Below, one piece after another: positions 1 to 64,000 of a DNA stretch of 64,000 bases (within the stretch, counting starts at the first letter, position 1; each line of letters starts with the position of its first letter). The position numbers and the translations under genes are program-made. A model generated the notes under the pieces. It saw only the letters and a program-made list of their open reading frames with translations. It was not told the DNA's origin and ran no database searches. Source of the stretch: Magnolia sinica (lineage: Eukaryota > Streptophyta > Magnoliopsida > Magnoliales > Magnoliaceae); the NCBI RefSeq assembly GCF_029962835.1, contig NC_080582.1, positions 16,624,032-16,688,031 of the forward strand, given 5' to 3'.

Positions 1-18
1 TCTCTCTCTCTCTCTCTC
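1..18. repeat. (TC)n microsatellite at the left edge
   Basis: A pure TC run is cut by the window edge. The same tract, longer, precedes copy B at 36,158-36,190, so the left limit of the duplication is at or beyond this microsatellite and cannot be seen here. Confidence 0.95.
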
Positions 19-414
19 ATATAATAGAAAATTACATCTAAATTAGGGAACATAACTGAAACCTGAAAAACCCAACCAATTCATGCAAAGCAGAAAGGCC
101 CCATAACAAAAATCATCTAACACCTCTGCGAGGAAAATAAAAGAAAAAATTAAATAAATTAAGTGTCCTTACTGCTGCAAGCATGATTTACAAAACAAAT
201 CCAGTACTTGTTTAACTTTCCGAAATTCATGCTAAAGAGTAACACATCCAATTTGTTCATGAAATTCATAATTCGAAGCCACTACGACTAAGTCACCTAA
301 GTCCTATAGAACACCCTCTTTCTACCACAGCATCGCACAAATAAAAGAGAATTACAATAGTTCAATAAGAGAATAATAACATAATAAACAGATCCTAGTT
401 GAAGCAGAAAAGAA
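19..414 (-). other. 3' flank of NLR1 (conserved NLR downstream block)
   Basis: This AT-rich DNA follows the NLR1 stop codon on the minus strand. A recognisable version of the same block (motifs such as 'aagccacta', 'ctaaatca' and 'aataaaagagaatta') also follows NLR2 (9,050-9,210), NLR3 (25,280-25,533), NLR4 (36,190-36,586) and NLR5 (44,090-44,272). It is therefore probably 3' UTR that was duplicated with the genes. No open frame of note. Confidence 0.6.
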
Positions 415-3258
415 TCACTTGGTTGACGGACACCATTCTTTGAAACGGATGTTGTGTGGCTTGACACTACCTTCCCATTTTATGCTTTCCCACCATTTCA
501 GCTCACCTTCAATCTTGACTTCTGCTGCAGAAGCATTTGTGTTATGGAGAGGAAGCTTCTCCAGCAGCGGGCATCCTCGAATCTTCAACTTCTTCAGCAT
601 CGGCAAGTGCCCACCGCAAATGCTTTTCAGTTTGCGTAGCTCCCAAAGTCGTAAATCGACTAGCTTTGGAAATGCATTTTGTCCCACCACGCTGTCTTCT
701 TCAAAGACCTTCTCCAGTCTACAACAGAATTTTATTTCTAGTAATTTGAGATTCTGTAACTGAATGCTCGAAGAGAAGAAGTTGATGAGCTTCGGGCAAC
801 AGTCCAAATATATATTCTTTAGGCATGCGAAGCTCCCACTTCCCAATTGCCACTGGCACACTGTTCTTAATTTGGCAAGATCGGACACCCTTAGATTTTC
901 TAAACAGACTGCTGCATCAACGTCTGCCACACCGATGTTTACATTTCGTCCGACAATCAGATACTCCAATTGATGGCATTTCTCAATCCAGCATTCTTTA
1001 AGGTTGTCCATCTTCATGCCGAGATCGGACAGTGCCTTAACAAACGCATTGCCATACAAATGAAAGAATTCTATCACCGAGATAACTCCTCTAATACCAT
1101 CCAGGGAATTCTCACCGCTGCAAACCTCCAACCATCTGTCATAGCTCAAAGACGGCTCAAATCGAGCATAAATACGGTGGTAGAGAAATCGGTTTCCTTT
1201 AAAACGACCATATCTATCCTTGCGCCCTCCCTTGCAGGTACAGACTACGAAATGGAATTTTAGAAAGCAGGATTTCCACAGCTTCGATCTTCGGTCCAAA
1301 GACTTGAAAACACTGGCATCACTGACTGAGATGCGACGTATGCTTCTGTCCTGTAGCTGTTCATGCAGTAAGTCCAATCCACATCGATCCCAATTCAAAT
1401 TTTCTGGAAGCTGATCTATCTTTCTCCAATCAACCGTCTTGAGATGCTCCATTCCCAACAGGTCCAGGCACCGCATGGTTGTCAGATTGAAAATTTCGTG
1501 CGGGAGCTCCTCCAATTTCGTGCTTGAAAGATCAAGTGCCTCAAGTTTTGAAAGTTTATCTAGGCTGACCAGTCTCACTAGAGATCGACAACCCTTGAGC
1601 GAGAGCCGGCTGAGGTTGCAGGCACCTGAGATGTTGAGACATCGGAGGCTTTGCATGTTGTGGAAGGATACCTCCACCATCTTCGTCAAGGGAGTTTGAT
1701 GGAGATCGAGGATCTCGAGCTTCTGCATATCCTTTAAGAATGAAGGAAGAGCCTCTAGCTTGCAGCAGCTTTGAAGCTTCAACAACCGTAATTCACATAG
1801 GCAGGACATGGACGAGGGCAGGGAAGTGATGCTTGTGAAAGAAATGTCAAGGACTCGGAGTTTGGTCATGTTCTGGAAAAAACCATCTGCGATTTCTTGC
1901 AAATGATCATTGTTTTTTAGCAACAATGTTGAGAGAAGAGGGCAATTTGGAGAGCGGAATGGGAGTGTTTCTACCTGATTATTGGATAATAAGATCCATT
2001 GGCATGATTCTTCCCTATCTAAGCTGTACTTCATTAGGAAAGTCTGAGAACCAATCACTTCCATCACCTGAGAATTCATATCCACATGATATTGTCCTCC
2101 CGAAGATACCTCCATTGTCAATTGCTTTTGTAGCCAATCCATAAATTCCCCTTCCATAGATTGAACTTTTGATAAGTCTCTCCAAAAATAAATTTCCCAC
2201 CTATCTAGAAAGGAGCTTAGGTAATTTGGGTTTGATGGCACCAGGGACAATAGCACCATGCACCTCTCCGCAAGCTCTTTGAGCAGTACATTCCCCATTC
2301 TCTTGAAAGCCGCTTCTTTATTCTCTTCCTCATTGAAGAATCCATCTAAAAAGCCCACCGACCTCCAATACTCTTCTATCAAGGAATCTGCATCGATGGA
2401 GCATCGGTTTCGACAGAGCAAGGAGATGTAAGAGAAGCATTTGAAGACCATGTCTCTGGTTATTGAGAAACCAATGCTGGCAGAAACATCCGCTGCCTCT
2501 TCCTGTAAAAAATCCCAGGCGTCTTCTTCAGACCACTCCCCCACCCTGATGTTTACTTGGGCTTTCATTTCGTTACAGACTTCTTGGGATTGAGTTGTGA
2601 TCACCACTTTGCTGTCGATGGTGAAAGCAGGGGCCATGACTGGAACTCCCATCTCTTCCAAGTTGATGCTTTCCCAAACATCTTCTAAGACGAGGAGGAA
2701 CCTCTGGCCGCTTAGCTTAGCCGAGATTTGTTTAGCAGCAGCGTAGAAGTCGATGGACTTTGTGATATCCAATGCCTCCTTCATTCCCATCTGTACCTCC
2801 ATTAAACGATTCCTTCTCCCCTTTTTATCCATCGCCTTTAAAATGCTTCTCTTCACAGACGATTCCGCAATGCCCTCTTTTTGCAAACGGTCATATTCTC
2901 CTTTGAGTCTTGCCTGCATATTCTCAGCAAGACTCTCGACCCCCGGTGCTCTTACTCGTATGATCACATCAAACAGACGGCTGGATTCTCTGGATTCATC
3001 CATCACCGCTGCAACCACCTGTCTCACGATCCGTGACTTCCCCACACCCTGCCATCCCCAAACTGAGAACACTGAAATATTGTCATCTCGCAAACAGTCC
3101 CATATCTGTTGCCTCATGCGTCGTGAGCAAGCACTCACAACCTCTCCTCCTTGTCTGAGCCGTCGATCATCAGCATCCCTGGAAGCTGCCGTCTCCTCCG
3201 CACGATCACTTTCTGCAAAATGGAATTCCTTGTTTGGTAAGGGTGGAAATGAGAGCAT
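415..3258 (-). CDS. NLR1: intact NB-LRR protein lacking CC and GLPL (947 aa)
   Basis: Single-exon NB-LRR immune-receptor-like protein, presumably cytosolic. Seen in the sequence: P-loop GWQGVGKS at residues 68-75, kinase-2 LLVLEDVW at 188-195, RNBS-B VITTQS at 219-224, RNBS-D-like CFSYISLLC at 274-282, then LRRs from about 425 to 620 and an irregular LRR tail ending in the LKSICGGHLPMLKKLKIRGC and WWESIKWE blocks typical of the RPS2/At4g27220-like CNL clade. It has no N-terminal coiled coil, TIR or RPW8 domain. RNBS-C (AWDFLQEEA, 247-255) runs almost directly into RNBS-D, so about 100 residues with GLPL are missing. The MHD position reads HVD. The start is the first in-frame ATG. The MAA start of its relatives is here ACG (codon 23, 3,190-3,192), so the 22-residue extension is uncertain. 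Closest relative is NLR4. Whether it works as a receptor, helper or decoy is unknown. Confidence 0.88.
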   Translation of the reverse strand: MLSFPPLPNKEFHFAESDRAEETAASRDADDRRLRQGGEVVSACSRRMRQQIWDCLRDDNISVFSVWGWQGVGKSRIVRQVVAAVMDESRESSRLFDVIIRVRAPGVESLAENMQARLKGEYDRLQKEGIAESSVKRSILKAMDKKGRRNRLMEVQMGMKEALDITKSIDFYAAAKQISAKLSGQRFLLVLEDVWESINLEEMGVPVMAPAFTIDSKVVITTQSQEVCNEMKAQVNIRVGEWSEEDAWDFLQEEAADVSASIGFSITRDMVFKCFSYISLLCRNRCSIDADSLIEEYWRSVGFLDGFFNEEENKEAAFKRMGNVLLKELAERCMVLLSLVPSNPNYLSSFLDRWEIYFWRDLSKVQSMEGEFMDWLQKQLTMEVSSGGQYHVDMNSQVMEVIGSQTFLMKYSLDREESCQWILLSNNQVETLPFRSPNCPLLSTLLLKNNDHLQEIADGFFQNMTKLRVLDISFTSITSLPSSMSCLCELRLLKLQSCCKLEALPSFLKDMQKLEILDLHQTPLTKMVEVSFHNMQSLRCLNISGACNLSRLSLKGCRSLVRLVSLDKLSKLEALDLSSTKLEELPHEIFNLTTMRCLDLLGMEHLKTVDWRKIDQLPENLNWDRCGLDLLHEQLQDRSIRRISVSDASVFKSLDRRSKLWKSCFLKFHFVVCTCKGGRKDRYGRFKGNRFLYHRIYARFEPSLSYDRWLEVCSGENSLDGIRGVISVIEFFHLYGNAFVKALSDLGMKMDNLKECWIEKCHQLEYLIVGRNVNIGVADVDAAVCLENLRVSDLAKLRTVCQWQLGSGSFACLKNIYLDCCPKLINFFSSSIQLQNLKLLEIKFCCRLEKVFEEDSVVGQNAFPKLVDLRLWELRKLKSICGGHLPMLKKLKIRGCPLLEKLPLHNTNASAAEVKIEGELKWWESIKWEGSVKPHNIRFKEWCPSTK

Positions 3259-3387
3259 GGGGTTGGCACGTTCTGTGCCCCATCAATTTAAAGCCGGCTT
3301 GGGCTCAAGTCATTTTACACCGATCCAGCACTTTGGGTTTTCTTCTCTCTAGCAACCAACAAAATTTATTGAAATGTATGAAAATTA

Positions 3388-3645
3388 CGTGGGCCCACAA
3401 CGATGTATTTCTTACATCCATTTTTTTAAGATCATTCTGAAAAACAGGGCAATCTCCAGTGCTGGGTTAGATGGGAATTGTAAGCCTACGGTTGGTGCTA
3501 GAAAGGTTTCAACGGTGGTATGGTCCACTTGAGCTTTGGATGTGCCTCATGTTTCGGCCCATCTCTGAAATTATCAATAAATATTGATGAACAGTGTGGA
3601 TTTAACACAAAAATAAAAAATTAAAAAATCATAGTGGGACTTGGA
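3388..3645. repeat. Palindromic P1 repeat, upstream of NLR1
   Basis: A degenerate copy of the dispersed palindromic repeat (called P1 here). It begins 'gtgggcccacaacgatgtat', contains the paired inner motif 'ggtccacttgagctttgg', and ends 'aatcatagtgggactt', an inverted version of its start. It lies about 130 bases upstream of the NLR1 reading frame. In copy B the middle is deleted (39,448-39,575). Confidence 0.75.
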
Positions 3646-3689
3646 GAAGTCAACATATGAATTATCTGCAACGGGTAAAAGAAGGGTGG

Positions 3690-4617
3690 TGGGAACTTGT
3701 TTTGAAACGTCAATTTTGAAATTATGTTAAGATGCCCGCCCACCAATATCAGATGTTTGGGAAATATGTGCGCACCTCCTATTAAGTGCAAACCATGCCA
3801 TGCAATCCATTTCTCTCACAAGGAAAATGCCCAAAAAACTCCACTTCCAAATAGGCCATAGTTACATTGAATCTGGACCGTTAGTCAACAAAATGTTGCA
3901 ATACCATCATTCATTGCATATTAAAATCCATTTACGTAATCATTTTTCAACTTTGCCATATTGTAGGGCCCAAACGTCTTCTTGGATAGGACTGTCAATG
4001 GGCCGGGTTTGAGGTTGGCATCTGTTCGTATTTTGAACTGTTAAAGCCTGACAGTTTGGCCCTATTCAAAATTTTGATTTTGCTGGAATAAGCCTGGCAC
4101 ATTGACAGCACTGTTGTTGGGCTTAAAACATAGTATTAAAGCTCATCTTAATAGGAACTACAATATTAAATGTTAGTCGGATATGGTTGTTTGAATACTG
4201 AGTTCAGCTGTTACGGAGGCCATATTTCTTCCCAATTAATGGTTGCATACCCAAACGTTCGGAGCCGTATTGATTCTACAAACAAGAAGCTGTGGTAGCT
4301 TCTCTGATTTACTGAAGCCGGTGAAATCACAAATTCCATGGATGACCGTCCATCATCACAACAATATTAGCAGGCAAGTTGTGTCCTCCTTGCACTGCTA
4401 AGGGCTTGATTGGATGAGAGGAATCCACAGCCAAGTAAAGCTGGGCCTAATGGATTTTTGGGTTTTGGCTTGGGCCCATTACTTTAAGACCATGCATGCT
4501 TCAAACTTGGGCCTAATGGTGCCTGGCCCGTTCCAGCCCACATGGCCACATGCAGCAAAAAGGCCCGCTTTGACGAGCAGGTACAAATCTCTCGTACCAT
4601 TTCTGTACTCACATGCG
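3690..4617. other. Copy A-specific segment of about 925 bases
   Basis: The sequence between 'ggtgggaacttg' and 'ttatcgagtacaatt' is absent from copy B, where the two flanks are almost joined (about 39,630). No target-site duplication or terminal repeat was found, so a deletion in B is as likely as an insertion in A. No gene recognised. It holds 'gggcct'-rich repeat-like text at 4,430-4,570. Confidence 0.75.
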
Positions 4618-4794
4618 TTATCGAGTACAATTTAAAAAGGATTGCGTGGTGACCCTAGAAGGATTTGTTTGGGCCACGTGTGTTGTTAGATATAGGTGGG
4701 CCGGTGAACCATGTGGAAGGACTTGATTGGGCCATGTGTGCTGTCAGAGATAGGTGGGCCATGATGTTTATGTGAAATTTACTCTGACTATATG

Positions 4795-6690
4795 ATTGGA
4801 AACAATGTATAAGGACAACACTCACCATCCAAAATGTTTCCCTTGGTGTGGCTCACCTGAATTGTGGATGGACTTTAATTTTGGGCCAAGGGGTCAATTT
4901 TTGGTGTGGCATCTAAGGGTTGAAGTGGATTTCATATAATCATCATCGTGGATGGTGGACAATGTAAAGATCAAGGTCATGAGGGTCTCTACCCACGGAG
5001 AGAGAGGATCCTGCTCAATTTTGGTCTCAAGTCCTAAAATGATCTCAAATAATGGATGGACGGGGTGAATTTCTCACAAACATCAAGGTGGGCCCCACCA
5101 AGAGTAACGTGAAATGATGTGGAGAGTGCGGATTGTCTGTGTTGAAGATAATAAAATTCAGTGCGGCCGCCTCTGATTGATCCACGTCATCACTGGATTT
5201 CTCTCTACCCATATATTGCGTGATACACAAGGTGACTTTTAACGTCCACAATGATTTATGTTATAGATCCAAACAGATTATCAATTTTTACAGATCATTC
5301 TAAAGAATAAGCCATAAAACAAGGCACATCCAAAGCTGAAGTAGACCACAACATAAAAAATAGTGGGGAATAAACCACCACCATTAAAACCTTCCTAGGG
5401 TTCATTGTTAGGTTTTTTCTTCCATCTAACTTCTTCGTAAGATAACATATACATGGATAAAGGGAAAAAAAAAATACTAACTTGATTAGAGTTTTTGGTG
5501 GCCCTAAGAAATTTTCAACAGTAAGCGTACAATTCTCACTATTTCTATAGTGTGGCCACTTGAGCTTTGATCTACATCATTTTCTGTCTACTCCCATAAA
5601 ATGGTACGGAAAATGAATAGACGGTTTGGATCTAATGCTTCCCATCTTCTTCTCTGCACTTGGAATGTGCTGCACCACGGGAGCTGATTAGGTGAGACCC
5701 GGGCTAAACCAAGACACTGCGGTAGTTACCATGGTGCTCACCTTGACTTGTGTTATTTTGTATGCACTCCTTTCATCCATTTTTCCAGATAATTCTAAGG
5801 TATTATAGAAACAAGAAAGTAGATCCAATTATCAGGTGGACCATATCATAATAAACAGCGGTGATTAATGATTAATAAGCCACAAAAGTTTTATGTCAAG
5901 CATATATTTGATTTACCTCTTCATCCAGGCTTATGTGAACTCATCAACAGATTGATGGAAAATAAAACAAACGGAAACATTGAGTTGAGCCCTAAGAAGT
6001 TTTTAATGGTAGCGTCTCAATTATCATTGTTTCCTAGAATATAATCCACTGGGTAATTGGATCTTCTTAAGTGTTGGCATCAAGATCTAAAATGATCCAA
6101 AAAACGGATGGACAGAGTAGATAGAGAATACACAAATCAAGGTGGGCTCCGTGGTAAGGCTGCACCATCGTGGGTGAAGCCCGGCCTCACCTAATCATCT
6201 CGCGTGCACCACGTAGTAAGCCATCGAATTTCTTGGAGTGTGAAATTTATGCAGGCCATGCTATGATATATTTCTTAGATCCACACTGTCCGTCCATTTT
6301 TTTCAGATCATTCTAAAATATGAATCCAAAAACATTGAAAATTCAAAGCTAAAGTGGACCACCCCACTGAAGACAGTAAGAATTCATGCTACTGTTTAAA
6401 ACTTATTGGAGCCACAGAGCCTTCTAATCAAGTTGATATTTGTATTTTAACTTCATGCAGATATGTGTGATCTTATGAACATGCCAGATGGAAAATAAGC
6501 CTCACAATGGGCCTTAGGAAAGTTTCAACGGTAATTTGTTTCACCTCCACTACTTTGTGTGGGGTGATTTACTTCAGCTTTGGACGTACCTCATTTTAAG
6601 ATTATGCTCTATATTTATCTGAAAATATTGATGGACAGTATAGATCTAGCACAAAAATCATGATGGGACCCAGAAAAAGTTCCATACACT
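4795..6690. repeat. Cluster of four P1 palindromic repeats
   Basis: Four degenerate units in a row: about 4,795-5,100, 5,243-5,650, 5,745-6,160 and 6,240-6,690. Each has the P1 grammar: an outer arm with 'tagatccaa.c', inner arms 'aagt(g/a)gacca' and its complement 'tggtccacttgagctttg', and a closing arm 'atgatgggaccc' or 'caaggtgggc'. Unit boundaries are approximate. No gene seen. The copy B counterpart is 39,830-41,705. Confidence 0.7.
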
Positions 6691-6840
6691 TCAAGAGTTG
6701 TGTTGTGTAATGAGATAGAAATCAGTCGTATCTCGTTAGCTGAGTGACTGAGTCATCAGAAATATCGTGGAGGAATGAGAAGCAACAGCTACCACTGGAA
6801 ATTTTTGTGCCTTCAACACAGACGATCCACACTCTGCAAC

Positions 6841-7050
6841 TTATCCCACTTCCGACACCTTCCAAAAATGGTTTACAGTGAAAAGATAGAAAAACCAATA
6901 GATATAGATACCTGGTATTTGCCTCCTCTTATGTCCTGCGTTCACAAACTCTCCTCTTCTTCTAAGCTGTCCATCATCTACCGTTACCTCTGCAGGATAT
7001 ATTTCTGCAAAATTCGATTCCTTGTTTTGTAAGATTGGAAATGAGTGCAT
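6841..7050 (-). pseudogene. Relic of an NLR 5' end
   Basis: The minus-strand frame begins MHSFPILQNKESNFAEIYPA, matching the NLR1 start MLSFPPLPNKEFHFAESDRA. It goes on through RRRGEFVNAGHKRRQI, matching the RQGGEVVSACSRRMRQQI stretch just before the P-loop, and then loses similarity. The NB and LRR parts are gone. The conserved TTTTGCAG (here 'aattttgcagaaa') is also kept. The relic lies between NLR2 and NLR1 on the same strand and recurs at 41,868-42,089, so it predates the segmental duplication. It was probably a sixth NLR unit lost by deletion. Confidence 0.75.
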
Positions 7051-7179
7051 GGGCTAAACATGGAATAGTCATTTTAGACTGACCCATCGAGACCAAACTT
7101 CATATGTAGCCGTTATGTCGCCAATATATATTTCTAGACTTGAAGGGCCTGTTTGAATATCACCTACACCTAACAAGTA

Positions 7180-7318
7180 ACCCTTTTTTTTTTTTTTTTG
7201 TTTATATATATATCTATAAAGCTTTTAGCAATAAAAAATTTATTTTTGGAAGTTAGTTTGATTAGCACTATTAGATTTTCTTTTTCTTTTTCTTTTCTTT
7301 TTTTTTTTTTTTTTTGGA
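7180..7318. repeat. Poly-T and TA low-complexity tract
   Basis: T runs at about 7,183-7,199 and 7,299-7,315 surround a short TA repeat at 7,204-7,212. In copy B the TA part has grown to 42,239-42,277. Confidence 0.9.
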
Positions 7319-7377
7319 AGTTTTTCTACTTTTCTACTCCCCTTCTCCCGGCACAGATTTGGTGGATCCCTAACTGT

Positions 7378-7700
7378 GGAGCCCACCATGGTGATGCGTG
7401 AACCTTACATCCACGGTGTCCATCCAATTTCACACATCACTCTAGAGCAAGATCCAAAAAATGAAGCATATCCAAATCTCTAGTGGACCACACCACACGA
7501 AATAGAGGTGATTGATCATTAAAAACTTCTTCTCGACCACGAAAGTTTTGGATCAAGCTGATATTTTTGTGGTCCCTTCGTTCATGTCTTTGCAACCTCA
7601 CCAAGAGGTTAGGTGGCAAATAAACATTCACGCATCCCCCAAGAAATTCATGGTGGGCCACATAGTAATGGATCCAAGGACCTATTCTCTTGAATTGGAC
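7378..7700. repeat. P1 palindromic repeat, partial
   Basis: Starts 'gtggagcccaccatggtgat', continues with 'ccatccaattt', 'tagtggaccacaccac' and 'ttttggatcaagctgatatt', which are P1 internal motifs, then grades into a minisatellite. Copy B counterpart about 42,460-42,700. Confidence 0.7.
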
Positions 7701-7953
7701 ACTCCACATAAAAGGTCGCCACGTATGATGGACAACCCATATAAAAAATGAGTCCCACATGATGGATGATCCTCATCAAAGATGGGCTTCATATGATGGA
7801 TAATTAACATTGATGGTGGGCTCACATGATAGATGACTTATATCAAATTGGGCTCCACATAATGGGCATCCCACATCAAAGGTCAGCCTCTAATGATTAA
7901 TGGTTTATATCCAAGGTAGGGTCCGCATGATGGACGACCCACATCAAAGGTAG
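7640..7953. repeat. Minisatellite built on 'cacatgatggatgacccaca', left part
   Basis: Degenerate tandem units of about 35-40 bases with the theme 'ggtgggccc(a)catgatggatga.ccacatcaaa'. The array is split by the solo LTR at 7,959-8,609 and continues at 8,615-8,910. Confidence 0.75.
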
Positions 7954-7958
7954 GGCCC

Positions 7959-8609
7959 TGACGCAGGGATGAACATGATGAGGTCGATCCCCAAAGCCTC
8001 TCTGGACTCCTCACAAAGACTTCTCGAATCCACGACGAAAAAAAAAGAAAAAGAAAATAGAAATAATACTCTAGAAAATTTGTAAATTGATTAATGATTG
8101 AATAAATGAATTTACATCCTTTAAATAGGGATACTAAGCCATGGAAGAAGTTTCGGAATTAAACTATAGCTAAAACTCCTAGAAATCGCGAGTTACTATA
8201 AATAGTAAACTTACTATTTATAGACAGTCGTAATTCCTACTAGTGCGCATGGTTTTCAGCCAAAAATAGTAAATAGTAAGTGTTCTATTTGGCTTCAGCA
8301 TGTTGTTCTTCTAATTATTCTAAGCACTTTTAATGTTGGGCGCAACTCGCAGATCCCAACGGATGAAGAGTTATAATCCAACTAAAACTTATTATAAAAA
8401 ATGAAATTAAAATAGGAATTCGACTGACGATGTGATGGTATTTCACAAATTCGGCTTGGGGAAAATCATATATGGTACATCTGGTAGCTCATTTCGATTT
8501 GCGAGATACATCTGTTTTAAGTTCTGACGGTTTGGATCACCTCCTTCCCTGATCGGGCCTTTTCTTGTCCATCTTGGCCATGAAACTATCCACTACCCGC
8601 TCTGCATCA
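7959..8609. mobile_element. Solo LTR (family LTR-s), copy A
   Basis: A fossil LTR, 651 bases, running from TGACGCAG to CTGCATCA (short inverted ends, TG...CA). It is flanked on both sides by the 5-base target-site duplication GGCCC (7,954-7,958 and 8,610-8,614) and sits inside a minisatellite. No internal region remains, so it is a solo LTR left by LTR-LTR recombination. Copy B carries the same LTR at the same site (42,997-43,643). A more diverged relative lies at about 30,142. The superfamily cannot be told from the LTR alone. Confidence 0.85.
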
Positions 8610-8614
8610 GGCCC

Positions 8615-8910
8615 ACACTATAAGGTGGGATCCACATGATGGATAATAACATTGATTATAAGCCCCACATGATGGATGACCCATATCAAGGTGGGCCACA
8701 TGAGGACAATTCACATCGAAGATCTGCCCCTAGCTAGTGATGAATGACCAACGTTTAAGGCAAGTCCCACATAATGGACAGCTCATTTTGAAGTTGGGCC
8801 TGCATGATGAACAGTCCACATTAAGGTGGCCACGCATGATGGACGACCCACATCCAAGGTGGGCCGCACATAATGGGTAACCCATATCAAAGGGGGAGCG
8901 GATTAGGTGA
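8615..8910. repeat. Minisatellite, right part
   Basis: Continuation of the 'catgatgga.gacccacatcaa' array after the solo LTR. Units vary from about 30 to 40 bases. Confidence 0.75.
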
Positions 8911-9210
8911 GACCCCATATCCACTGAGGTGGGTGGGACTCCTATGGGTTCGACTGTCATCCACCGTCCGTCCATATTGAAAGCTCATTTTAGGGCATGA
9001 TAAAAAAAATGATGCAGTTCCAAATCCAAGATGATCTACATCCAATAATTTCTTTCTAAAATTCATAATTCGAAGCCACTAAGACTAAATCAAAGTTCAA
9101 TGGAACGGCCTCTTCTTTCTAGCACATAGTAACCCAAATAAAAGAGAATTATAGTAGTTCAAGAAGAGAAGAATGACACAACAAATAGGGACAGTTTAAG
9201 TAGAGAAGAA
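8911..9210 (-). other. 3' flank of NLR2
   Basis: The left part keeps P1-like text ('gattaggtgagacccc', 'catccaccgtccgtcc'). From about 9,050 it matches the downstream block shared by the NLR genes. No gene. Confidence 0.6.
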
Positions 9211-11928
9211 TCACTTACTTGATAGACAACATTCTTTGAAACGGATGTAGCTTGGCTTGATACAGCCCTCCCATTTTATAGTTTCCCACCATTTCAGCTC
9301 ACCTTGGATATCAACTTCTGTTGCAGAAGCATTTGTGTTATCGAGAGGAAGCTTCTCCAGCAGCGGGCATCCTCGAATCTTCAACTTCTTCATCATCGGC
9401 AAGTGCCCACCGCAAATGCTTTTCAGTTTGCGTAGCTCCCAAAGACATATATCAACTAGCTATGGAAATGCATTTTGTCCCACCTCACTGTCTTCTTCAA
9501 AGACCTTCTCCAGTCTACAACAGAATTTTATTTCAACTAATTCAAGATTCTGTAACCGAATGCTCGAAGAGAAGAAATTGATTAGCTTCGGACAACATTC
9601 CAAATATATATGCTTTAGGCATGCGAAGCCCCCTCTTCCCAACTTCCCCCGGCGCACTGTTATTAATTTGGCAAGATCGGACACCCTTAGATTTTCTAAG
9701 CAAACTGCTGCATCAATGTCTGCCATTCTTCCAACGAACAGAAGCTCCAATTGATGGCATTTCTCAATCCAGCATTCTTTAAGGTTGTCCATCTCCATGC
9801 CAAGATTGGACAGTGCCATAATGGACGCGTTGCCATACAAATGAAAGAATTTTGCCATAGAGAGAACCCCTCTAACACCATCTAGGGAATTATTACCACC
9901 GCAAACCTCCAGTCCTCTTTCATAACTCAAAGACTGTTCAGATTGAGTATAAATATGCTGGTAGAGAAATTGGTTTCTTTTAAAACGACCATATCTATCC
10001 TTGCGCCCTCCCTTGCAGGGACATACCAAGAAGTGGAATTCTGGAAAGCAGGATTTCCACAGTTTCGAGCTACGGTCCAAAGATGAAAAAACACTGGCAT
10101 CACTGAACGAGATATGACGTCTGCATCTGTCTTGGAGTTGTTCATGGACCAAGCCCAAGCCACATCGATCCCAATTCAATTTTTCTTGGAGTTGTCCAGT
10201 CAACCGTCTTGAGATGCTCCATTGCCAACAGGTCTAGGCACTGCATGCTAGTCAGACTGAAAATTTGGTGCGGAAGAACTTCCAATTTCGTGCCTGAAAG
10301 ATCAAGTGCCTCAAGTTTTGAAAGTTTATCTAGGTTGGCCAGTGTCATTAGAGAGCGGCAACCCTGGAGCGAGAGTCGACGAAGGTTGCAGGCACCTGAG
10401 ATGTCGAGGCGTCGGAGGCTTTGCATGTTATAGAAGGATGCCTCCAGCATCTTTGTCAGGGCAGTTTGATGGAGATCAAGGATCTCAAGCTTCCGCATAT
10501 ACTTTAAGAACGTAGGAAGACCCTCTAGCTTGTGGCAGCTTTGGAGCTTCAACAACTGTAATTCACAAAGGCAGGATATGGAGGATGGCAGGGAAGTGAT
10601 GCTTGTAGAAGAAAGGTCAAGGACTCGGAGTCTGGTCATGTTCTTGAAAAAACTGTCTGGGATTTCTTGCAAGCGATCATTATCATTAAGCAATAACGTC
10701 GAGAGAAGAGGGCAGTTTGGAGAGCTGAATTGGAATGTTTGTACCTGATTGTGGGATAATGAGATCCTTTGGCATGCTTCTTCTGCGTCCAAGTTGTTTT
10801 TCACTAAGAACGTTCGAGAACCAATAACTTTCCTCACATGAGAATTCATATCCATATGATATTGTCCTCCTGAAGATTCCTCCATTGTAAATTGCTCTTG
10901 CAGCCAGTTCATAAATTCTACTTCCCGGGGATGATTGTCCCACTGACGTAAATATTGATTTTTAGTCTCCTCTTGAAAGAGAGAGAGAGGTAATTTGGGT
11001 TTGATGACGTCAGGGACAATAGAACCATGCATCTCTTGGCGAACTCTTTGAGCAGTACATTCCCCAGTCTCTTGAAAGCCACTTCTTTATTCTCCTCCTC
11101 ATTGAAGAATCCATCTAAAAAGCCCTCCGACCTCCAATACTCTTCTATCAAGGAATCTCGGTCGATGGAGGTTCCGTTCTGACACAAAAAGGAAACGTAA
11201 GAAAAGCATTTAAAGACCATGTCTCTGTTTGAAAAACCAATGCTGGCAGCAACATCAGCCATCTCTTCCAGTAAAAAATCCTAGGCATCTTCTTCAGACG
11301 GCTCCTCCACCTTGATCTTTAATTGAGCTCCCATTTCAGAACAGACATCCTCGGATTGAGTGGTGATGACGACTTTGCTGCCACTTGTAACCGAAACTCC
11401 AATATCTTTCAAGTCAAAGCTTTCCCAAACATCTTCAAAGATGAGGAGGAACCTTTGGCCACTTAACTTATCATTGATACTCTTAGCAGTTGCGGAGAAT
11501 TGTATGGACTCTGGGATCTCCAATGCCTTCTGGATTCCCATCTGCATCTCCATCAACCGATTACTTCTCCCCTTTGCAGCCAACCACCCTAAAACATCTT
11601 CCCCATAAACGGAACTCAAATAAAAGCGATCCTTCATTTCTCCTTTGATTCTATACGTCATCTTCTCTCCAAGACTCTCGATCCCTGGCGCTCTTACCGG
11701 TATGATCACATCAAACAGACGGCTAGATTCTCCGGATTCCTCCATTGCGGCGACTACCTGTCTCACGATCCGTGACTTCCCCACTCCCTGCCATCCCCAA
11801 ACTAAGAACACTGAAATATTGTCATCTCTCAAGCAATCCCATATCCGTTGCCTCATGTGTTGTGACAAAACGCTCACAACCTCTCCTCCTCCTTTAAACC
11901 ATCGATCATCATCCCTAAAAGCTGCCAT
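9211..11928 (-). pseudogene. NLR2: broken NB-LRR gene, partner of NLR5
   Basis: Collinear with NLR5 over its whole length, from MAAFRDDDRW (start at 11,928) to the same C-terminus. It has the P-loop GWQGVGKS, LLIFEDVW, VITTQS and CFSYVSFLC, and lacks GLPL as the others do. Four lesions are visible against NLR5. TGG to TAG at 11,281-11,283 ends the frame within RNBS-C. Two extra bases in a GA run near 10,975-10,990 shift the frame. About 11 bases are missing near 10,190. An in-frame TAG lies at 9,460-9,462 near the C-terminus. A product would be at most 215 residues, NB domain only. It is a pseudogene unless the short NB fragment is used. Confidence 0.88.
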
Positions 11929-12069
11929 TGCCTACGCCGGATCTCTCCTGCAAAATTCGAACTCATCATCTCATGATTAAGACTTTTAATGCTCAAGTCA
12001 ATTTTCAAAGCTGTTTAATGCTCAAGTCATTTTAGCTGGACCCAATCAACATTTCTTCTTGTTTTTTTA

Positions 12070-12480
12070 TCAATGGATCTGCTTCATTTTGAGATAGTCC
12101 CTAAAATGATCTCGATAAATGGATGGACGGCGTGGATACAGAATACAAACATCACCGTGGACCCGACAGTAATCCGATCTGTGGCACGAGCTTATAAAAC
12201 ACGCCTATTTTCTCCATCCCGAATAGATTGCACACTACATGCACGGTTTCAACGTGCGGAACTCTGTGGGCCCCACCATGATTTGTGTGTTAGATCCACT
12301 CCATCCATCAATTTTTCCAGCACTATTGAGTAGTAGGGATTAAATGAACTACCATTGAAACCTTCTACTGCACAACAATGAGATTTATTTGCCATCTAAC
12401 CTGTGTATGAGGTCACACGTAACTGGACGAAGGAAAAATACAAATATCATGGTGGAGCCCACGTAAATTTCACGCGTCAG
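12070..12480. repeat. P1 palindromic repeats, two partial units
   Basis: About 12,070-12,170 is a right half ('tgatctcgataaatggatggacggcgtggata'-type text, quoted here only in outline). About 12,258-12,475 is a shorter unit bounded by 'ctgtgggccccaccatgatt' and 'atcatggtggagcccac'. They lie directly upstream of NLR2. Copy B: 47,135-47,545. Confidence 0.7.
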
Positions 12481-12615
12481 CGACGTATGGTGCAGCGTAT
12501 CGGGAGAAGAAAACCAGAATGTTGAATGCCCATCAATCAGTTGGCCCGCATTAGTGGCAGCCATGGTGGTACTATCCACCAGATGGATGGTTTGGGTCAA
12601 ACTGAATCAAGCAAG

Positions 12616-13161
12616 GGAAAAAGGTATTATGCGCTCGAACTGATGGGAACGTCCCATGAGGTCGAGCTGTGTGGGCCCCACCGTGATGCTTTTCGAACAT
12701 CTACCCCATTAGTCAGATGCACCATTTCATTGTGGGCCTAGTTCTCAAAAATCAAGTCAATCTGTGACTTGTGGGCCACACAACGTACAGAAGTTGAGAG
12801 GGGCCATGCACCATTAAAACATTCATAATCATTTTTTGGACTCACCGAGATGTGGTTTGCAAATCCAGCGCATCCATTATGTGTGTCCCACTTAGATGAG
12901 GGTTCAGACCAAGTTTTAGATGCATGCAAATTTCAGGTGGGTCCCACCAAGTGCTATTATATGTTTTTAGCATGTCTTCACATGATTTTAGATGGTATGG
13001 CCCACCTGAGTTCCATATATGGCTGATTTTTAGCATATCCCATAATTTAAAGGGGACCCATCAAATGCACGGTGTTGATGATCGACATGCATCACAGTGG
13101 GGCCCACACAGCTGGACCTCATGGGAGGTTATCATGAGGTCGAGCGCATAGTAACTTTTCC
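12616..13161. mobile_element. P2 palindromic element, unit 1
   Basis: A second palindromic family with long terminal inverted repeats of about 60-70 bases. Reading inward from both ends gives GGGAAAA, then a 'TAT' segment, 'GCTCGA', 'ATGGGAAC', 'CCCATGAGGTCGAGCT', then 'GTGGGCCCCACC.TGATG'. Unit 1 spans about 546 bases. It is a MITE-like, non-coding DNA element. No target-site duplication was certain. Copy B keeps it up to 48,182. Confidence 0.7.
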
Positions 13162-13169
13162 CATGAGGT

Positions 13170-13714
13170 TGCCTATATATATACGGATGGTCGATCTTAT
13201 GGGAACTCCCCATGAGGTTGAGTTGTGGGCCCCACCATGATGTATGTCGAACATCTACCCCATCAGTCAGATGCACCATTCCAGATGGACCTGTGCTTAA
13301 AAATAAAGTCAATCCATGACTTTTGTGGCCACACCACGTCCAAAAGTGGAAATGGGTTATCTTCCTATTAAAACATTCATAATCATTTATTGAGCCTACC
13401 AAGTTGTGGTTAACAGATCCAGTACATCCATTATGTGTTCCACTTGTACAAGGGGTCACACTAAGTTTCAGATGCATCCAAATTTTAGGTGGGCTCCACC
13501 AAGTGCTTATATATGGTTTAGGCATGTCTCTACATTATTTTAGATGGTATGGCTCACCTGACTTACTTATATGACTGATTTTTGAGATATACCATCATTC
13601 AAAGGGGACCCATCAAATGCATGGTGTTGACGTTGGACACACATAATGGTGGGGCCCACATAGCTCGACCTCATGGGAAGTTCCCATGAGCTCGACTGTA
13701 TAGAACCTTTTCCC
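13170..13714. mobile_element. P2 palindromic element, unit 2, in a TA run
   Basis: Same family and orientation as unit 1. The left arm is clear from about 13,198 ('atgggaactccccatgaggt') and the right arm ends 'tagaaccttttccc' at 13,714. The left side has 'tatatata' at 13,174-13,182 and the right side abuts an AT run, which suggests insertion into a TA microsatellite. In copy B the left boundary is replaced by a GC-rich block (48,183-48,257). Confidence 0.65.
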
Positions 13715-13733
13715 ATATATATATATATATATA
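13713..13733. repeat. Short (AT)n microsatellite
   Basis: About ten AT units. The copy B counterpart (48,776-48,844) is more than three times longer. Confidence 0.9.
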
Positions 13734-14310
13734 AATTGAGGTGAGCCACATCATAGATAACAAATGGTTGGCCACAGCATAGGTTGTATGCGAGGTGCGC
13801 CATGGAATGTAGAATCAATCCAAACCGTTCATCATGTGGAACCCAGCAGGATGACGGGTAACCCCATTTAAAATAGTTTGGATTATCCAAACATGTGATT
13901 GACGGCCATTTGTTAATTAAAATTACAGTCCAACCTATTTTGGCTTCAATCATACAATTGACGGCCACCGATAACTGGTCAAGGAAAGAATAAATTACGT
14001 ACTGAACTAAAATTAGACCAACTCACTTTTGTTAGCATTGTGACTTGTATTGTTAGGGAATTCCATAAAATAATACTTGGATAATTTGGTATTTAAAAAG
14101 GTACCAGGATGTAAATATCTATTAATGTGGTACTATTTTATAGAAGCAAGAGCTTTCTGGTCCACGCAGATTGCATGGTACCAGGGAGGTATCCATGCCC
14201 TCCATCCGTTTCTACCTATCATATTAGTTAAGAAATATGTTTGACAAGCTTACAAAGACCCGCCAAGATTGGAAGTTTTTTATATTCTAGATATACTCGG
14301 CAAGGCTATC
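13734..14310. other. Intergenic DNA, nothing recognised
   Basis: No gene, repeat end or structure was recognised. The segment is nearly identical in copy B (48,850-49,431). Confidence 0.5.
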
Positions 14311-14571
14311 TCACATGATTTTGCCAAAATGAGAGATCTCCGTAGAGATGATCAGAGCTTCCATGATGACTATGAAGGTTCGAGAGGCTGATTCCTCCCA
14401 TGGAAGGAAATCAAAGGCCGTGATGAAGAATCCAATTTCAATTAAGATATGACCTATATTGGAACATTTAAGGACCTCTGTAGCCAAGCTATCATGGAAA
14501 TCTGAAACTGGTTTGACATTGTAATAATCAAGAATCTTGAACCAGCAAGGAAACCCAATAAGGGTTGCCAC
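14311..14571 (-). other. Unrecognised 86-residue frame conserved in both copies
   Basis: The minus-strand frame starts MATLIGFPCWFKILDYYN and ends EISHFGKIM. It looks helical and moderately hydrophobic. It is open in copy B too (49,432-49,692) with few replacements. It lies upstream of NLR2/NLR5 on the same strand. NLR5 has an in-frame stop just before its ATG, so this is not simply its first exon. I do not recognise the family. It may be an exon fragment of a host gene, part of the nearby Ty3 relic, or chance. Confidence 0.25.
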
Positions 14572-14639
14572 TTTGCGGAGCTATATACGGAGCATGCAGT
14601 GAAGAGCTCGGGGCCTAAGCTAAATACAGTTTCTCTACA

Positions 14640-15009
14640 CAGCACAATGCTACTTATCTTAATTCTAGATTTTATTTATTTATTTATTTTTTAAATTCCT
14701 CCACTTTCGTCCAGCTCCAGTGCCAAATGTATAGAGTTTAAGATAGCTTACATTGTTGCTATCTAGTGCCATCGGTATAGTATGCATAAGAGTAGCATAA
14801 ATATCGATGACCTACTGTTGTCGGATCCCCGATCAACCAAGTCCTTACTTGGAAGTTTACACCCTGGTCACATCCTGCCAACCACTCGCCTCAATTGTTT
14901 GTCTATACAGCCGATTGTGAGTATTTGTCTTCTATTTATTTCTCTGCTTATTTTGTTTCCTTGTTAGAGTACTAAGTTCCAACAAAATTATTACCCAACA
15001 GAAGTGACA
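14640..15009. other. Possible 5' remnant of the Ty3 relic
   Basis: Text such as 'gtcggatccccgatcaacc' and 'tcacatcctgccaacc' resembles LTR or leader sequence, but no end repeats were found. No gene recognised. Confidence 0.3.
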
Positions 15010-17510
15010 TTTACATAGTACATAAACCTCCCTACAAACTCAATCCAGACTTAACTTGAGATGTAGGAAAGGTTGCAAATGAAATTCCACCGAACTAAGC
15101 CTGAAGTCACCATGGCTAATTTATCCAAACTTCACCAATTGCCTGGAGAATTGGCCAAACAATTCATCGTCCAACTCAAGGGCACTAAGAATTGGTGCCC
15201 TATGATTCTTCCCGAGGCTGAGTTCGCTAGACTCGTCTTCAAAAGCATGGACTTTGAGCTTCACAAGAAGTTTGAAAGCAAGCACTTTGGTGACCTATTC
15301 AAGTTGTCAACTAGGGTCACCTATTACAAACAAAATCTCCCTGAGGAGAGTCATCAGATGAACTAATCACATGGCATGTTTTATCGTGACTCTAACTATG
15401 AACGGAACATCATGGAGGTAATATAGGCAAACAATTGTACAAATTTCTGACTTTAAATCATTTTGAAGTTTAGACCTTCACAAGTGTGAACCCTCTGAAG
15501 GCTATCCTCAAGTCCTTGAGGCAATACTCTTTTGATAGTTCTAAGGCTAAAGAAATCTTTGACTTGTTGTTAGAGGTCAGATTTATCAAACTCTCTGACT
15601 ACCAGAAGAATCCATTGGCTAAGGAACAAAAAGGAGAGTACTGGAAGTGGAAAAGTTTCAAAACATGTTCTACTAAGAGTTGTGTAATTTTTAGTAATAT
15701 CATCCCGGAGAACATTGATAAAGGCCTCCTAAAGTTTCTCGAAAAGGATGCCATGGGGGTCGACCGAGATCCTTTCCCAAAGACCGTTAGCGTCAATGTC
15801 ATCACGGATGAAATTAAGATGATCGGTCAAATTACCACTAATAAATCCAAGGTGGCGACTCCTTAAACACTAACAAAGGAGCCATCTAAACCTAAATGAC
15901 AAGCAACTATTGCTTCCTTCAAATCTTTGTGGCCAAACCAACAAAGGAAGCAAGCTTCAATGGGAGATTAATGATAATGCCCCTCCCGATGAACTCAAGA
16001 AAAATTTGGTGATGTATGAATGCTGCTCGAGGCACATCGAGAAGGGTACAAAACGTTCATCACTCAACGAACGATATAATTGGTTGTCATGATTGTCCAC
16101 CCAACTAAGGACAAGACAATTACCAGGGCGTCAACAACCAAACCAACGGTAGCACTACTCGCTTCTTACCCACAAGCGTAGAAAGACGAGTTGACATTTC
16201 ACGTTGCCTATAATCATAAGAGTACGAAACCCTAACCAAATCAAGTTTGGGTGCCCAAGGATTCATGAACTGCCACATTAAGCTCTAAGGAGACACTTTG
16301 TAGGCTAGCCTGATCACCCACAACTTTGCTGGCCACCCGTAAGGCCACGAATGGTTAAGCCTGGTGAAGCATTCACCAACCAGTGGACTATTGCAATCCA
16401 TCAAAAAATTTCACAAGATCCTCAAGGACTGGCCATAACTTAGAGACACGGGTTACAAAGGTGGACGGCTATGGCTAGGGCATTCGCCATTGCTGATCGG
16501 GTTATATGCAATAGGATGCAATTGATTGCAGAGAGGTTCGGACCATTCCATGAACGTCCAACACCTTGGGAGCCAATGCCCTCCCGCAAAGAGATCCACG
16601 TGGAGGAGGATTTTAAAATATTGTCATCTCTTCTTAGGAAATCTGTTTAGCTTATCAATCTTTCCACGGATCTCCCAGCTTGAGAATTTTCTAAAAGAAA
16701 TTGGAGATCAGATTCAGACATCTAAATCAAGGGAAAGTAGCCGCAAAACCACATTAACATTAGGACTATACTGCCCATCACCTTTAATTATAACCTAGCA
16801 TTTATTTTTCCAATGAACTTCCAAGCATCGTCGGATTAGCCTAATCAGGTGGTTAAGGACATCAAAGAGGTAAGAGAGACCTCAGCGCAAGTAGATATTT
16901 GATCCTCCATAGCTGACCATGGCCATGGAGCCAGACACACTGCTGTCATTGAGGACAATGAAGAACCAAAGAAGGTCATCTCTACGAAACCTTCACATTC
17001 GATAACCAAACACTTGAAACCTTTCTATGTGACCACACATATGGATGGTTGCCTAGTTTCGTGAGTTATGGTCAACAACAGTGTAGCCATAAATATCATT
17101 CTAATGTCAATGGTCCAAAGGCTAAAAAAAACACCGCAGGACTTAATGCCAACCGAGGTTACTATATCAAGTTTCGTAGGAGGGGTCACAAACACCAAAT
17201 GGTGCTCTTTGTGGAACTACTAGTAGGAAGTAAAAAGGTCGTGATGGTTTTCTTCGTGATTTAGCCAACAAGCAGCTACCACACACTCCTAGGGAGAGAT
17301 TTGGTCCATTCCATTTAGTATATCCCGGCATCCCTACATTAGTTCCTGATTCTTTGATATGGAAAGAAGGTTGAAATTGTTTATGCAGCCAATCGACCAT
17401 TCGTAGTCATATCAAATATCGGCGAAGCTAATTTTTATATAGGGTAGATCAATCCATTGTGCTGTATCGGCCAAAACAAACATGGCTGGCTGACAGGAGT
17501 CACTACTACG
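15010..17510 (+). mobile_element. Ty3/gypsy gag-protease relic, copy A
   Basis: Fossil of a Ty3/gypsy LTR element, probably Tat-like. Recognisable parts on the plus strand: gag ('LPGELAKQFIVQLKG', 'EAEFARLVFKSMDFELHKKF', about 15,073-15,366), a later gag part ('YWKWKSFKTCSTKSCVIF' and 'FPKTVSVNVITDE', about 15,486-15,866), and an aspartic-protease region ('LKPFYVTTHMDG', 'LMPTEVTISSF' and 'LLGRD'-like text, about 16,990-17,500). No reverse transcriptase, integrase or clear LTRs are seen. It is old and badly broken, with on the order of ten or more breaks. It is shared with copy B (50,131-52,631), so it predates the segmental duplication. Confidence 0.75.
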
Positions 17511-17754
17511 ATATATCCCTCCCAAGATGTGGACACGATTATCTCAATGGACTCTTCTCAAGAATGGGATATGCTCATGCCCTATATGATATGTTAAAAT
17601 AGATGGACAACATGGATAGAACATATAAATCACGGTAGGCCCGTAGAGCCTCTGACAACCATTCATCTCTAGCCAGAGCTAGTACCCAATCCACATCTAA
17701 AGGCACCAAAGCGAAGCCTTTAACCTCCATGCAGATTGCATAGGCTACTCTATA

Positions 17755-18590
17755 GGCCCATTATGATGTTATTTGCATGAGCATTTTAGAGCATGAATCC
17801 AAAAACGGGTAGATCCAAATCTACTTTGGACCACACTATACATTATGACGACAAATAAACATTATGGTGGGCATTATAGTGGGCCTTAGGAATTTTTAAT
17901 TGCGGGTGTTCAATCAGCACCTACTTCTATGAAGAGCTGGGCATTGAGTCGGGTCGGACCGAGTTAAGGCTAACCTGACTCGATCCGGTTTTAAAATAGT
18001 CCAAAGCCGAACTTGACCCGACTTGGTACCAAGTCCATCATGGCCGACCCAATCTGAGTTCGGGTCTAGCTTGGACTAATCCGAACCAAGTCCGACCCAA
18101 TGACAAGTATCGAGTCAGGTCAAGTTGGCACCAAGTCAGGTCGGGTGCAACGGGTATCCACATACTAAAATCACAACTCGAAACCTAGATTCACTTGCCA
18201 AAATTGCAACTTCTCTATCAACTCAAAACCTAGTTTTTTTTTTTTTTTTTTTTTTAATTTAATATACATGTACTAGTCGAGTTTTGAATCAAGTCGAATC
18301 AGTACCGAGTTGGATTTCAGGTCCAGTTGAGTTATCAAACTTGATTGGGTTTGAGTTCGGATTGGACGAAGTCAACTTGATTCAAATTAACTCACCTACT
18401 TAGTTTGAATCGATTCATATCTGAATGAGTTAGACAAGTTGAGTCATCCCATGCTCAGCTCTACTTCTATGGTATGGTCCAGCCGAGATTTGGATCTGTT
18501 TAATTTGTGGGTTCATGCCCTAAAAAGAGCCCAGAAAACAGATGGATGGCATGGATACAGAGTTCATACGTCAAGGTGGACCCACGGTAA
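17755..18590. repeat. P1 palindromic repeat interrupted by a hAT-like MITE
   Basis: The left half (17,755-17,931) opens with 'aggcccattatgatgtta'. The right half (18,464-18,590) closes with 'gtcaaggtggacccacgg'. The two halves join at CTTCTATG, the target duplicated by the MITE at 17,932-18,463. Confidence 0.75.
17932..18463. mobile_element. hAT-like MITE (family H2), copy A
   Basis: A 532-base element with imperfect 13-base inverted ends (left AAGAGCTGGGCAT, right ATGCTCAGCTCTA) and an exact 8-base target-site duplication CTTCTATG (17,924-17,931 and 18,464-18,471), as expected for the hAT superfamily. The interior is a degenerate 'gagtcgggtcgg' and 'ccgaacttgacccgac' repeat with no coding capacity. 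It is nested in a P1 repeat. The same insertion is in copy B (53,057-53,595). Confidence 0.85.
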
Positions 18591-19091
18591 AGGCTGTAAC
18601 AAATTTGGAAATCTTTAACCTGCCATAGAGACAGCAGGAGATTGCCTGTGGCCTAAGGCTTCATATATTTGAAAGCTGTGTGTGGGGTCCATAGAGATCT
18701 CCGTAACAAATCCATTCTGTTTGTCAGTTTTGCTAGATAACAATAGGAAGTATTAAAATCAGGCAGATTCATCGAAACAACATAGATTTGAACGCTTGAA
18801 AACTTTATGGCCCCAAATATTTTCCATCAGGATGATATTTATGCCTACAGTTTATTTTAAGTATTAATAAATAACCTTAGGAACAATTCGATAGCCTATA
18901 AATATCATGAACATTATGGTAAGCTCCAGGAAGGTTTCAACGGTGGAACATCCACCTGCTGTGGTGTGGCCCACGTGAGTTTTCGATCTACCTGATGTTT
19001 AGAATCCTGGCCCATTGTTTTCTTGCATAACTGATGGACAGAGTGGATTTGTAATGGGCATATCTGTGGGCCCTACACGGTTTCCGACTAC
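18591..19091. other. Intergenic DNA with a partial P1 unit
   Basis: Mostly unrecognised. About 18,905-19,065 carries P1 text ('atggtaagctccaggaaggtttcaacggtgg' in outline, and 'tgtggtgtggcccacgtgag'). Confidence 0.5.
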
Positions 19092-19700
19092 AGGAAGTTC
19101 CTGTGGCCCCAACATGATGTATGTGTTTAATCCACGCTCTCAATTTATCTTTTCATATTATTTTAAGAATAAGCTAAAAAATGAGTTAGATCCAAATCTC
19201 AAGTGGACCATGCTGCAGGAAAGAGTGGTAATGAACACTCACCATTAAAAAACTCTTCTGTGGTATAAAATTTTTGGATCAACTTGATAATTGTTTCTTC
19301 CCTTCATCCAAGTCTGTATGACTTAATTAATCAGGTTAAATGGAAAATTAACATTATAGTGGGCCCTAGGATGTTTTAATGTTTTGCATTTAATCACCAC
19401 TATTTCCTATGGTGTGGTCCACCTGAGATTTGATGCAGCCTCATTTTTGGGCTAATGCACTAAAACGATATGGAGAAACTGATAAACAAAGTGGATAAAA
19501 CACACGCATTATGGTGGGAGCAGCAGTAGCCACGTCCCTACTAAAATTGAATTGTTAAGAGAAAATGACATGGAGAAATGGATAGACAGAGTGGAGAAAT
19601 GAGCAGCAATAGCCTCATTTTTGGTCTAATGCACTAAAATGATAGGGAGAAATGGATAGACAGAGTGGATAAAATACATGCATTATGATGGGAGCAGCAG
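19092..19700. repeat. P1 palindromic repeat with partly duplicated right end
   Basis: A near-complete unit runs from 'gtggccccaacatgatgtat' to 'cacgcattatggtgggagca' (about 19,545). The right end is then repeated at 19,560-19,700 ('ggagaaatggatagacagag' occurs twice, 'gcagcagtagcc' twice), a local tandem duplication. Confidence 0.7.
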
Positions 19701-20441
19701 TAGCCGCGTTCCTACTAACATTGAATTATTAATAGAGATCTTGATTTTATTTTTTTTTCTTAAGATTTTTCTTGTATATTTACATCTAGATACATATTTA
19801 AATCTACTTCTTTTTTTTTTTTCTTTTTTTTTTTTAATTTTAACTCACACTCACCGCTTCCGCCGGACACTCAGGCACTCACACAATGGCAGCACAATGG
19901 GTGCTCGATCTTGTGACCTTGTGTGTAACTTTATTAATTGGTGGGCATTTTCATTATTTCAGAAAAAATCATACTTCTAATTGATGGAAGTTGGAGAAAA
20001 CTAAGGGAAAGCAGTCATTTCATATTTAACTTATTAATAACATAGCTTAATGAAAACTTAATTTCAAAAGATACAAGAATGTAAATAACATATTAATGAG
20101 GTATGTATTCTTTTGTAAAAACGGATTTTATTTTATTTATGATTATCAAAATGTATAAAAGATATTCGATATTTGTAGAGATTCGGAGAAATTTTACCGT
20201 ATACTCTTATTAACAAATAAGAAATTATCCCAACAAATACGAAAATATCCCAACCTACTAGGATTACCCCAACACTAACAAACTTAAATTCTACCAATAC
20301 TCAAACTTGGAATGGACCTAAATCCAACCGTGGATTGGGTCGGGTTTGAAACTCAGACCTACTTATCAAAGGGAACTCATCACCTACAGGGGCTGCACCA
20401 CAACTTGTCGTACAGGGAATTTTCAGCCATTGAATGCGTTG
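19701..20441. other. AT-rich intergenic DNA
   Basis: T runs at about 19,747-19,757 and 19,811-19,835, otherwise AT-rich DNA. No gene recognised. Confidence 0.5.
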
Positions 20442-20449
20442 AGTGGGTG

Positions 20450-20995
20450 TAGGGCTGTACACAAACCGTGTTAGCTCGGTTAGCTCGCTCAACTCGACTC
20501 GAAAAGGCTCGATTCAACTTGGTTTGAAACCGAGTTCGAGCTTGCCCAATCTTGACTCGACTCGGATCAAACAAGTTCGGTAACTCAGTTACTTTGATAT
20601 TGATGTTGCTCACCTTGTGTTTGATGAAATGACTCAACCAAGTGTCGGGTGGTGGAAGGAATGTATGTATATGAAACAAATACCCATTTTTCTTGATTTT
20701 GATGTTGCCTACTAGGTGTTTGATGAAATACCTGTAAATAGCTATTGCTGTTTTTCATAGTTTTACATATGATAAGAAATTGAAAGTGCACTCCATGTGT
20801 TTGTGAAAATGCCGCACAGGCTCGATCTTGGCTCAAACTTAGCTTGAATTGGCCCAAGCTGCTGACCGAACCAAGCCGAGCTGGCCAATTAGGCTCGAGG
20901 ACCGAGCCGAGCCGGGTTCGAGCTAGGGTTAGCTAGCGGCCGAGCTGAGTCAACCTGTGCCAAGCTCGACTCGGTTCGACTGGTGTACACCTCTA
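20450..20995. mobile_element. hAT-like MITE (family H1), copy A
   Basis: A 546-base element with 13-base inverted ends (TAGGGCTGTACAC and GTGTACACCTCTA) and an exact 8-base target-site duplication AGTGGGTG (20,442-20,449 and 20,996-21,003). The TAG-ends and 8-base duplication fit hAT. The arms are 'gctcgactcg'-rich and pair with each other. The centre (about 20,575-20,815) is unrelated AT-rich filler. Copy B has it at 55,582-56,155. Confidence 0.88.
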
Positions 20996-21003
20996 AGTGG
21001 GTG

Positions 21004-23118
21004 CCATAGAAAAATAAAATAAAAGAACATTTAATGCATCCAATTACTAAAAAAATTTCTATACCACAAGGAGTGGTGTGGGTGCCTGCAGATAATCAGT
21101 TCTGATAATTAAATGCTTCAGCTCGGAAACTGGCCTCAACCCCAATCAATCCGTCCCACTTGCACACCTTGCAAGAATGCTTTATGAAAATTCACACAAG
21201 CCATGATAGAAAATCAATTTTGGCTCTCTTTACGGTATAAGAGGTCCTAGTGTGTTTCATTCAAGGCCTGAGTTCCCTGTTTGGAGTTATTTTAAAGATG
21301 TGGGGTTTATGGTTGACCTATATATATAAGCCATTGATTTGTTGGCCCCTATCATGGATGGACAATTCCCTCAAAATCTTCCAAATTGGAAGACCTCGCC
21401 ATCAGATCTTTTAACCATGTATTTGCATGCTAACAATCGAAAAGTTGGAGTTGACCAATTGAGAGGACATACTTGGATTGGTCCATCCATAATCAAGATC
21501 AAGATGTCAAATCAATGGCTTGGATAGACTAACCGTGGGCCCCACATCTGGGGAACACGAGCTAATCGAATGTAAATCCAGGGATTAGATGCTTTATCGT
21601 GGATACTAAGATTCAAAGCTCTAGCAACTCGTATGAATGCATCTGGAAATTAATTATAACTGCCTTGTGCTTTCGGATTTCAGAGGAATGGTTCCTACCC
21701 TGATATTTGTGGTAAACCTACCGTCTGTCCATTTTGCTTACCTTGCTAGGATATTGGCCGAAAAATTATGTAAGTTGAAAACTCAAGTATACCGATGCCA
21801 CAAGAAAAGGATGGTAGGTATATGCCTACTATGATGGTAGGTCATTCCTACTTGGATGAACCGAAAACATAAAAATTAGCCTGATCCAAAACTTTCGTGG
21901 CCCCATAAATGTTTCCATGGTGGATGTTCAATTCTCCGTGCCCACTTGAGTTTTGAATTTGTGTCATTTTTGGGCCATGTCCTATAGCATGATTTGTAAA
22001 AAGGGTTGGACAGGGTGGATTTCTCACAAACATCATGGTGTGCAGACCTAGCTTACCATTCGTAGCAGGCAATCCTCCTCCTTACCATTGCAATTCTCAT
22101 TTTGGATGGCATATGTTCGCTATCTTTTTGTTTTGGTGCATCTAAGATTGGCCTTTGGCCATTTATAGTTGTTCACAGTGAGAAATCTCATTTTTAATTT
22201 CTTGGCTCAGAGGTTTTTGAATTTTGATGCTTTCTCAGGATATTGTTTTGAAAATCTTACTAAAATTTTAAAAATATATTATAAATTAATAAATAGTTAA
22301 AAATTTTAACAACAAAAAGTAGTTATGATAAGGTAATTTTATGGGAAAGCTCATTCTTTTCTTCTTTTTTTTTTTAGAATGGAAATTACCCAAGAACCCT
22401 CGTGTTTTGTTTTTCTTTAAAAGGCAATAAAGTAGTAAATTTTCTGCCCCACATTGTATGTATATTACATCCAAGTCTATCAAACATCTACAACCAATTA
22501 TAATGATCATACGGGCCAAAAATCTTTCTGATAGAATCACTAGTTGGGCTGTATATGTATCTTGATGTTTTTAAATAGTGCATATTATTCTTTATAATGT
22601 GGCTCATCTTCCATTTAGATTGACTAATTTTTTGTTATCCTTTGTATATTATTTTTTAAATAGTGTATATTATTCTATATATCATTTTAGGGTATATGAC
22701 CAAAATCGAGGCATATCTAAGACAATGGGGATAATGACATCCATTGTTAAAACTTTCTTGGGGCCACCATGACATTCATTTACCATCCAACCTACTCATT
22801 AAGTCATATAGACCTAAAAAGAAAAACAGATATTAGCTCGATCAGATCCTTACTCATGGCTTAGTGGTAGACTTGCAAGAGTTTTAACACTAGGTTCAAG
22901 TACCCATTGTGGTGTGTGAAGATGTGTGTGTATGCTCACTTGGTCACCAGTACTCACGAGAACTCATGAGCACTTTTTGATAAATGATGTGAGCACAAAA
23001 TTTGAATGGTAAGATTTTTAATCCTCATTGTGTGGTCAACTTATGGCTTGGATTTCTCTCCACTTTGTGCCTACATCCTAAAATGATATGATAAAATATA
23101 TGAACAGTGTGGATAAGG
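21004..23118. other. Right end of copy A: repeats, no gene
   Basis: Contains P1 fragments at about 21,860-22,045 and 22,560-22,800. The stretch 21,235-22,720 has an older, more diverged relative at 34,610-35,830. No coding region recognised. Confidence 0.55.
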
Positions 23119-24235
23119 TCAAAACTTCATGGATTCCAGGGGACTGTTTATTTGCCATCCAACATGTTGATAAGGTCAAAAAAACCTAGATGAAGAGGCC
23201 ACATAAATATCACCTTGATCCAAATCTTTTTGGCCCACAAGAAGTTTTTAATGGTCAATCACCACTGTTTCCTGTGCTATGGTCCATCTGAGATTTAGAA
23301 CTGCTTCATTTTTTGGAAGATGCCCTAAAATAAGATTTCAATGCGGATGGACGGTGTAGATGTAGTCACGTGCATCACCTAAATCGCTCCTTGAATTGAG
23401 TACGGATATAGGTGTAGAATGCATGGGCCTCGCTTCTCAGGCGAACCACACTACAGCAAATAATGGTTATTTAATGTCCACCGTTAAGAACTTCTTGGGG
23501 GCACATGAGTTTTGGATTATGCTGATATTTTTTTTTTCTTTAATCCTAGTATTTATAACCTAATCAATATATTTGATGGCAAATAAATCTTAAAGTGGAC
23601 CGTATGAATTTTTAATTTTAATTTTTATTTATTTATTATTTATTTTTGGGTTAGCTTGGTAGTACACACCCATGTCAGTACACACACTCCAAGTGGACCG
23701 TATGATGCTTTCAACGGTAAGTGTTCAATTACCACGATTTTGGTGTGATGTGGTCAACCTGAGATTTGTATCTACCACATTGTTTATGGGTTTTCTTCCA
23801 CACCGTGCATCCATTTCTCTGTATCATTTTAGGGTATATGACCAAAATCGAGGCAGATCTAAGACAGTGGGGATAATGACATCCATTGTTGAAACTTTCT
23901 TAGGACCCACCCTGACATTCATTTACTATCCAGCCTACTCATAAAGTCACATAGACATAAAAGGAAAACAAATAATAGCAAACCCATAAATCCCGGTGGC
24001 CACTCAGAGCCCCTGGCCATTCGGAGGGGGCAGTATGCAAACCGCGTCGCTTGTTTGGATATGAGGCCAAACGATTTTTTTTTTTTAAATGCCCTTAAAC
24101 CCCATTTCATTAATGAAAGTCATGGGCCCGCCTGCTACTTCAATACTTTCCAGAGACTACCCGCCTGTCTCATGTTTCATCGGGCTAGGGACGATGCAAA
24201 TTAGCTATTGACAACTTCCAGGCCTACTAAAGTAG
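23119..24235. repeat. P1 repeat fragments
   Basis: Degenerate P1 units at about 23,119-23,400 and 23,440-23,940, the second interrupted by T-rich text. The stretch 23,820-23,945 repeats 22,680-22,800 ('gggtatatgaccaaaatcga'). No gene. Confidence 0.6.
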
Positions 24236-24652
24236 CATCACTAAGTTCTATTGGCCCCACTATGATGTATGTGTTGTATCCATTCCATTCATTTGGAGAG
24301 ATCATCTCAGGGCATGAGCCAAATAATGAGCCAGATCCAAAGCTCAAGTGGACCCACCACATAAACAGTAGGGATAGGCCCATCATGACATTTATTTAAT
24401 ATCCAACCTGTTCATAAGTTTATGCAAGACATGGACAAAGGGAAAACACAAATATCAACTTATCAAAAACTTTCTAAGTCCTAAGAAGATTTTAATGATA
24501 GGCATTCAATCCCCAACTATTTTCTGTGGTGGATTCTACTTGAGCTTTGGATCTTCATTATTCTTTGCCTCATGCTCTAAAATAATCTCTTCAAATGGAT
24601 GGATGGTGTGGATACAATACATACATTATGGCAGGGCCCACAAAACTTGGTG
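24236..24652. repeat. P1 palindromic repeat, near-complete unit
   Basis: Runs from 'ttggccccactatgatgtat' to 'atacattatggcagggccca'. The two ends are inverted copies, and inner motifs 'aagctcaagtggaccca' and 'tctacttgagctttgga' pair as well. No open frame of note. Confidence 0.8.
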
Positions 24653-24747
24653 ATGTCACTTCAACAGTGAGATAACTAATGAAGCCGCATCTGGCAGGGT
24701 GAAGTGGCTTCACTAGCTATCTCGGTAATGAAGTGACATCATTAATT
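24653..24747. repeat. Palindrome linking two P1 units
   Basis: The left arm GATGTCACTTCA ... GTGAGATA ... TGAAGCC pairs with the right arm GGCTTCA ... TATCTCG ... TGAAGTGACATC around a short loop. It lies exactly between the P1 units at 24,236 and 24,748. Confidence 0.8.
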
Positions 24748-25150
24748 TCTGTGGGCTCCACCATGATGTATATGTTGTATACCCACCATCCATCCATTTG
24801 TAGAGATCATTTTAGGGCATGAGACAAAAAATAAGGCAGATCCAAAGATCAAGTGGACCCCATCATAGAAAATAGTGGGATTGAATGCTTACCATTAAAA
24901 TCTTCTTGGGAACCACATAAGTTTTTTGATGGAGCTGTTATTTATGTTTTCCCTTGGTCCATGTTTGTGTGAACTTATGAAAAGGTTGGATCTCAAATAA
25001 ACATCATGGTGGGCCTTAGGAAAATTTCCCTGGTGGGCATCATTGTCCCCACTATTTTCTGTGGTCGATCATGCTTTAATTTGATTTGTCAAAATGAATG
25101 GAAGGCGTGATGAAACACATACATCATGGTGGGCTCCACAGATCCCTTAC
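24748..25150. repeat. P1 palindromic repeat, near-complete unit
   Basis: Runs from 'ctgtgggctccaccatgatg' to 'catcatggtgggctccacag'. This is one of the cleanest copies in the window, with a perfect 18-base inverted end (CTGTGGGCTCCACCATGATG against its complement, allowing for edges). Confidence 0.82.
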
Positions 25151-25279
25151 TAATACCATCTTTCTCTAGCTAGGCCCCAATGGGGGGTAGTAACCGATCC
25201 ACATCCTTTGGAGACGGTCTCCTACGAATTTATGTGGAAGCCTTCATGTACGCCGTAGGATGAGGAGAGCGGCTGGGAT

Positions 25280-25533
25280 TCCTGCTTACTGCTGCATGCA
25301 TGATTTGCCAAACAAACCTGGTACTTGTTTACCTTTTACGAAATACATGCGAAAGAGAAACACATCCAAATTCTTCCTAAATTCATAATTCAAAGCCACT
25401 AAGACTAAATCACCTAAATCCAATGGAACACCCTCGTCTTTCTGCGACACTGTAACACAAATAAAAGAGAATTACAATAGTTCAAGAAGAGAAGAATAAC
25501 AAAGTAAACAGAGGTAGTTTAAGCATAGAAGAA
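25280..25533 (-). other. 3' flank of NLR3
   Basis: Matches the downstream block of NLR1 from about 165 to 414, including the 'tgcatgatttgccaaacaaa' and 'aataaaagagaattacaata' motifs. Confidence 0.65.
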
Positions 25534-28500
25534 TCATTTAGTTGATGGACGCCATTCTTTGAAATGGATGTTGCAAGGCTTGATGCTACCCACCCATTTT
25601 ATGCTTTCCCGCCATCTCAACTCACCTTGGATCTCGACATCTGCTGCAGAATCATTTGTGTTATGGAGAGGAAGCTTATCCAGCATTGGGCATCCTTGAA
25701 TCTTCAACTTCTTCAGCATCGGCACATGCCCACTGTGAATTCTTTTCAATTTGTGTAACTCCCAAAGACGTAAATTGACTAGCTGTGGAAGGAAATGCAT
25801 TTTGCCCCACCACGTTGTCTTCTGCAAAGACCTTTTCCGGTCTACAACAGAATTTTATTGCAAGTAATTTAAGATTCTGTAACTGAATGCTCGAAGAGAA
25901 GAAGTTGATGAGCTTCTGGCAACATTCCAAATGTATAAATGTATATGCTTTTGGCATGCGAAGCTCCCTATTCCAACCCGGCACACTGTTCTTAATTTGG
26001 CAAGATCGGACACCCTTAGATTTTCTAAACTGACTGCCGCATCAACATCTGCAGTTCCTCCGACTATGAGATACTCCAATTGATGGCATTTCTCGATCCA
26101 TCATTCTTTAGTTTGTCCATCTTCATGCTGACATCGGACAGTGCCTTAACAAACACATTTCGATACAAATGAAAGAATTCTGTCACCAAGAGAACCCCTC
26201 TAACACCATCCAGGGAATTCTTACCACCGCAAACCTCCAGGCGTCTTTCATAACTCATAGACTGATCAAATCGAGTATAAATACGCTGTTAGATAAATCA
26301 CTTTCTTTTAAAATGAGCATATATATCCTTGTGGCCTCCCTCGCAGGGACAGACCAAGAAATGAAGTTTTAGAAAGCAGGATTCCCACAGATCAGGGCTT
26401 TGGTCCAAAAACTCGAAAATGCTGGCATCACTGACTGAGATGCGACGTCTACTGCTGTCTTGGAGCTATTCGTGTAGCGAATTCAATCTACATCGATCCC
26501 AATTCAATTCTCGATCTTCTTGAGATGCTCCATTCCCAACAGGTCCAGGCACCGCATGGTAATCAGATTGAAAATTTTGTGCGAGCGCTCTTCCATTTTC
26601 ATGCCTGATAGATCAAGTGCCTCATATTTTGAAAGTTTATTTGGGATGACCAGTGTCAGTAGAGAGCGACAACCCTTGAGCGAGAGCTGGCTGAAGTTAC
26701 AGACACCTGAGATTTTGAGACGTTGGAGGCTTTGCATGTTGTGGAAGGATACCTCAACCATCTTCGTCAGGGGAGTTTGATGGAGATCGAGGATCTTGAG
26801 TTTCTGCATATCCTTTAAGAATGCAGGAAAATCGTCTAGCTTGCAGCAGCTCTGGAGCTTCAATAACTGTAATTCGCAAAGGCAGGACAGGGATGAGGGC
26901 AGGGAAGAGATGCTTGTGGAAGAAAGGTCGAGGACTCGGAGTCTGGTCATATTCCTGGAAAAAACCATCTGGGATTTCTTGCTACTGCTCATTGTCGTTG
27001 AGCAACAATGTCGAGAGAAGAGGGCAATCTGTAGAGCAAAATGGGAGTGTTTCTACCTCATTATTGGATAATGAGATCCACTGGCATGATTCTTTCCTAT
27101 CAAAGTTGTACTTCTCTAGGAACATCTGAGAATCAATCACTTCCATCACATGAGAATTCATATCCACATGATATTGTTCTCCTGAAGATCCCTCCATTGT
27201 AAATTGCTTTTGTAGCCAATCCATAAATTCTCCACGACCAATGACCTCGGCCTCAGATACCGACCACTACCTTAGAATAGAAAATATTCAGGGAGGATCA
27301 CCGCCTTATGCGGGAGGGACTGCTCTCCGAGACCACAACATGTAAGTGGCCCATAAGGTTTATTGATAGACACCTTACTCAAGTCAAGAGAAAGATATGC
27401 ACAACTACTCTAATCCAACTATGCCCATGGTGCGCCTGCCTTGACTTGGGCATCGGAGGGTCCCCGACTACAACTGGCGCCCCTAGTGTCTCTTTGTTTT
27501 GCATGTGCACTACCGGCTAACAAGAGGAAGGGTAGGATCGACCGGATTACAGCATCAACAGGAGCCTAGGTAATTTGGTCTTGATGACACCAGGGACAAT
27601 AGCACCATGCATCTCTCTGCGAGCTCTTTGAGCAGTATATTCCCCAGTCTCTTGAAAGCCGCTTCATTATTCTCCTCATTGAAAGATCCATCTAAAAACC
27701 CCTCCGACCTCCAATACTCTTCTGTCAAGGAATCTCTATTGATGGAGTGTCCATTTCGACAGAAAAAGGACACGTAAGAGAAGCATTTCAAGAACATGTC
27801 TCTGGTTGTTGAGAAACCAATGCTGGCCGTCACATCAGCTGCCTCTTTCTGTAAAAATTCTCAGGTGTCTTCTTTAGACCACTCCCCCAGCGTGATGTTT
27901 ACTTGGGGTTCCATTTCCTTACAAACTTCTCGGGATTGAGTTGTGATCACGACTTTGCTGCCGCTGGTGATAGCAGGGGCCATGACTAGAACTCCCATCT
28001 TTTTCAAGTTGATGCCTTACCAAACATCTTCCAAGACAATGAGGAACCTCTGGCTGCTTAGCTTAGCTGAGATTAGTTTATCAGCTGCGGAGAAGTGCAT
28101 GGACTTTGGGATCTTCAATGCTTCCTTGATTCCCATCTGTACCTCCATTAAACGATTCCCTTTCCCCTTTTCATGCAACTCCATTAAAATCGGCGTCTGC
28201 CAATACTCATCAAAATTAAACGATCCTTCCTGCTCTTTTTGCCAACGGTCCAATTCTCCACTGAATCTCGCTTGCATCTTCTCTGAAAGACTGTCGACCC
28301 CTGGTGCTCTTACTCTTATGATCACATCAAACAGATGACTAGATTCTCTGGATTCCTCCATCACTGCTGCAACCACCTGTCTCATGTTCCTCATCTTCCC
28401 CACTCCCTCCCATCCCCAAACTGAGAACACCGAAATCTTGTCATCTCTCAAGCAGTCCCATATCTGTTGCCTCATGCGTCATGACCAAGCACTTACAACC

Positions 28501-28550
28501 TTTCCTCCTCGTTTGAGCCGTCGATCATCGCCATCCTTGGAAGCTGCCAT
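25534..28550 (-). pseudogene. NLR3: heavily broken NB-LRR gene
   Basis: The start MAASKDGDDR (ATG at 28,548-28,550), RQQIWDCLRDDK, the altered P-loop GWEGVGKM, LIVLEDVW, the CFSYVSFFC block, MHD-equivalent YHVDMN, LRRs and the LKRIHSGHVPMLKK/WRESIKWVG tail are all present in order. The reading frame is broken many times: a stop just after the first 25 codons, another after kinase-2, and several shifts in the LRR. An LTR-type fragment is inserted at about 27,234-27,561. The P-loop serine is methionine, so nucleotide binding would also be lost. It lacks GLPL like its relatives, which shows that this deletion is ancestral to the cluster. Confidence 0.88.
27234..27561 (+). mobile_element. LTR-type fragment inserted in NLR3
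   Basis: About 328 bases with no match in the other NLR copies. Text such as 'gacttgggcatcggagggtc' and 'ctggcgcccctagtgtctct' resembles the 3' end of plant Ty3/gypsy (Tat-like) LTRs and the DNA just after them. Fossil fragment, no coding parts. End points are set by comparison with NLR1. Confidence 0.55.
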
Positions 28551-28771
28551 CGCCTCTGGATGATCACTTTCTGCAAAATTGGAATTCCTTGTTTCGTAAG
28601 GGTGGAATTGATAGCATGGGCTAGGCATGGCCTGCAAGCTTGGCCCTATCAATTTTCAAGCAGGTTTATAATTAGGCTCGAGTCATGTTAGACCAATCCA
28701 TCCCGACCTGGCTTCATCCGGATTTTCTCTCTCGCTAATGGATTGCCTATTACACAATCCAATTTTTACCG

Positions 28772-29480
28772 TGTGTGGAACTTTGCTGGCCCATTGTGAT
28801 TTATGTGTTAGATCCAAACAATCCTAAAAAGTAGGCACATACAAAGCTCAAGTGGACCACACCACAGGTAGCAGTGGGAGTTGAAAGACTAATTTACAGC
28901 TATAGTGTGGCCCATTTGAGCTTTGGATCTGCCTCGCTTTTGGCCTCGTGTCTTACAAGGTATGGAAAAATGGATGGACGATGTGAATCTAATACATACA
29001 TTATGATGGGGGCCATGGAAGTTCCATATGTCAACACTCCGGGTTTTCTTCTCTTGCAAGCAACTGAATTTATTGATGCATGAAATTTATGTATTTCTTA
29101 TATCCACACTGTTCATCCATTTTTTCAGATCATTCTGAAAAACAGGGCAAGCCAACACTCAAGTGGACCACACCACAAGAAATAGTAGGAATTGATGCTA
29201 CTGTTGAAAACTTCCTGTGGCCACAGAAGGCTCTGATTAAGCTGATATTTGTGTTTTAACTTCATCCAGGTATGGGTGACCTTATGAACAGGGTAGATGA
29301 GAAGCGTCATGGTTGGCACTAGGAAGGTTTCAACGGTAGTTTGTTCAATCCTCACTTCTTTCTATGGTGTGGTCCACTTGAGCTTTGGATGTACCTCATG
29401 TTTGGGTTCATGTTCTAAATTATCTGTAAATATTGATGAACAGTGTGAATTTAACCCAAAAAATCATAATGGGGCTTGGG
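28772..29480. repeat. Two P1 palindromic repeats upstream of NLR3
   Basis: Unit 1, about 28,772-29,020, runs from 'ctggcccattgtgatttatg' to 'cattatgatgggggccatgg'. Unit 2 is about 29,082-29,480 and ends 'aatcataatggggcttgggg'. As at NLR1 and NLR2, a P1 unit sits directly upstream of the gene. Confidence 0.72.
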
Positions 29481-30141
29481 GAAGATTCACAATTAAAACT
29501 TGCATTGTGTAGCAGGCAATCTATCCTGGAGAGAAATTCTGGGTATTTCGTTACTGGAGTCACGAGAAATGCCGCGTTCCAACGAAAAGAAATTATGAAA
29601 ATAATACTCCGCATTAAACAGTACAGGAGAAACATTGAATGGTTAGGATCTTACAATCTAGAAGACTGCAGGGGATCCCCCATCAATAGTGGTGCCCATC
29701 AGACCCAACAATTTGTTTAATGCAAGCGTATAGGATCATGTGCATCAACTATGTATATGTTGATGCTCAGGACCCCTGCTGTAGGGCTATCCCACTTTGA
29801 TACTTATAGTTTTGTTAGGTTTCTGTATGAGTAACTAATAATATGCTCCTATGAGATTGACTAATATCATCTATTCATCATTGAATTTCCTAATTTATCT
29901 TGGTCTTGGGAGCATCTTTATGTGTTTCTGGGAATTTTTTTTTAACCATTTTGTCATATTTAGCAATACAGTTCTCATTTGACAAAAAAAGACAAGAAAA
30001 TACTCAATGGGACTGGATTACTGATGATACCATATGAATATGACAGTTTTCATCTCTAAGCACACTCCAATGCCTTATGGGCTTGGATTACTGATGTAAG
30101 TGCCATCAAAATTCAATTTTCAAACTCCTACCAAAGGAGGG
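29481..30141. other. Intergenic DNA, nothing recognised
   Basis: AT-rich, without recognisable genes or repeat ends. Confidence 0.5.
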
Positions 30142-30915
30142 TGATGTGGGGGAGGACGTGATCGGGTCAATCACCATCTTTCTCAGGGATAACTACTCTG
30201 AATCTATAGAGCTCTCTGGATTCCTCACAGAGTTTCCTTGAATCCACTAGGGATAAAATAGAAATAAATTCTAATAAATTCGAAAAGAAATTGATTGATG
30301 ATGAAAAAAAAATAGTAAATTCTAATAAAAGAAATAATTTCTTTTCGAATAATTTCTAATAAATTCAAAAAGAAATTACAATCCTTTAAATAGTGAACTC
30401 GAACCTAAGATGAAGTTTTAGAGTCAAAACTCCAGCTCAAACTCCCTAAAACTGTGACTTACTATAAGTAGTTAACTTATTATTTATAACAGTGATGATT
30501 CCTATTAGACTTCATGGTTTTTGGCCAAAAATAGTAAGTGTCCAATTTAGCCTAACCACGTTATTCTCCTAATTTTTCTAGGCCCTTTTCATGTTGGGCA
30601 TGACTCCTAAAACTCAAAGGATCTAAAGTTATGATCGAACTAAAACTTACTATAAAAAATAAAATAAATGGACTTTTGACTGTTGATTTGAAATCTTGCA
30701 AATCCGGCATGGGCAACCCTGCATAATAGGGTTGGTTGGCTAAAGTAGCTTATCTTATCCTAAAATATATATGATATGTTGAAAAACTCATTCCGGTCTG
30801 CGAGATACGACTGTTCCAAGGTTCTGACAATCCTGATCACTTCTGCCTCCGATCGGGCCTTATCTGGTCCATCTTGGCCATGAAAGTGTCCGCGTTAGAG
30901 AAGGTCCCATGCGGT
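30142..30915. mobile_element. Diverged relative of the solo LTR family LTR-s
   Basis: The left end TGATGTGGGGGAGGACGTGA aligns with the solo LTR at 7,959. Shared inner blocks include 'ctctggattcctcacagag', 'aatagtaagtgt' and 'gatcgggcctta..tggtccatcttggccatgaaa'. The right end is uncertain and no target duplication was found. It is a fossil, clearly older than the copies at 7,959 and 42,997. Confidence 0.65.
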
Positions 30916-30919
30916 GATT

Positions 30920-32100
30920 CACCTAAAAACTGGAGATGAAAGGGACCAAATGATTGTACTTTAATTCTTTCCAGTAATGCCTGGGAGGGTACTGCTCCCT
31001 ATATGCAGTAATTCCACTCCTTGCAGATTTTCCAACAAAACACTAGAGAGAACGAATCAAGAGTACTTTCCTCTTTCCTATAAAGGACTGTTTCTGCAAT
31101 TACTTGAGACTGCTCCAACCTTCTCCCTCATAGTCCATGCAATTCCAAAGTGATTGGAAAAAAAACAGTGCAAAAACAAGCCACTGAACAATGGAGGAAT
31201 AGGTGAACTGATTCCTCTCCTTCATTGCACCTGTTTGGGAAGCTAACACCTGTCTTTGGTTGGAGCTTTGCTAAGTGCACACGTGTGTGCAATAGAGCCC
31301 ATGTACATGCCACTCATGTGCCAGCATGTCATGATAGGTTCAAGATCCAATCCATCCATCAGAAAGGAACCACTAGATTGAGGCCCTATCCTGATAATCA
31401 GGTTGATCCACTAGTCAGGTGGGTCACAGTCTGCAAGACAAATGAGTTACTCCAAAAAAATGGATAAAGTTTTCTAACCCATCCACCTGTTTCTAGTATT
31501 GGGGCCCACTTGATGAGTGGACCAGATTTATTTTTGGGAGAACATGTAGAAGGTCGGACCAATCTGATGGATGGATTGGATCTCGCACCTATGTGCCATG
31601 CTGTCAGTCATCATCCCATGGAAGGAGCGAGCAGAGGCCCGCTTCCTTGTCTGACAAATTCCTCCTACAAGGGGGAGACCAAACTACCACATCCGGATCA
31701 TGAAGAAACATTGAGCAAGGGAGAGCTCCCTATCTGGGGCAAGACTTGCTAACCTCGGAAACTCCTCCTGGAGGGACCTCTCTCCGATCCACAGGTCTTT
31801 CCAGAACTGATTTGCTGCCTGTCACCACATGAGAATCTGACCCTCTCCTTAAACTTGTCCACCACTCTACAGACTGCCTTACACAGCCCAGAAGTTCTAT
31901 ATAAAGACGTCCTTTACCCAGCAGCCCCTTTCCTGGAATCTTCCCCAACTTCTGGGAGAGTGACCTGCTTTAGTTTCCCTAACAGCTGGTGAATTCCTCA
32001 GCCTTTGTCTTTAAGGTTCCTTGTGAATGTCAAGTTTCATTCCAGTCTACCATCAACTGACACTTTTTTCTGCAAGGTGATTTTGAATAAACTTGGGAAG
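30920..32100 (-). mobile_element. LINE (non-LTR) relic: C-terminal RT region with zinc-binding domain
   Basis: Minus-strand fragments fit the end of plant L1-type ORF2. 'FWKDLWIGERSLQEEFPRL' and 'LAPDRELS' (about 31,690-31,790) match the segment after the RT. 'VSFPNRCNEGEESVHLFLHC' (about 31,190-31,290) matches the zf-RVT Cys/His motif. 'SLVFCWKICKEWN' (about 31,000-31,050) matches the block that follows it. Several stops and frame changes separate them, so it is dead. It borders the LTR-s relative on its left. Confidence 0.75.
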
Positions 32101-32189
32101 TTGGCCCCCAGTGACAACCCATCCATACTTCTTCACATTCCTGTTTCTTCTTATTTCTTTTTGCCCTTTCCAACACCCTAGTTCAAGTC

Positions 32190-32390
32190 GTGTTGGATCT
32201 GGTTGTCAAGGTCCTCAGTTTGGGTTCGTATTGGAAAAGCCAGCCTGATTTGATATCAGGTTGGATTCGGGTTGAGCAAATTCAGGTTGGATTAGGATGT
32301 GTTGGGAATAATTACGTCTATTTGGGTTGGGTGGGGTCTGGTCAGGTTGGGTCCCGTTGGATCAAGTATGGTGTAAGTCGGGTTGGGTTG
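32190..32390. repeat. G-rich 'gtcgggttgggttg' minisatellite
   Basis: Irregular repeats of GGGTTGGGT-type units ending at 32,390 and resuming at 32,881. The interruption is the retrogene insertion. The long plus-strand frame through it, rich in Gly, Val and Trp, is a by-product of the repeat. Confidence 0.8.
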
Positions 32391-32880
32391 TGTTGGGTTT
32401 CTATCCGTCCCTTCGATTTGACGGAGGGAATGGCGATGATTACAGTGATATTGGAGCCAACAACGCTGGCATTCAGCAATGGGAAGAGGAGATGCAGGAG
32501 TTTGTTCTGGAAGGTTCGGGCAGAGATAAGGAGGCAGGTGAAAGCGCGGTCGAGGAGAAGGTTCAGCTTCAAATACGACCCTTTCAGCTATGCATTGAAT
32601 TTCGCTGATGCTGGGTCTGGATTCCTCTATTGAATTAGATAATAGAGATTTAAAATTGTATAAATAGGTTAAATGGGTTTTGTCTTGGGTGGGTTCTGTT
32701 TTTGCTTCTTGTATATAGAGTTTTTTTTCTTCTTTTCAGGAACGAGTGTAGGTGAGGTAGCTTTTGTACTGTGATTTCTATCTCGATTCTCCTGTGTCTC
32801 GATTTTATTTTTATTTTTTTTTCGTTTTTTAATCTTTTCTTTTCTTAATATCAGTAATGGGTTATGTCTATAAAAAAAAA
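32391..32880 (+). mobile_element. Processed retrocopy with poly(A) tail and 16-base target duplication
   Basis: The unit splits a G-rich minisatellite. It starts after AAGTCGGGTTGGGTTG (32,375-32,390), carries a 67-codon reading frame, a T-rich 3' UTR and a terminal A run (32,872-32,880), and is followed at once by the same 16 bases (32,881-32,896). This is the mark of LINE-driven insertion of an mRNA. The flank is itself repetitive, so the duplication could in part be chance. Confidence 0.7.
32430..32633 (+). CDS. Intact 67-aa small plant protein encoded by a retrocopy
   Basis: The frame starts MAMITVILEP, has a basic core FWKVRAEIRRQVK (residues 26-38) followed by FSFKYDPFSYALNF (45-58), and ends GSGFLY. 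From memory this core (W-K-x-R-x-E-I-R-R-Q-V-K ... Y-D-P-x-S-Y-A-L-N-F) marks a widespread family of short, uncharacterised angiosperm proteins that are often stress-responsive. I know no function for it. The frame has no stop or shift. It is embedded in a retrocopy with about 39 bases of 5' UTR, so a promoter would have to come from the insertion site, which is a G-rich minisatellite. Expression is therefore doubtful. Confidence 0.6.
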   Translation: MAMITVILEPTTLAFSNGKRRCRSLFWKVRAEIRRQVKARSRRRFSFKYDPFSYALNFADAGSGFLY

Positions 32881-33045
32881 AAGTCGGGTTGGGTTGGGCT
32901 GCGAGTTGGGTCCTCTTGGGGTCAGCTTGGGCTCAGTTTGACCCCCAACCCGGCCCAACCTGATCGAGTTACACTCCTGATCCTGACACCCTTTTTAGCC
33001 ATGCATCTTGTCCAACGATGTGCTTATGTGTTGTTGCTGTTTTAG

Positions 33046-33570
33046 GAATATATTCGTACAGTCAACTCTTCCAACCATCTGCCGACATTAATTACTTATG
33101 TACCAGTGATCAATGCGACTGTGCAACTTCAGAAGGAACTGTCTGCTCTGCAATCTGAATTGGATCGGATCCAATTCTTACTGAAAATTGCTGATCCGAC
33201 AAGAGAAGCTGCTCGGAGGAGGGATTCAAAAGCCCAGACATCAAAATCTAACCAGCCAGATATTCCTGTTTCCAACGTCACAAAAAAGGTTTTAAGTGGA
33301 GCAAAAGAAAAGCTCTACGCTAGCAAAGCCTGCAAATGGTTCCTCCCATAAATATAAAAGTCTTACCTTAGAAACAAGTAAACCTCCAGAAGGTGATAAA
33401 GATGTTAGTGACGGCATAGAAAGCAAAGTGGCCACATACACGGTCACAAAGCCTATATGGCTTGGTGCTACAGAGGACATGTAAGTGAAAGAGAAGCAAC
33501 ATGTACATGATGAAGCGCCACAAAAAATGTATGAATCTGACGACTTTGTTGACATTTGGGAAAGTGGCAT
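33046..33570 (+). pseudogene. Kanadaptin (FHA-domain protein) gene fragment
   Basis: The frame from 33,106 contains LQKELSALQSELDRIQFLLK and IADPTREAARRRDSKAQ, which match the coiled-coil segment of plant kanadaptin, a nuclear FHA-domain protein linked to RNA processing. After a frameshift near 33,290 a second frame holds ATYTVTKPIWLGATED, another kanadaptin block. TAA at 33,481-33,483 follows, then VKEKQHVHDEAPQ and YESDDFVD continue the match. The FHA domain and the N-terminal half are absent, so this is a non-functional 3' gene fragment. Whether it came by DNA duplication or as a retrocopy is unclear. No A-tail was recognised. Confidence 0.75.
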
Positions 33571-34609
33571 TTGATACTATGGACTGACAACAACAAGAAA
33601 AGATACTTTGATTTCTAACCATCATTCATTCATTCCACAATAAATATAGGTCAACAGTTAAGAAGAAAAAAAAAATTAGCTCCATGATTTAATGTTGAAG
33701 AGAGTATATACTGTTTAATCTTTTATCATGAACAAAATAAAATAATTTACCTTTTACTAAATGATTCTTAAAATGCCCCCAGCAATTTAAAAGCATAAAA
33801 TGAATGCCAAGTGAAGCTTAAAATAGAAGAGAATAAGTATAATTTGAATTGTAAATTGTAAGATATAAATTATAGAATCGTAGGATTCATATAAAGAGGG
33901 ATTCAAGGTGAGATTCAAATAGTTTTGCTTAAGATTCAACTCAAATCCTAAATCGTAAATAGTAGGATTTTGATGACCATGCGCTCGTTTAATATATGTG
34001 ACCAATCACATTGAATTCATGCAGAACAATTGGGCGATGAGCGAACCTCATTGAATGACCGTTATGGTTACTGATGCATAATTTTATCGTGGCCATTGCT
34101 CATTCCAAACTGATCAAAAGATTTCAATGAATTGCTCAGAGTCACAGTCAAATGCATGTTGGATGCACTGGTTGCAGATGTAGTGAAGTGGCTAACCATT
34201 TTGAACCCTTGCAATGATCCTGAGCATCTAAAGGGTACCGTACATTGTAGAGAACAGCTGGTTGAAGTTGTAAGCTTGTGAAAACCGTTATCGCTACTCA
34301 TGGAAGATAAAAAGTGGAGGATTTCATGGTCTATATGCTTCCTTTTGGACCTCTCTATAAACAGCAGCTATGAAAATGGAAGATTGTAAATTCAGATGTT
34401 ATGCATCGGTTGAACCTTTGTATCCATTCTGTGGAATCAGTACAAAATCAATCTGAAATTGAGGGAAACGATTCTAACTACATTTGTTTTCATCTTTCAA
34501 CAATGCCATTTTACAGTTTTTGCATGTGGACTGGAGCATCCGGAGTTAACGGATTTGATCTTAGGTTATTATGCACAATTGAAGTCTGAATGCAAGTGAT
34601 TAGTGTATT
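33571..34609. other. AT-rich intergenic DNA
   Basis: Nothing recognised. It contains short frames without similarity to families I know. Confidence 0.5.
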
Positions 34610-35830
34610 GTCATTTCAAAGCAACTTTCTAGTGTGTTTTCATTCGAGGAGGCCGAGTTCCCTGTTCGGAAAAAGTTCATAGATGTAGGGTTCATGGTTG
34701 ATCTTTCCAAGCCATTGATCTGTAGGCCCCCATCGTGGATGGACGATTGCCCCAAAATCTCCCAAATCAGAAGATCCTAGCCATCAAATCTTTTGCCTTT
34801 CCTCCAGTGAGTGTGGTTTGTTGGTTCATTTCTTTTTAACAACAGGAGGTTAGAGTTGACCAATTGGGAGGATATACTGGGAATGGTTCATCCATGATGG
34901 GGGACGTTAGATCAATGGCTTGGATAGATTAGCCATCGGCCCCACACTTACCAACCAGGTTCGGAAACCAATAGGGAGATTGGCCTCTTTTCATTCTAAT
35001 GTTGGTGTAAACAATAATACGATAGGGATTTGATTCTTTAGTGCAGATACCGAGATTGAAGGCTCTTGCTACTGGTATGGATGCATCTGGTAATTGTAAC
35101 TGACTTGTGCATTCGGATTCCAGAGGAATGGTTCCTTCCACATAATGGGATGAAAGTAAGTCCTGCCTGTTTCCATTGCAATCCTCAATTTGGATGGCAG
35201 ACGGTCACCATCTTTTCGGTGCATCTAAGATTGGCCCTTGGCCATTTATAGGTCTTTGTAGTGACAAATCTCATTATCGGGAATTTCTTCTCTCTAGAAT
35301 TTCTCAGGATATTGATTGAAAATCTTGCTAAAATTGAAATTTCTCTTATAAATTAATAAATATTTTAGGATTTTAATAATGACTAATTAGGTTCGTCCTT
35401 TTTGAGAAGGAAAAGTACCGAAGTACCCTATTTATTGTTTTTCTTTGGAAAGTAATGAAGTCATAAAAAAAAAAGCGGGCCGCCCCACATAGTTTGTGTA
35501 TAACATTAGCATGCCAAACATATTCAGCCAAACATAATGATCACAAGGACCAACAATATTTTTTAATTGAATCACTAGTGGGCTGTGATTATATTTTGAT
35601 GATTTTAAGTGGTGTATATTATTTTTTAGGTGTGCCTCATCCTCCTCTTAGATTGACGAAATTTTTGGTACTTTTCAACACTATAGGAGATTACATCTAT
35701 TGGACGGCTTGGATATCATAAAAATATGTAATGGGCCCCAAGAATTTCTACTATACTAGTTTCTAAAGAAACAAGTGCATGGTGGGCATTATGGTAATTT
35801 CAGTGCTCTATTTGTGTGGAATTTTGTGGT
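34610..35830. repeat. Older third copy of the DNA at 21,235-22,720
   Basis: Collinear but diverged: 'gatgtagggttcatggttga' against 'gatgtggggtttatggttga', 'gaggaatggttcct', 'tttggatggca', 'gcatctaagattgg' and 'gccatttata' occur in the same order. Copies A and B are far more alike to each other than to this one, so it records an earlier duplication of the NLR neighbourhood. Confidence 0.75.
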
Positions 35831-36156
35831 AAAAATCGCTAAATAAAACGAGAGATGTCAACATCAAACGATTGCCAAAAGTAGAAAAGACTCGCCGGTT
35901 AAGACTGCAAATCGGATATGTGATGGGACCCAATATTCAGGCTTACCTCAACTCAGCGTACAGATTTTCTCATGACCTAACCCGAACTTTTATCCAACAA
36001 TGCCTATTTCTCTGGATTTGATAAACATGATTAAGAGAATGATATAAAGAATTAAGGATCCCCATCATGGAACAATTGAGTGGACCAGTCGGGATTGGGA
36101 TGATCCTGGCCCAAGTTTCAGCCTTATCCATGGTTGGCTAAGGTCATAAGCATATG

Positions 36157-36157
<1 letters not shown>

Positions 36158-36190
<33 letters not shown>
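36158..36190. repeat. (CT)n microsatellite at the start of copy B
   Basis: A pure CT run of about 33 bases at the left limit of visible similarity with copy A. Confidence 0.95.
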
Positions 36191-36195
<5 letters not shown>

Positions 36196-36586
36196 ATAGA
36201 AAATTACATCTAAATTAGGGAACATAACTGAAACCTGAAAAACCCAACCAATTCATGCAAAGCAGAAAGGCCCCATAACAAAAATCATCTAACACCTCTG
36301 CGAGGAAAATAAAAGAAATAAATTAATTAATTAAGTGTCCTTACTGCTGCAAGCATGATTTACAAAACAAATCCAGTACTTGTTTAAATTTTCGAAATTC
36401 ATGCTAAAGAGTAACACATCCAATTTGTTCATGAAATTCATAATTCGAAGCCACTACGACTAAGTCACCTAAGTCCTATGGAACACCCTCTTTCTACCAC
36501 AGCATCGCACAAATAAAAGAGAATTACAATAGTTCAATAAGAGAATAATAACATAATAAACAGATCCTAGTTGAAGCAGAAAAGAA

Positions 36587-39399
36587 TCACTTGGTTGACG
36601 GACACCATTCTTTGAAACGGATGTTGTGTGGCTTGACACTACCTTCCCATTTTATGCTTTCCCACCATTTCAGCTCACCTTCAATCTTGACTTCTGCTGC
36701 AGAAGCATTTGTGTTATGGAGAGGAAGCTTCTCCAGCAGCGGGCATCCTCGAATCTTCAACTTCTTCAGCATCGGCAAGTGCCCACCACAAATGCTTTTC
36801 AGTTTGCGTAGCTCCCAAAGACATAAATCAACTAGCTGTGGAAATGCATTTTGCCCTTCCAGGCGGTCTTCTTCAAAGACCTTCTCCAGTCTACAGCAAA
36901 ATTTTATTTCTAGTAATTTGAGATTCTGTCACCGAATGCTCGAAGAGAAGAAGTTCACGAGCTTCGGGCAACATTCCAAATATATATTCTTTAGGCATGC
37001 GAAGCTCCCTCTTCCCAACTGCCACCGACACACTGTTCTTAATTTGGCAAGATCGGACACCCTTAGATTTTCTAAACAAACTGCTGCATCAATGTCTGCC
37101 ATTCTTCCAACGAACAGAATCTCCAGTTGATGGCATTTCTCAATCCAACATTCTTTAAGGTTGTCCATCTCCATGCCAAGATTGGACAGTGCCTTAATGA
37201 ACGCATTGCCATACAAATGAAAGAATTCTGTCACTGAGAGAACCCCTCTAACACCGTCTAGGGAATTCTTACCACCACAAACCTCCAGTTTTCTTTCATA
37301 ACTCAAAGACTGCTCAAATCGAGTATAAATACGCTGGTAGAAAAATCGGTTTCTTTTAAAATCACGATATCTATCCTTGCGCCCTCCCTCGCAGGGACAA
37401 ACCAAGAAATGGAATTTTTGAAAGCAGGATTTCCACAGTTTCGAGCTTTCAGCCAAAGACTCAAAAACACTTGCATCACCGACAGAGATGTGACGACTGC
37501 TGCTGTCTTGGAGCTGCTCATGCAGCAAGTTCAAGCCACATCGATCCCAATTCAAGTTTTCTGGAAGCCGATTTATATTTCTCCAGTCAACCGTCTTGAG
37601 ATGCTCCATTCCCAACAGGTCCAGGCACCGCAAGCTAGTCAGATTGAAAATTTCGTGTGGGAGCTCTTCCATTTTCGTGCCTGAAAGATGAAGTGCCTCA
37701 AGTTTTGAATGTTTATTTGGGCTGACCAGTTTCACTAGAGAGCGACAACCCTTGAGTGAGAGCCGGCTGAGGTTGCAGGCACCTGAGATGTTGAGACGTC
37801 GGAGACTTTGCATGTTATGGAAGGATACCTCCACCATCTTCGTCAAGGGAGTTTGATGGAGATCGAGGATCTCAAGCTTCTGCATATCCTTTAAGAATGC
37901 AGGAAGAACCTCTAGCTTGCAGCAGCTTTGAAGCTTCAACAACCGTAATTCGCATAGGCAGGACATGGACGAGGGCAGGGAAGTGATGCTTGTGGAAGAA
38001 AGGTCGAGGACTCGGAGTTTGGTTATGTTCTGGAAAAAACCGTCTGGGATTTCTTGCAAGCGATCATTATTGTTGAGCAACAATGTCGAGAGAAGAGGGC
38101 AATTTGGAGAGCGGAATGGGAGTGTTTCTACCTGATTATTGGATAATGAATCCATTGGCATGATTCTTCCCTATTTAAGCTGTACTTCACTGGGAACGTC
38201 TGAGAACCAATCACTTCCATTAGCTGGGAATTCATATCCACATGATATTGTCCTCCTGAAGATCCCTCCATTGTATATTGCTCTTGTAGCCAATCCATAA
38301 ATTCCCCTTCCAAAGACGTTCTCGACAGGTATGATTCATAATATTCAACCCACCTATTTAGATAGGAGTGTAGCCAATTTGGGTTTGATGACACCAGGGC
38401 CAATAGCACCATGCACCTCTCTGCGAGCTCTTTGAGCAGTACATTCCCCATTCTCTTGAAAGCCGCTTCTTTATTCTCTTCCTCATTGAAGAATCCATCT
38501 AAAAAGCCCACCGACCTCCAATACTCTTCTATCAAGGAATCTGCATCGATGGAGCCTCCATTTCGACAGAGCAAGGAGACGTAAGAGAAGCATTTGAAGA
38601 CCATGTCTCTGGTTATTGAGAAACCAATGCTGGTAGAAACATCCGCTGCCTCTTCCTGTAAAAAATCCCAGGCGTCTTCTTTAGACCACTCCCCCACCCT
38701 GATGTTTACTTGGGCTTTCATTTTGTTACAGACTTCCTGGGATTGAGTTGTGATCACCACTTTGCTGTCGATGGTGAAAGCAGGGGCCGTGATTGGAACT
38801 CCCATCTCTTCCAAGTTGATGCTTTCCCAAACATCTTCTAAGACGAGGAGGAACCTCTGGCCGCTTAGCTTAGCCGAGATTTGTTTAGCAGCTGCGGAGA
38901 AGTCCATGGACTTTGGGATATCCAATGCCTCCTTCATTCCCATCTGTACCTCCATTAAACGATTCCTTCTCCCCTTTTCATCCATCGCCTTTAAAAGCAA
39001 CATTCGCGGATCAGATAAACCTTTCTTCAATTCTTCTCTGATTCTCGCCTGCATCTTCTCAGCAAGACTCTCGACTCCCGGTGCTCTTACTCGTATGATC
39101 ACATCAAACAGATGGCTAGATTCTTTGGATTCATCCATCACCGCTGCAACCACCTGTCTCATGATCCGTGACTTCCCCACACCCTGCCATCCCCAAACTG
39201 AGAACACTTAAATATTGACATCTCTCAAACAGTCCCATATCTGTTGCCTCATGTGTCGTGACCAAGCACTCACAACCTCTCCTCCTTGTCTGAGCCGTCG
39301 ATCATCACCATCCCTGGAAGCTGCCGTCTCCTCCGCACGATCACTTTCTGCAAAATGGAATTCCTTGTTTGGTAATAAGGGTGGAAATGATGAGAGCAT
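36587..39399 (-). pseudogene. NLR4: broken NB-LRR gene, partner of NLR1
   Basis: Collinear with NLR1 throughout. Three lesions are visible against NLR1. A TCA-to-TAA change at 39,208-39,210 stops the frame just before the P-loop. One base is missing near 38,150, at the ARC2-LRR junction. A TGA at 36,929-36,931 lies in the C-terminal LRRs. The segments between are long and open (359 and 410 codons), so the breaks look recent. Like NLR1 it has ACG where NLR3 and NLR5 have their ATG. It keeps GWQGVGKS, LLVLEDVW, VITTQS and YHVDMN, and lacks GLPL. Confidence 0.9.
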
Positions 39400-39447
39400 G
39401 GGCCAGGCACGTTCTGCGCCCTATCAATTTATTGATGTCTGAAAATT

Positions 39448-39575
39448 ACGTGGGCCCACAACGATGTATTTCTTACATCCATATACCTCATGTTTCGGCC
39501 CATGCTCTGAAATTATCTATAAATATTGATGAACAGTGTGGATTTAATACAAAAAAAATCATAGTGGGAATTGGA
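39448..39575. repeat. P1 repeat with internal deletion, copy B
   Basis: Counterpart of 3,388-3,645. The left end 'gtgggcccacaacgatgtat' is joined directly to the right half ('cctcatgtttcggcccatg'). Confidence 0.75.
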
Positions 39576-39829
39576 GAAGTCAACATATGAATTATCTGCA
39601 ACGGGTAAAAGAAGGGTGGTGGGAACTTGAGTTATCGAGTACAATTTAAAAAGGATTTTTTATGGAGGTGGATTGCGTGGTGACCCTAGAAGGATTTGAT
39701 TGGGCCACGTGTGCTGTTAGATATAGGTGGGCCGGTGACCCATGTGGAAGGATTTGATTGGGCCATGTGTGCTGTCAGAGGTAGGTTGGCCATGATGTTT
39801 ATGTGAAATTTACTCTGAATATGTGATTG

Positions 39830-41705
39830 GAAACAATGTATAAGGACAACACTCACCATCCAAAATGTTTCCCTTGGTGTGGCTCACCTGAATTGTGGAT
39901 GGACTTTAATTTTGGGCCACGGGGTCAAATTTTGGTGTGGCATCTAACGGTTGAAGTGGATTTCATATAATCATCATCGTGGATGGTGAACAATGTAAAG
40001 ATCAAGGTCATGAGGGTCTCTATCCACGGAGAGAGAGGATCCTGCTCAATTTTGGTCTCGAGTCCTAAAATGATCTCAAATAATGGATGGACGGGGTGGA
40101 TTTCTCACAAACATCAAGGCGGGCCCCACCAAGAGTAACATGAAATGATGTGGAGAGTGCGGATTGTATGTGTTGAAGATAGTAAAATTCAGTGCGGCCG
40201 CTTCTGATTGATCCACGTCATCACTGGATTTCTCTCTACCCATAGATTGCGTGATACACAAGGTGACTTTTAACGTCCACAATGATTTATGTTATAGATC
40301 CAAACAGATTATCAATTTTTACAGATCATTCTAAAGGATAAGCCATAAAACAAGGCACATCCAAAGCTAAAGTAGACCACAACATAAAAAATAGTGGGGA
40401 TTAAACCACCACCGTTAAAACCTTCCTAGGGTACATTGTTAGGTTTTTTTTCCATCTAACTTCTTCGTAAGATAACATATACATGGATAGAGGGGAAAAA
40501 CAAAAAATACTAACTTGATTAGAGTTTTTGGTGGCCCAAAGAAATTTTCAACAGTAAGCGTACAATTCTCACTATTTCTATAGTGTGGCCACTTGAGCTT
40601 TGATCTACATCATTTTCTGTCTAATCCCATAAAATGGTACGGAAAATGAATAGACGGTTTGGATCTAATACTTCCCATCTTCTTCTCTGCACTTGGAATG
40701 TGCTGCACCACGGGAGCTGATTAGGTGAGACCCGGGCTAAACCTAGACACTGCGGTAGTTATGGTGCTCACCTTGACTTGTTTATTTTGTATGCACTCCT
40801 TTCATCCATTTTTCCAGATAATTCTAAGGTATTATAGAAACAAGAAAGTAGATCCAATTATCAGGTGGACCATATCATAATAAACAGCGGTGATTAATGA
40901 TTAATAAGCCACAAAAGTTTTATGTCAAGCATATATTTGGTTTACCTCTTCATCCAGGCTTATGTGAACTCATCAACAGATTGATGGAAAATAAAACAAA
41001 CGGGAACATTAAGTTGAGCCCTAAGAAGTTTTTAATGGTAACGTCTCAATTACCATTGTTTCCTAGAATATAATCCACCGGGTTATTGGATCTTCTTAAA
41101 TTTTGGCATCATGATCTAAAATGATCCAAAAAACGGACGGACAGAGTAGATAGAGAATACACAAATCAAGGTGGGCTCCGTGTTAAGGCTGCACCGTCTT
41201 GGGTGAAGCCCAGTCTCACCTAATCATCTTGCGTGCACCACGTAGTAAGCCATCGAATTTCTTGGAGTGTGAAATTTATGCAGGCCATGCTATGATATAT
41301 TTCTTAGATCCACAGTCCGTCCATTTTTTTCAGATCATTCTAAAATATGAATCCAAAAACATTGAAAATTCAAAGCTAAAGTGGACCACCCCACTGAAGA
41401 CAGTAAGAATTCATGCTACTGTTGAAAACTGATTGGGGCCACAGAGCCTTCTAATCAAGTTGATATTTGTATTTTAACTTCATGCAGATATGTGTGATCT
41501 TATGAACATGTCAGATGGAAAATAAACCTCACAATGGGCCTTAGGAATGTTTCAACGGTAATTTGTTTAATCTCCACTATTTTCTATGGGGTTATTTACT
41601 TCATCTTTGGACGTACCTCATTTTAGGATTATGCTCTATATTTATCTGAAAATATTGATGGACAGTATAGATCTAGCACAAAAATCATGATGGGACCCAG
41701 AAAAA
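39830..41705. repeat. Cluster of four P1 repeats, copy B
   Basis: Counterpart of 4,795-6,690 with the same four units and order. No gene. Confidence 0.7.
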
Positions 41706-41867
41706 ATTCCACACACTTCAAGAATTGTGTTGTGTAATGAGATAGAAATCAGTCGTATCTCGTTAGCTGAGTGACTGAGTCATCAGAAATATCGTGGAGG
41801 AATGAAAAGCAACAGCTACCACTGGAAATTTTTGTGCCTTAAACACAGACGATCCACACTCTGCAAC

Positions 41868-42089
41868 TTATCCCACTTCCGACACCTTCCAAAAATGGTT
41901 TACAGTGAAAAGATAGAAAAACCAATAGATGTAGATACCTGGTATTTGCCTCCTCTTATGTCCTGCGTTCACAATCTCTCCTCTTCTTCTAAGCTGTCCA
42001 TCATCTACCATTACCTCGGCAGGATATATTTCTGCAAAATTCGAATTCCTTGTTTTGTAAGATTGGAAATGAGTGCATGGGCTAAACAT
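41868..42089 (-). pseudogene. Relic of an NLR 5' end, copy B
   Basis: Counterpart of the relic at 6,841-7,050. It keeps NSNFAEIYPAEVMVDDGQLR and the TTTTGCAG motif. The first codons are altered by small indels. No NB or LRR sequence follows. Confidence 0.72.
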
Positions 42090-42234
42090 GGAATAGTCAT
42101 TTTAGACGGACCCATCGGGACCAAACTTCATATGTAGCCGTTATCTCACCAATATATATTTCTAGACTTGAAGGGCCTGTTTGAATATCACCTACACCTA
42201 ACAAGTAACCCTTTTTATTATTATTATTATTTGT

Positions 42235-42238
<4 letters not shown>

Positions 42239-42277
<39 letters not shown>
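42239..42277. repeat. (AT)n microsatellite, expanded in copy B
   Basis: About 39 bases of pure AT against fewer than ten in copy A (7,204-7,212). Confidence 0.95.
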
Positions 42278-42280
<3 letters not shown>

Positions 42281-42459
42281 CTTTTAGCAAATAAAAAATT
42301 TATTTTTGGAAGTTAGTTTGATTAGCACTATTAGATTTTCTTTTTCTTGATTAGCACTATTAGATTTTCTTAATTTTTTTATTTTTTTTTTTTTTTTCGG
42401 AAGTTTCTCTACTTTTCTACTCCCCTTCTCCCGGCACAGATTTGGTGGATCCCTAACTG

Positions 42460-42700
42460 TGGAGCCCACTATGGTGATGCGTGAGCCTTACATCCACAGC
42501 GTCCATCCAATTTTACACATCACTTTAGAGCAAGATCCAAAAAATGAAGCATATCCAAATCTCTAGTGGACCACACCACAGGAAATAGTGGTGATTGATC
42601 GTTAAAAACTTCTTCTCGACCACGAAAGTTTTGGATCAAGCTGATATTTTTGTGGTCCCTTCGTTCATGTCTTTGTAACCTCATCAAGAGGTGGGCCACA
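42460..42700. repeat. P1 repeat, partial, copy B
   Basis: Counterpart of 7,378-7,700, shortened at its right side by about 35 bases. Confidence 0.7.
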
Positions 42701-42991
42701 CAGTAAGGGATCCAAGGACCTATTCTCTAGAATTGGACACTCCGCATAAAAGGTGGCCGCGTATGATGGACAACCCATATAAAAAATGAGGCCCACATGA
42801 TGGATGATCCACATCAAAGATGGGCTTCATGTGATGGATAATTAACATTGATGGTGGGCTCACATGATAGATGACTTATATCAAATTGGGCTCCACATAA
42901 TGGGCATCCCACATCAAAGGTCAGCCTCTAATGATTAATGGTTTATATCCAAGGTAGGGCCCGCATGATGGACGACCCACATCAAAGGTAG
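42700..42991. repeat. Minisatellite, left part, copy B
   Basis: The same 'cacatgatggatga' array as 7,640-7,953. It resumes after the LTR at 43,649-43,940, where one extra unit ('ggacaacggatagagg' region) is present relative to copy A. Confidence 0.75.
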
Positions 42992-42996
42992 GGCCC

Positions 42997-43643
42997 TGAC
43001 GCAGGGATGAACATGATGAGGTCGATCCACGAAGCCTCTCTGGACTCCTCACATAGACTTCTCGAATCCACGACGAAAAAAAAAAAAAAAATAGAAATAA
43101 TATTCTAGAAAATTTGTAAATTGATTAATGATTGAATAAATGAATTTACATCCTTTAAATAGGGATACTAAGCCATGGAAGAAGTTTCGGAATTAAACTA
43201 TAGCTAAAACTCCTAGAAATCGCGAGTTACTATAAATAGTAAACTTACTATTTATAGACAGTCGTAATTCCTACTAGTGCGCATGGTTTTCAGCCAAAAA
43301 TAGTAAATAGTAAGTGTTCTATTTGGCTTCAGCATGTTGTTCTTCTAATTATTCTAAGCACTTTTAATGTTGGGCGCAACTCGCAGATCCCAACGGATGA
43401 AGAGTTATAATCAAACTAAAACTTATTATAAAAAATGAAATTAAATTAGGAATTTGACTGACGATGTGATGGTATTTCACAAATTCGGCTTGGGGAAAAT
43501 CATATATGGTATATCTGATAGCTCATTGCAGTTTGTGAGATACGTATGTTTGAAGTTCTGACAGTCCGGATCACCTCCATCTCTGATCGGGCCTTTTCTA
43601 GTCCATCTTGGCCATGAAACTATCCACGACCCGCTCTGCATCA
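42997..43643. mobile_element. Solo LTR (family LTR-s), copy B
   Basis: Fossil solo LTR of 647 bases, TGACGCAG to CTGCATCA, flanked by GGCCC (42,992-42,996 and 43,644-43,648). Same insertion as 7,959-8,609, inherited through the segmental duplication. Confidence 0.85.
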
Positions 43644-43648
43644 GGCCC

Positions 43649-44272
43649 ACACTATAAGGTGGGATCCACATGATGGACAACGGATAGAGGACCACATGAT
43701 GGATAATAACATTGATTATAAGCCCCACATGATGGATGACCCATATCAAGGTGGGCCACATGAGGACAATTCACATCGAAGATCTGCCCCTAGCTAGTGA
43801 TGAATGACCAACGTTTAAGGCAAGTCCCACATAATGGACAGCCCATTTTGAAGTTGGGCCTGCATGATGAATGGTCCACATTAAGGTGGCCAGGCATGAT
43901 GGACGACCCACATCCAAGGTGGGCCTCACATGCTGGGTAACCGATATCAAAGGGGGAGCAGATTAGGTGAGACCCCATATCCACTAAGGTGGGTGGGACT
44001 CCTATGGTATCGACTGTCATCCACCGTCCGTCCATATTGAAAGCTCATTTTAGGGCATGATAAAAAAATGATGCAGTTCCAAATCCAAGATGATCTACAT
44101 CCAATAATTTCTTTCTAAAATTCATAATTCGAAGCCACTAAGACTAAATCAAAGTTCAATGGAACAACCTCTTCTTTCTAGCACATAGTAACCCAAATAA
44201 AAGAGAATTACAGTAGTAGTTCAGGAAGAGAAGAATAACACAGCAAACAGGGACAGTTTAAACAGAGAAGAA
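43649..44272. other. Minisatellite remainder and 3' flank of NLR5
   Basis: 43,649-43,940 is the right part of the minisatellite. From about 44,090 it is the shared NLR downstream block. Confidence 0.6.
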
Positions 44273-46999
44273 TCACTTACTTGATAGACAACATTCTTTG
44301 AAACGGATGTAGCTTGGCTTGATACTGCCCTCCCATTTTATGTTTTCCCACCATTTCAGCTCACCTTGGATCTCAACTTGTGTTGCAGAAGCATTTGTGT
44401 TATCGAGAGGAAGCTTCTCCAGCAGTGGGCATCCTCGAATCTTCAACTTCTTCAGCATCGGCAAGTGCCCACTGCAAATGCTTTTCAGTTTGCATAGCTC
44501 CCAAAGATATATATCAACTAGCCGTGGAAATGCATTTTGCCCCACCTCGCTGTCTTCTTCAAAGACCTTCTCCAGTCTACAACAGAATTTTATTTCAAGT
44601 AATTTGAGATTCTGTAACCGAATGCTCGAAGAGAAGAAATTGATTAGCTTCGGACAACATTCCAAATATATATGCTTTAGGCATGCGAAGCTCCCTCTTC
44701 CCAACTTCCCCCGGCACACTGTTATTAATTTGGCAAGATTGGACACCCTTAGATTTTCTAAGCAAACTGCTGCATCAATGTCTGCCATTCTTCCAACGAA
44801 CAGAAGCTCCAATTGATGGCATTTCTCAATCCAGCATTCTTTAAGGTTGTCCATCTCCATTCCAAGATTGGACAGTGCCTTAATGAACGCATTGCCATAC
44901 AAATGAAAGAATTTTGCCATAGAGAGAACCCCTCTAACACCATCTAGGGAATTATTACCACCGCAAACCTCCAGTCCTCTTTCATAACTCAAAGACTGTT
45001 CAGATTGAGTATAAATATGCTGGTAGAGAAATTGGTTTCTTTTAAAATGACCATATCTATCCTTGCGCCCTCGCTTGCAGGGACATATCAAGAAGTGGAA
45101 TTCTAGAAAGCAGGATTTCCACAGTTTCGAGCTACGGTCCAAAGATGAAAAAACACTGGCATCACTGACCGAGATATGACGTCTGCATCTGTCTTGGAGT
45201 TGTTCATGGACCAAGCCCAAGCCACATCGATCCCAATTCAATTTTTCTGGAAGCCGATCTATCTTTGTCCAGTCAACCGTCTTGAGATGCTCCATTCCCA
45301 ACAGGTCTAGGCACTGCATGCTAGTCCGATTGAAAATTTGGTGTGGAAGAACTTCCAATTTCGTGCCTGAAAGATCAAGTGCCTCAAGTTTTGAAAGTTT
45401 ATCTAGGCTGGCCAGTGTCATTAGAGAGCGGCAACCCTGGAGCGAGAGCCGACTGAGGTTGCAGGCACCTGAGATGTCGAGGCGTCGGAGGCTTTGCATG
45501 TTATTGAAGGATGCTTCCACCATCTTTGTCAGGGCAGTTTGATGGAGATCAAGGATCTCAAGCTTCCACATATACTTTAAGAACGTAGGAAGAACCTCTA
45601 GCTTGTGGCAGCTTTGGAGCTTCAACAACCGTAATTCACAAAGGCAGGATATGGAGGATGGCAGGGAAGTGATGCTTGTAGAGGAAAGGTCGAGGACTCG
45701 GAGTCTGGTCATGTTCTTGAAAAGACTGTCTGGGATTTCTTGCAAGCGATCATTATCATTAAGCAATAACGTCGAGAGAAGAGGGCAGTTTGGAGAGCTG
45801 AATTGGAATGTTTGTACCTGATTGTGGGATAATGAGATCCATTGGCATGCTTCTTCTGCGTCCAAGTTGTTTTTCACTAGGAACGTTCGAGAACCAATAA
45901 CTTTCCTCACATGAGAATTCACATCCACATGATATTGTCCTCCTGAAGATTCCTCCATCATAAATTGCTCTTGTAGCCAGTTCATAAGTTCTGCTTCCTG
46001 AGGATGATTGTCCCACGAATATATATTTAGCCTTCTAGTCTGCTCTCGAAGGAGAGAGAGGTAATTTGGGTTTGATGACGTCAGGGACAATAGAACCATG
46101 CATCTCTTCGCGAACTCTTTGAGCAGTACATTCCCCAGTCTCTTGAAAGCCACTTCTTTAATCTCCTCCTCATTGAAGAATCCATCTAAAAAGCCCTCCG
46201 ACCTCCAATACTCTTCTATCAAGGAATCTCGGTCGATGGAGCTTCCGTTCTGACACAAAAAGGAAACGTAAGAAAAGCATTTAAAGACCATGTCTCTGTT
46301 TGAAAAACCAATGCTGGAAGCCACATCAGCCGTCTCTTCCTGTAAAAAATCCCAGGCATCTTCTTCAGACGGCTCCTCCACCTTGATCTTTAATTGAGCT
46401 CCCATTTCAGAACAGACTTCATCGGATTGAGTGGTGATGACGACTTTGCTGCCACTTGTAATCGGAACTCCAATCTTTTGCAAGTCAAAGCTTTCCCAAA
46501 CATCTTCAAAGATGAGGAGGAACCTTTGGCCGCTTAACTTATCATTGATACTCTTTGCAGTTGCGGAGATTTGTATGGAGTCTGGGATCTCCAATGCCTT
46601 CTGGATTCCCATCTGCACCTCCATGAACCGATTCCTTCTCCCATTTATAGCCAACCGCCATAAAACATCTTCACCAACACTGTAAGACCAATAAATGCGC
46701 TTCTCCGGGTCTCTTTTGATTATATCCGGCATCTTCTCTCCAAGACTCTCGATCCCTGGCGCTCTTACCCGTATGATCACATCAAACAGATGGCTAGATT
46801 CTCCGGATTCCTCCATTGCGGCGACCACCTGTCTCACGATCCGTGACTTCCCCACTCCCTGCCATCCCCATACTGAGAACACTGAAATATTGTCATCTCT
46901 CAAGCAATCCCATATCCGTTGCCTCATGTGTTGTGACAAAGCGCTCACAACCTCTCCTCCTCCTTTGAACCATCGATCATCATCTCTAAAAGCTGCCAT
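44273..46999 (-). CDS. NLR5: intact NB-LRR protein lacking CC and GLPL (908 aa)
   Basis: Single-exon NB-LRR protein. The start MAAFRDDDRW is secure because an in-frame TAG (47,003-47,005) lies two codons upstream, so no N-terminal coiled coil can be encoded contiguously. P-loop GWQGVGKS at residues 45-52, kinase-2 LLIFEDVW at 161-168, VITTQS (RNBS-B) at 187-192, AWDFLQEET at 215-223 running into CFSYVSFLC at 241-249. GLPL and most of ARC1 are missing. The MHD position reads YHVDVNS (about 356-362). LRRs follow, and the tail has LKSICSGHLPMLKK and WWENIKWE as in the RPS2/At4g27220-like clade. No stop or frameshift. Its counterpart NLR2 in copy A is broken. It is an immune receptor by family; a standard nucleotide switch is doubtful given the missing motifs. 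Confidence 0.9.
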   Translation of the reverse strand: MAAFRDDDRWFKGGGEVVSALSQHMRQRIWDCLRDDNISVFSVWGWQGVGKSRIVRQVVAAMEESGESSHLFDVIIRVRAPGIESLGEKMPDIIKRDPEKRIYWSYSVGEDVLWRLAINGRRNRFMEVQMGIQKALEIPDSIQISATAKSINDKLSGQRFLLIFEDVWESFDLQKIGVPITSGSKVVITTQSDEVCSEMGAQLKIKVEEPSEEDAWDFLQEETADVASSIGFSNRDMVFKCFSYVSFLCQNGSSIDRDSLIEEYWRSEGFLDGFFNEEEIKEVAFKRLGNVLLKEFAKRCMVLLSLTSSNPNYLSLLREQTRRLNIYSWDNHPQEAELMNWLQEQFMMEESSGGQYHVDVNSHVRKVIGSRTFLVKNNLDAEEACQWISLSHNQVQTFQFSSPNCPLLSTLLLNDNDRLQEIPDSLFKNMTRLRVLDLSSTSITSLPSSISCLCELRLLKLQSCHKLEVLPTFLKYMWKLEILDLHQTALTKMVEASFNNMQSLRRLDISGACNLSRLSLQGCRSLMTLASLDKLSKLEALDLSGTKLEVLPHQIFNRTSMQCLDLLGMEHLKTVDWTKIDRLPEKLNWDRCGLGLVHEQLQDRCRRHISVSDASVFSSLDRSSKLWKSCFLEFHFLICPCKRGRKDRYGHFKRNQFLYQHIYTQSEQSLSYERGLEVCGGNNSLDGVRGVLSMAKFFHLYGNAFIKALSNLGMEMDNLKECWIEKCHQLELLFVGRMADIDAAVCLENLRVSNLAKLITVCRGKLGRGSFACLKHIYLECCPKLINFFSSSIRLQNLKLLEIKFCCRLEKVFEEDSEVGQNAFPRLVDIYLWELCKLKSICSGHLPMLKKLKIRGCPLLEKLPLDNTNASATQVEIQGELKWWENIKWEGSIKPSYIRFKECCLSSK

Positions 47000-47134
47000 T
47001 GCCTACGCCGGATCTCTCCTGCAAAATTCGAACTCATCATCTCATGATTAAGACTTTTAATGCTCAAGTCAATTTTCAAAGCTGTTTAATGCTCAAGTCA
47101 TTTTAGCTGGACCCAATCAACACTTTTTTTTTTT

Positions 47135-47545
47135 TTCAATGGATCTGCTTCATTTTGAGATAGTCCCTAAAATGATCCCGATAAATGGATGGACGGCGTG
47201 GATACAGAATACAAACATCACCCTGGACCCGACAGTAATCCGATCCGTGGCACGAGCTTTTAAAACACGCCTATTTTCTCCATCCCGAATAGATTGCACA
47301 CTACACGCACGGCTTCAACGTGCGGAACTCTGTGGGCCCCACCATGATTTGTGTGTTAGATCCACTCCATCCATCAATTTTTCCAGCACTATTGAGCAGT
47401 AGGGATTAAATGAACTACCATTGAAACCTTCTATCGCACAATAATGAGATTTATTTGCCATCTAACCTGTGTATGAGGTCACACGTAACTGGACGAAGGA
47501 AAAATACAAATATCATGGTGGAGCCCACGTAACTTTCACGCGTCA
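47135..47545. repeat. P1 repeats upstream of NLR5
   Basis: Counterpart of 12,070-12,480, with the same two partial units. Confidence 0.7.
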
Positions 47546-47681
47546 GCGCCGTATGGTGCAGCGTATCGGGAGAAGAAAACCAGAATGTTGAATGCCCATC
47601 AATCAGTTGGCCCGCATTAGTGGCAGCCATGGTGGTACTATCCACCAGATGGATGGTTTGGGTCAAATTGAATCAAGCAAG

Positions 47682-48182
47682 GGAAAAAGGTATTATGCGC
47701 TCGAACGGATGGGAACGTCCCATGAGGTCGAGCTGTGTGGGCCCCACCGTGATGCTTTTCGAACATCTACCCCATCAGTCAGATGCACCATTTCATTGTG
47801 GGCCTAGTTCTCAAAAATCAAGTCAATCTGTGACTTGTGGGCCACACTACGTACAGAAGTTGAGAGGGGCCGTGCACCATTAAAACATTCATAATCATTT
47901 TTTTGGACTCACCGAGATGTGGTTTGCAAATCCAGCCCATCCATTATGTGTGTCCCATTAGATGAGGGTTCATACCAAGTTTCAGACACATGAAAATTTC
48001 AGGTGGGCCCCACCAAGTGCTTTTATATGTTTTTAGCATGTCTTCACATGATTTTAGATGGTATGGCCCACCTGAGTTTTGTATATGGTTGATTTTTGGG
48101 ATATCCCATAATTTAAAGGGGACCCGTCAAATGCACGGTGTTGATAGACGACATGCATCACAGTGGGGCCCACACAGCTGGA
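47682..48182. mobile_element. P2 palindromic element, unit 1, copy B
   Basis: Counterpart of 12,616-13,161, but the last part of its right arm is lost at the junction with the GC-rich block. The inner arm CCCATGAGGTCGAGCT starts at 47,719. Confidence 0.65.
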
Positions 48183-48257
48183 GCCGTGAGGCCCAGCTCG
48201 CTGGCCGTCCGCCAGCCGCAGGCAGCGTCTGCTGCGTTCTGACAGCAGCAGCGCTGC
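48183..48257. other. GC-rich block replacing P2 junction in copy B
   Basis: Seventy-five bases, 55 of them G or C, replace about 83 AT-rich bases of copy A (13,115-13,197). The block contains hairpins (CTGGC-cgtcc-GCCAG, and GCAGCG.. pairing with ..CGCTGC). Flanks are intact on both sides. Origin unknown. Confidence 0.8.
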
Positions 48258-48773
48258 TTATGGGAACTCCTCCTGAGGTTGAGTTGTGGGCCCCACCATG
48301 ATGTATGTCGAACATCTACCCCATCAGTCAGATGCACCATTCCAAATGGACCTGCGCTTAAAAATAAAGTTAATCCATGACTTTTGTGGCCACACCACAT
48401 CCAAAAGTGGAAATGGGTTATCCTCCTATTAAAACATTCATAATCATTCATTGAGCCTACCAAGTTGTGGTTAACAGATCCAGCCCATCCATTAAGTGTT
48501 CCACTTGTATAAGGGGTCACAATAAGTTCCAGATGCATCCAAATTTTAGGTGGGCTCCACCAAGTGCTTTTATATGTTTTAGACATGTCTCTACATTATT
48601 TTAGATGGTATGGCTCACCTGACTTCCTTATATGACTGATTTTTGAGATATATCATCATTCAAAGGGGACCCATCAAATGCATGGTGTTAACGTTGGGCA
48701 CACATAACGGTGGCGCCCACATAGTTCGACCTCATGGGAAGTTCCCATGAGCTCGACTGTATAGAACATTTTC

Positions 48774-48775
<2 letters not shown>
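48258..48775. mobile_element. P2 palindromic element, unit 2, copy B
   Basis: Counterpart of 13,198-13,714. Starts 'ttatgggaactcc', ends 'tagaacattttccc'. Confidence 0.65.

Positions 48776-48844
<69 letters not shown>
48776..48844. repeat. (AT)n microsatellite, strongly expanded
   Basis: About 68 bases of AT/TA directly after P2 unit 2, against about 20 bases in copy A. Confidence 0.95.
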
Positions 48845-48846
<2 letters not shown>

Positions 48847-48849
48847 TAT

Positions 48850-49431
48850 ATATGAATTGAGGTGAGCCACATCATAGATAACAAATGGTTGGCCACAGCA
48901 TAGGTTGTATGCGAGGTGCGCCATGGAATGTAGAATCCATCCAAACCGTTCATCATGTGGAACCCAGCAGGATGACGGGTAACCCCAATTAAAATAGTTT
49001 GGATTATCCAAACATGTGATTGACGCCCATTTGTTTATTAAAATTACAGTCCCACCTATTTTGGCTTCAATCATACAATTGACGGCCACCGATAACTAGA
49101 CAAGGAAAGAATAAATTACGTACTGAACTAAAATTATACCAACTCACTTTTGTTAGTATTGTGACTTGTATTGTTAGGGAATTCCATAAAATAATACTTG
49201 GATAATTTGGTATTTAAAAAGGTACCAGGATGTAAATATCTATTAATGTGGTACTATTTTATAGAAGCAAGAGCTTTCTGGTCCACGCAGATTGCATGGT
49301 ACCAGGGAGGTATCCATGCCCTCCATCCATTTCTACCTATCATATTAGTTAAGAAATATGTCTGACAAGCTTACAAAGACTTGCCAAGATTGGAAGTTTT
49401 TTATAATCTAGATATACTCGGCAAGGCTATC
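48850..49431. other. Intergenic DNA, nothing recognised (copy B)
   Basis: Near-identical to 13,734-14,310. No gene seen. Confidence 0.5.
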
Positions 49432-49692
49432 TCACATGATTTTGCCAAAATGAGAGATCTCCGTAGAGATGACCAGAGCTTCCATGATGACTATGAAGGT
49501 TCGAGAGGCTGATTCCTCCCATGGAAGGAAATCAAAGGCCGTGATGAAGAATCCAATTTCGATTAAGATACGACCTATATTGGAACATTTAAGGACCTCT
49601 TTAGCCAAGCTATCATGGAAATCTGAAACTGGTTTGACATTGTAATAATTAAGAATTTTGAACCAACAAGGAAACCTAATAAGAGTTGCCAC
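49432..49692 (-). other. Unrecognised 86-residue frame, copy B
   Basis: Counterpart of 14,311-14,571. Same length, with about seven replacements and no stop (for example LIRFPCWFKILNYYN against LIGFPCWFKILDYYN). Function unknown. Confidence 0.25.
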
Positions 49693-50130
49693 TTTGCCGA
49701 GCTATATAAGGAGCATGCGATGAAGAGCTCGGAGCCTGAGCTAAATACAGTTTCTCTACACAATACAATGCTACTTATCTTAATTCTAGATTTTATTTAT
49801 TTATTTATTTTTTAAATTCCTCCACTTTCGTCCAGCTCCAGTGCCAAATGTATAGAGTTTAAGATAGCTTACATTGTTGCTATCTAGTGCCATTGGTATA
49901 GTACGCATAAGAGTAGCACAAATATCGATGACCTACTGTTGTCGGATCCCCGATCAACCAAGTCCTTACTTGGAAGTTTACACCCTGGTCACATCCTGCC
50001 AACCACTTGCCTCAATTGTTTGTCTATACAGCCGATTGTGAGTATTTGTCTTCTATTTATCTCTCTACTTATTTTGTTTCCTTGTTAGAGTACTAAGCTC
50101 CAACAAAATTATTACCCAACAGAAGTAACC

Positions 50131-52631
50131 TTTACATAGTACATAAACCTCCCTGCAAACTCAATCCAGACTTAACTTGAGATGTAGGAAAGGTTGCAAA
50201 TGAAATTCCACCGAACTAAGCCTGAAGTCACCATGGCTAATTTATCCCAACTTCACCAATTGCCTGGAGAATTGGCCAAACAATTCATTGTCCAACTCAA
50301 GGGCACTAAGAATTGGTGCCCTATGATTCTTCCCGAGGCTGAGTTCGCTAGACTCGTCTTAAAAAGCATGGACTTTGAGCTTCACAAAAAGTTTGAAAGC
50401 AAGCACTTTGGTGACCTATTCAAGTTGTCAACTAGGGTCACCTATTACAAACAAATTCTCCCTGAGGAGAGTCATCAGATGAACTAATCACATGGCATGT
50501 TTTATCGTGACTCTAACTATGAACGGAACATCATGGAGGTAATATAGGCAAACAATTGTACAAATTTCCGACTTTAAATCATTTTGAAGTTTAGACCTTC
50601 ACAAGTGTGAACCCTCTGAAGGCTATCCTCAAGTCCTTGAGGCAATACTCTTTTGACAGTTCTAAGGCTGAAGAAATCTTTGACTTGTTGTTAGAGGTCA
50701 GATTTATCAAACTCTCTGACTACCAGAAGAATCCATTGGCTAAGGAACAAAAAGGAGAGTACTGGAAGTGGAAAAGTTTCAAAACATGTTCTACTAAGAG
50801 TTGTGTAATTTTCAGTAATATCATCTCGGAGAACATTGATAAAGGCCTCCTAAAGTTTCTCGAAAAGGATGCCATGGGGGTCGACTGAGATCCTTTCCCA
50901 AAGACCGTTAGCGTCAATGTCATCACGGATGAAATTAATATGATCGGTCAAATTACCACTAATAAATCCAAGGTGGTGACTCCTTAAACACTAACAAAGG
51001 AGCCATCTAAACCTAAATGACAAGCAACTATTGCTTCCTTCAAATCTTTGTGGCCAAACCAACAAAGGAAGCAAGCTTCAATGGGAGATTAATGATAATG
51101 CCCCTCCCGATGAACTCAAGAAAAATTTGGTGATGTATGAATGCTGCTCGAGGCACATCGAGAAGGGTACAAAACGTTCATCACTCAACGAACGATATAA
51201 TTGGTTGTCATGATTGTCCACCCAACTAAGGACAAGACAATTACCAGGGCGTCAACAACCAAACCAACGGTAGCACTACTCGCTTCTTACCCCCACAAGC
51301 GTAGAAAGACGAGTTGACATTTCACGTTGCCTATAATCATAAGAGTACGAAACCCTAACCAAATCAAGTTTGGGTGCCCAAGGATTCATGAACTGCCACA
51401 TTAAGCTCTAAGGAGACACTTTGTAGGCTAGCCTGATCACCCACAACTTTGCTGGCCACCCGTAAGGCCACGAATGGTTAAGCCTGGTGAAGCATTCACC
51501 AACCAGTGGACTATTGCAATCCATCAAAAATTTTCACAAGATCCTCAAGGACTGACCATAACTCAGAGACACGGGTTACAAAGGTGGAGGGCTATGGCTA
51601 GGGCATTCGCCATTGCTGATCGGGTTATATGCAATAGGATGCAATTGATCGCAGAGAGGTTCGGACCATTCCACGAACGTTCAACACCTTAGGAGCCAAT
51701 GCCCTCCCGCAGAGAGATCCACGTGGAGGAGGATTTTAAAATATTCTCATCTCTTCTTAGGAAATCTGTTTAGCTTATCAATCCTTCCACGGATCTCCCA
51801 GCTTGAGAATTTTCTAAAAGAAATCGGAGATCAGATTCAGACATCTAACTCAAGGGAAAGTAGCCGCAAAACCACATGAACATTTAGGACTATACTGCCC
51901 ATCACCTTTAATTATAACCTAGCATTTATTTTTCCAATGAACTTCCAAGCATCGTCGGATTAGCCTAATCAGGTGGTTAAGGACATCAAAGAGGTAAGAG
52001 AGACCTCAGCGCAAGTAGATATTTGATCCTCCATAGCTGACCATGGCCATGGAGCCAGACAGACTGTTGTCATTGAGGACAATGAAGAACCAAAGAAGGT
52101 CATCTCTACGAAACCTTCACATTCGATAACCAAACACTTGAAACCTTTCTATGTGACCACACATATGGATGGTTGCCTAGTTTCGTGAGTTATGGTCAAC
52201 AACAGTGCAGCCATAAATATCATTCTAATGTCAATGGTCCAAAGGCTAAAAAAAACACCGCAGGACTTAATGCCAACCGAGGTTACTATATCAAGTTTCG
52301 TAGGAGGGGTCACAAACACCAAATGAGTGCTCTTTGTGGAACTACTAGTAGGAAGTAAAAAGGTCGTGATGGTTTTCTTCGTGATTTAGCCAACAAGCAG
52401 CTACCACACACTCCTAGGGAGAGATTTGGTCCATTCCATTTAGTATATCCCGGCATCCCTACATTAGTTTCTGATTCTTTGGTATGGAAAGAAGGTTGAA
52501 ATTGTTTATGCAGGCAATCGACCATTCGTAGTCGTATCAAATATGGGCGAAGCTAATTTTTATATAGGGTAGATCAATCCATTGTGCTGTATCGGCCAAA
52601 ACAAACATGGCTGGCTCACAGGAGTCACTAC
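50131..52631 (+). mobile_element. Ty3/gypsy gag-protease relic, copy B
   Basis: Counterpart of 15,010-17,510 with the same gag and protease parts in the same order. Old fossil with many breaks, shared by descent through the segmental duplication. No polymerase parts. Confidence 0.75.
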
Positions 52632-52875
52632 TACGATATATCCCTCCCAAGATGTGGACACGATTATCTCAATGGACTCTTCTCAAGATTGGGATATGCT
52701 CATGCCCTATATGATATGTCAAAATAGATGGACAACATGGATAGAACATATAAATCACGGTGGGCCCATAGAGCCTCTGACAACCATTCATCTCTAGCCA
52801 GAGCTAGTACCCAATCCACATCTAAAGGCACCAAAGCGAAGCCTTTAACATCCATGCAGATTGCATAGGATACTC

Positions 52876-53725
52876 TATAGGCCCATTATGATGTTATTTG
52901 CATGAGCATTTTAGAGCATGAATCCAAAAACGGGCAGATCCAAATCTACATTGGACCACACTATACATTATGACGACCAATAAACATTATGGTGGGCATT
53001 ATAGTGGGCCTTAGCAATTTTTAATTGTGGGTGTTCAATCAGCACCTACTTCTATGAAGAGCTGGGCATTGAGTCGGGTCGGACCGAGTTAAGGCTAACC
53101 TGACTCAATCCGGTTTTAAAATAGTCCTGAGCCGAACTTGACCCGACTTGGTAGCAAGTCCATCATGGCCGACCCAATCTGAGTTCGGGTTTGGCTTGGA
53201 CTAATCCGAACCAAGTCCGACCCAATCACAAGTATCGAGTCGGGTCAAGTTGGCACCAAGTCAGGTCGGGTGCAAGGGGTATCTACAGGCTAAAATCACA
53301 ACTCGAAACCTAGATTCACTTGCCAGAATTGCAACTTCTCTATCAACTCAAAAGCTAGTTTTATTTATTTATTTATTTATTATTTTAAATTTAATATATA
53401 TGTACTAGTCGAGTTTTGAATCTAGTCGAATCAGTACCGAGTTGGATTTCAGGTCCAGTTGAGTTATCAAACTCGATTGGGTTTGAGTTCGGATTAGATG
53501 AAGTCAACTTGATTCAAATTAACTCACCTACTTAGTTCGAATCGTGTCAGATCTGAATGAGTCAGACAAGTCGAGTCGTCCCATGCTCAGCTCTACTTCT
53601 ATGGTATGGTCCAGCCGAGATTTGGATCTGTTTAATTTGTGGGTTCATGCCCTAACAAGAGCCCAGAAAACAGATGGATGGCATGGATACAGACTTCATA
53701 CGTCAACGTGGACCCACGGTAAATG
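52876..53725. repeat. P1 repeat interrupted by MITE H2, copy B
   Basis: Counterpart of 17,755-18,590. Confidence 0.72.
53057..53595. mobile_element. hAT-like MITE (family H2), copy B
   Basis: 539 bases, same ends as 17,932-18,463, target duplication CTTCTATG at 53,049-53,056 and 53,596-53,603. Confidence 0.85.
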
Positions 53726-55573
53726 CTGTAACAAATTTGGAAATCTTTAACCTGCCATAGAGACAGCAGGAGATTGCCTGTGGCCTAAGGCTTCATATAT
53801 TTGAAAGCTGTGTGTGGGATCCATAGAGATCTCCGTAACAAATCCATTCTGTTTGTCAGTTTTGCTAGATAACAATAGGAAGTATTAAAATCAGGCAGAT
53901 TCATCGAAACAACATAGATTTGAACGCTTGAAAACTTTATGGGCCCCAAATATTTTCCATCAGGATGATATTTATGCCTACAGTTTATTTTAAGTATTAA
54001 TAAATAATCTTACGAACAATTCGATAGCCTATAAATATCATGAACATTATGGTAAGCTCCAGGAAGGTTTCAACGGTGGAACATCCACCTGCTGTTGTGT
54101 GGCCCACGTGAGTTTTCGATCTACCTGATGTTTAGAATCCTGTCCCATTGTTTTCTTGCATAACTGATGGACAGAGTGGATTTGTAATGGGCATATCTGT
54201 GGGCCCTACACGGTTTCGACTACAGGAAGTTCCTGTGGCCCCAACATGATGTATGTGTTTAATCCACGCTGTCAATTTATCTTTTCATATTATTTTAAGA
54301 AATAAGCTAGAAAATGAGTCAGATCCAAATCTCAAGTGGACCATGCTGCAGGAAAGAGTGGTAATGAACACTCACCATTAAAAAACTCTTATGTGGTATA
54401 AAAGTTTTGGATCAAGTTGATAATTGTTTCTTCCCTTCATCCAAGTCTGTATGACTTAATTAATCAGGTTAAATGGAAAACAAACATTATAGTGGGCCCT
54501 AGGATGTTTTAATGTTTTGCATTTAATCACCACTATTTCCTATGGTGTGGTCCACCTGAGATTTGATGCAGCCTCATTTTTGGGCTAATGCACTAAAACG
54601 ATATGGAGAAACTGATAAACAAAGTGGATAAAACACACGGTGGGAGCAGCAGTAGCCACGCCCCTACTAAAATTGAATTGTTAAGAGAAAATGACATGGA
54701 GAAATGGATAGACAGAGTGGAGAAATGAGCAGCAATAGCCTCATTTTTTGTCTAATGCACTAAAATGATAGGGAGAAATGGATAGACAGAGTGAATAAAA
54801 TACATGCATTATGATGGGAGCAGCAGTAGCCACGTTCCTACTAACATTGAATTATTAATAGAGATCTTGATTTTATTTTTTTTTCTTAAGATTTTTCTTG
54901 TATATTTACATCTAGATACATATTTAAATCTACTTCTTTTTTTTTTTTTTTTAAATTTTTAACACACACTCACCGCTTCCGCCGGACACTCAGGCACTCA
55001 CACACTGGCAGCACAATGGGTGCTCGATCCTGTGACCTTGTGTGTAACTTTATTAATTGGTGGGCATTTTCATTATTTCAGAAAAAATCATACTTCTAAT
55101 TGATGGAAGTTGGAGAAAACTAAGGGAAAGCAGTCATTTCATATTTAACTTATTAATAACATAGCTTAATGAAAACTTAATTTCAAAAGATACAGGAATG
55201 TAAATAACATATTAATGAGGTATGTATTCTTTTGTAAAAACGGATTTTATTTTATTTACGATTATCAAAATGTATAAAAGATATTCGATATTTGTAGAGA
55301 TTTGGAGAAATTTTACCGTACACTCTTATTAACAAATAAGAAAGTATCCCAACAAATATGAAAATATCCCAACCTACTAGGATTATCCTAACACTAACAA
55401 ACTTAAATTCTACCAATACTCAAACTTGGAATGGACCTAAATCCAACCCATGCATGCACTGGTGGATTGGGTCGGGTTTGAAACTCAGACCTACTTATCA
55501 AAGGGAACTCATCACCTACAGGGGCTGCACCACAACTGGTCGTACAGGGAATTTTCAGCCATTGAATGCATTG
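53726..55573. other. Repeats and AT-rich DNA, copy B
   Basis: Partial P1 text at about 54,050-54,200. A P1 unit with duplicated right end lies at 54,226-54,840. After that AT-rich DNA with T runs. No gene. Confidence 0.55.
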
Positions 55574-55581
55574 AGTGGGTG

Positions 55582-56155
55582 TAGGGCTGTACACAAACCG
55601 AGTTAGCTCGGTTAGCTCGCTCAACTCGACTCGAAAAGGCTCGATTCAACTTGGTTTGAAACCGAGTTCGAGCTTGCCCAATCTTGACTCGACTCGGATC
55701 AAATCCCAACTCGAAACAAACTCGGATCAAACAAGTTTGGTAACTCAGTTACTTTGATACCGATGTTGCTTACCTTGTGTTTGATGAAATGACTCAACCA
55801 AGTGTCGGGTGGTGCAAGGAATGTATGTATATGAAACAAATACCCATTTTTCTTGATTTTGATGTTGCCTACTAGGTGTTTGATGAAATACCTGTAAAGA
55901 GCTATTGCTGTTTTACATTGTTTTACATATGATAAGAAATTGAAAGTGCACTCCATGTGTTTGTGAAAATGCCGCACGGGCTCGATCTTGGCTCAAACTC
56001 GGCTCGAATTGGCCTGAGCTGCTGATCGAACCAAGCCGAGCTGGCCAATTAGGCTCGAGGACCCAGCCGAGCAGAGTTCGCGCTAGGGTTAGCTAGCGGC
56101 CGAGCTGAGTCAACCTGTGCCAAGCTCGACTCGGTTCGACTGGTGTACACCTCTA
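55582..56155. mobile_element. hAT-like MITE (family H1), copy B
   Basis: 574 bases, ends TAGGGCTGTACAC and GTGTACACCTCTA, target duplication AGTGGGTG at 55,574-55,581 and 56,156-56,163. It is longer than copy A by about 28 bases in the left arm. Confidence 0.88.
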
Positions 56156-56163
56156 AGTGGGTG

Positions 56164-58273
56164 CCATAGAAAAATAAAATAAAAGAACATTTAATGCATC
56201 CAATTACTAAAAAAATTTCTATACCACAAGGAGTGGTGTGGGTGCCTGCAGATAATCAGTTCTGATAATTAAATGATTCAGCTCGGAAACTGGCCTCAAC
56301 CCCAATCAATCCGTCCCACTTGCACACCTTGCAAGAATGCTTTATGAAAATTCACACAAGCCATGATAGAAAATCAATTTTGGCTCTCTTTACGGTAGAA
56401 GAGGTCCTAGTGTGTTTCATTCAAGGCCTGAGTTCCCTGTTTGGAGTTATTTTAAAGATGTGGGGTTCATGGTTGACCTATATATCCAAGCCATTGATTT
56501 GTTGGCCCCCTATCATGGATGGGCAATTCCCTCAAAATCTTCCAAATTGGAAGATCCTCGCCATCAGATCTTTTAACCATGTATTTGCATGCTAACAATC
56601 GAAAAGTTTGAGTTGACCAATTGAGAGGATATACTCGGATTGGTCCATCCATAATCAAGATGTCAAATCAATGGCTTGGATAGACTAACCGTGGGCCCCA
56701 CATCTGGGGAACACGAGCTAATCGAATGTAAATCCAGGGATTAGATGATTTATCGTGGATACTAAGATTCAAAGCTCTAGCAACTCGTATGAATGCATCT
56801 GGAAATTAATTATAACTGCCTTGTGCTTTCGGATTTCAGAGGAATGGTTCCTACCCTGATATTTGTGGTAAACCTACCCTGTCTGTCCATTTTGCTTACC
56901 TTGCTAGGATATTGGCCGAAAAATTATGTAAGTTGAAAACTCAAGTATACCGATGCCACAAGAAAAGGATGGTAGGTATATGCCTACTATGATGGTAGGT
57001 CATTCCTACTCGGATGAACCGAAAACATAAAAATTAGCCTAATCCAAAACTTCCGTGGCCCCATAAATGTTTCCATAGTGGATGTTCAATTCCCCGTGCC
57101 CACTTGAGTTTGGCATTTGTGTCATTTTTGGGCCATGTCCTATAACATGATTTGTAAAAAGGGTTGGACAGGGTGGATTTCTCACAAACATCATGGTGTG
57201 CAGACCTAGCTTACCATTCATCGCAGGCAATCCTCCTCCTTACCATTGCAATTCTCATTTTGGATGGCATATGTTCGCTATCTTTTTGTTTTGGTGCATC
57301 TAAGATTGGCCTTTGGCCATTTATAGCTGTTCACAGTGACAAATCTCATTTTTAATTTCTTGGCTTGGAGGTTTTTGAATTTTGATGCTTTCTCAGGATA
57401 TTGTTTTGAAAATCTTAGTAAAATTTTAAAAATATATTATAAATTAATAAATAGTTAAAAATTTTAACAACAAAAAGTAGTTATAATAAGGTAATTTTAT
57501 GGGAAAGCTCGTTCTTTTTTTCTTTTTTTTAGAATGGAAATTACCCAAGAACCCTCGTGTATTGTTTTTCTTTAAAAGGCAATAAAGTTAGTAAATTTTC
57601 TGCCCCACATTGTACGTATATTACATCCAAGTCTATCAAACATCTACAACCAATTATAATGATCACACGGGCCAAAAATCTTTCTGATAGAATCACTAGT
57701 TGGGCTGTATATATATCTTGATGTTTTTAAATAGTGTATATCATTCTTTATAATGTGGCTCATCTTCCATTTAGATTGGCTAATTTTTTGTTATCCTTTG
57801 TATATTATTTTTTAAATGGTGTATATTATTCTATATATCATTTTAGGGTATATGACCAAAATCGAGGCATATCTAAGACAATGGGGATAATGACATCCAT
57901 TGTTAAAACTTTCTTGGGGCCACCATGACATTCATTTACCATCCAACCTACTCATTAAGTCATATAAACCTAAAAAGAAAAATGGATATTAGCTCGATCA
58001 GATCCTTACTCATGGCTTAGTGGTAGACTTGCAGGAGTTTTAACACTAGGTTCAAGTACCCATTGTGGTGTGTGAAGATGTGTGTGTGTATGCTCACTCG
58101 GTAACCAGTACTCACGAGAACTCATGAGCACTTTTTAATAAGTGATGTGAGCACAAAATTTGCCTGGTAAGATTTTTAATCCTCATTGTGTGGTCAACTT
58201 ATGGCTTGGATTTCTCTCCACTTTGGGCCTACATCCTAAAATGATATGATAAAATATATGAACAGTGTGGATA
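56164..58273. other. Right end of copy B: repeats, no gene
   Basis: Counterpart of 21,004-23,118, with P1 fragments at about 57,020-57,205 and 57,715-57,960. It ends at the duplication breakpoint. Confidence 0.55.
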
Positions 58274-58439
58274 AAAACCATGTTCATCTATTTTTGTTCA
58301 CGAAGCCCCTCCCAAAGTTGGCAATACCTTTTAGGATAATGGCGACGGAAAGCTAGGTGAGGCCCACTGTGATGTTTGTAAGAAATCTACCATGTTCATC
58401 TATTTTTGTTCTATTTGACGTCTTAAATCAAGTCAGATA

Positions 58440-58715
58440 TGTGGATGCCATCGACAGCCTGTTCGATGCCACTTTCCATGGCATCGAACAGTGCTTGATC
58501 CCATTGAGATTTTCTAGATTTTCTCCAGTTGGTTACTAGACTATTAGGGTGTTTTTTCAATGCCATTGGATGGTGTTCGATGATATCGAAGGAGATGTTT
58601 GATGCCATCAAATATGGCTCGATGCCATCGAATATGGCTTGATGCAATCAAAAATTTTAAAAAAATCATGTTTTGCCTCTGGACAATTGTGATGTTTGTT
58701 CGAAGCCATCGAAGG
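58440..58715. repeat. 'gatgccatcgaa' motif-rich tract
   Basis: The self-complementary theme TTCGATG(G/C)CATCGAA recurs about ten times at irregular spacing, for example 'tcgatgccactttccatggc' and 'ctcgatgccatcgaatatgg'. Irregular minisatellite or part of an unknown repeat. No gene. Confidence 0.7.
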
Positions 58716-58721
58716 ATTAGT

Positions 58722-59540
58722 TTTGATGACAATTTTTATTATTATTTTTTTAGAACCATCCATATATTATATAAACAGAGGAAATTACAACCTGACGCCC
58801 CAGGGCCCTCCAGCAATGAGGAAACCTAGCCAGCAAAACAAGGCCGAGCCTGCACAAACAAAGTCTCCACGGGGCCTGGAAATAAGTGGCCTGGGCCCGA
58901 GAAGACAAAATCTAACCTATCGACATTCGGGCTACTTCAGGAAAAAAAGGGACCTGAAAGAAGCCTATCATAAGACTAAGAGTAGAAATGAACAAAAAAA
59001 CTAACACTGATCTAACTACTGGGAGGACCCAGGCGAATCGCCCCAAGGCCCGGCCTATTAAGGAAAATGCTACCTCTGACATGTCTCAGGAGGAGCGTCG
59101 AGCGACGAAAAAACGAGGAAACCTGGGATTCACTGCCCGTACAGGCCATTCCATCTGCAAGGTCATTTCCTTCTCGAAAAATGTGCTGAAAAATAATTTG
59201 GCCTAAGGATCGCCATCTAAGAATTCTCTCTATCCCATAGGCCCATTTCTAGGAGGGGTATGTCATGCCATTCAGAAAATCAACAACCAGTTTTGAATCT
59301 GACTCAACCATAATTTGGGAAATGCCTAAACTGAAGCAATGGGTGATCCCGTCATGGACTGCACGGAGCTCCACATATATGTTGGAAGCTAGCCCATAAC
59401 CTGCTGAAAGTGCAAAAAAAAACTCACCGTTGTCGCCCCTGTAAACTCCCCCACCCCCAGCCATCCCGGAGTTACCCCTACCCAAGCCATCAGTGTTGAG
59501 CTTGATCCAGCCCCTACGAGGAAACACCTACCTGACTATT
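58722..59540 (-). mobile_element. LINE 3' end with RNase H domain
   Basis: The minus-strand frame from about 59,527 has the RNase H pattern RRGWIKLNTDG, GGGGVYRGDNGEFFFA, ELRAVHDGI and MVESDSKLVVDFLNG, then an in-frame TAG at 59,249-59,251, then QIIFQHIFREGNDLADGMA, the C-terminal block with the Asp of the active site. The first catalytic Asp (NTDG), Glu (VELRA) and middle Asp (ESDSK) are all kept. The 3' UTR leads to an A-rich end near 58,722. It is a 5'-truncated L1-type LINE of plant type, dead through truncation and the stop. Confidence 0.82.
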
Positions 59541-59830
59541 GTAGATTGTGTGTTTGCTCTCCGTAGCTTCTATCGGCGAAAGTTTCCTGAAAACGATCAC
59601 CGAGATCGAGTCTGTGCTCTCTCCTGATCACACACAGCGACCCGAAACCTTTCCTACACCATCTATTAATGAGTCTAGATGGTCTATCTTCCCATTTCAA
59701 CCCTTCAATCTTCAAGAAATCTTTATTTGAATCAGATTTCTACCAGAATGGCCCGATAGGCGTCAAATCATGCAAGGGGCCGATCGGGGCATTTTCAGTG
59801 GGGCCCAAGGAGGGAACCACATCATTTTAA
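59541..59830. other. Intergenic DNA, nothing recognised
   Basis: No family recognised. Confidence 0.5.
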
Positions 59831-62800
59831 GCATGGGGGACTAGGAGGACCTCGCCCAAATGGTAAGGCATCGCCGGACGGTCCAGAGACCGGCGATGCC
59901 ATCGCCGGCTCGGCGAAGCCTCGCCAATCAGCGGGCCAGGCCGGGCGGGCCGGCTCGGGCCGACGTATTTTTGACCTTGTGTGGCCCATACCTCCACAGT
60001 TTGTTGTTTTAAACATCTCCTATACCCTACTTCCTTCACAAACCTCCCTCCCAAGCTCTCTTTTCTTTCAAGTTTCTCTCCAAGCATCTCCAAATCCTCC
60101 CCAAATCTTCTTCTTCTTTCATTTTCGTGCAAACCCCATCACCCCATCTCAAAACTTCACCTCCCTTTGCTGTTTCCCTTTTCCTTTTTTCTCATTTGAG
60201 CTCTCACATTCCCTTTTGGGCTCTCAAGTGTGTGGAAGCTTCACCATCTTCCTATTTCTCTCTTTCTCTCATTTCTCATGGCCCTCTTTGAGGTTATCAC
60301 GGCCATCTTTTCCATTTCCTCCCTTCTTTCTTTGATGGGGAAGAAGAGAGCGCCCGTGGATGAAGGTGGGCCTAGCCGCCCAACCCGTGCGTGGAGGCCG
60401 AGAGGTGCCGCCGCGAGCACGTCCGCCACTCGTGAATTCTAGACCAAGCAGGACCTCGATCCTCGAGCTCTCATTGGTAGAACTTTGTTGGCGGAACTAT
60501 CACATGGAGTCTATAAGGCCATAGAGTCCTTTTTAAGGCTCATGTTGATCAGCGGCTGTTTAGTGAGTTTCTGTTGTTGGAGCGCCTAAAAGGGGCTAGT
60601 TGGAGTCCCTTGTTTGAGGGCGAGTATCACGTGAATGCTAGTACTGTTCGAGCTTTTTATGCCAATATTCGTGATCCTTCGCTGGAGCCTTTGCAGTTCA
60701 AGATTCCTTGTGGTAGTGGTCGGGAAGCTATAGTCAATGTCGCTTTGATATCCCGACTCCTGAATGTGTCACTTGGTGAGGTGCATGCCAGCGAGAAGAA
60801 TTTGAACAGTATGCGCGAGAGGGATCGTCGCACCCGATCCTTGTGTGGTCGTCTGGTAGAATGGCAGCCGAATAGGAGTCTTCTGGCTACCAACATGACG
60901 GATGACTTCCGTTTGCTTCACCACATATATACGTTCAATGTATACCCAAGGCGGAGCAACCGCAGCGAGTGTACGCGCCTGATGGTGAATTTCCTGTATC
61001 AGGTGGGGCAAGAAGCGAAGTTGTGTGTGCCGACGTATATCTTGCGCCAGATTATTCTCATCGCTCGTTCGTCTAGGAGGACCGAATCGCTTCCTTTTGG
61101 CCACCTCATTTGTAAGCTTGCTCATGAGTTTGGCTATAAGCTTGGGGCGGAGAAGCCGGTTCCTGTTCGTCATATTGGCTCGACGACCCTTAAGCAGATG
61201 GAGATTTGTTCTGGTTGGCATGCCTCAGAGAGTGAGGATGAGTCAGAGAGCGATGATGAAGAGAGTTATGCTGAAGGTGGTGCTGAGATTAAGGAAGAAA
61301 CAGAGCAGGACGGGGAAGAGGATGAGGCACGGGATACGAGTGATAGCTCTCCTCCTGTGGCACTAAAGCAGAGCGCAGAGCAGACTGCCAGAGATGCCCG
61401 TATTGCTCGGCTTGAAGAAGGGCAGGCTGTTCTACGCCAGAATATTATGGATCTTCGAGGCCTTATAAAGTATAAGTTTAAGAAGGTGACTCGAACTCTG
61501 AAGTCTATCCTGTGTTGTTTGCAGGATAAGGGTGCCCCGCCTCCATCTCCTGATTCCGACGAGTAGTATCGTTGTGGCCGTCCTTTGCTTTGTTTGTTAT
61601 TTTCTTTCTGTGTGTAGCCGTTGTTGGCTTTGTAGTTGGAGTTGTTTGTAGTTGTTGTGGTTGTTTGAAGTGTTAGATGTTGTAGTTCACATGCTTTCCT
61701 AGTCGTGATTCATGTAATGCTGCACTACTTGTATTGCGACAATTTTCTTTAATGGAATGCATGTTGTTTATCTTTGGAGTTGTGCTATGAATGCTATGTG
61801 GATGGATTATGTGGACGTAGAATCTGACAGGTTGCATCCTCTGTTGAATGTAGGGATGCCTCCTAAGGGTTCGAAGACTTCGGCCCGTCTCTCTTTGGTC
61901 GAGTCGCTTGCTGGGGTTCCTCCCTTAAGCGATAACCAGACAGATCCACAGGCAGGCCCGTCTCATGCCGGTGTTGGGCCGACACCTATGGCTCCTCCAG
62001 TCACGCCTTCGGTTCCTGAGCCGAGCCGTGCACCTTCGTCTGCTCCACCTATTGATAGGTTTGAGCAAATGATGCTGTTGATGCAGCAGCAGCAGATTCA
62101 GCACCAGCAGCACCAGCAGCAAGAGTTCCTCTCTTCCATGGCTGACATATTTGCTCAGTCAGTGGGGGCGACTCCACCTGCTTCACCTATGCCTCCATCT
62201 GGGAGCGCCAGTGAGAGCGGCACTTTTGAGCGATTCCAGCGCTTGCGACCTCCTACATTTGCGGGTTCTTATAGACTCGAGGAGGCCGAGTATTGGATCG
62301 ATCGCATCTCTAAGATGCTGAGACCGCTGCATTGTTCAGAGGTTGAGCTTGCCTCCTTCATGTTTGAGAAGGAGGCCAGTCTGTGGTGAGACAGTGTTCT
62401 TCGCACTGTCGAGCAAGGTTTTGTGTGGTCGTGGCAGGCGTTTGAGGCACGCTTCCACGAGAAGTATTTTTCAGTTAGTACCGACATGAGAAGGAGAGTG
62501 AGTTCCTTCGCCTCCGCTAGGGAGGGCTATCGGTGACGGAGTATGAGAACCGGTTCACTGAGCTGGGTCGGTATATTCCTTTAATCCTGGGCAATCAGCT
62601 GATGAGGATGCGGCATTTCTCTGAGGGATTGAGACCTGAGATCCGATCGAAGATTTGCTGTGCTAGCATTTCTTCTTATGCGGAGCTGGTGAGCATATCC
62701 TTGCGAGCAGATCAGGACGGGGACAGGTCGTCCTGCATGCGAGCACTGATGGTTCCTAGGCCACGACCGGACTTTCAGGGTGCAGCTTTTCTCGGCAAGA

Positions 62801-64000
62801 GGCCGCGAGCAGATTCTCCTCCTAGGCGTTCAGCGCCACCCGCTTAGCAGGTGAGAGCTGATCTTCATTGTTCGTATTGTGGGAAGACGGGGCATTTGGA
62901 CCTTTTTTACTTTTCGCGTATGCAGGCAAGTGGTTTTACTCCACCGTAGAGGATTAGCCGTCCAATGCCTCAGGTTATTTCTCCTCCACCTCTTCGTTCA
63001 GCGCCAGCTCATCCATCCTTCAGACCTGCAGTTCCTAGCTTCAGGCCACCTCAACGGCCCATGGTTCCTCCGCCGAATCGTCAGCAGCAGGCTCGAGTTC
63101 ATGTGCTTTCAGCTGAAGCGCCTATGTCTGACTCGGTGCCGAGATCCTTCGAGGTGACAACGCACATTGAAGGTATTCCCGTTTCTATGTTGGTGGATAC
63201 AGGGTCCACTACTTCTCTTATATCTTATGTGGCAGTTAGGCGTTTGGGTTTGAGATCTGTTCCTATGCAAGGAGTGACGCTTACTACCGCTATGGAGATT
63301 TCCTCTGCTTTGGGCAAGCGTTGTATGGATTGTTTGGTCGATATAGGAAGTGGATCGATCCAGGTTGATTTCTTTGTTGCACCTCTTTATCATTACGATG
63401 TTATTATGGGTATAGATTGGCTCACGAGGATGCGAGCTGAGATTGATTGTGAAGCTAGATCAGTGACGATCCATGGACCTGAGGGCGAGACTGTTACTTT
63501 CCCAGTTCAAGTCAGTTACCCTCTTCGTATTGATTATTATTCTTCTCTGTTGGAGAGTATGGCTAAATCGGCGTTAGTTAGTACGCCGGTAGTTCGGAAA
63601 CTTGAAGATGTGTTTGAGTCGATTCTTGGATTACCTCTTCAGCGTGAGATTGATTTTACTATCGACCTCATGCCTGGTGCGGCGCCCATTTCATTACCCA
63701 CCTATCGTATGCCTCCAGGTGAAATGGAGGAGTTGAGGAAGCAGATAGATGGTTTGCTGGATTTGGATTTTATTCGGCCTAGTGTGTCTCCTTGGGGAGC
63801 ACTTGTTTTGTTTGTAAAGAAGAAGGATGGTTCCTTGCGATTGTGTATTGATTATCGCAGGCTAAATTTGGTAACTGTGAAGAATAAGTACCCTTTGCCC
63901 AGGATTGATGATCTGTTTGATCAATTGAAGGGGGCATAATACTTTTCGAAGGTTGATCTGCAGTCAGGGTATCATCAGTTACGCGTCAAGGATGGGGACG
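59831..64000 (+). mobile_element. Ty3/gypsy element, 5' part, truncated by the window end
   Basis: Fossil LTR retrotransposon. Visible parts in order on the plus strand are a GC-rich then CT-rich leader (about 59,831-60,330), an extra frame before gag (60,336-61,566), gag (about 61,757-62,847) with a CCHC-type knuckle (YCGKTGHLDLF), an aspartic protease ([11 protein letters not shown], about 63,190), and the start of reverse transcriptase ([29 protein letters not shown]). The RT reads like the chromovirus (Tekay/Del) group. LTR limits were not found. The visible part is broken in a few places, about three to five, so it looks moderately young. The rest of the element lies outside the window. 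Confidence 0.82.
60336..61566 (+). mobile_element. Extra pre-gag frame of the Ty3/gypsy element (plant 'transposon protein' domain)
   Basis: The main open part (60,574-61,566, 330 codons) resembles the plant-specific domain known in Pfam as a putative plant transposon protein (PF20167 type): LFEGEYHVNASTVRAFYANI, IPCGSGREAIVNVALISRLL, then helices with RSLLATNMTDDFRLLHHIY. A very acidic stretch follows (residues about 215-265), then a coiled-coil-like end. Its place between leader and gag, in the same orientation, suggests it belongs to the element. Function unknown. Confidence 0.65.

What the first reader, a model, noticed from the sequence alone, without database searches (positions are those of the whole stretch)
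2824..2912. Hypervariable patch 1 in the nucleotide-binding domain
NLR1 and NLR4 are nearly identical around this point, yet between MQAR and KAMD NLR1 has 23 residues and NLR4 17 with almost no identity. The same place differs strongly in the NLR5/NLR2 pair (46,637-46,732 against 11,590-11,665) and in NLR3. Length changes stay in frame. Two independent pairs varying at the same spot suggest diversifying selection or patchy gene conversion. The place is odd because NLR variation is normally in the LRRs, which here are nearly the same.
Basis: seen in the sequence. Interest (0 to 1): 0.8.

Follow-up and report, generated by a model that had tools for sequence, protein, structure and literature searches.

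The report
Fast-changing inserts in NLR switch domain
In a plant immune-receptor gene cluster, two short stretches inside the receptor's molecular-switch domain have changed far faster than the rest of the gene, in the clearest gene pair almost only by changes that alter the protein, which suggests that selection favours novelty at an unusual place in the receptor.

Summary
NLR1/NLR4 and NLR2/NLR5 are copies from one 23-kb block duplication (mean mismatch 0.039). Four of its five most divergent 60-column stretches are two homologous patches in both gene pairs: the reported one and another in the winged-helix region. In NLR5/NLR2 patch 1 aligns without gaps, with 24 amino-acid-changing against 1 silent change, and silent divergence close to the rest of the gene. 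Fitted omega: 12.5 (patch 1), 9.3 (patch 2), 0.83 (rest). Hotspot, compensated frameshift and a silent-divergent donor are disfavoured for this pair, so diversifying selection is the best reading. NLR1/NLR4 is unclear: gaps, raised silent divergence, a mosaic LRR. 'LRRs nearly the same' holds only for NLR5/NLR2. Compared with a wheat G10 NLR, patch 1 lies in an extra segment of 40-44 residues, patch 2 probably in one of 46-47, and about 68 residues (HD1 with GLPL) seem missing; the second insert and the deletion rest on weaker alignment. Limits: 3 of 5 copies are broken, including one of each pair; no outside relatives; poor structure models; the blocks may be two haplotypes.

The parts
415..3258 (-). 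NLR1, intact 947-aa open frame: NB-ARC plus RPS2-like LRR, no N-terminal signalling domain recognised
2839..2907 (-). Patch 1 in NLR1 (residues 118-140), between the P-loop and Walker B, inside an extra segment of about 44 residues
2152..2217 (-). Patch 2 in NLR1, winged-helix region before the MHD-like place
9214..11970 (-). NLR2, copy with in-frame stop (11283) and frame changes
11581..11649 (-). Patch 1 in NLR2
10919..10986 (-). Patch 2 in NLR2 (2-nt length difference to NLR5 in a CT repeat at its edge)
25537..28607 (-). NLR3, older, decayed copy (stops at 28481, 28019, 27863; frame changes)
28185..28265 (-). Patch 1 in NLR3 (81 nt)
36590..39390 (-). NLR4, block-duplicate of NLR1, with in-frame stop (39210) and a frame change near 38149
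38992..39042 (-). Patch 1 in NLR4 (51 nt)
38308..38370 (-). Patch 2 in NLR4
44273..46999 (-). NLR5, intact 908-aa open frame, block-duplicate of NLR2
46652..46720 (-). Patch 1 in NLR5
45995..46057 (-). Patch 2 in NLR5
1..23116 (+). First copy of the block duplication (its left end may lie outside the window)
36173..58274 (+). Second copy of the block duplication

Best explanation
The patch is one of two short segments of the NB-ARC region under strong diversifying (positive) selection in a small tandem family of RPS2/G10-like plant NLR genes. Patch 1 lies in an extra stretch of 40-44 residues in the nucleotide-binding domain that a wheat G10 NLR lacks, perhaps at the tip of a helical hairpin. 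Patch 2 lies in the winged-helix region before the MHD-like place, probably in a second extra stretch of 46-47 residues. Shown from sequence: after the block duplication amino-acid-changing substitutions piled up in these segments of NLR5/NLR2 about seven to twelve times faster than silent ones (by count and by codon model), and in-frame gaps arose in NLR1/NLR4. Inferred: the two inserts are exposed surfaces that touch a fast-changing partner, and new variants were favoured. The partner could be a pathogen effector that is recognised, an effector that inhibits the switch and must be evaded, or a sibling NLR whose cross-pairing must be avoided. In NLR1/NLR4 exchange with unsampled paralogues probably added to the change.
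For: Four of the five most divergent 60-column windows of the duplication are patches 1 and 2 in both pairs. In the two non-coding stretches tested (3300-9100 and 12000-23116) no window reaches 16/60 outside one spot, 13089-13177. NLR5/NLR2 patch 1: dN 0.40, dS 0.054; patch 2: dN 0.31, dS 0.074; rest of gene: dN 0.031, dS 0.047. N against S within patches: p=0.021 (patch 1), p=0.006 (both); N in patch 1 against S of the rest: p=4e-11. Codon model: omega 12.5, 9.3 and 0.83; hotspot with omega 1 rejected at p=0.0018, hotspot with the omega of the rest at p=0.0021; a shared silent clock is not rejected (p=0.87). Allowing gaps does not improve the NLR5/NLR2 patch 1 alignment, so no compensated frameshift. 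No copy shifts frame between the patch 1 bounds, 5 of 5. In the patch 1 window, pair distances (0.28 and 0.32) come close to non-pair distances (0.33-0.53), against 0.00-0.07 within pairs in the other NB-ARC windows. Inserts and missing HD1.
Against: One member of each pair (NLR4, NLR2) is broken as assembled, so selection must have acted before the break or on the intact partner. Patch 1 has only about 19 silent sites, so dS is imprecise: one or no silent change still has probability 0.08 with a donor at pS 0.20 and 0.20 at pS 0.15. NLR1/NLR4 shows no N excess over S (p=0.75) and has raised silent divergence. Pair members remain the closest in the patch, if barely. The patches were picked because they diverge. 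No relatives outside the window, no expression data, poor structure models (pLDDT 42.8 and 48.7). The place of the second insert is weakly supported: the segment with patch 2 and the MHD-like place matches the 9h2l winged helix at z=0.4 (NLR1) and 2.6 (NLR5). Surface exposure and partner contact are inferred only.
Confidence: 0.6

Rival explanations
1. Patchy gene conversion or unequal recombination with unsampled, more distant paralogues brought in diverged patches, without selection for change at the patch.
For: NLR1/NLR4 patch 1 has raised silent divergence (p=0.0008). The LRR of the same pair looks mosaic: NLR4 is NLR5/NLR2-like at 886-985 (0.04 against 0.11 to NLR1), and NLR1 has 14 differences private to it in 1050-1199.
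Against: NLR5/NLR2 patches have silent divergence like the rest of the gene (2 of 33 against 25 of 537 sites, p=0.66). A donor as far away as the other gene group (pS about 0.27) would give so few silent changes in both patches with probability 0.003; a closer donor (pS 0.15) with probability 0.11, so it is not excluded. No donor inside the window: the longest match outside NLR copies is 15 bp at E=0.004. Chance conversion does not explain the same two spots in two genes.
Confidence: 0.17
2. The two blocks are the two haplotypes of one locus laid in tandem by the assembler, so the pairs are alleles and the patches are allelic polymorphism, perhaps kept by balancing selection.
For: About 23 kb collinear at mean mismatch 0.039, breaking sharply at 23116/58274.
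Against: An older, decayed relative of the same genes (NLR3) lies between the blocks, as in a tandem array. This rival changes the genealogy, not the N-over-S signal.
Confidence: 0.15
3. Relaxed constraint: the inserts are dispensable loops in a decaying gene family and drift freely.
For: Three of five copies are broken; omega outside the patches is 0.83, near neutral.
Against: Neutral drift cannot exceed the silent rate; patch dN (0.40 and 0.31) is about nine and seven times the silent divergence of the rest of the gene (0.047).
Confidence: 0.05
4. Local mutation hotspot, sequencing error or compensated frameshift.
For: A short CT repeat lies at the edge of patch 2 in NLR2.
Against: Hotspot model rejected at p=0.0018; no gain from gapped alignment in patch 1 of NLR5/NLR2; no frame shift between the patch 1 bounds in 5 of 5 copies.
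Confidence: 0.03

Closest known systems
Highly variable NLRs (hvNLRs) of Arabidopsis (PMC8226289; passages and section 11 read)
   Same: Fast-changing residues cluster in parts of an NLR. The paper reports a minority of highly variable residues in NB-ARC (0 to 10 per gene; 10 in RPP8 and AT5G48620) and proposes target binding or compensation.
   Different: In 30 of 30 genes of that paper most such residues are in the LRR. Here NLR5/NLR2 has 52 of 83 differing residues before window position 45700 (NB-ARC side), 28 of them in 55 patch codons, and 31 of 470 after it (LRR). hvNLR is defined on alleles within a species, which I could not test.
CC-G10 NLRs (RPS2/RPS5 type; wheat octameric G10 resistosome, PDB 9h2l; class described in passages of PMC12856790)
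   Same: Best sequence match and best fold match among solved structures; LRR_RPS2 Pfam domain.
   Different: No N-terminal CC found, HD1/ARC1 with GLPL seems missing, extra segments of 40-44 and 46-47 residues, MNS or VNS at the MHD-like place.
NRC helper NLRs inhibited by nematode effector SS15 (PMC10156107, PMC11981194; passages read)
   Same: Shows that an NB-ARC surface can be a pathogen contact and that a host NB-ARC can evolve out of inhibition; a precedent for an arms race at the switch domain.
   Different: SS15 binds the NB-HD1 hinge, and HD1 seems missing here; in the NRC3 clade a single residue decides sensitivity, against whole patches here.
Positively selected NBS-LRR sites (banana RGA08, PMC3017797; Arabidopsis survey as cited in PMC4898808; passages read)
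   Same: [quoted passage not shown] CC-NB as well as LRR in RGA08, with sequence exchange in a tandem cluster.
   Different: In both the majority of sites are in LRRs (RGA08: 21 of 40).

Membership tests
Plant NLR (NB-ARC plus LRR) | NB-ARC domain | tested here: met
   Pfam PF00931 E=4e-22 (NLR1, profile 4-174 of 248) and 5e-21 (NLR5, 3-171 of 248)
Plant NLR (NB-ARC plus LRR) | LRR domain | tested here: met
   LRR_8 and LRR_RPS2 above cutoff in both intact proteins
Plant NLR (NB-ARC plus LRR) | P-loop and Walker B | tested here: met
   GWQGVGKS and EDVW present in NLR1 and NLR5; motif names recalled
Plant NLR (NB-ARC plus LRR) | HD1/ARC1 subdomain with GLPL motif | tested here: not met
   No GLP string in NLR1 or NLR5; KCFSY...LLS matches the WHD of 9h2l (z=5.2 and 7.0) and not its HD1 (z=-0.6 and -0.9); 23 and 22 residues where 9h2l has 91. 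A collinear alignment without the deletion is also possible and is what phmmer and MAFFT chose
Plant NLR (NB-ARC plus LRR) | MHD motif | tested here: not met
   HVDMNS/HVDVNS at the aligned place; the alignment there is weak
CC-G10 NLR | N-terminal CC-G10 domain | tested here: inconclusive
   Open frames start at the NB-ARC; 3 of the 12 minus-strand ORFs listed upstream of NLR5, and ORF 13061-13525 upstream of NLR2, gave no Pfam hit; spliced or very diverged exons not excluded, NLR1 upstream not scanned
CC-G10 NLR | RPS2-like LRR and closest relation to a G10 NLR | tested here: met
   PF23247 above cutoff; 9h2l is best
hvNLR | High residue entropy across alleles of one species | not testable with these tools
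   No genome is held for this window
hvNLR | Variable residues mostly in the LRR | tested here: inconclusive
   On pair differences, not alleles: NLR5/NLR2 patches 28 of 55, other NB side 24 of 369, LRR 31 of 470; NLR1/NLR4 patches 23 of 43, other NB side 28 of 358, LRR 65 of 518, so by count the LRR holds most in NLR1/NLR4 but not in NLR5/NLR2

The most novel reading that the evidence does not exclude
A lineage of plant NLRs has rebuilt its switch domain (HD1 lost, two inserts gained) and moved the fast-evolving contact surface from the LRR to these NB-ARC inserts, so that recognition or evasion of a pathogen protein happens on the switch itself.
Probability: 0.22. Interest if true: 0.8.

Novelty: new variant of a known kind. 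Interest (0 to 1): 0.6.

Why it matters
NLR specificity is usually placed in the LRR or in integrated domains. A family whose strongest diversifying selection lies on two inserts of the NB-ARC switch would show another place where plant receptors meet fast-changing partners, and would give a precise target for swaps and structure work. It also suggests that NB-ARC alignments from which insertions are removed could miss such sites.

Tried and rejected
Own-genome search: no genome is held, so no donors or further paralogues could be sought there; the other sequence collections (prokaryote, phage, plasmid, viral, metagenome) were not searched because a plant gene was not expected in them. Structure prediction of NLR1 residues 1-440 (pLDDT 42.8) and of residues 40-236 (pLDDT 48.7) was too poor for mapping. 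Both put the middle of patch 1 between two helices (NLR1 about 107-127 and 132-162), at block-mean pLDDT of about 42-65; I use this only as a hint. Compensated frameshift: rejected for NLR5/NLR2 patch 1. Donor for the patches in the window: none beyond homologous NLR positions and short matches of up to 15 bp outside NLR copies. Patch as an intron: judged unlikely from lengths of 51-81 nt; minimal plant intron size is recalled. That the region after the NBD is simply collinear with HD1 (as phmmer and MAFFT align it) was dropped in favour of a deletion; it stays possible. One listing, the three-frame reading for NLR3, used wrong bounds and is not used. Literature: 10 searches (two found none). 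No paper describing paired hypervariable NB-ARC inserts showed up in these listings, which is weak evidence because the library holds open-licence papers only and only seven papers were opened in part.

Full report
What is there. The window is plant-like DNA (NLR genes, a plant transposon domain) with five related NLR genes on the minus strand. NLR1 (415-3258, 947 aa) and NLR5 (44273-46999, 908 aa) are open throughout. NLR2, NLR3 and NLR4 have in-frame stops and frame changes as assembled. Bases 1-23116 and 36173-58274 are two copies of one block, so NLR1/NLR4 and NLR2/NLR5 are pairs made by the same duplication; NLR3 is an older copy between them.

The observation. The aligned duplication has 21,846 ungapped columns with a mean mismatch of 0.039; the non-coding stretches measured are at 0.017-0.034. 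The five most divergent non-overlapping 60-column windows are one non-coding spot (13134-13195, 36/60) and then patch 2 of NLR1/NLR4 (25/60), patch 1 of NLR1/NLR4 (24/60), patch 1 of NLR2/NLR5 (20/60) and patch 2 of NLR2/NLR5 (16/60). In 12000-23116 only windows starting within 13089-13177 reach 16/60 (73 of 11,012 overlapping windows); the maximum in 3300-9100 is 12/60. The non-coding spot is an unrelated-looking replacement next to tandem repeats of about 530 bp. Two further LRR windows of NLR1/NLR4 reach 14/60.

Selection or exchange. NLR5/NLR2 is the clean case, because patch 1 aligns over 32 codons without gaps: 24 nonsynonymous changes at 76.8 sites against 1 synonymous at 19.2 sites. 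Rest of the gene: 59.5 of 1986 and 24.5 of 537. Patch silent divergence is not raised (patches together 2 of 33 against 25 of 537, p=0.66), while amino-acid change in patch 1 exceeds the gene's silent change (p=4e-11) and the patch's own (p=0.021; both patches p=0.006). A pairwise GY94 fit with a shared silent clock gives omega 12.5, 9.3 and 0.83 for patch 1, patch 2 and rest. The model with free rates but omega 1 in the patches is worse than the full model (p=0.0018); the shared clock is not (p=0.87). One search uses 894 of the 908 codons of NLR5; gapped and stop codons and small margins at the patches were left out. Patch 2 of NLR2 carries a 2-nt length difference, and its codons were read in the NLR5 frame. 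The patches were chosen because they diverge, so the p-values are not those of a blind test; the match of both positions across the two pairs is the partial safeguard.

NLR1/NLR4 is mixed. An in-frame codon alignment gives 14.7 of 57 nonsynonymous and 5.3 of 15 synonymous changes plus six gapped codons in patch 1, against 22 of 733.5 and 8 of 199.5 in the flanks. Silent change is therefore raised as well (p=0.0008), and N does not exceed S (p=0.75). Patch 1 of NLR1 still shares a 27-bp stretch at 89% with NLR3, so at least part of it is probably old sequence that NLR4 lost or changed. Elsewhere in this pair the LRR looks like a conversion mosaic: NLR4 is close to NLR5 and NLR2 at 886-985 (0.04, against 0.11 to NLR1), and NLR1 has 14 differences private to it in 1050-1199. 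The LRR of NLR1/NLR4 has dS 0.18.

Distances in the patch. In the 100-column window over patch 1 the pairs differ by 0.28 (NLR5-NLR2) and 0.32 (NLR1-NLR4) and the eight non-pairs by 0.33-0.53; in the other NB-ARC windows the pairs differ by 0.00-0.07. Pair members are still the closest, but the trace of the duplication is nearly gone in the patch.

Where the patches lie. The best solved relative is 9h2l, an octameric wheat G10 resistosome. From the P-loop lysine to the start of the helix before Walker B, NLR1 has 80 residues (74 to 154), NLR5 76 (51 to 127) and 9h2l 36 (191 to 227), an excess of 44 and 40; patch 1 lies in that excess. After the NBD, the segment KCFSY...LLS matches the winged-helix domain of 9h2l (z=5.2 for NLR1, 7.0 for NLR5) and not its HD1 (z=-0.6 and -0.9). 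On that reading 23 and 22 residues stand where 9h2l has 91, so about 68 residues with the GLPL motif seem lost, and 61 and 60 residues stand where 9h2l has 14 before the MHD-like place, an excess of 47 and 46 that holds patch 2. This second part is weaker: the segment from patch 2 to the MHD-like place matches the 9h2l winged helix at z=0.4 (NLR1) and 2.6 (NLR5) only, and phmmer and MAFFT prefer a collinear alignment without the deletion. The GLP string is absent from both intact proteins, and the Pfam NB-ARC match stops at profile position 174 and 171 of 248. Other departures: TTQS, where TTR is frequent in magnoliid CNLs (PMC8724549, section 16), and MNS or VNS at the MHD-like place. No coiled-coil domain was found in the two intact proteins or in the few upstream ORFs scanned.

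How it likely works. Shown: two homologous NB-ARC segments changed at excess speed in two gene pairs, with strong amino-acid bias in one. Inferred: the segments are exposed contact surfaces. Precedents: a minority of highly variable residues in NB-ARC of Arabidopsis hvNLRs (PMC8226289, passages and section 11), positively selected sites outside LRRs in other families (PMC3017797 and PMC4898808, passages), and a nematode effector that inhibits helper NLRs by binding the NB-ARC, with later host escape (PMC10156107 and PMC11981194, passages). Which partner drives change here is not known. Recognition, evasion of an inhibitor and insulation between sibling receptors all remain possible; I favour the first two together over the third without direct evidence.

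Limits. Few silent sites, broken partners, no outside relatives, no expression data, poor structure models, possible allelic rather than tandem origin.

Noticed in passing
1-23116 and 36173-58274: One block duplication of about 23 kb carrying two NLR genes; could also be two haplotypes placed in tandem.
   Followed up: partly
2152-2217, 10919-10986, 38308-38370, 45995-46057: Second hypervariable patch, in the winged-helix region, as divergent as the first in NLR1/NLR4 and somewhat less in NLR5/NLR2.
   Followed up: yes
NLR1 residues 250-273, NLR5 residues 218-240: HD1/ARC1 with GLPL seems deleted (about 68 residues), and the MHD and TTR places are changed, so the switch may not work in the usual way.
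   Followed up: partly
886-1199 and about 37050-37360: LRR of NLR1/NLR4 looks mosaic: NLR4 partly NLR5/NLR2-like, NLR1 partly private.
   Followed up: partly
12635-13716 and 47709-48794: Tandem repeats of about 530 bp upstream of NLR2 and NLR5, with a short unrelated replacement between the block copies at 13134-13195.
   Followed up: partly
60574-63939: Transposon remains: a Transposase_32 domain and a retroviral aspartyl protease frame.
   Followed up: no
48674-48871: Long TA repeat, read as YIYI frames.
   Followed up: no
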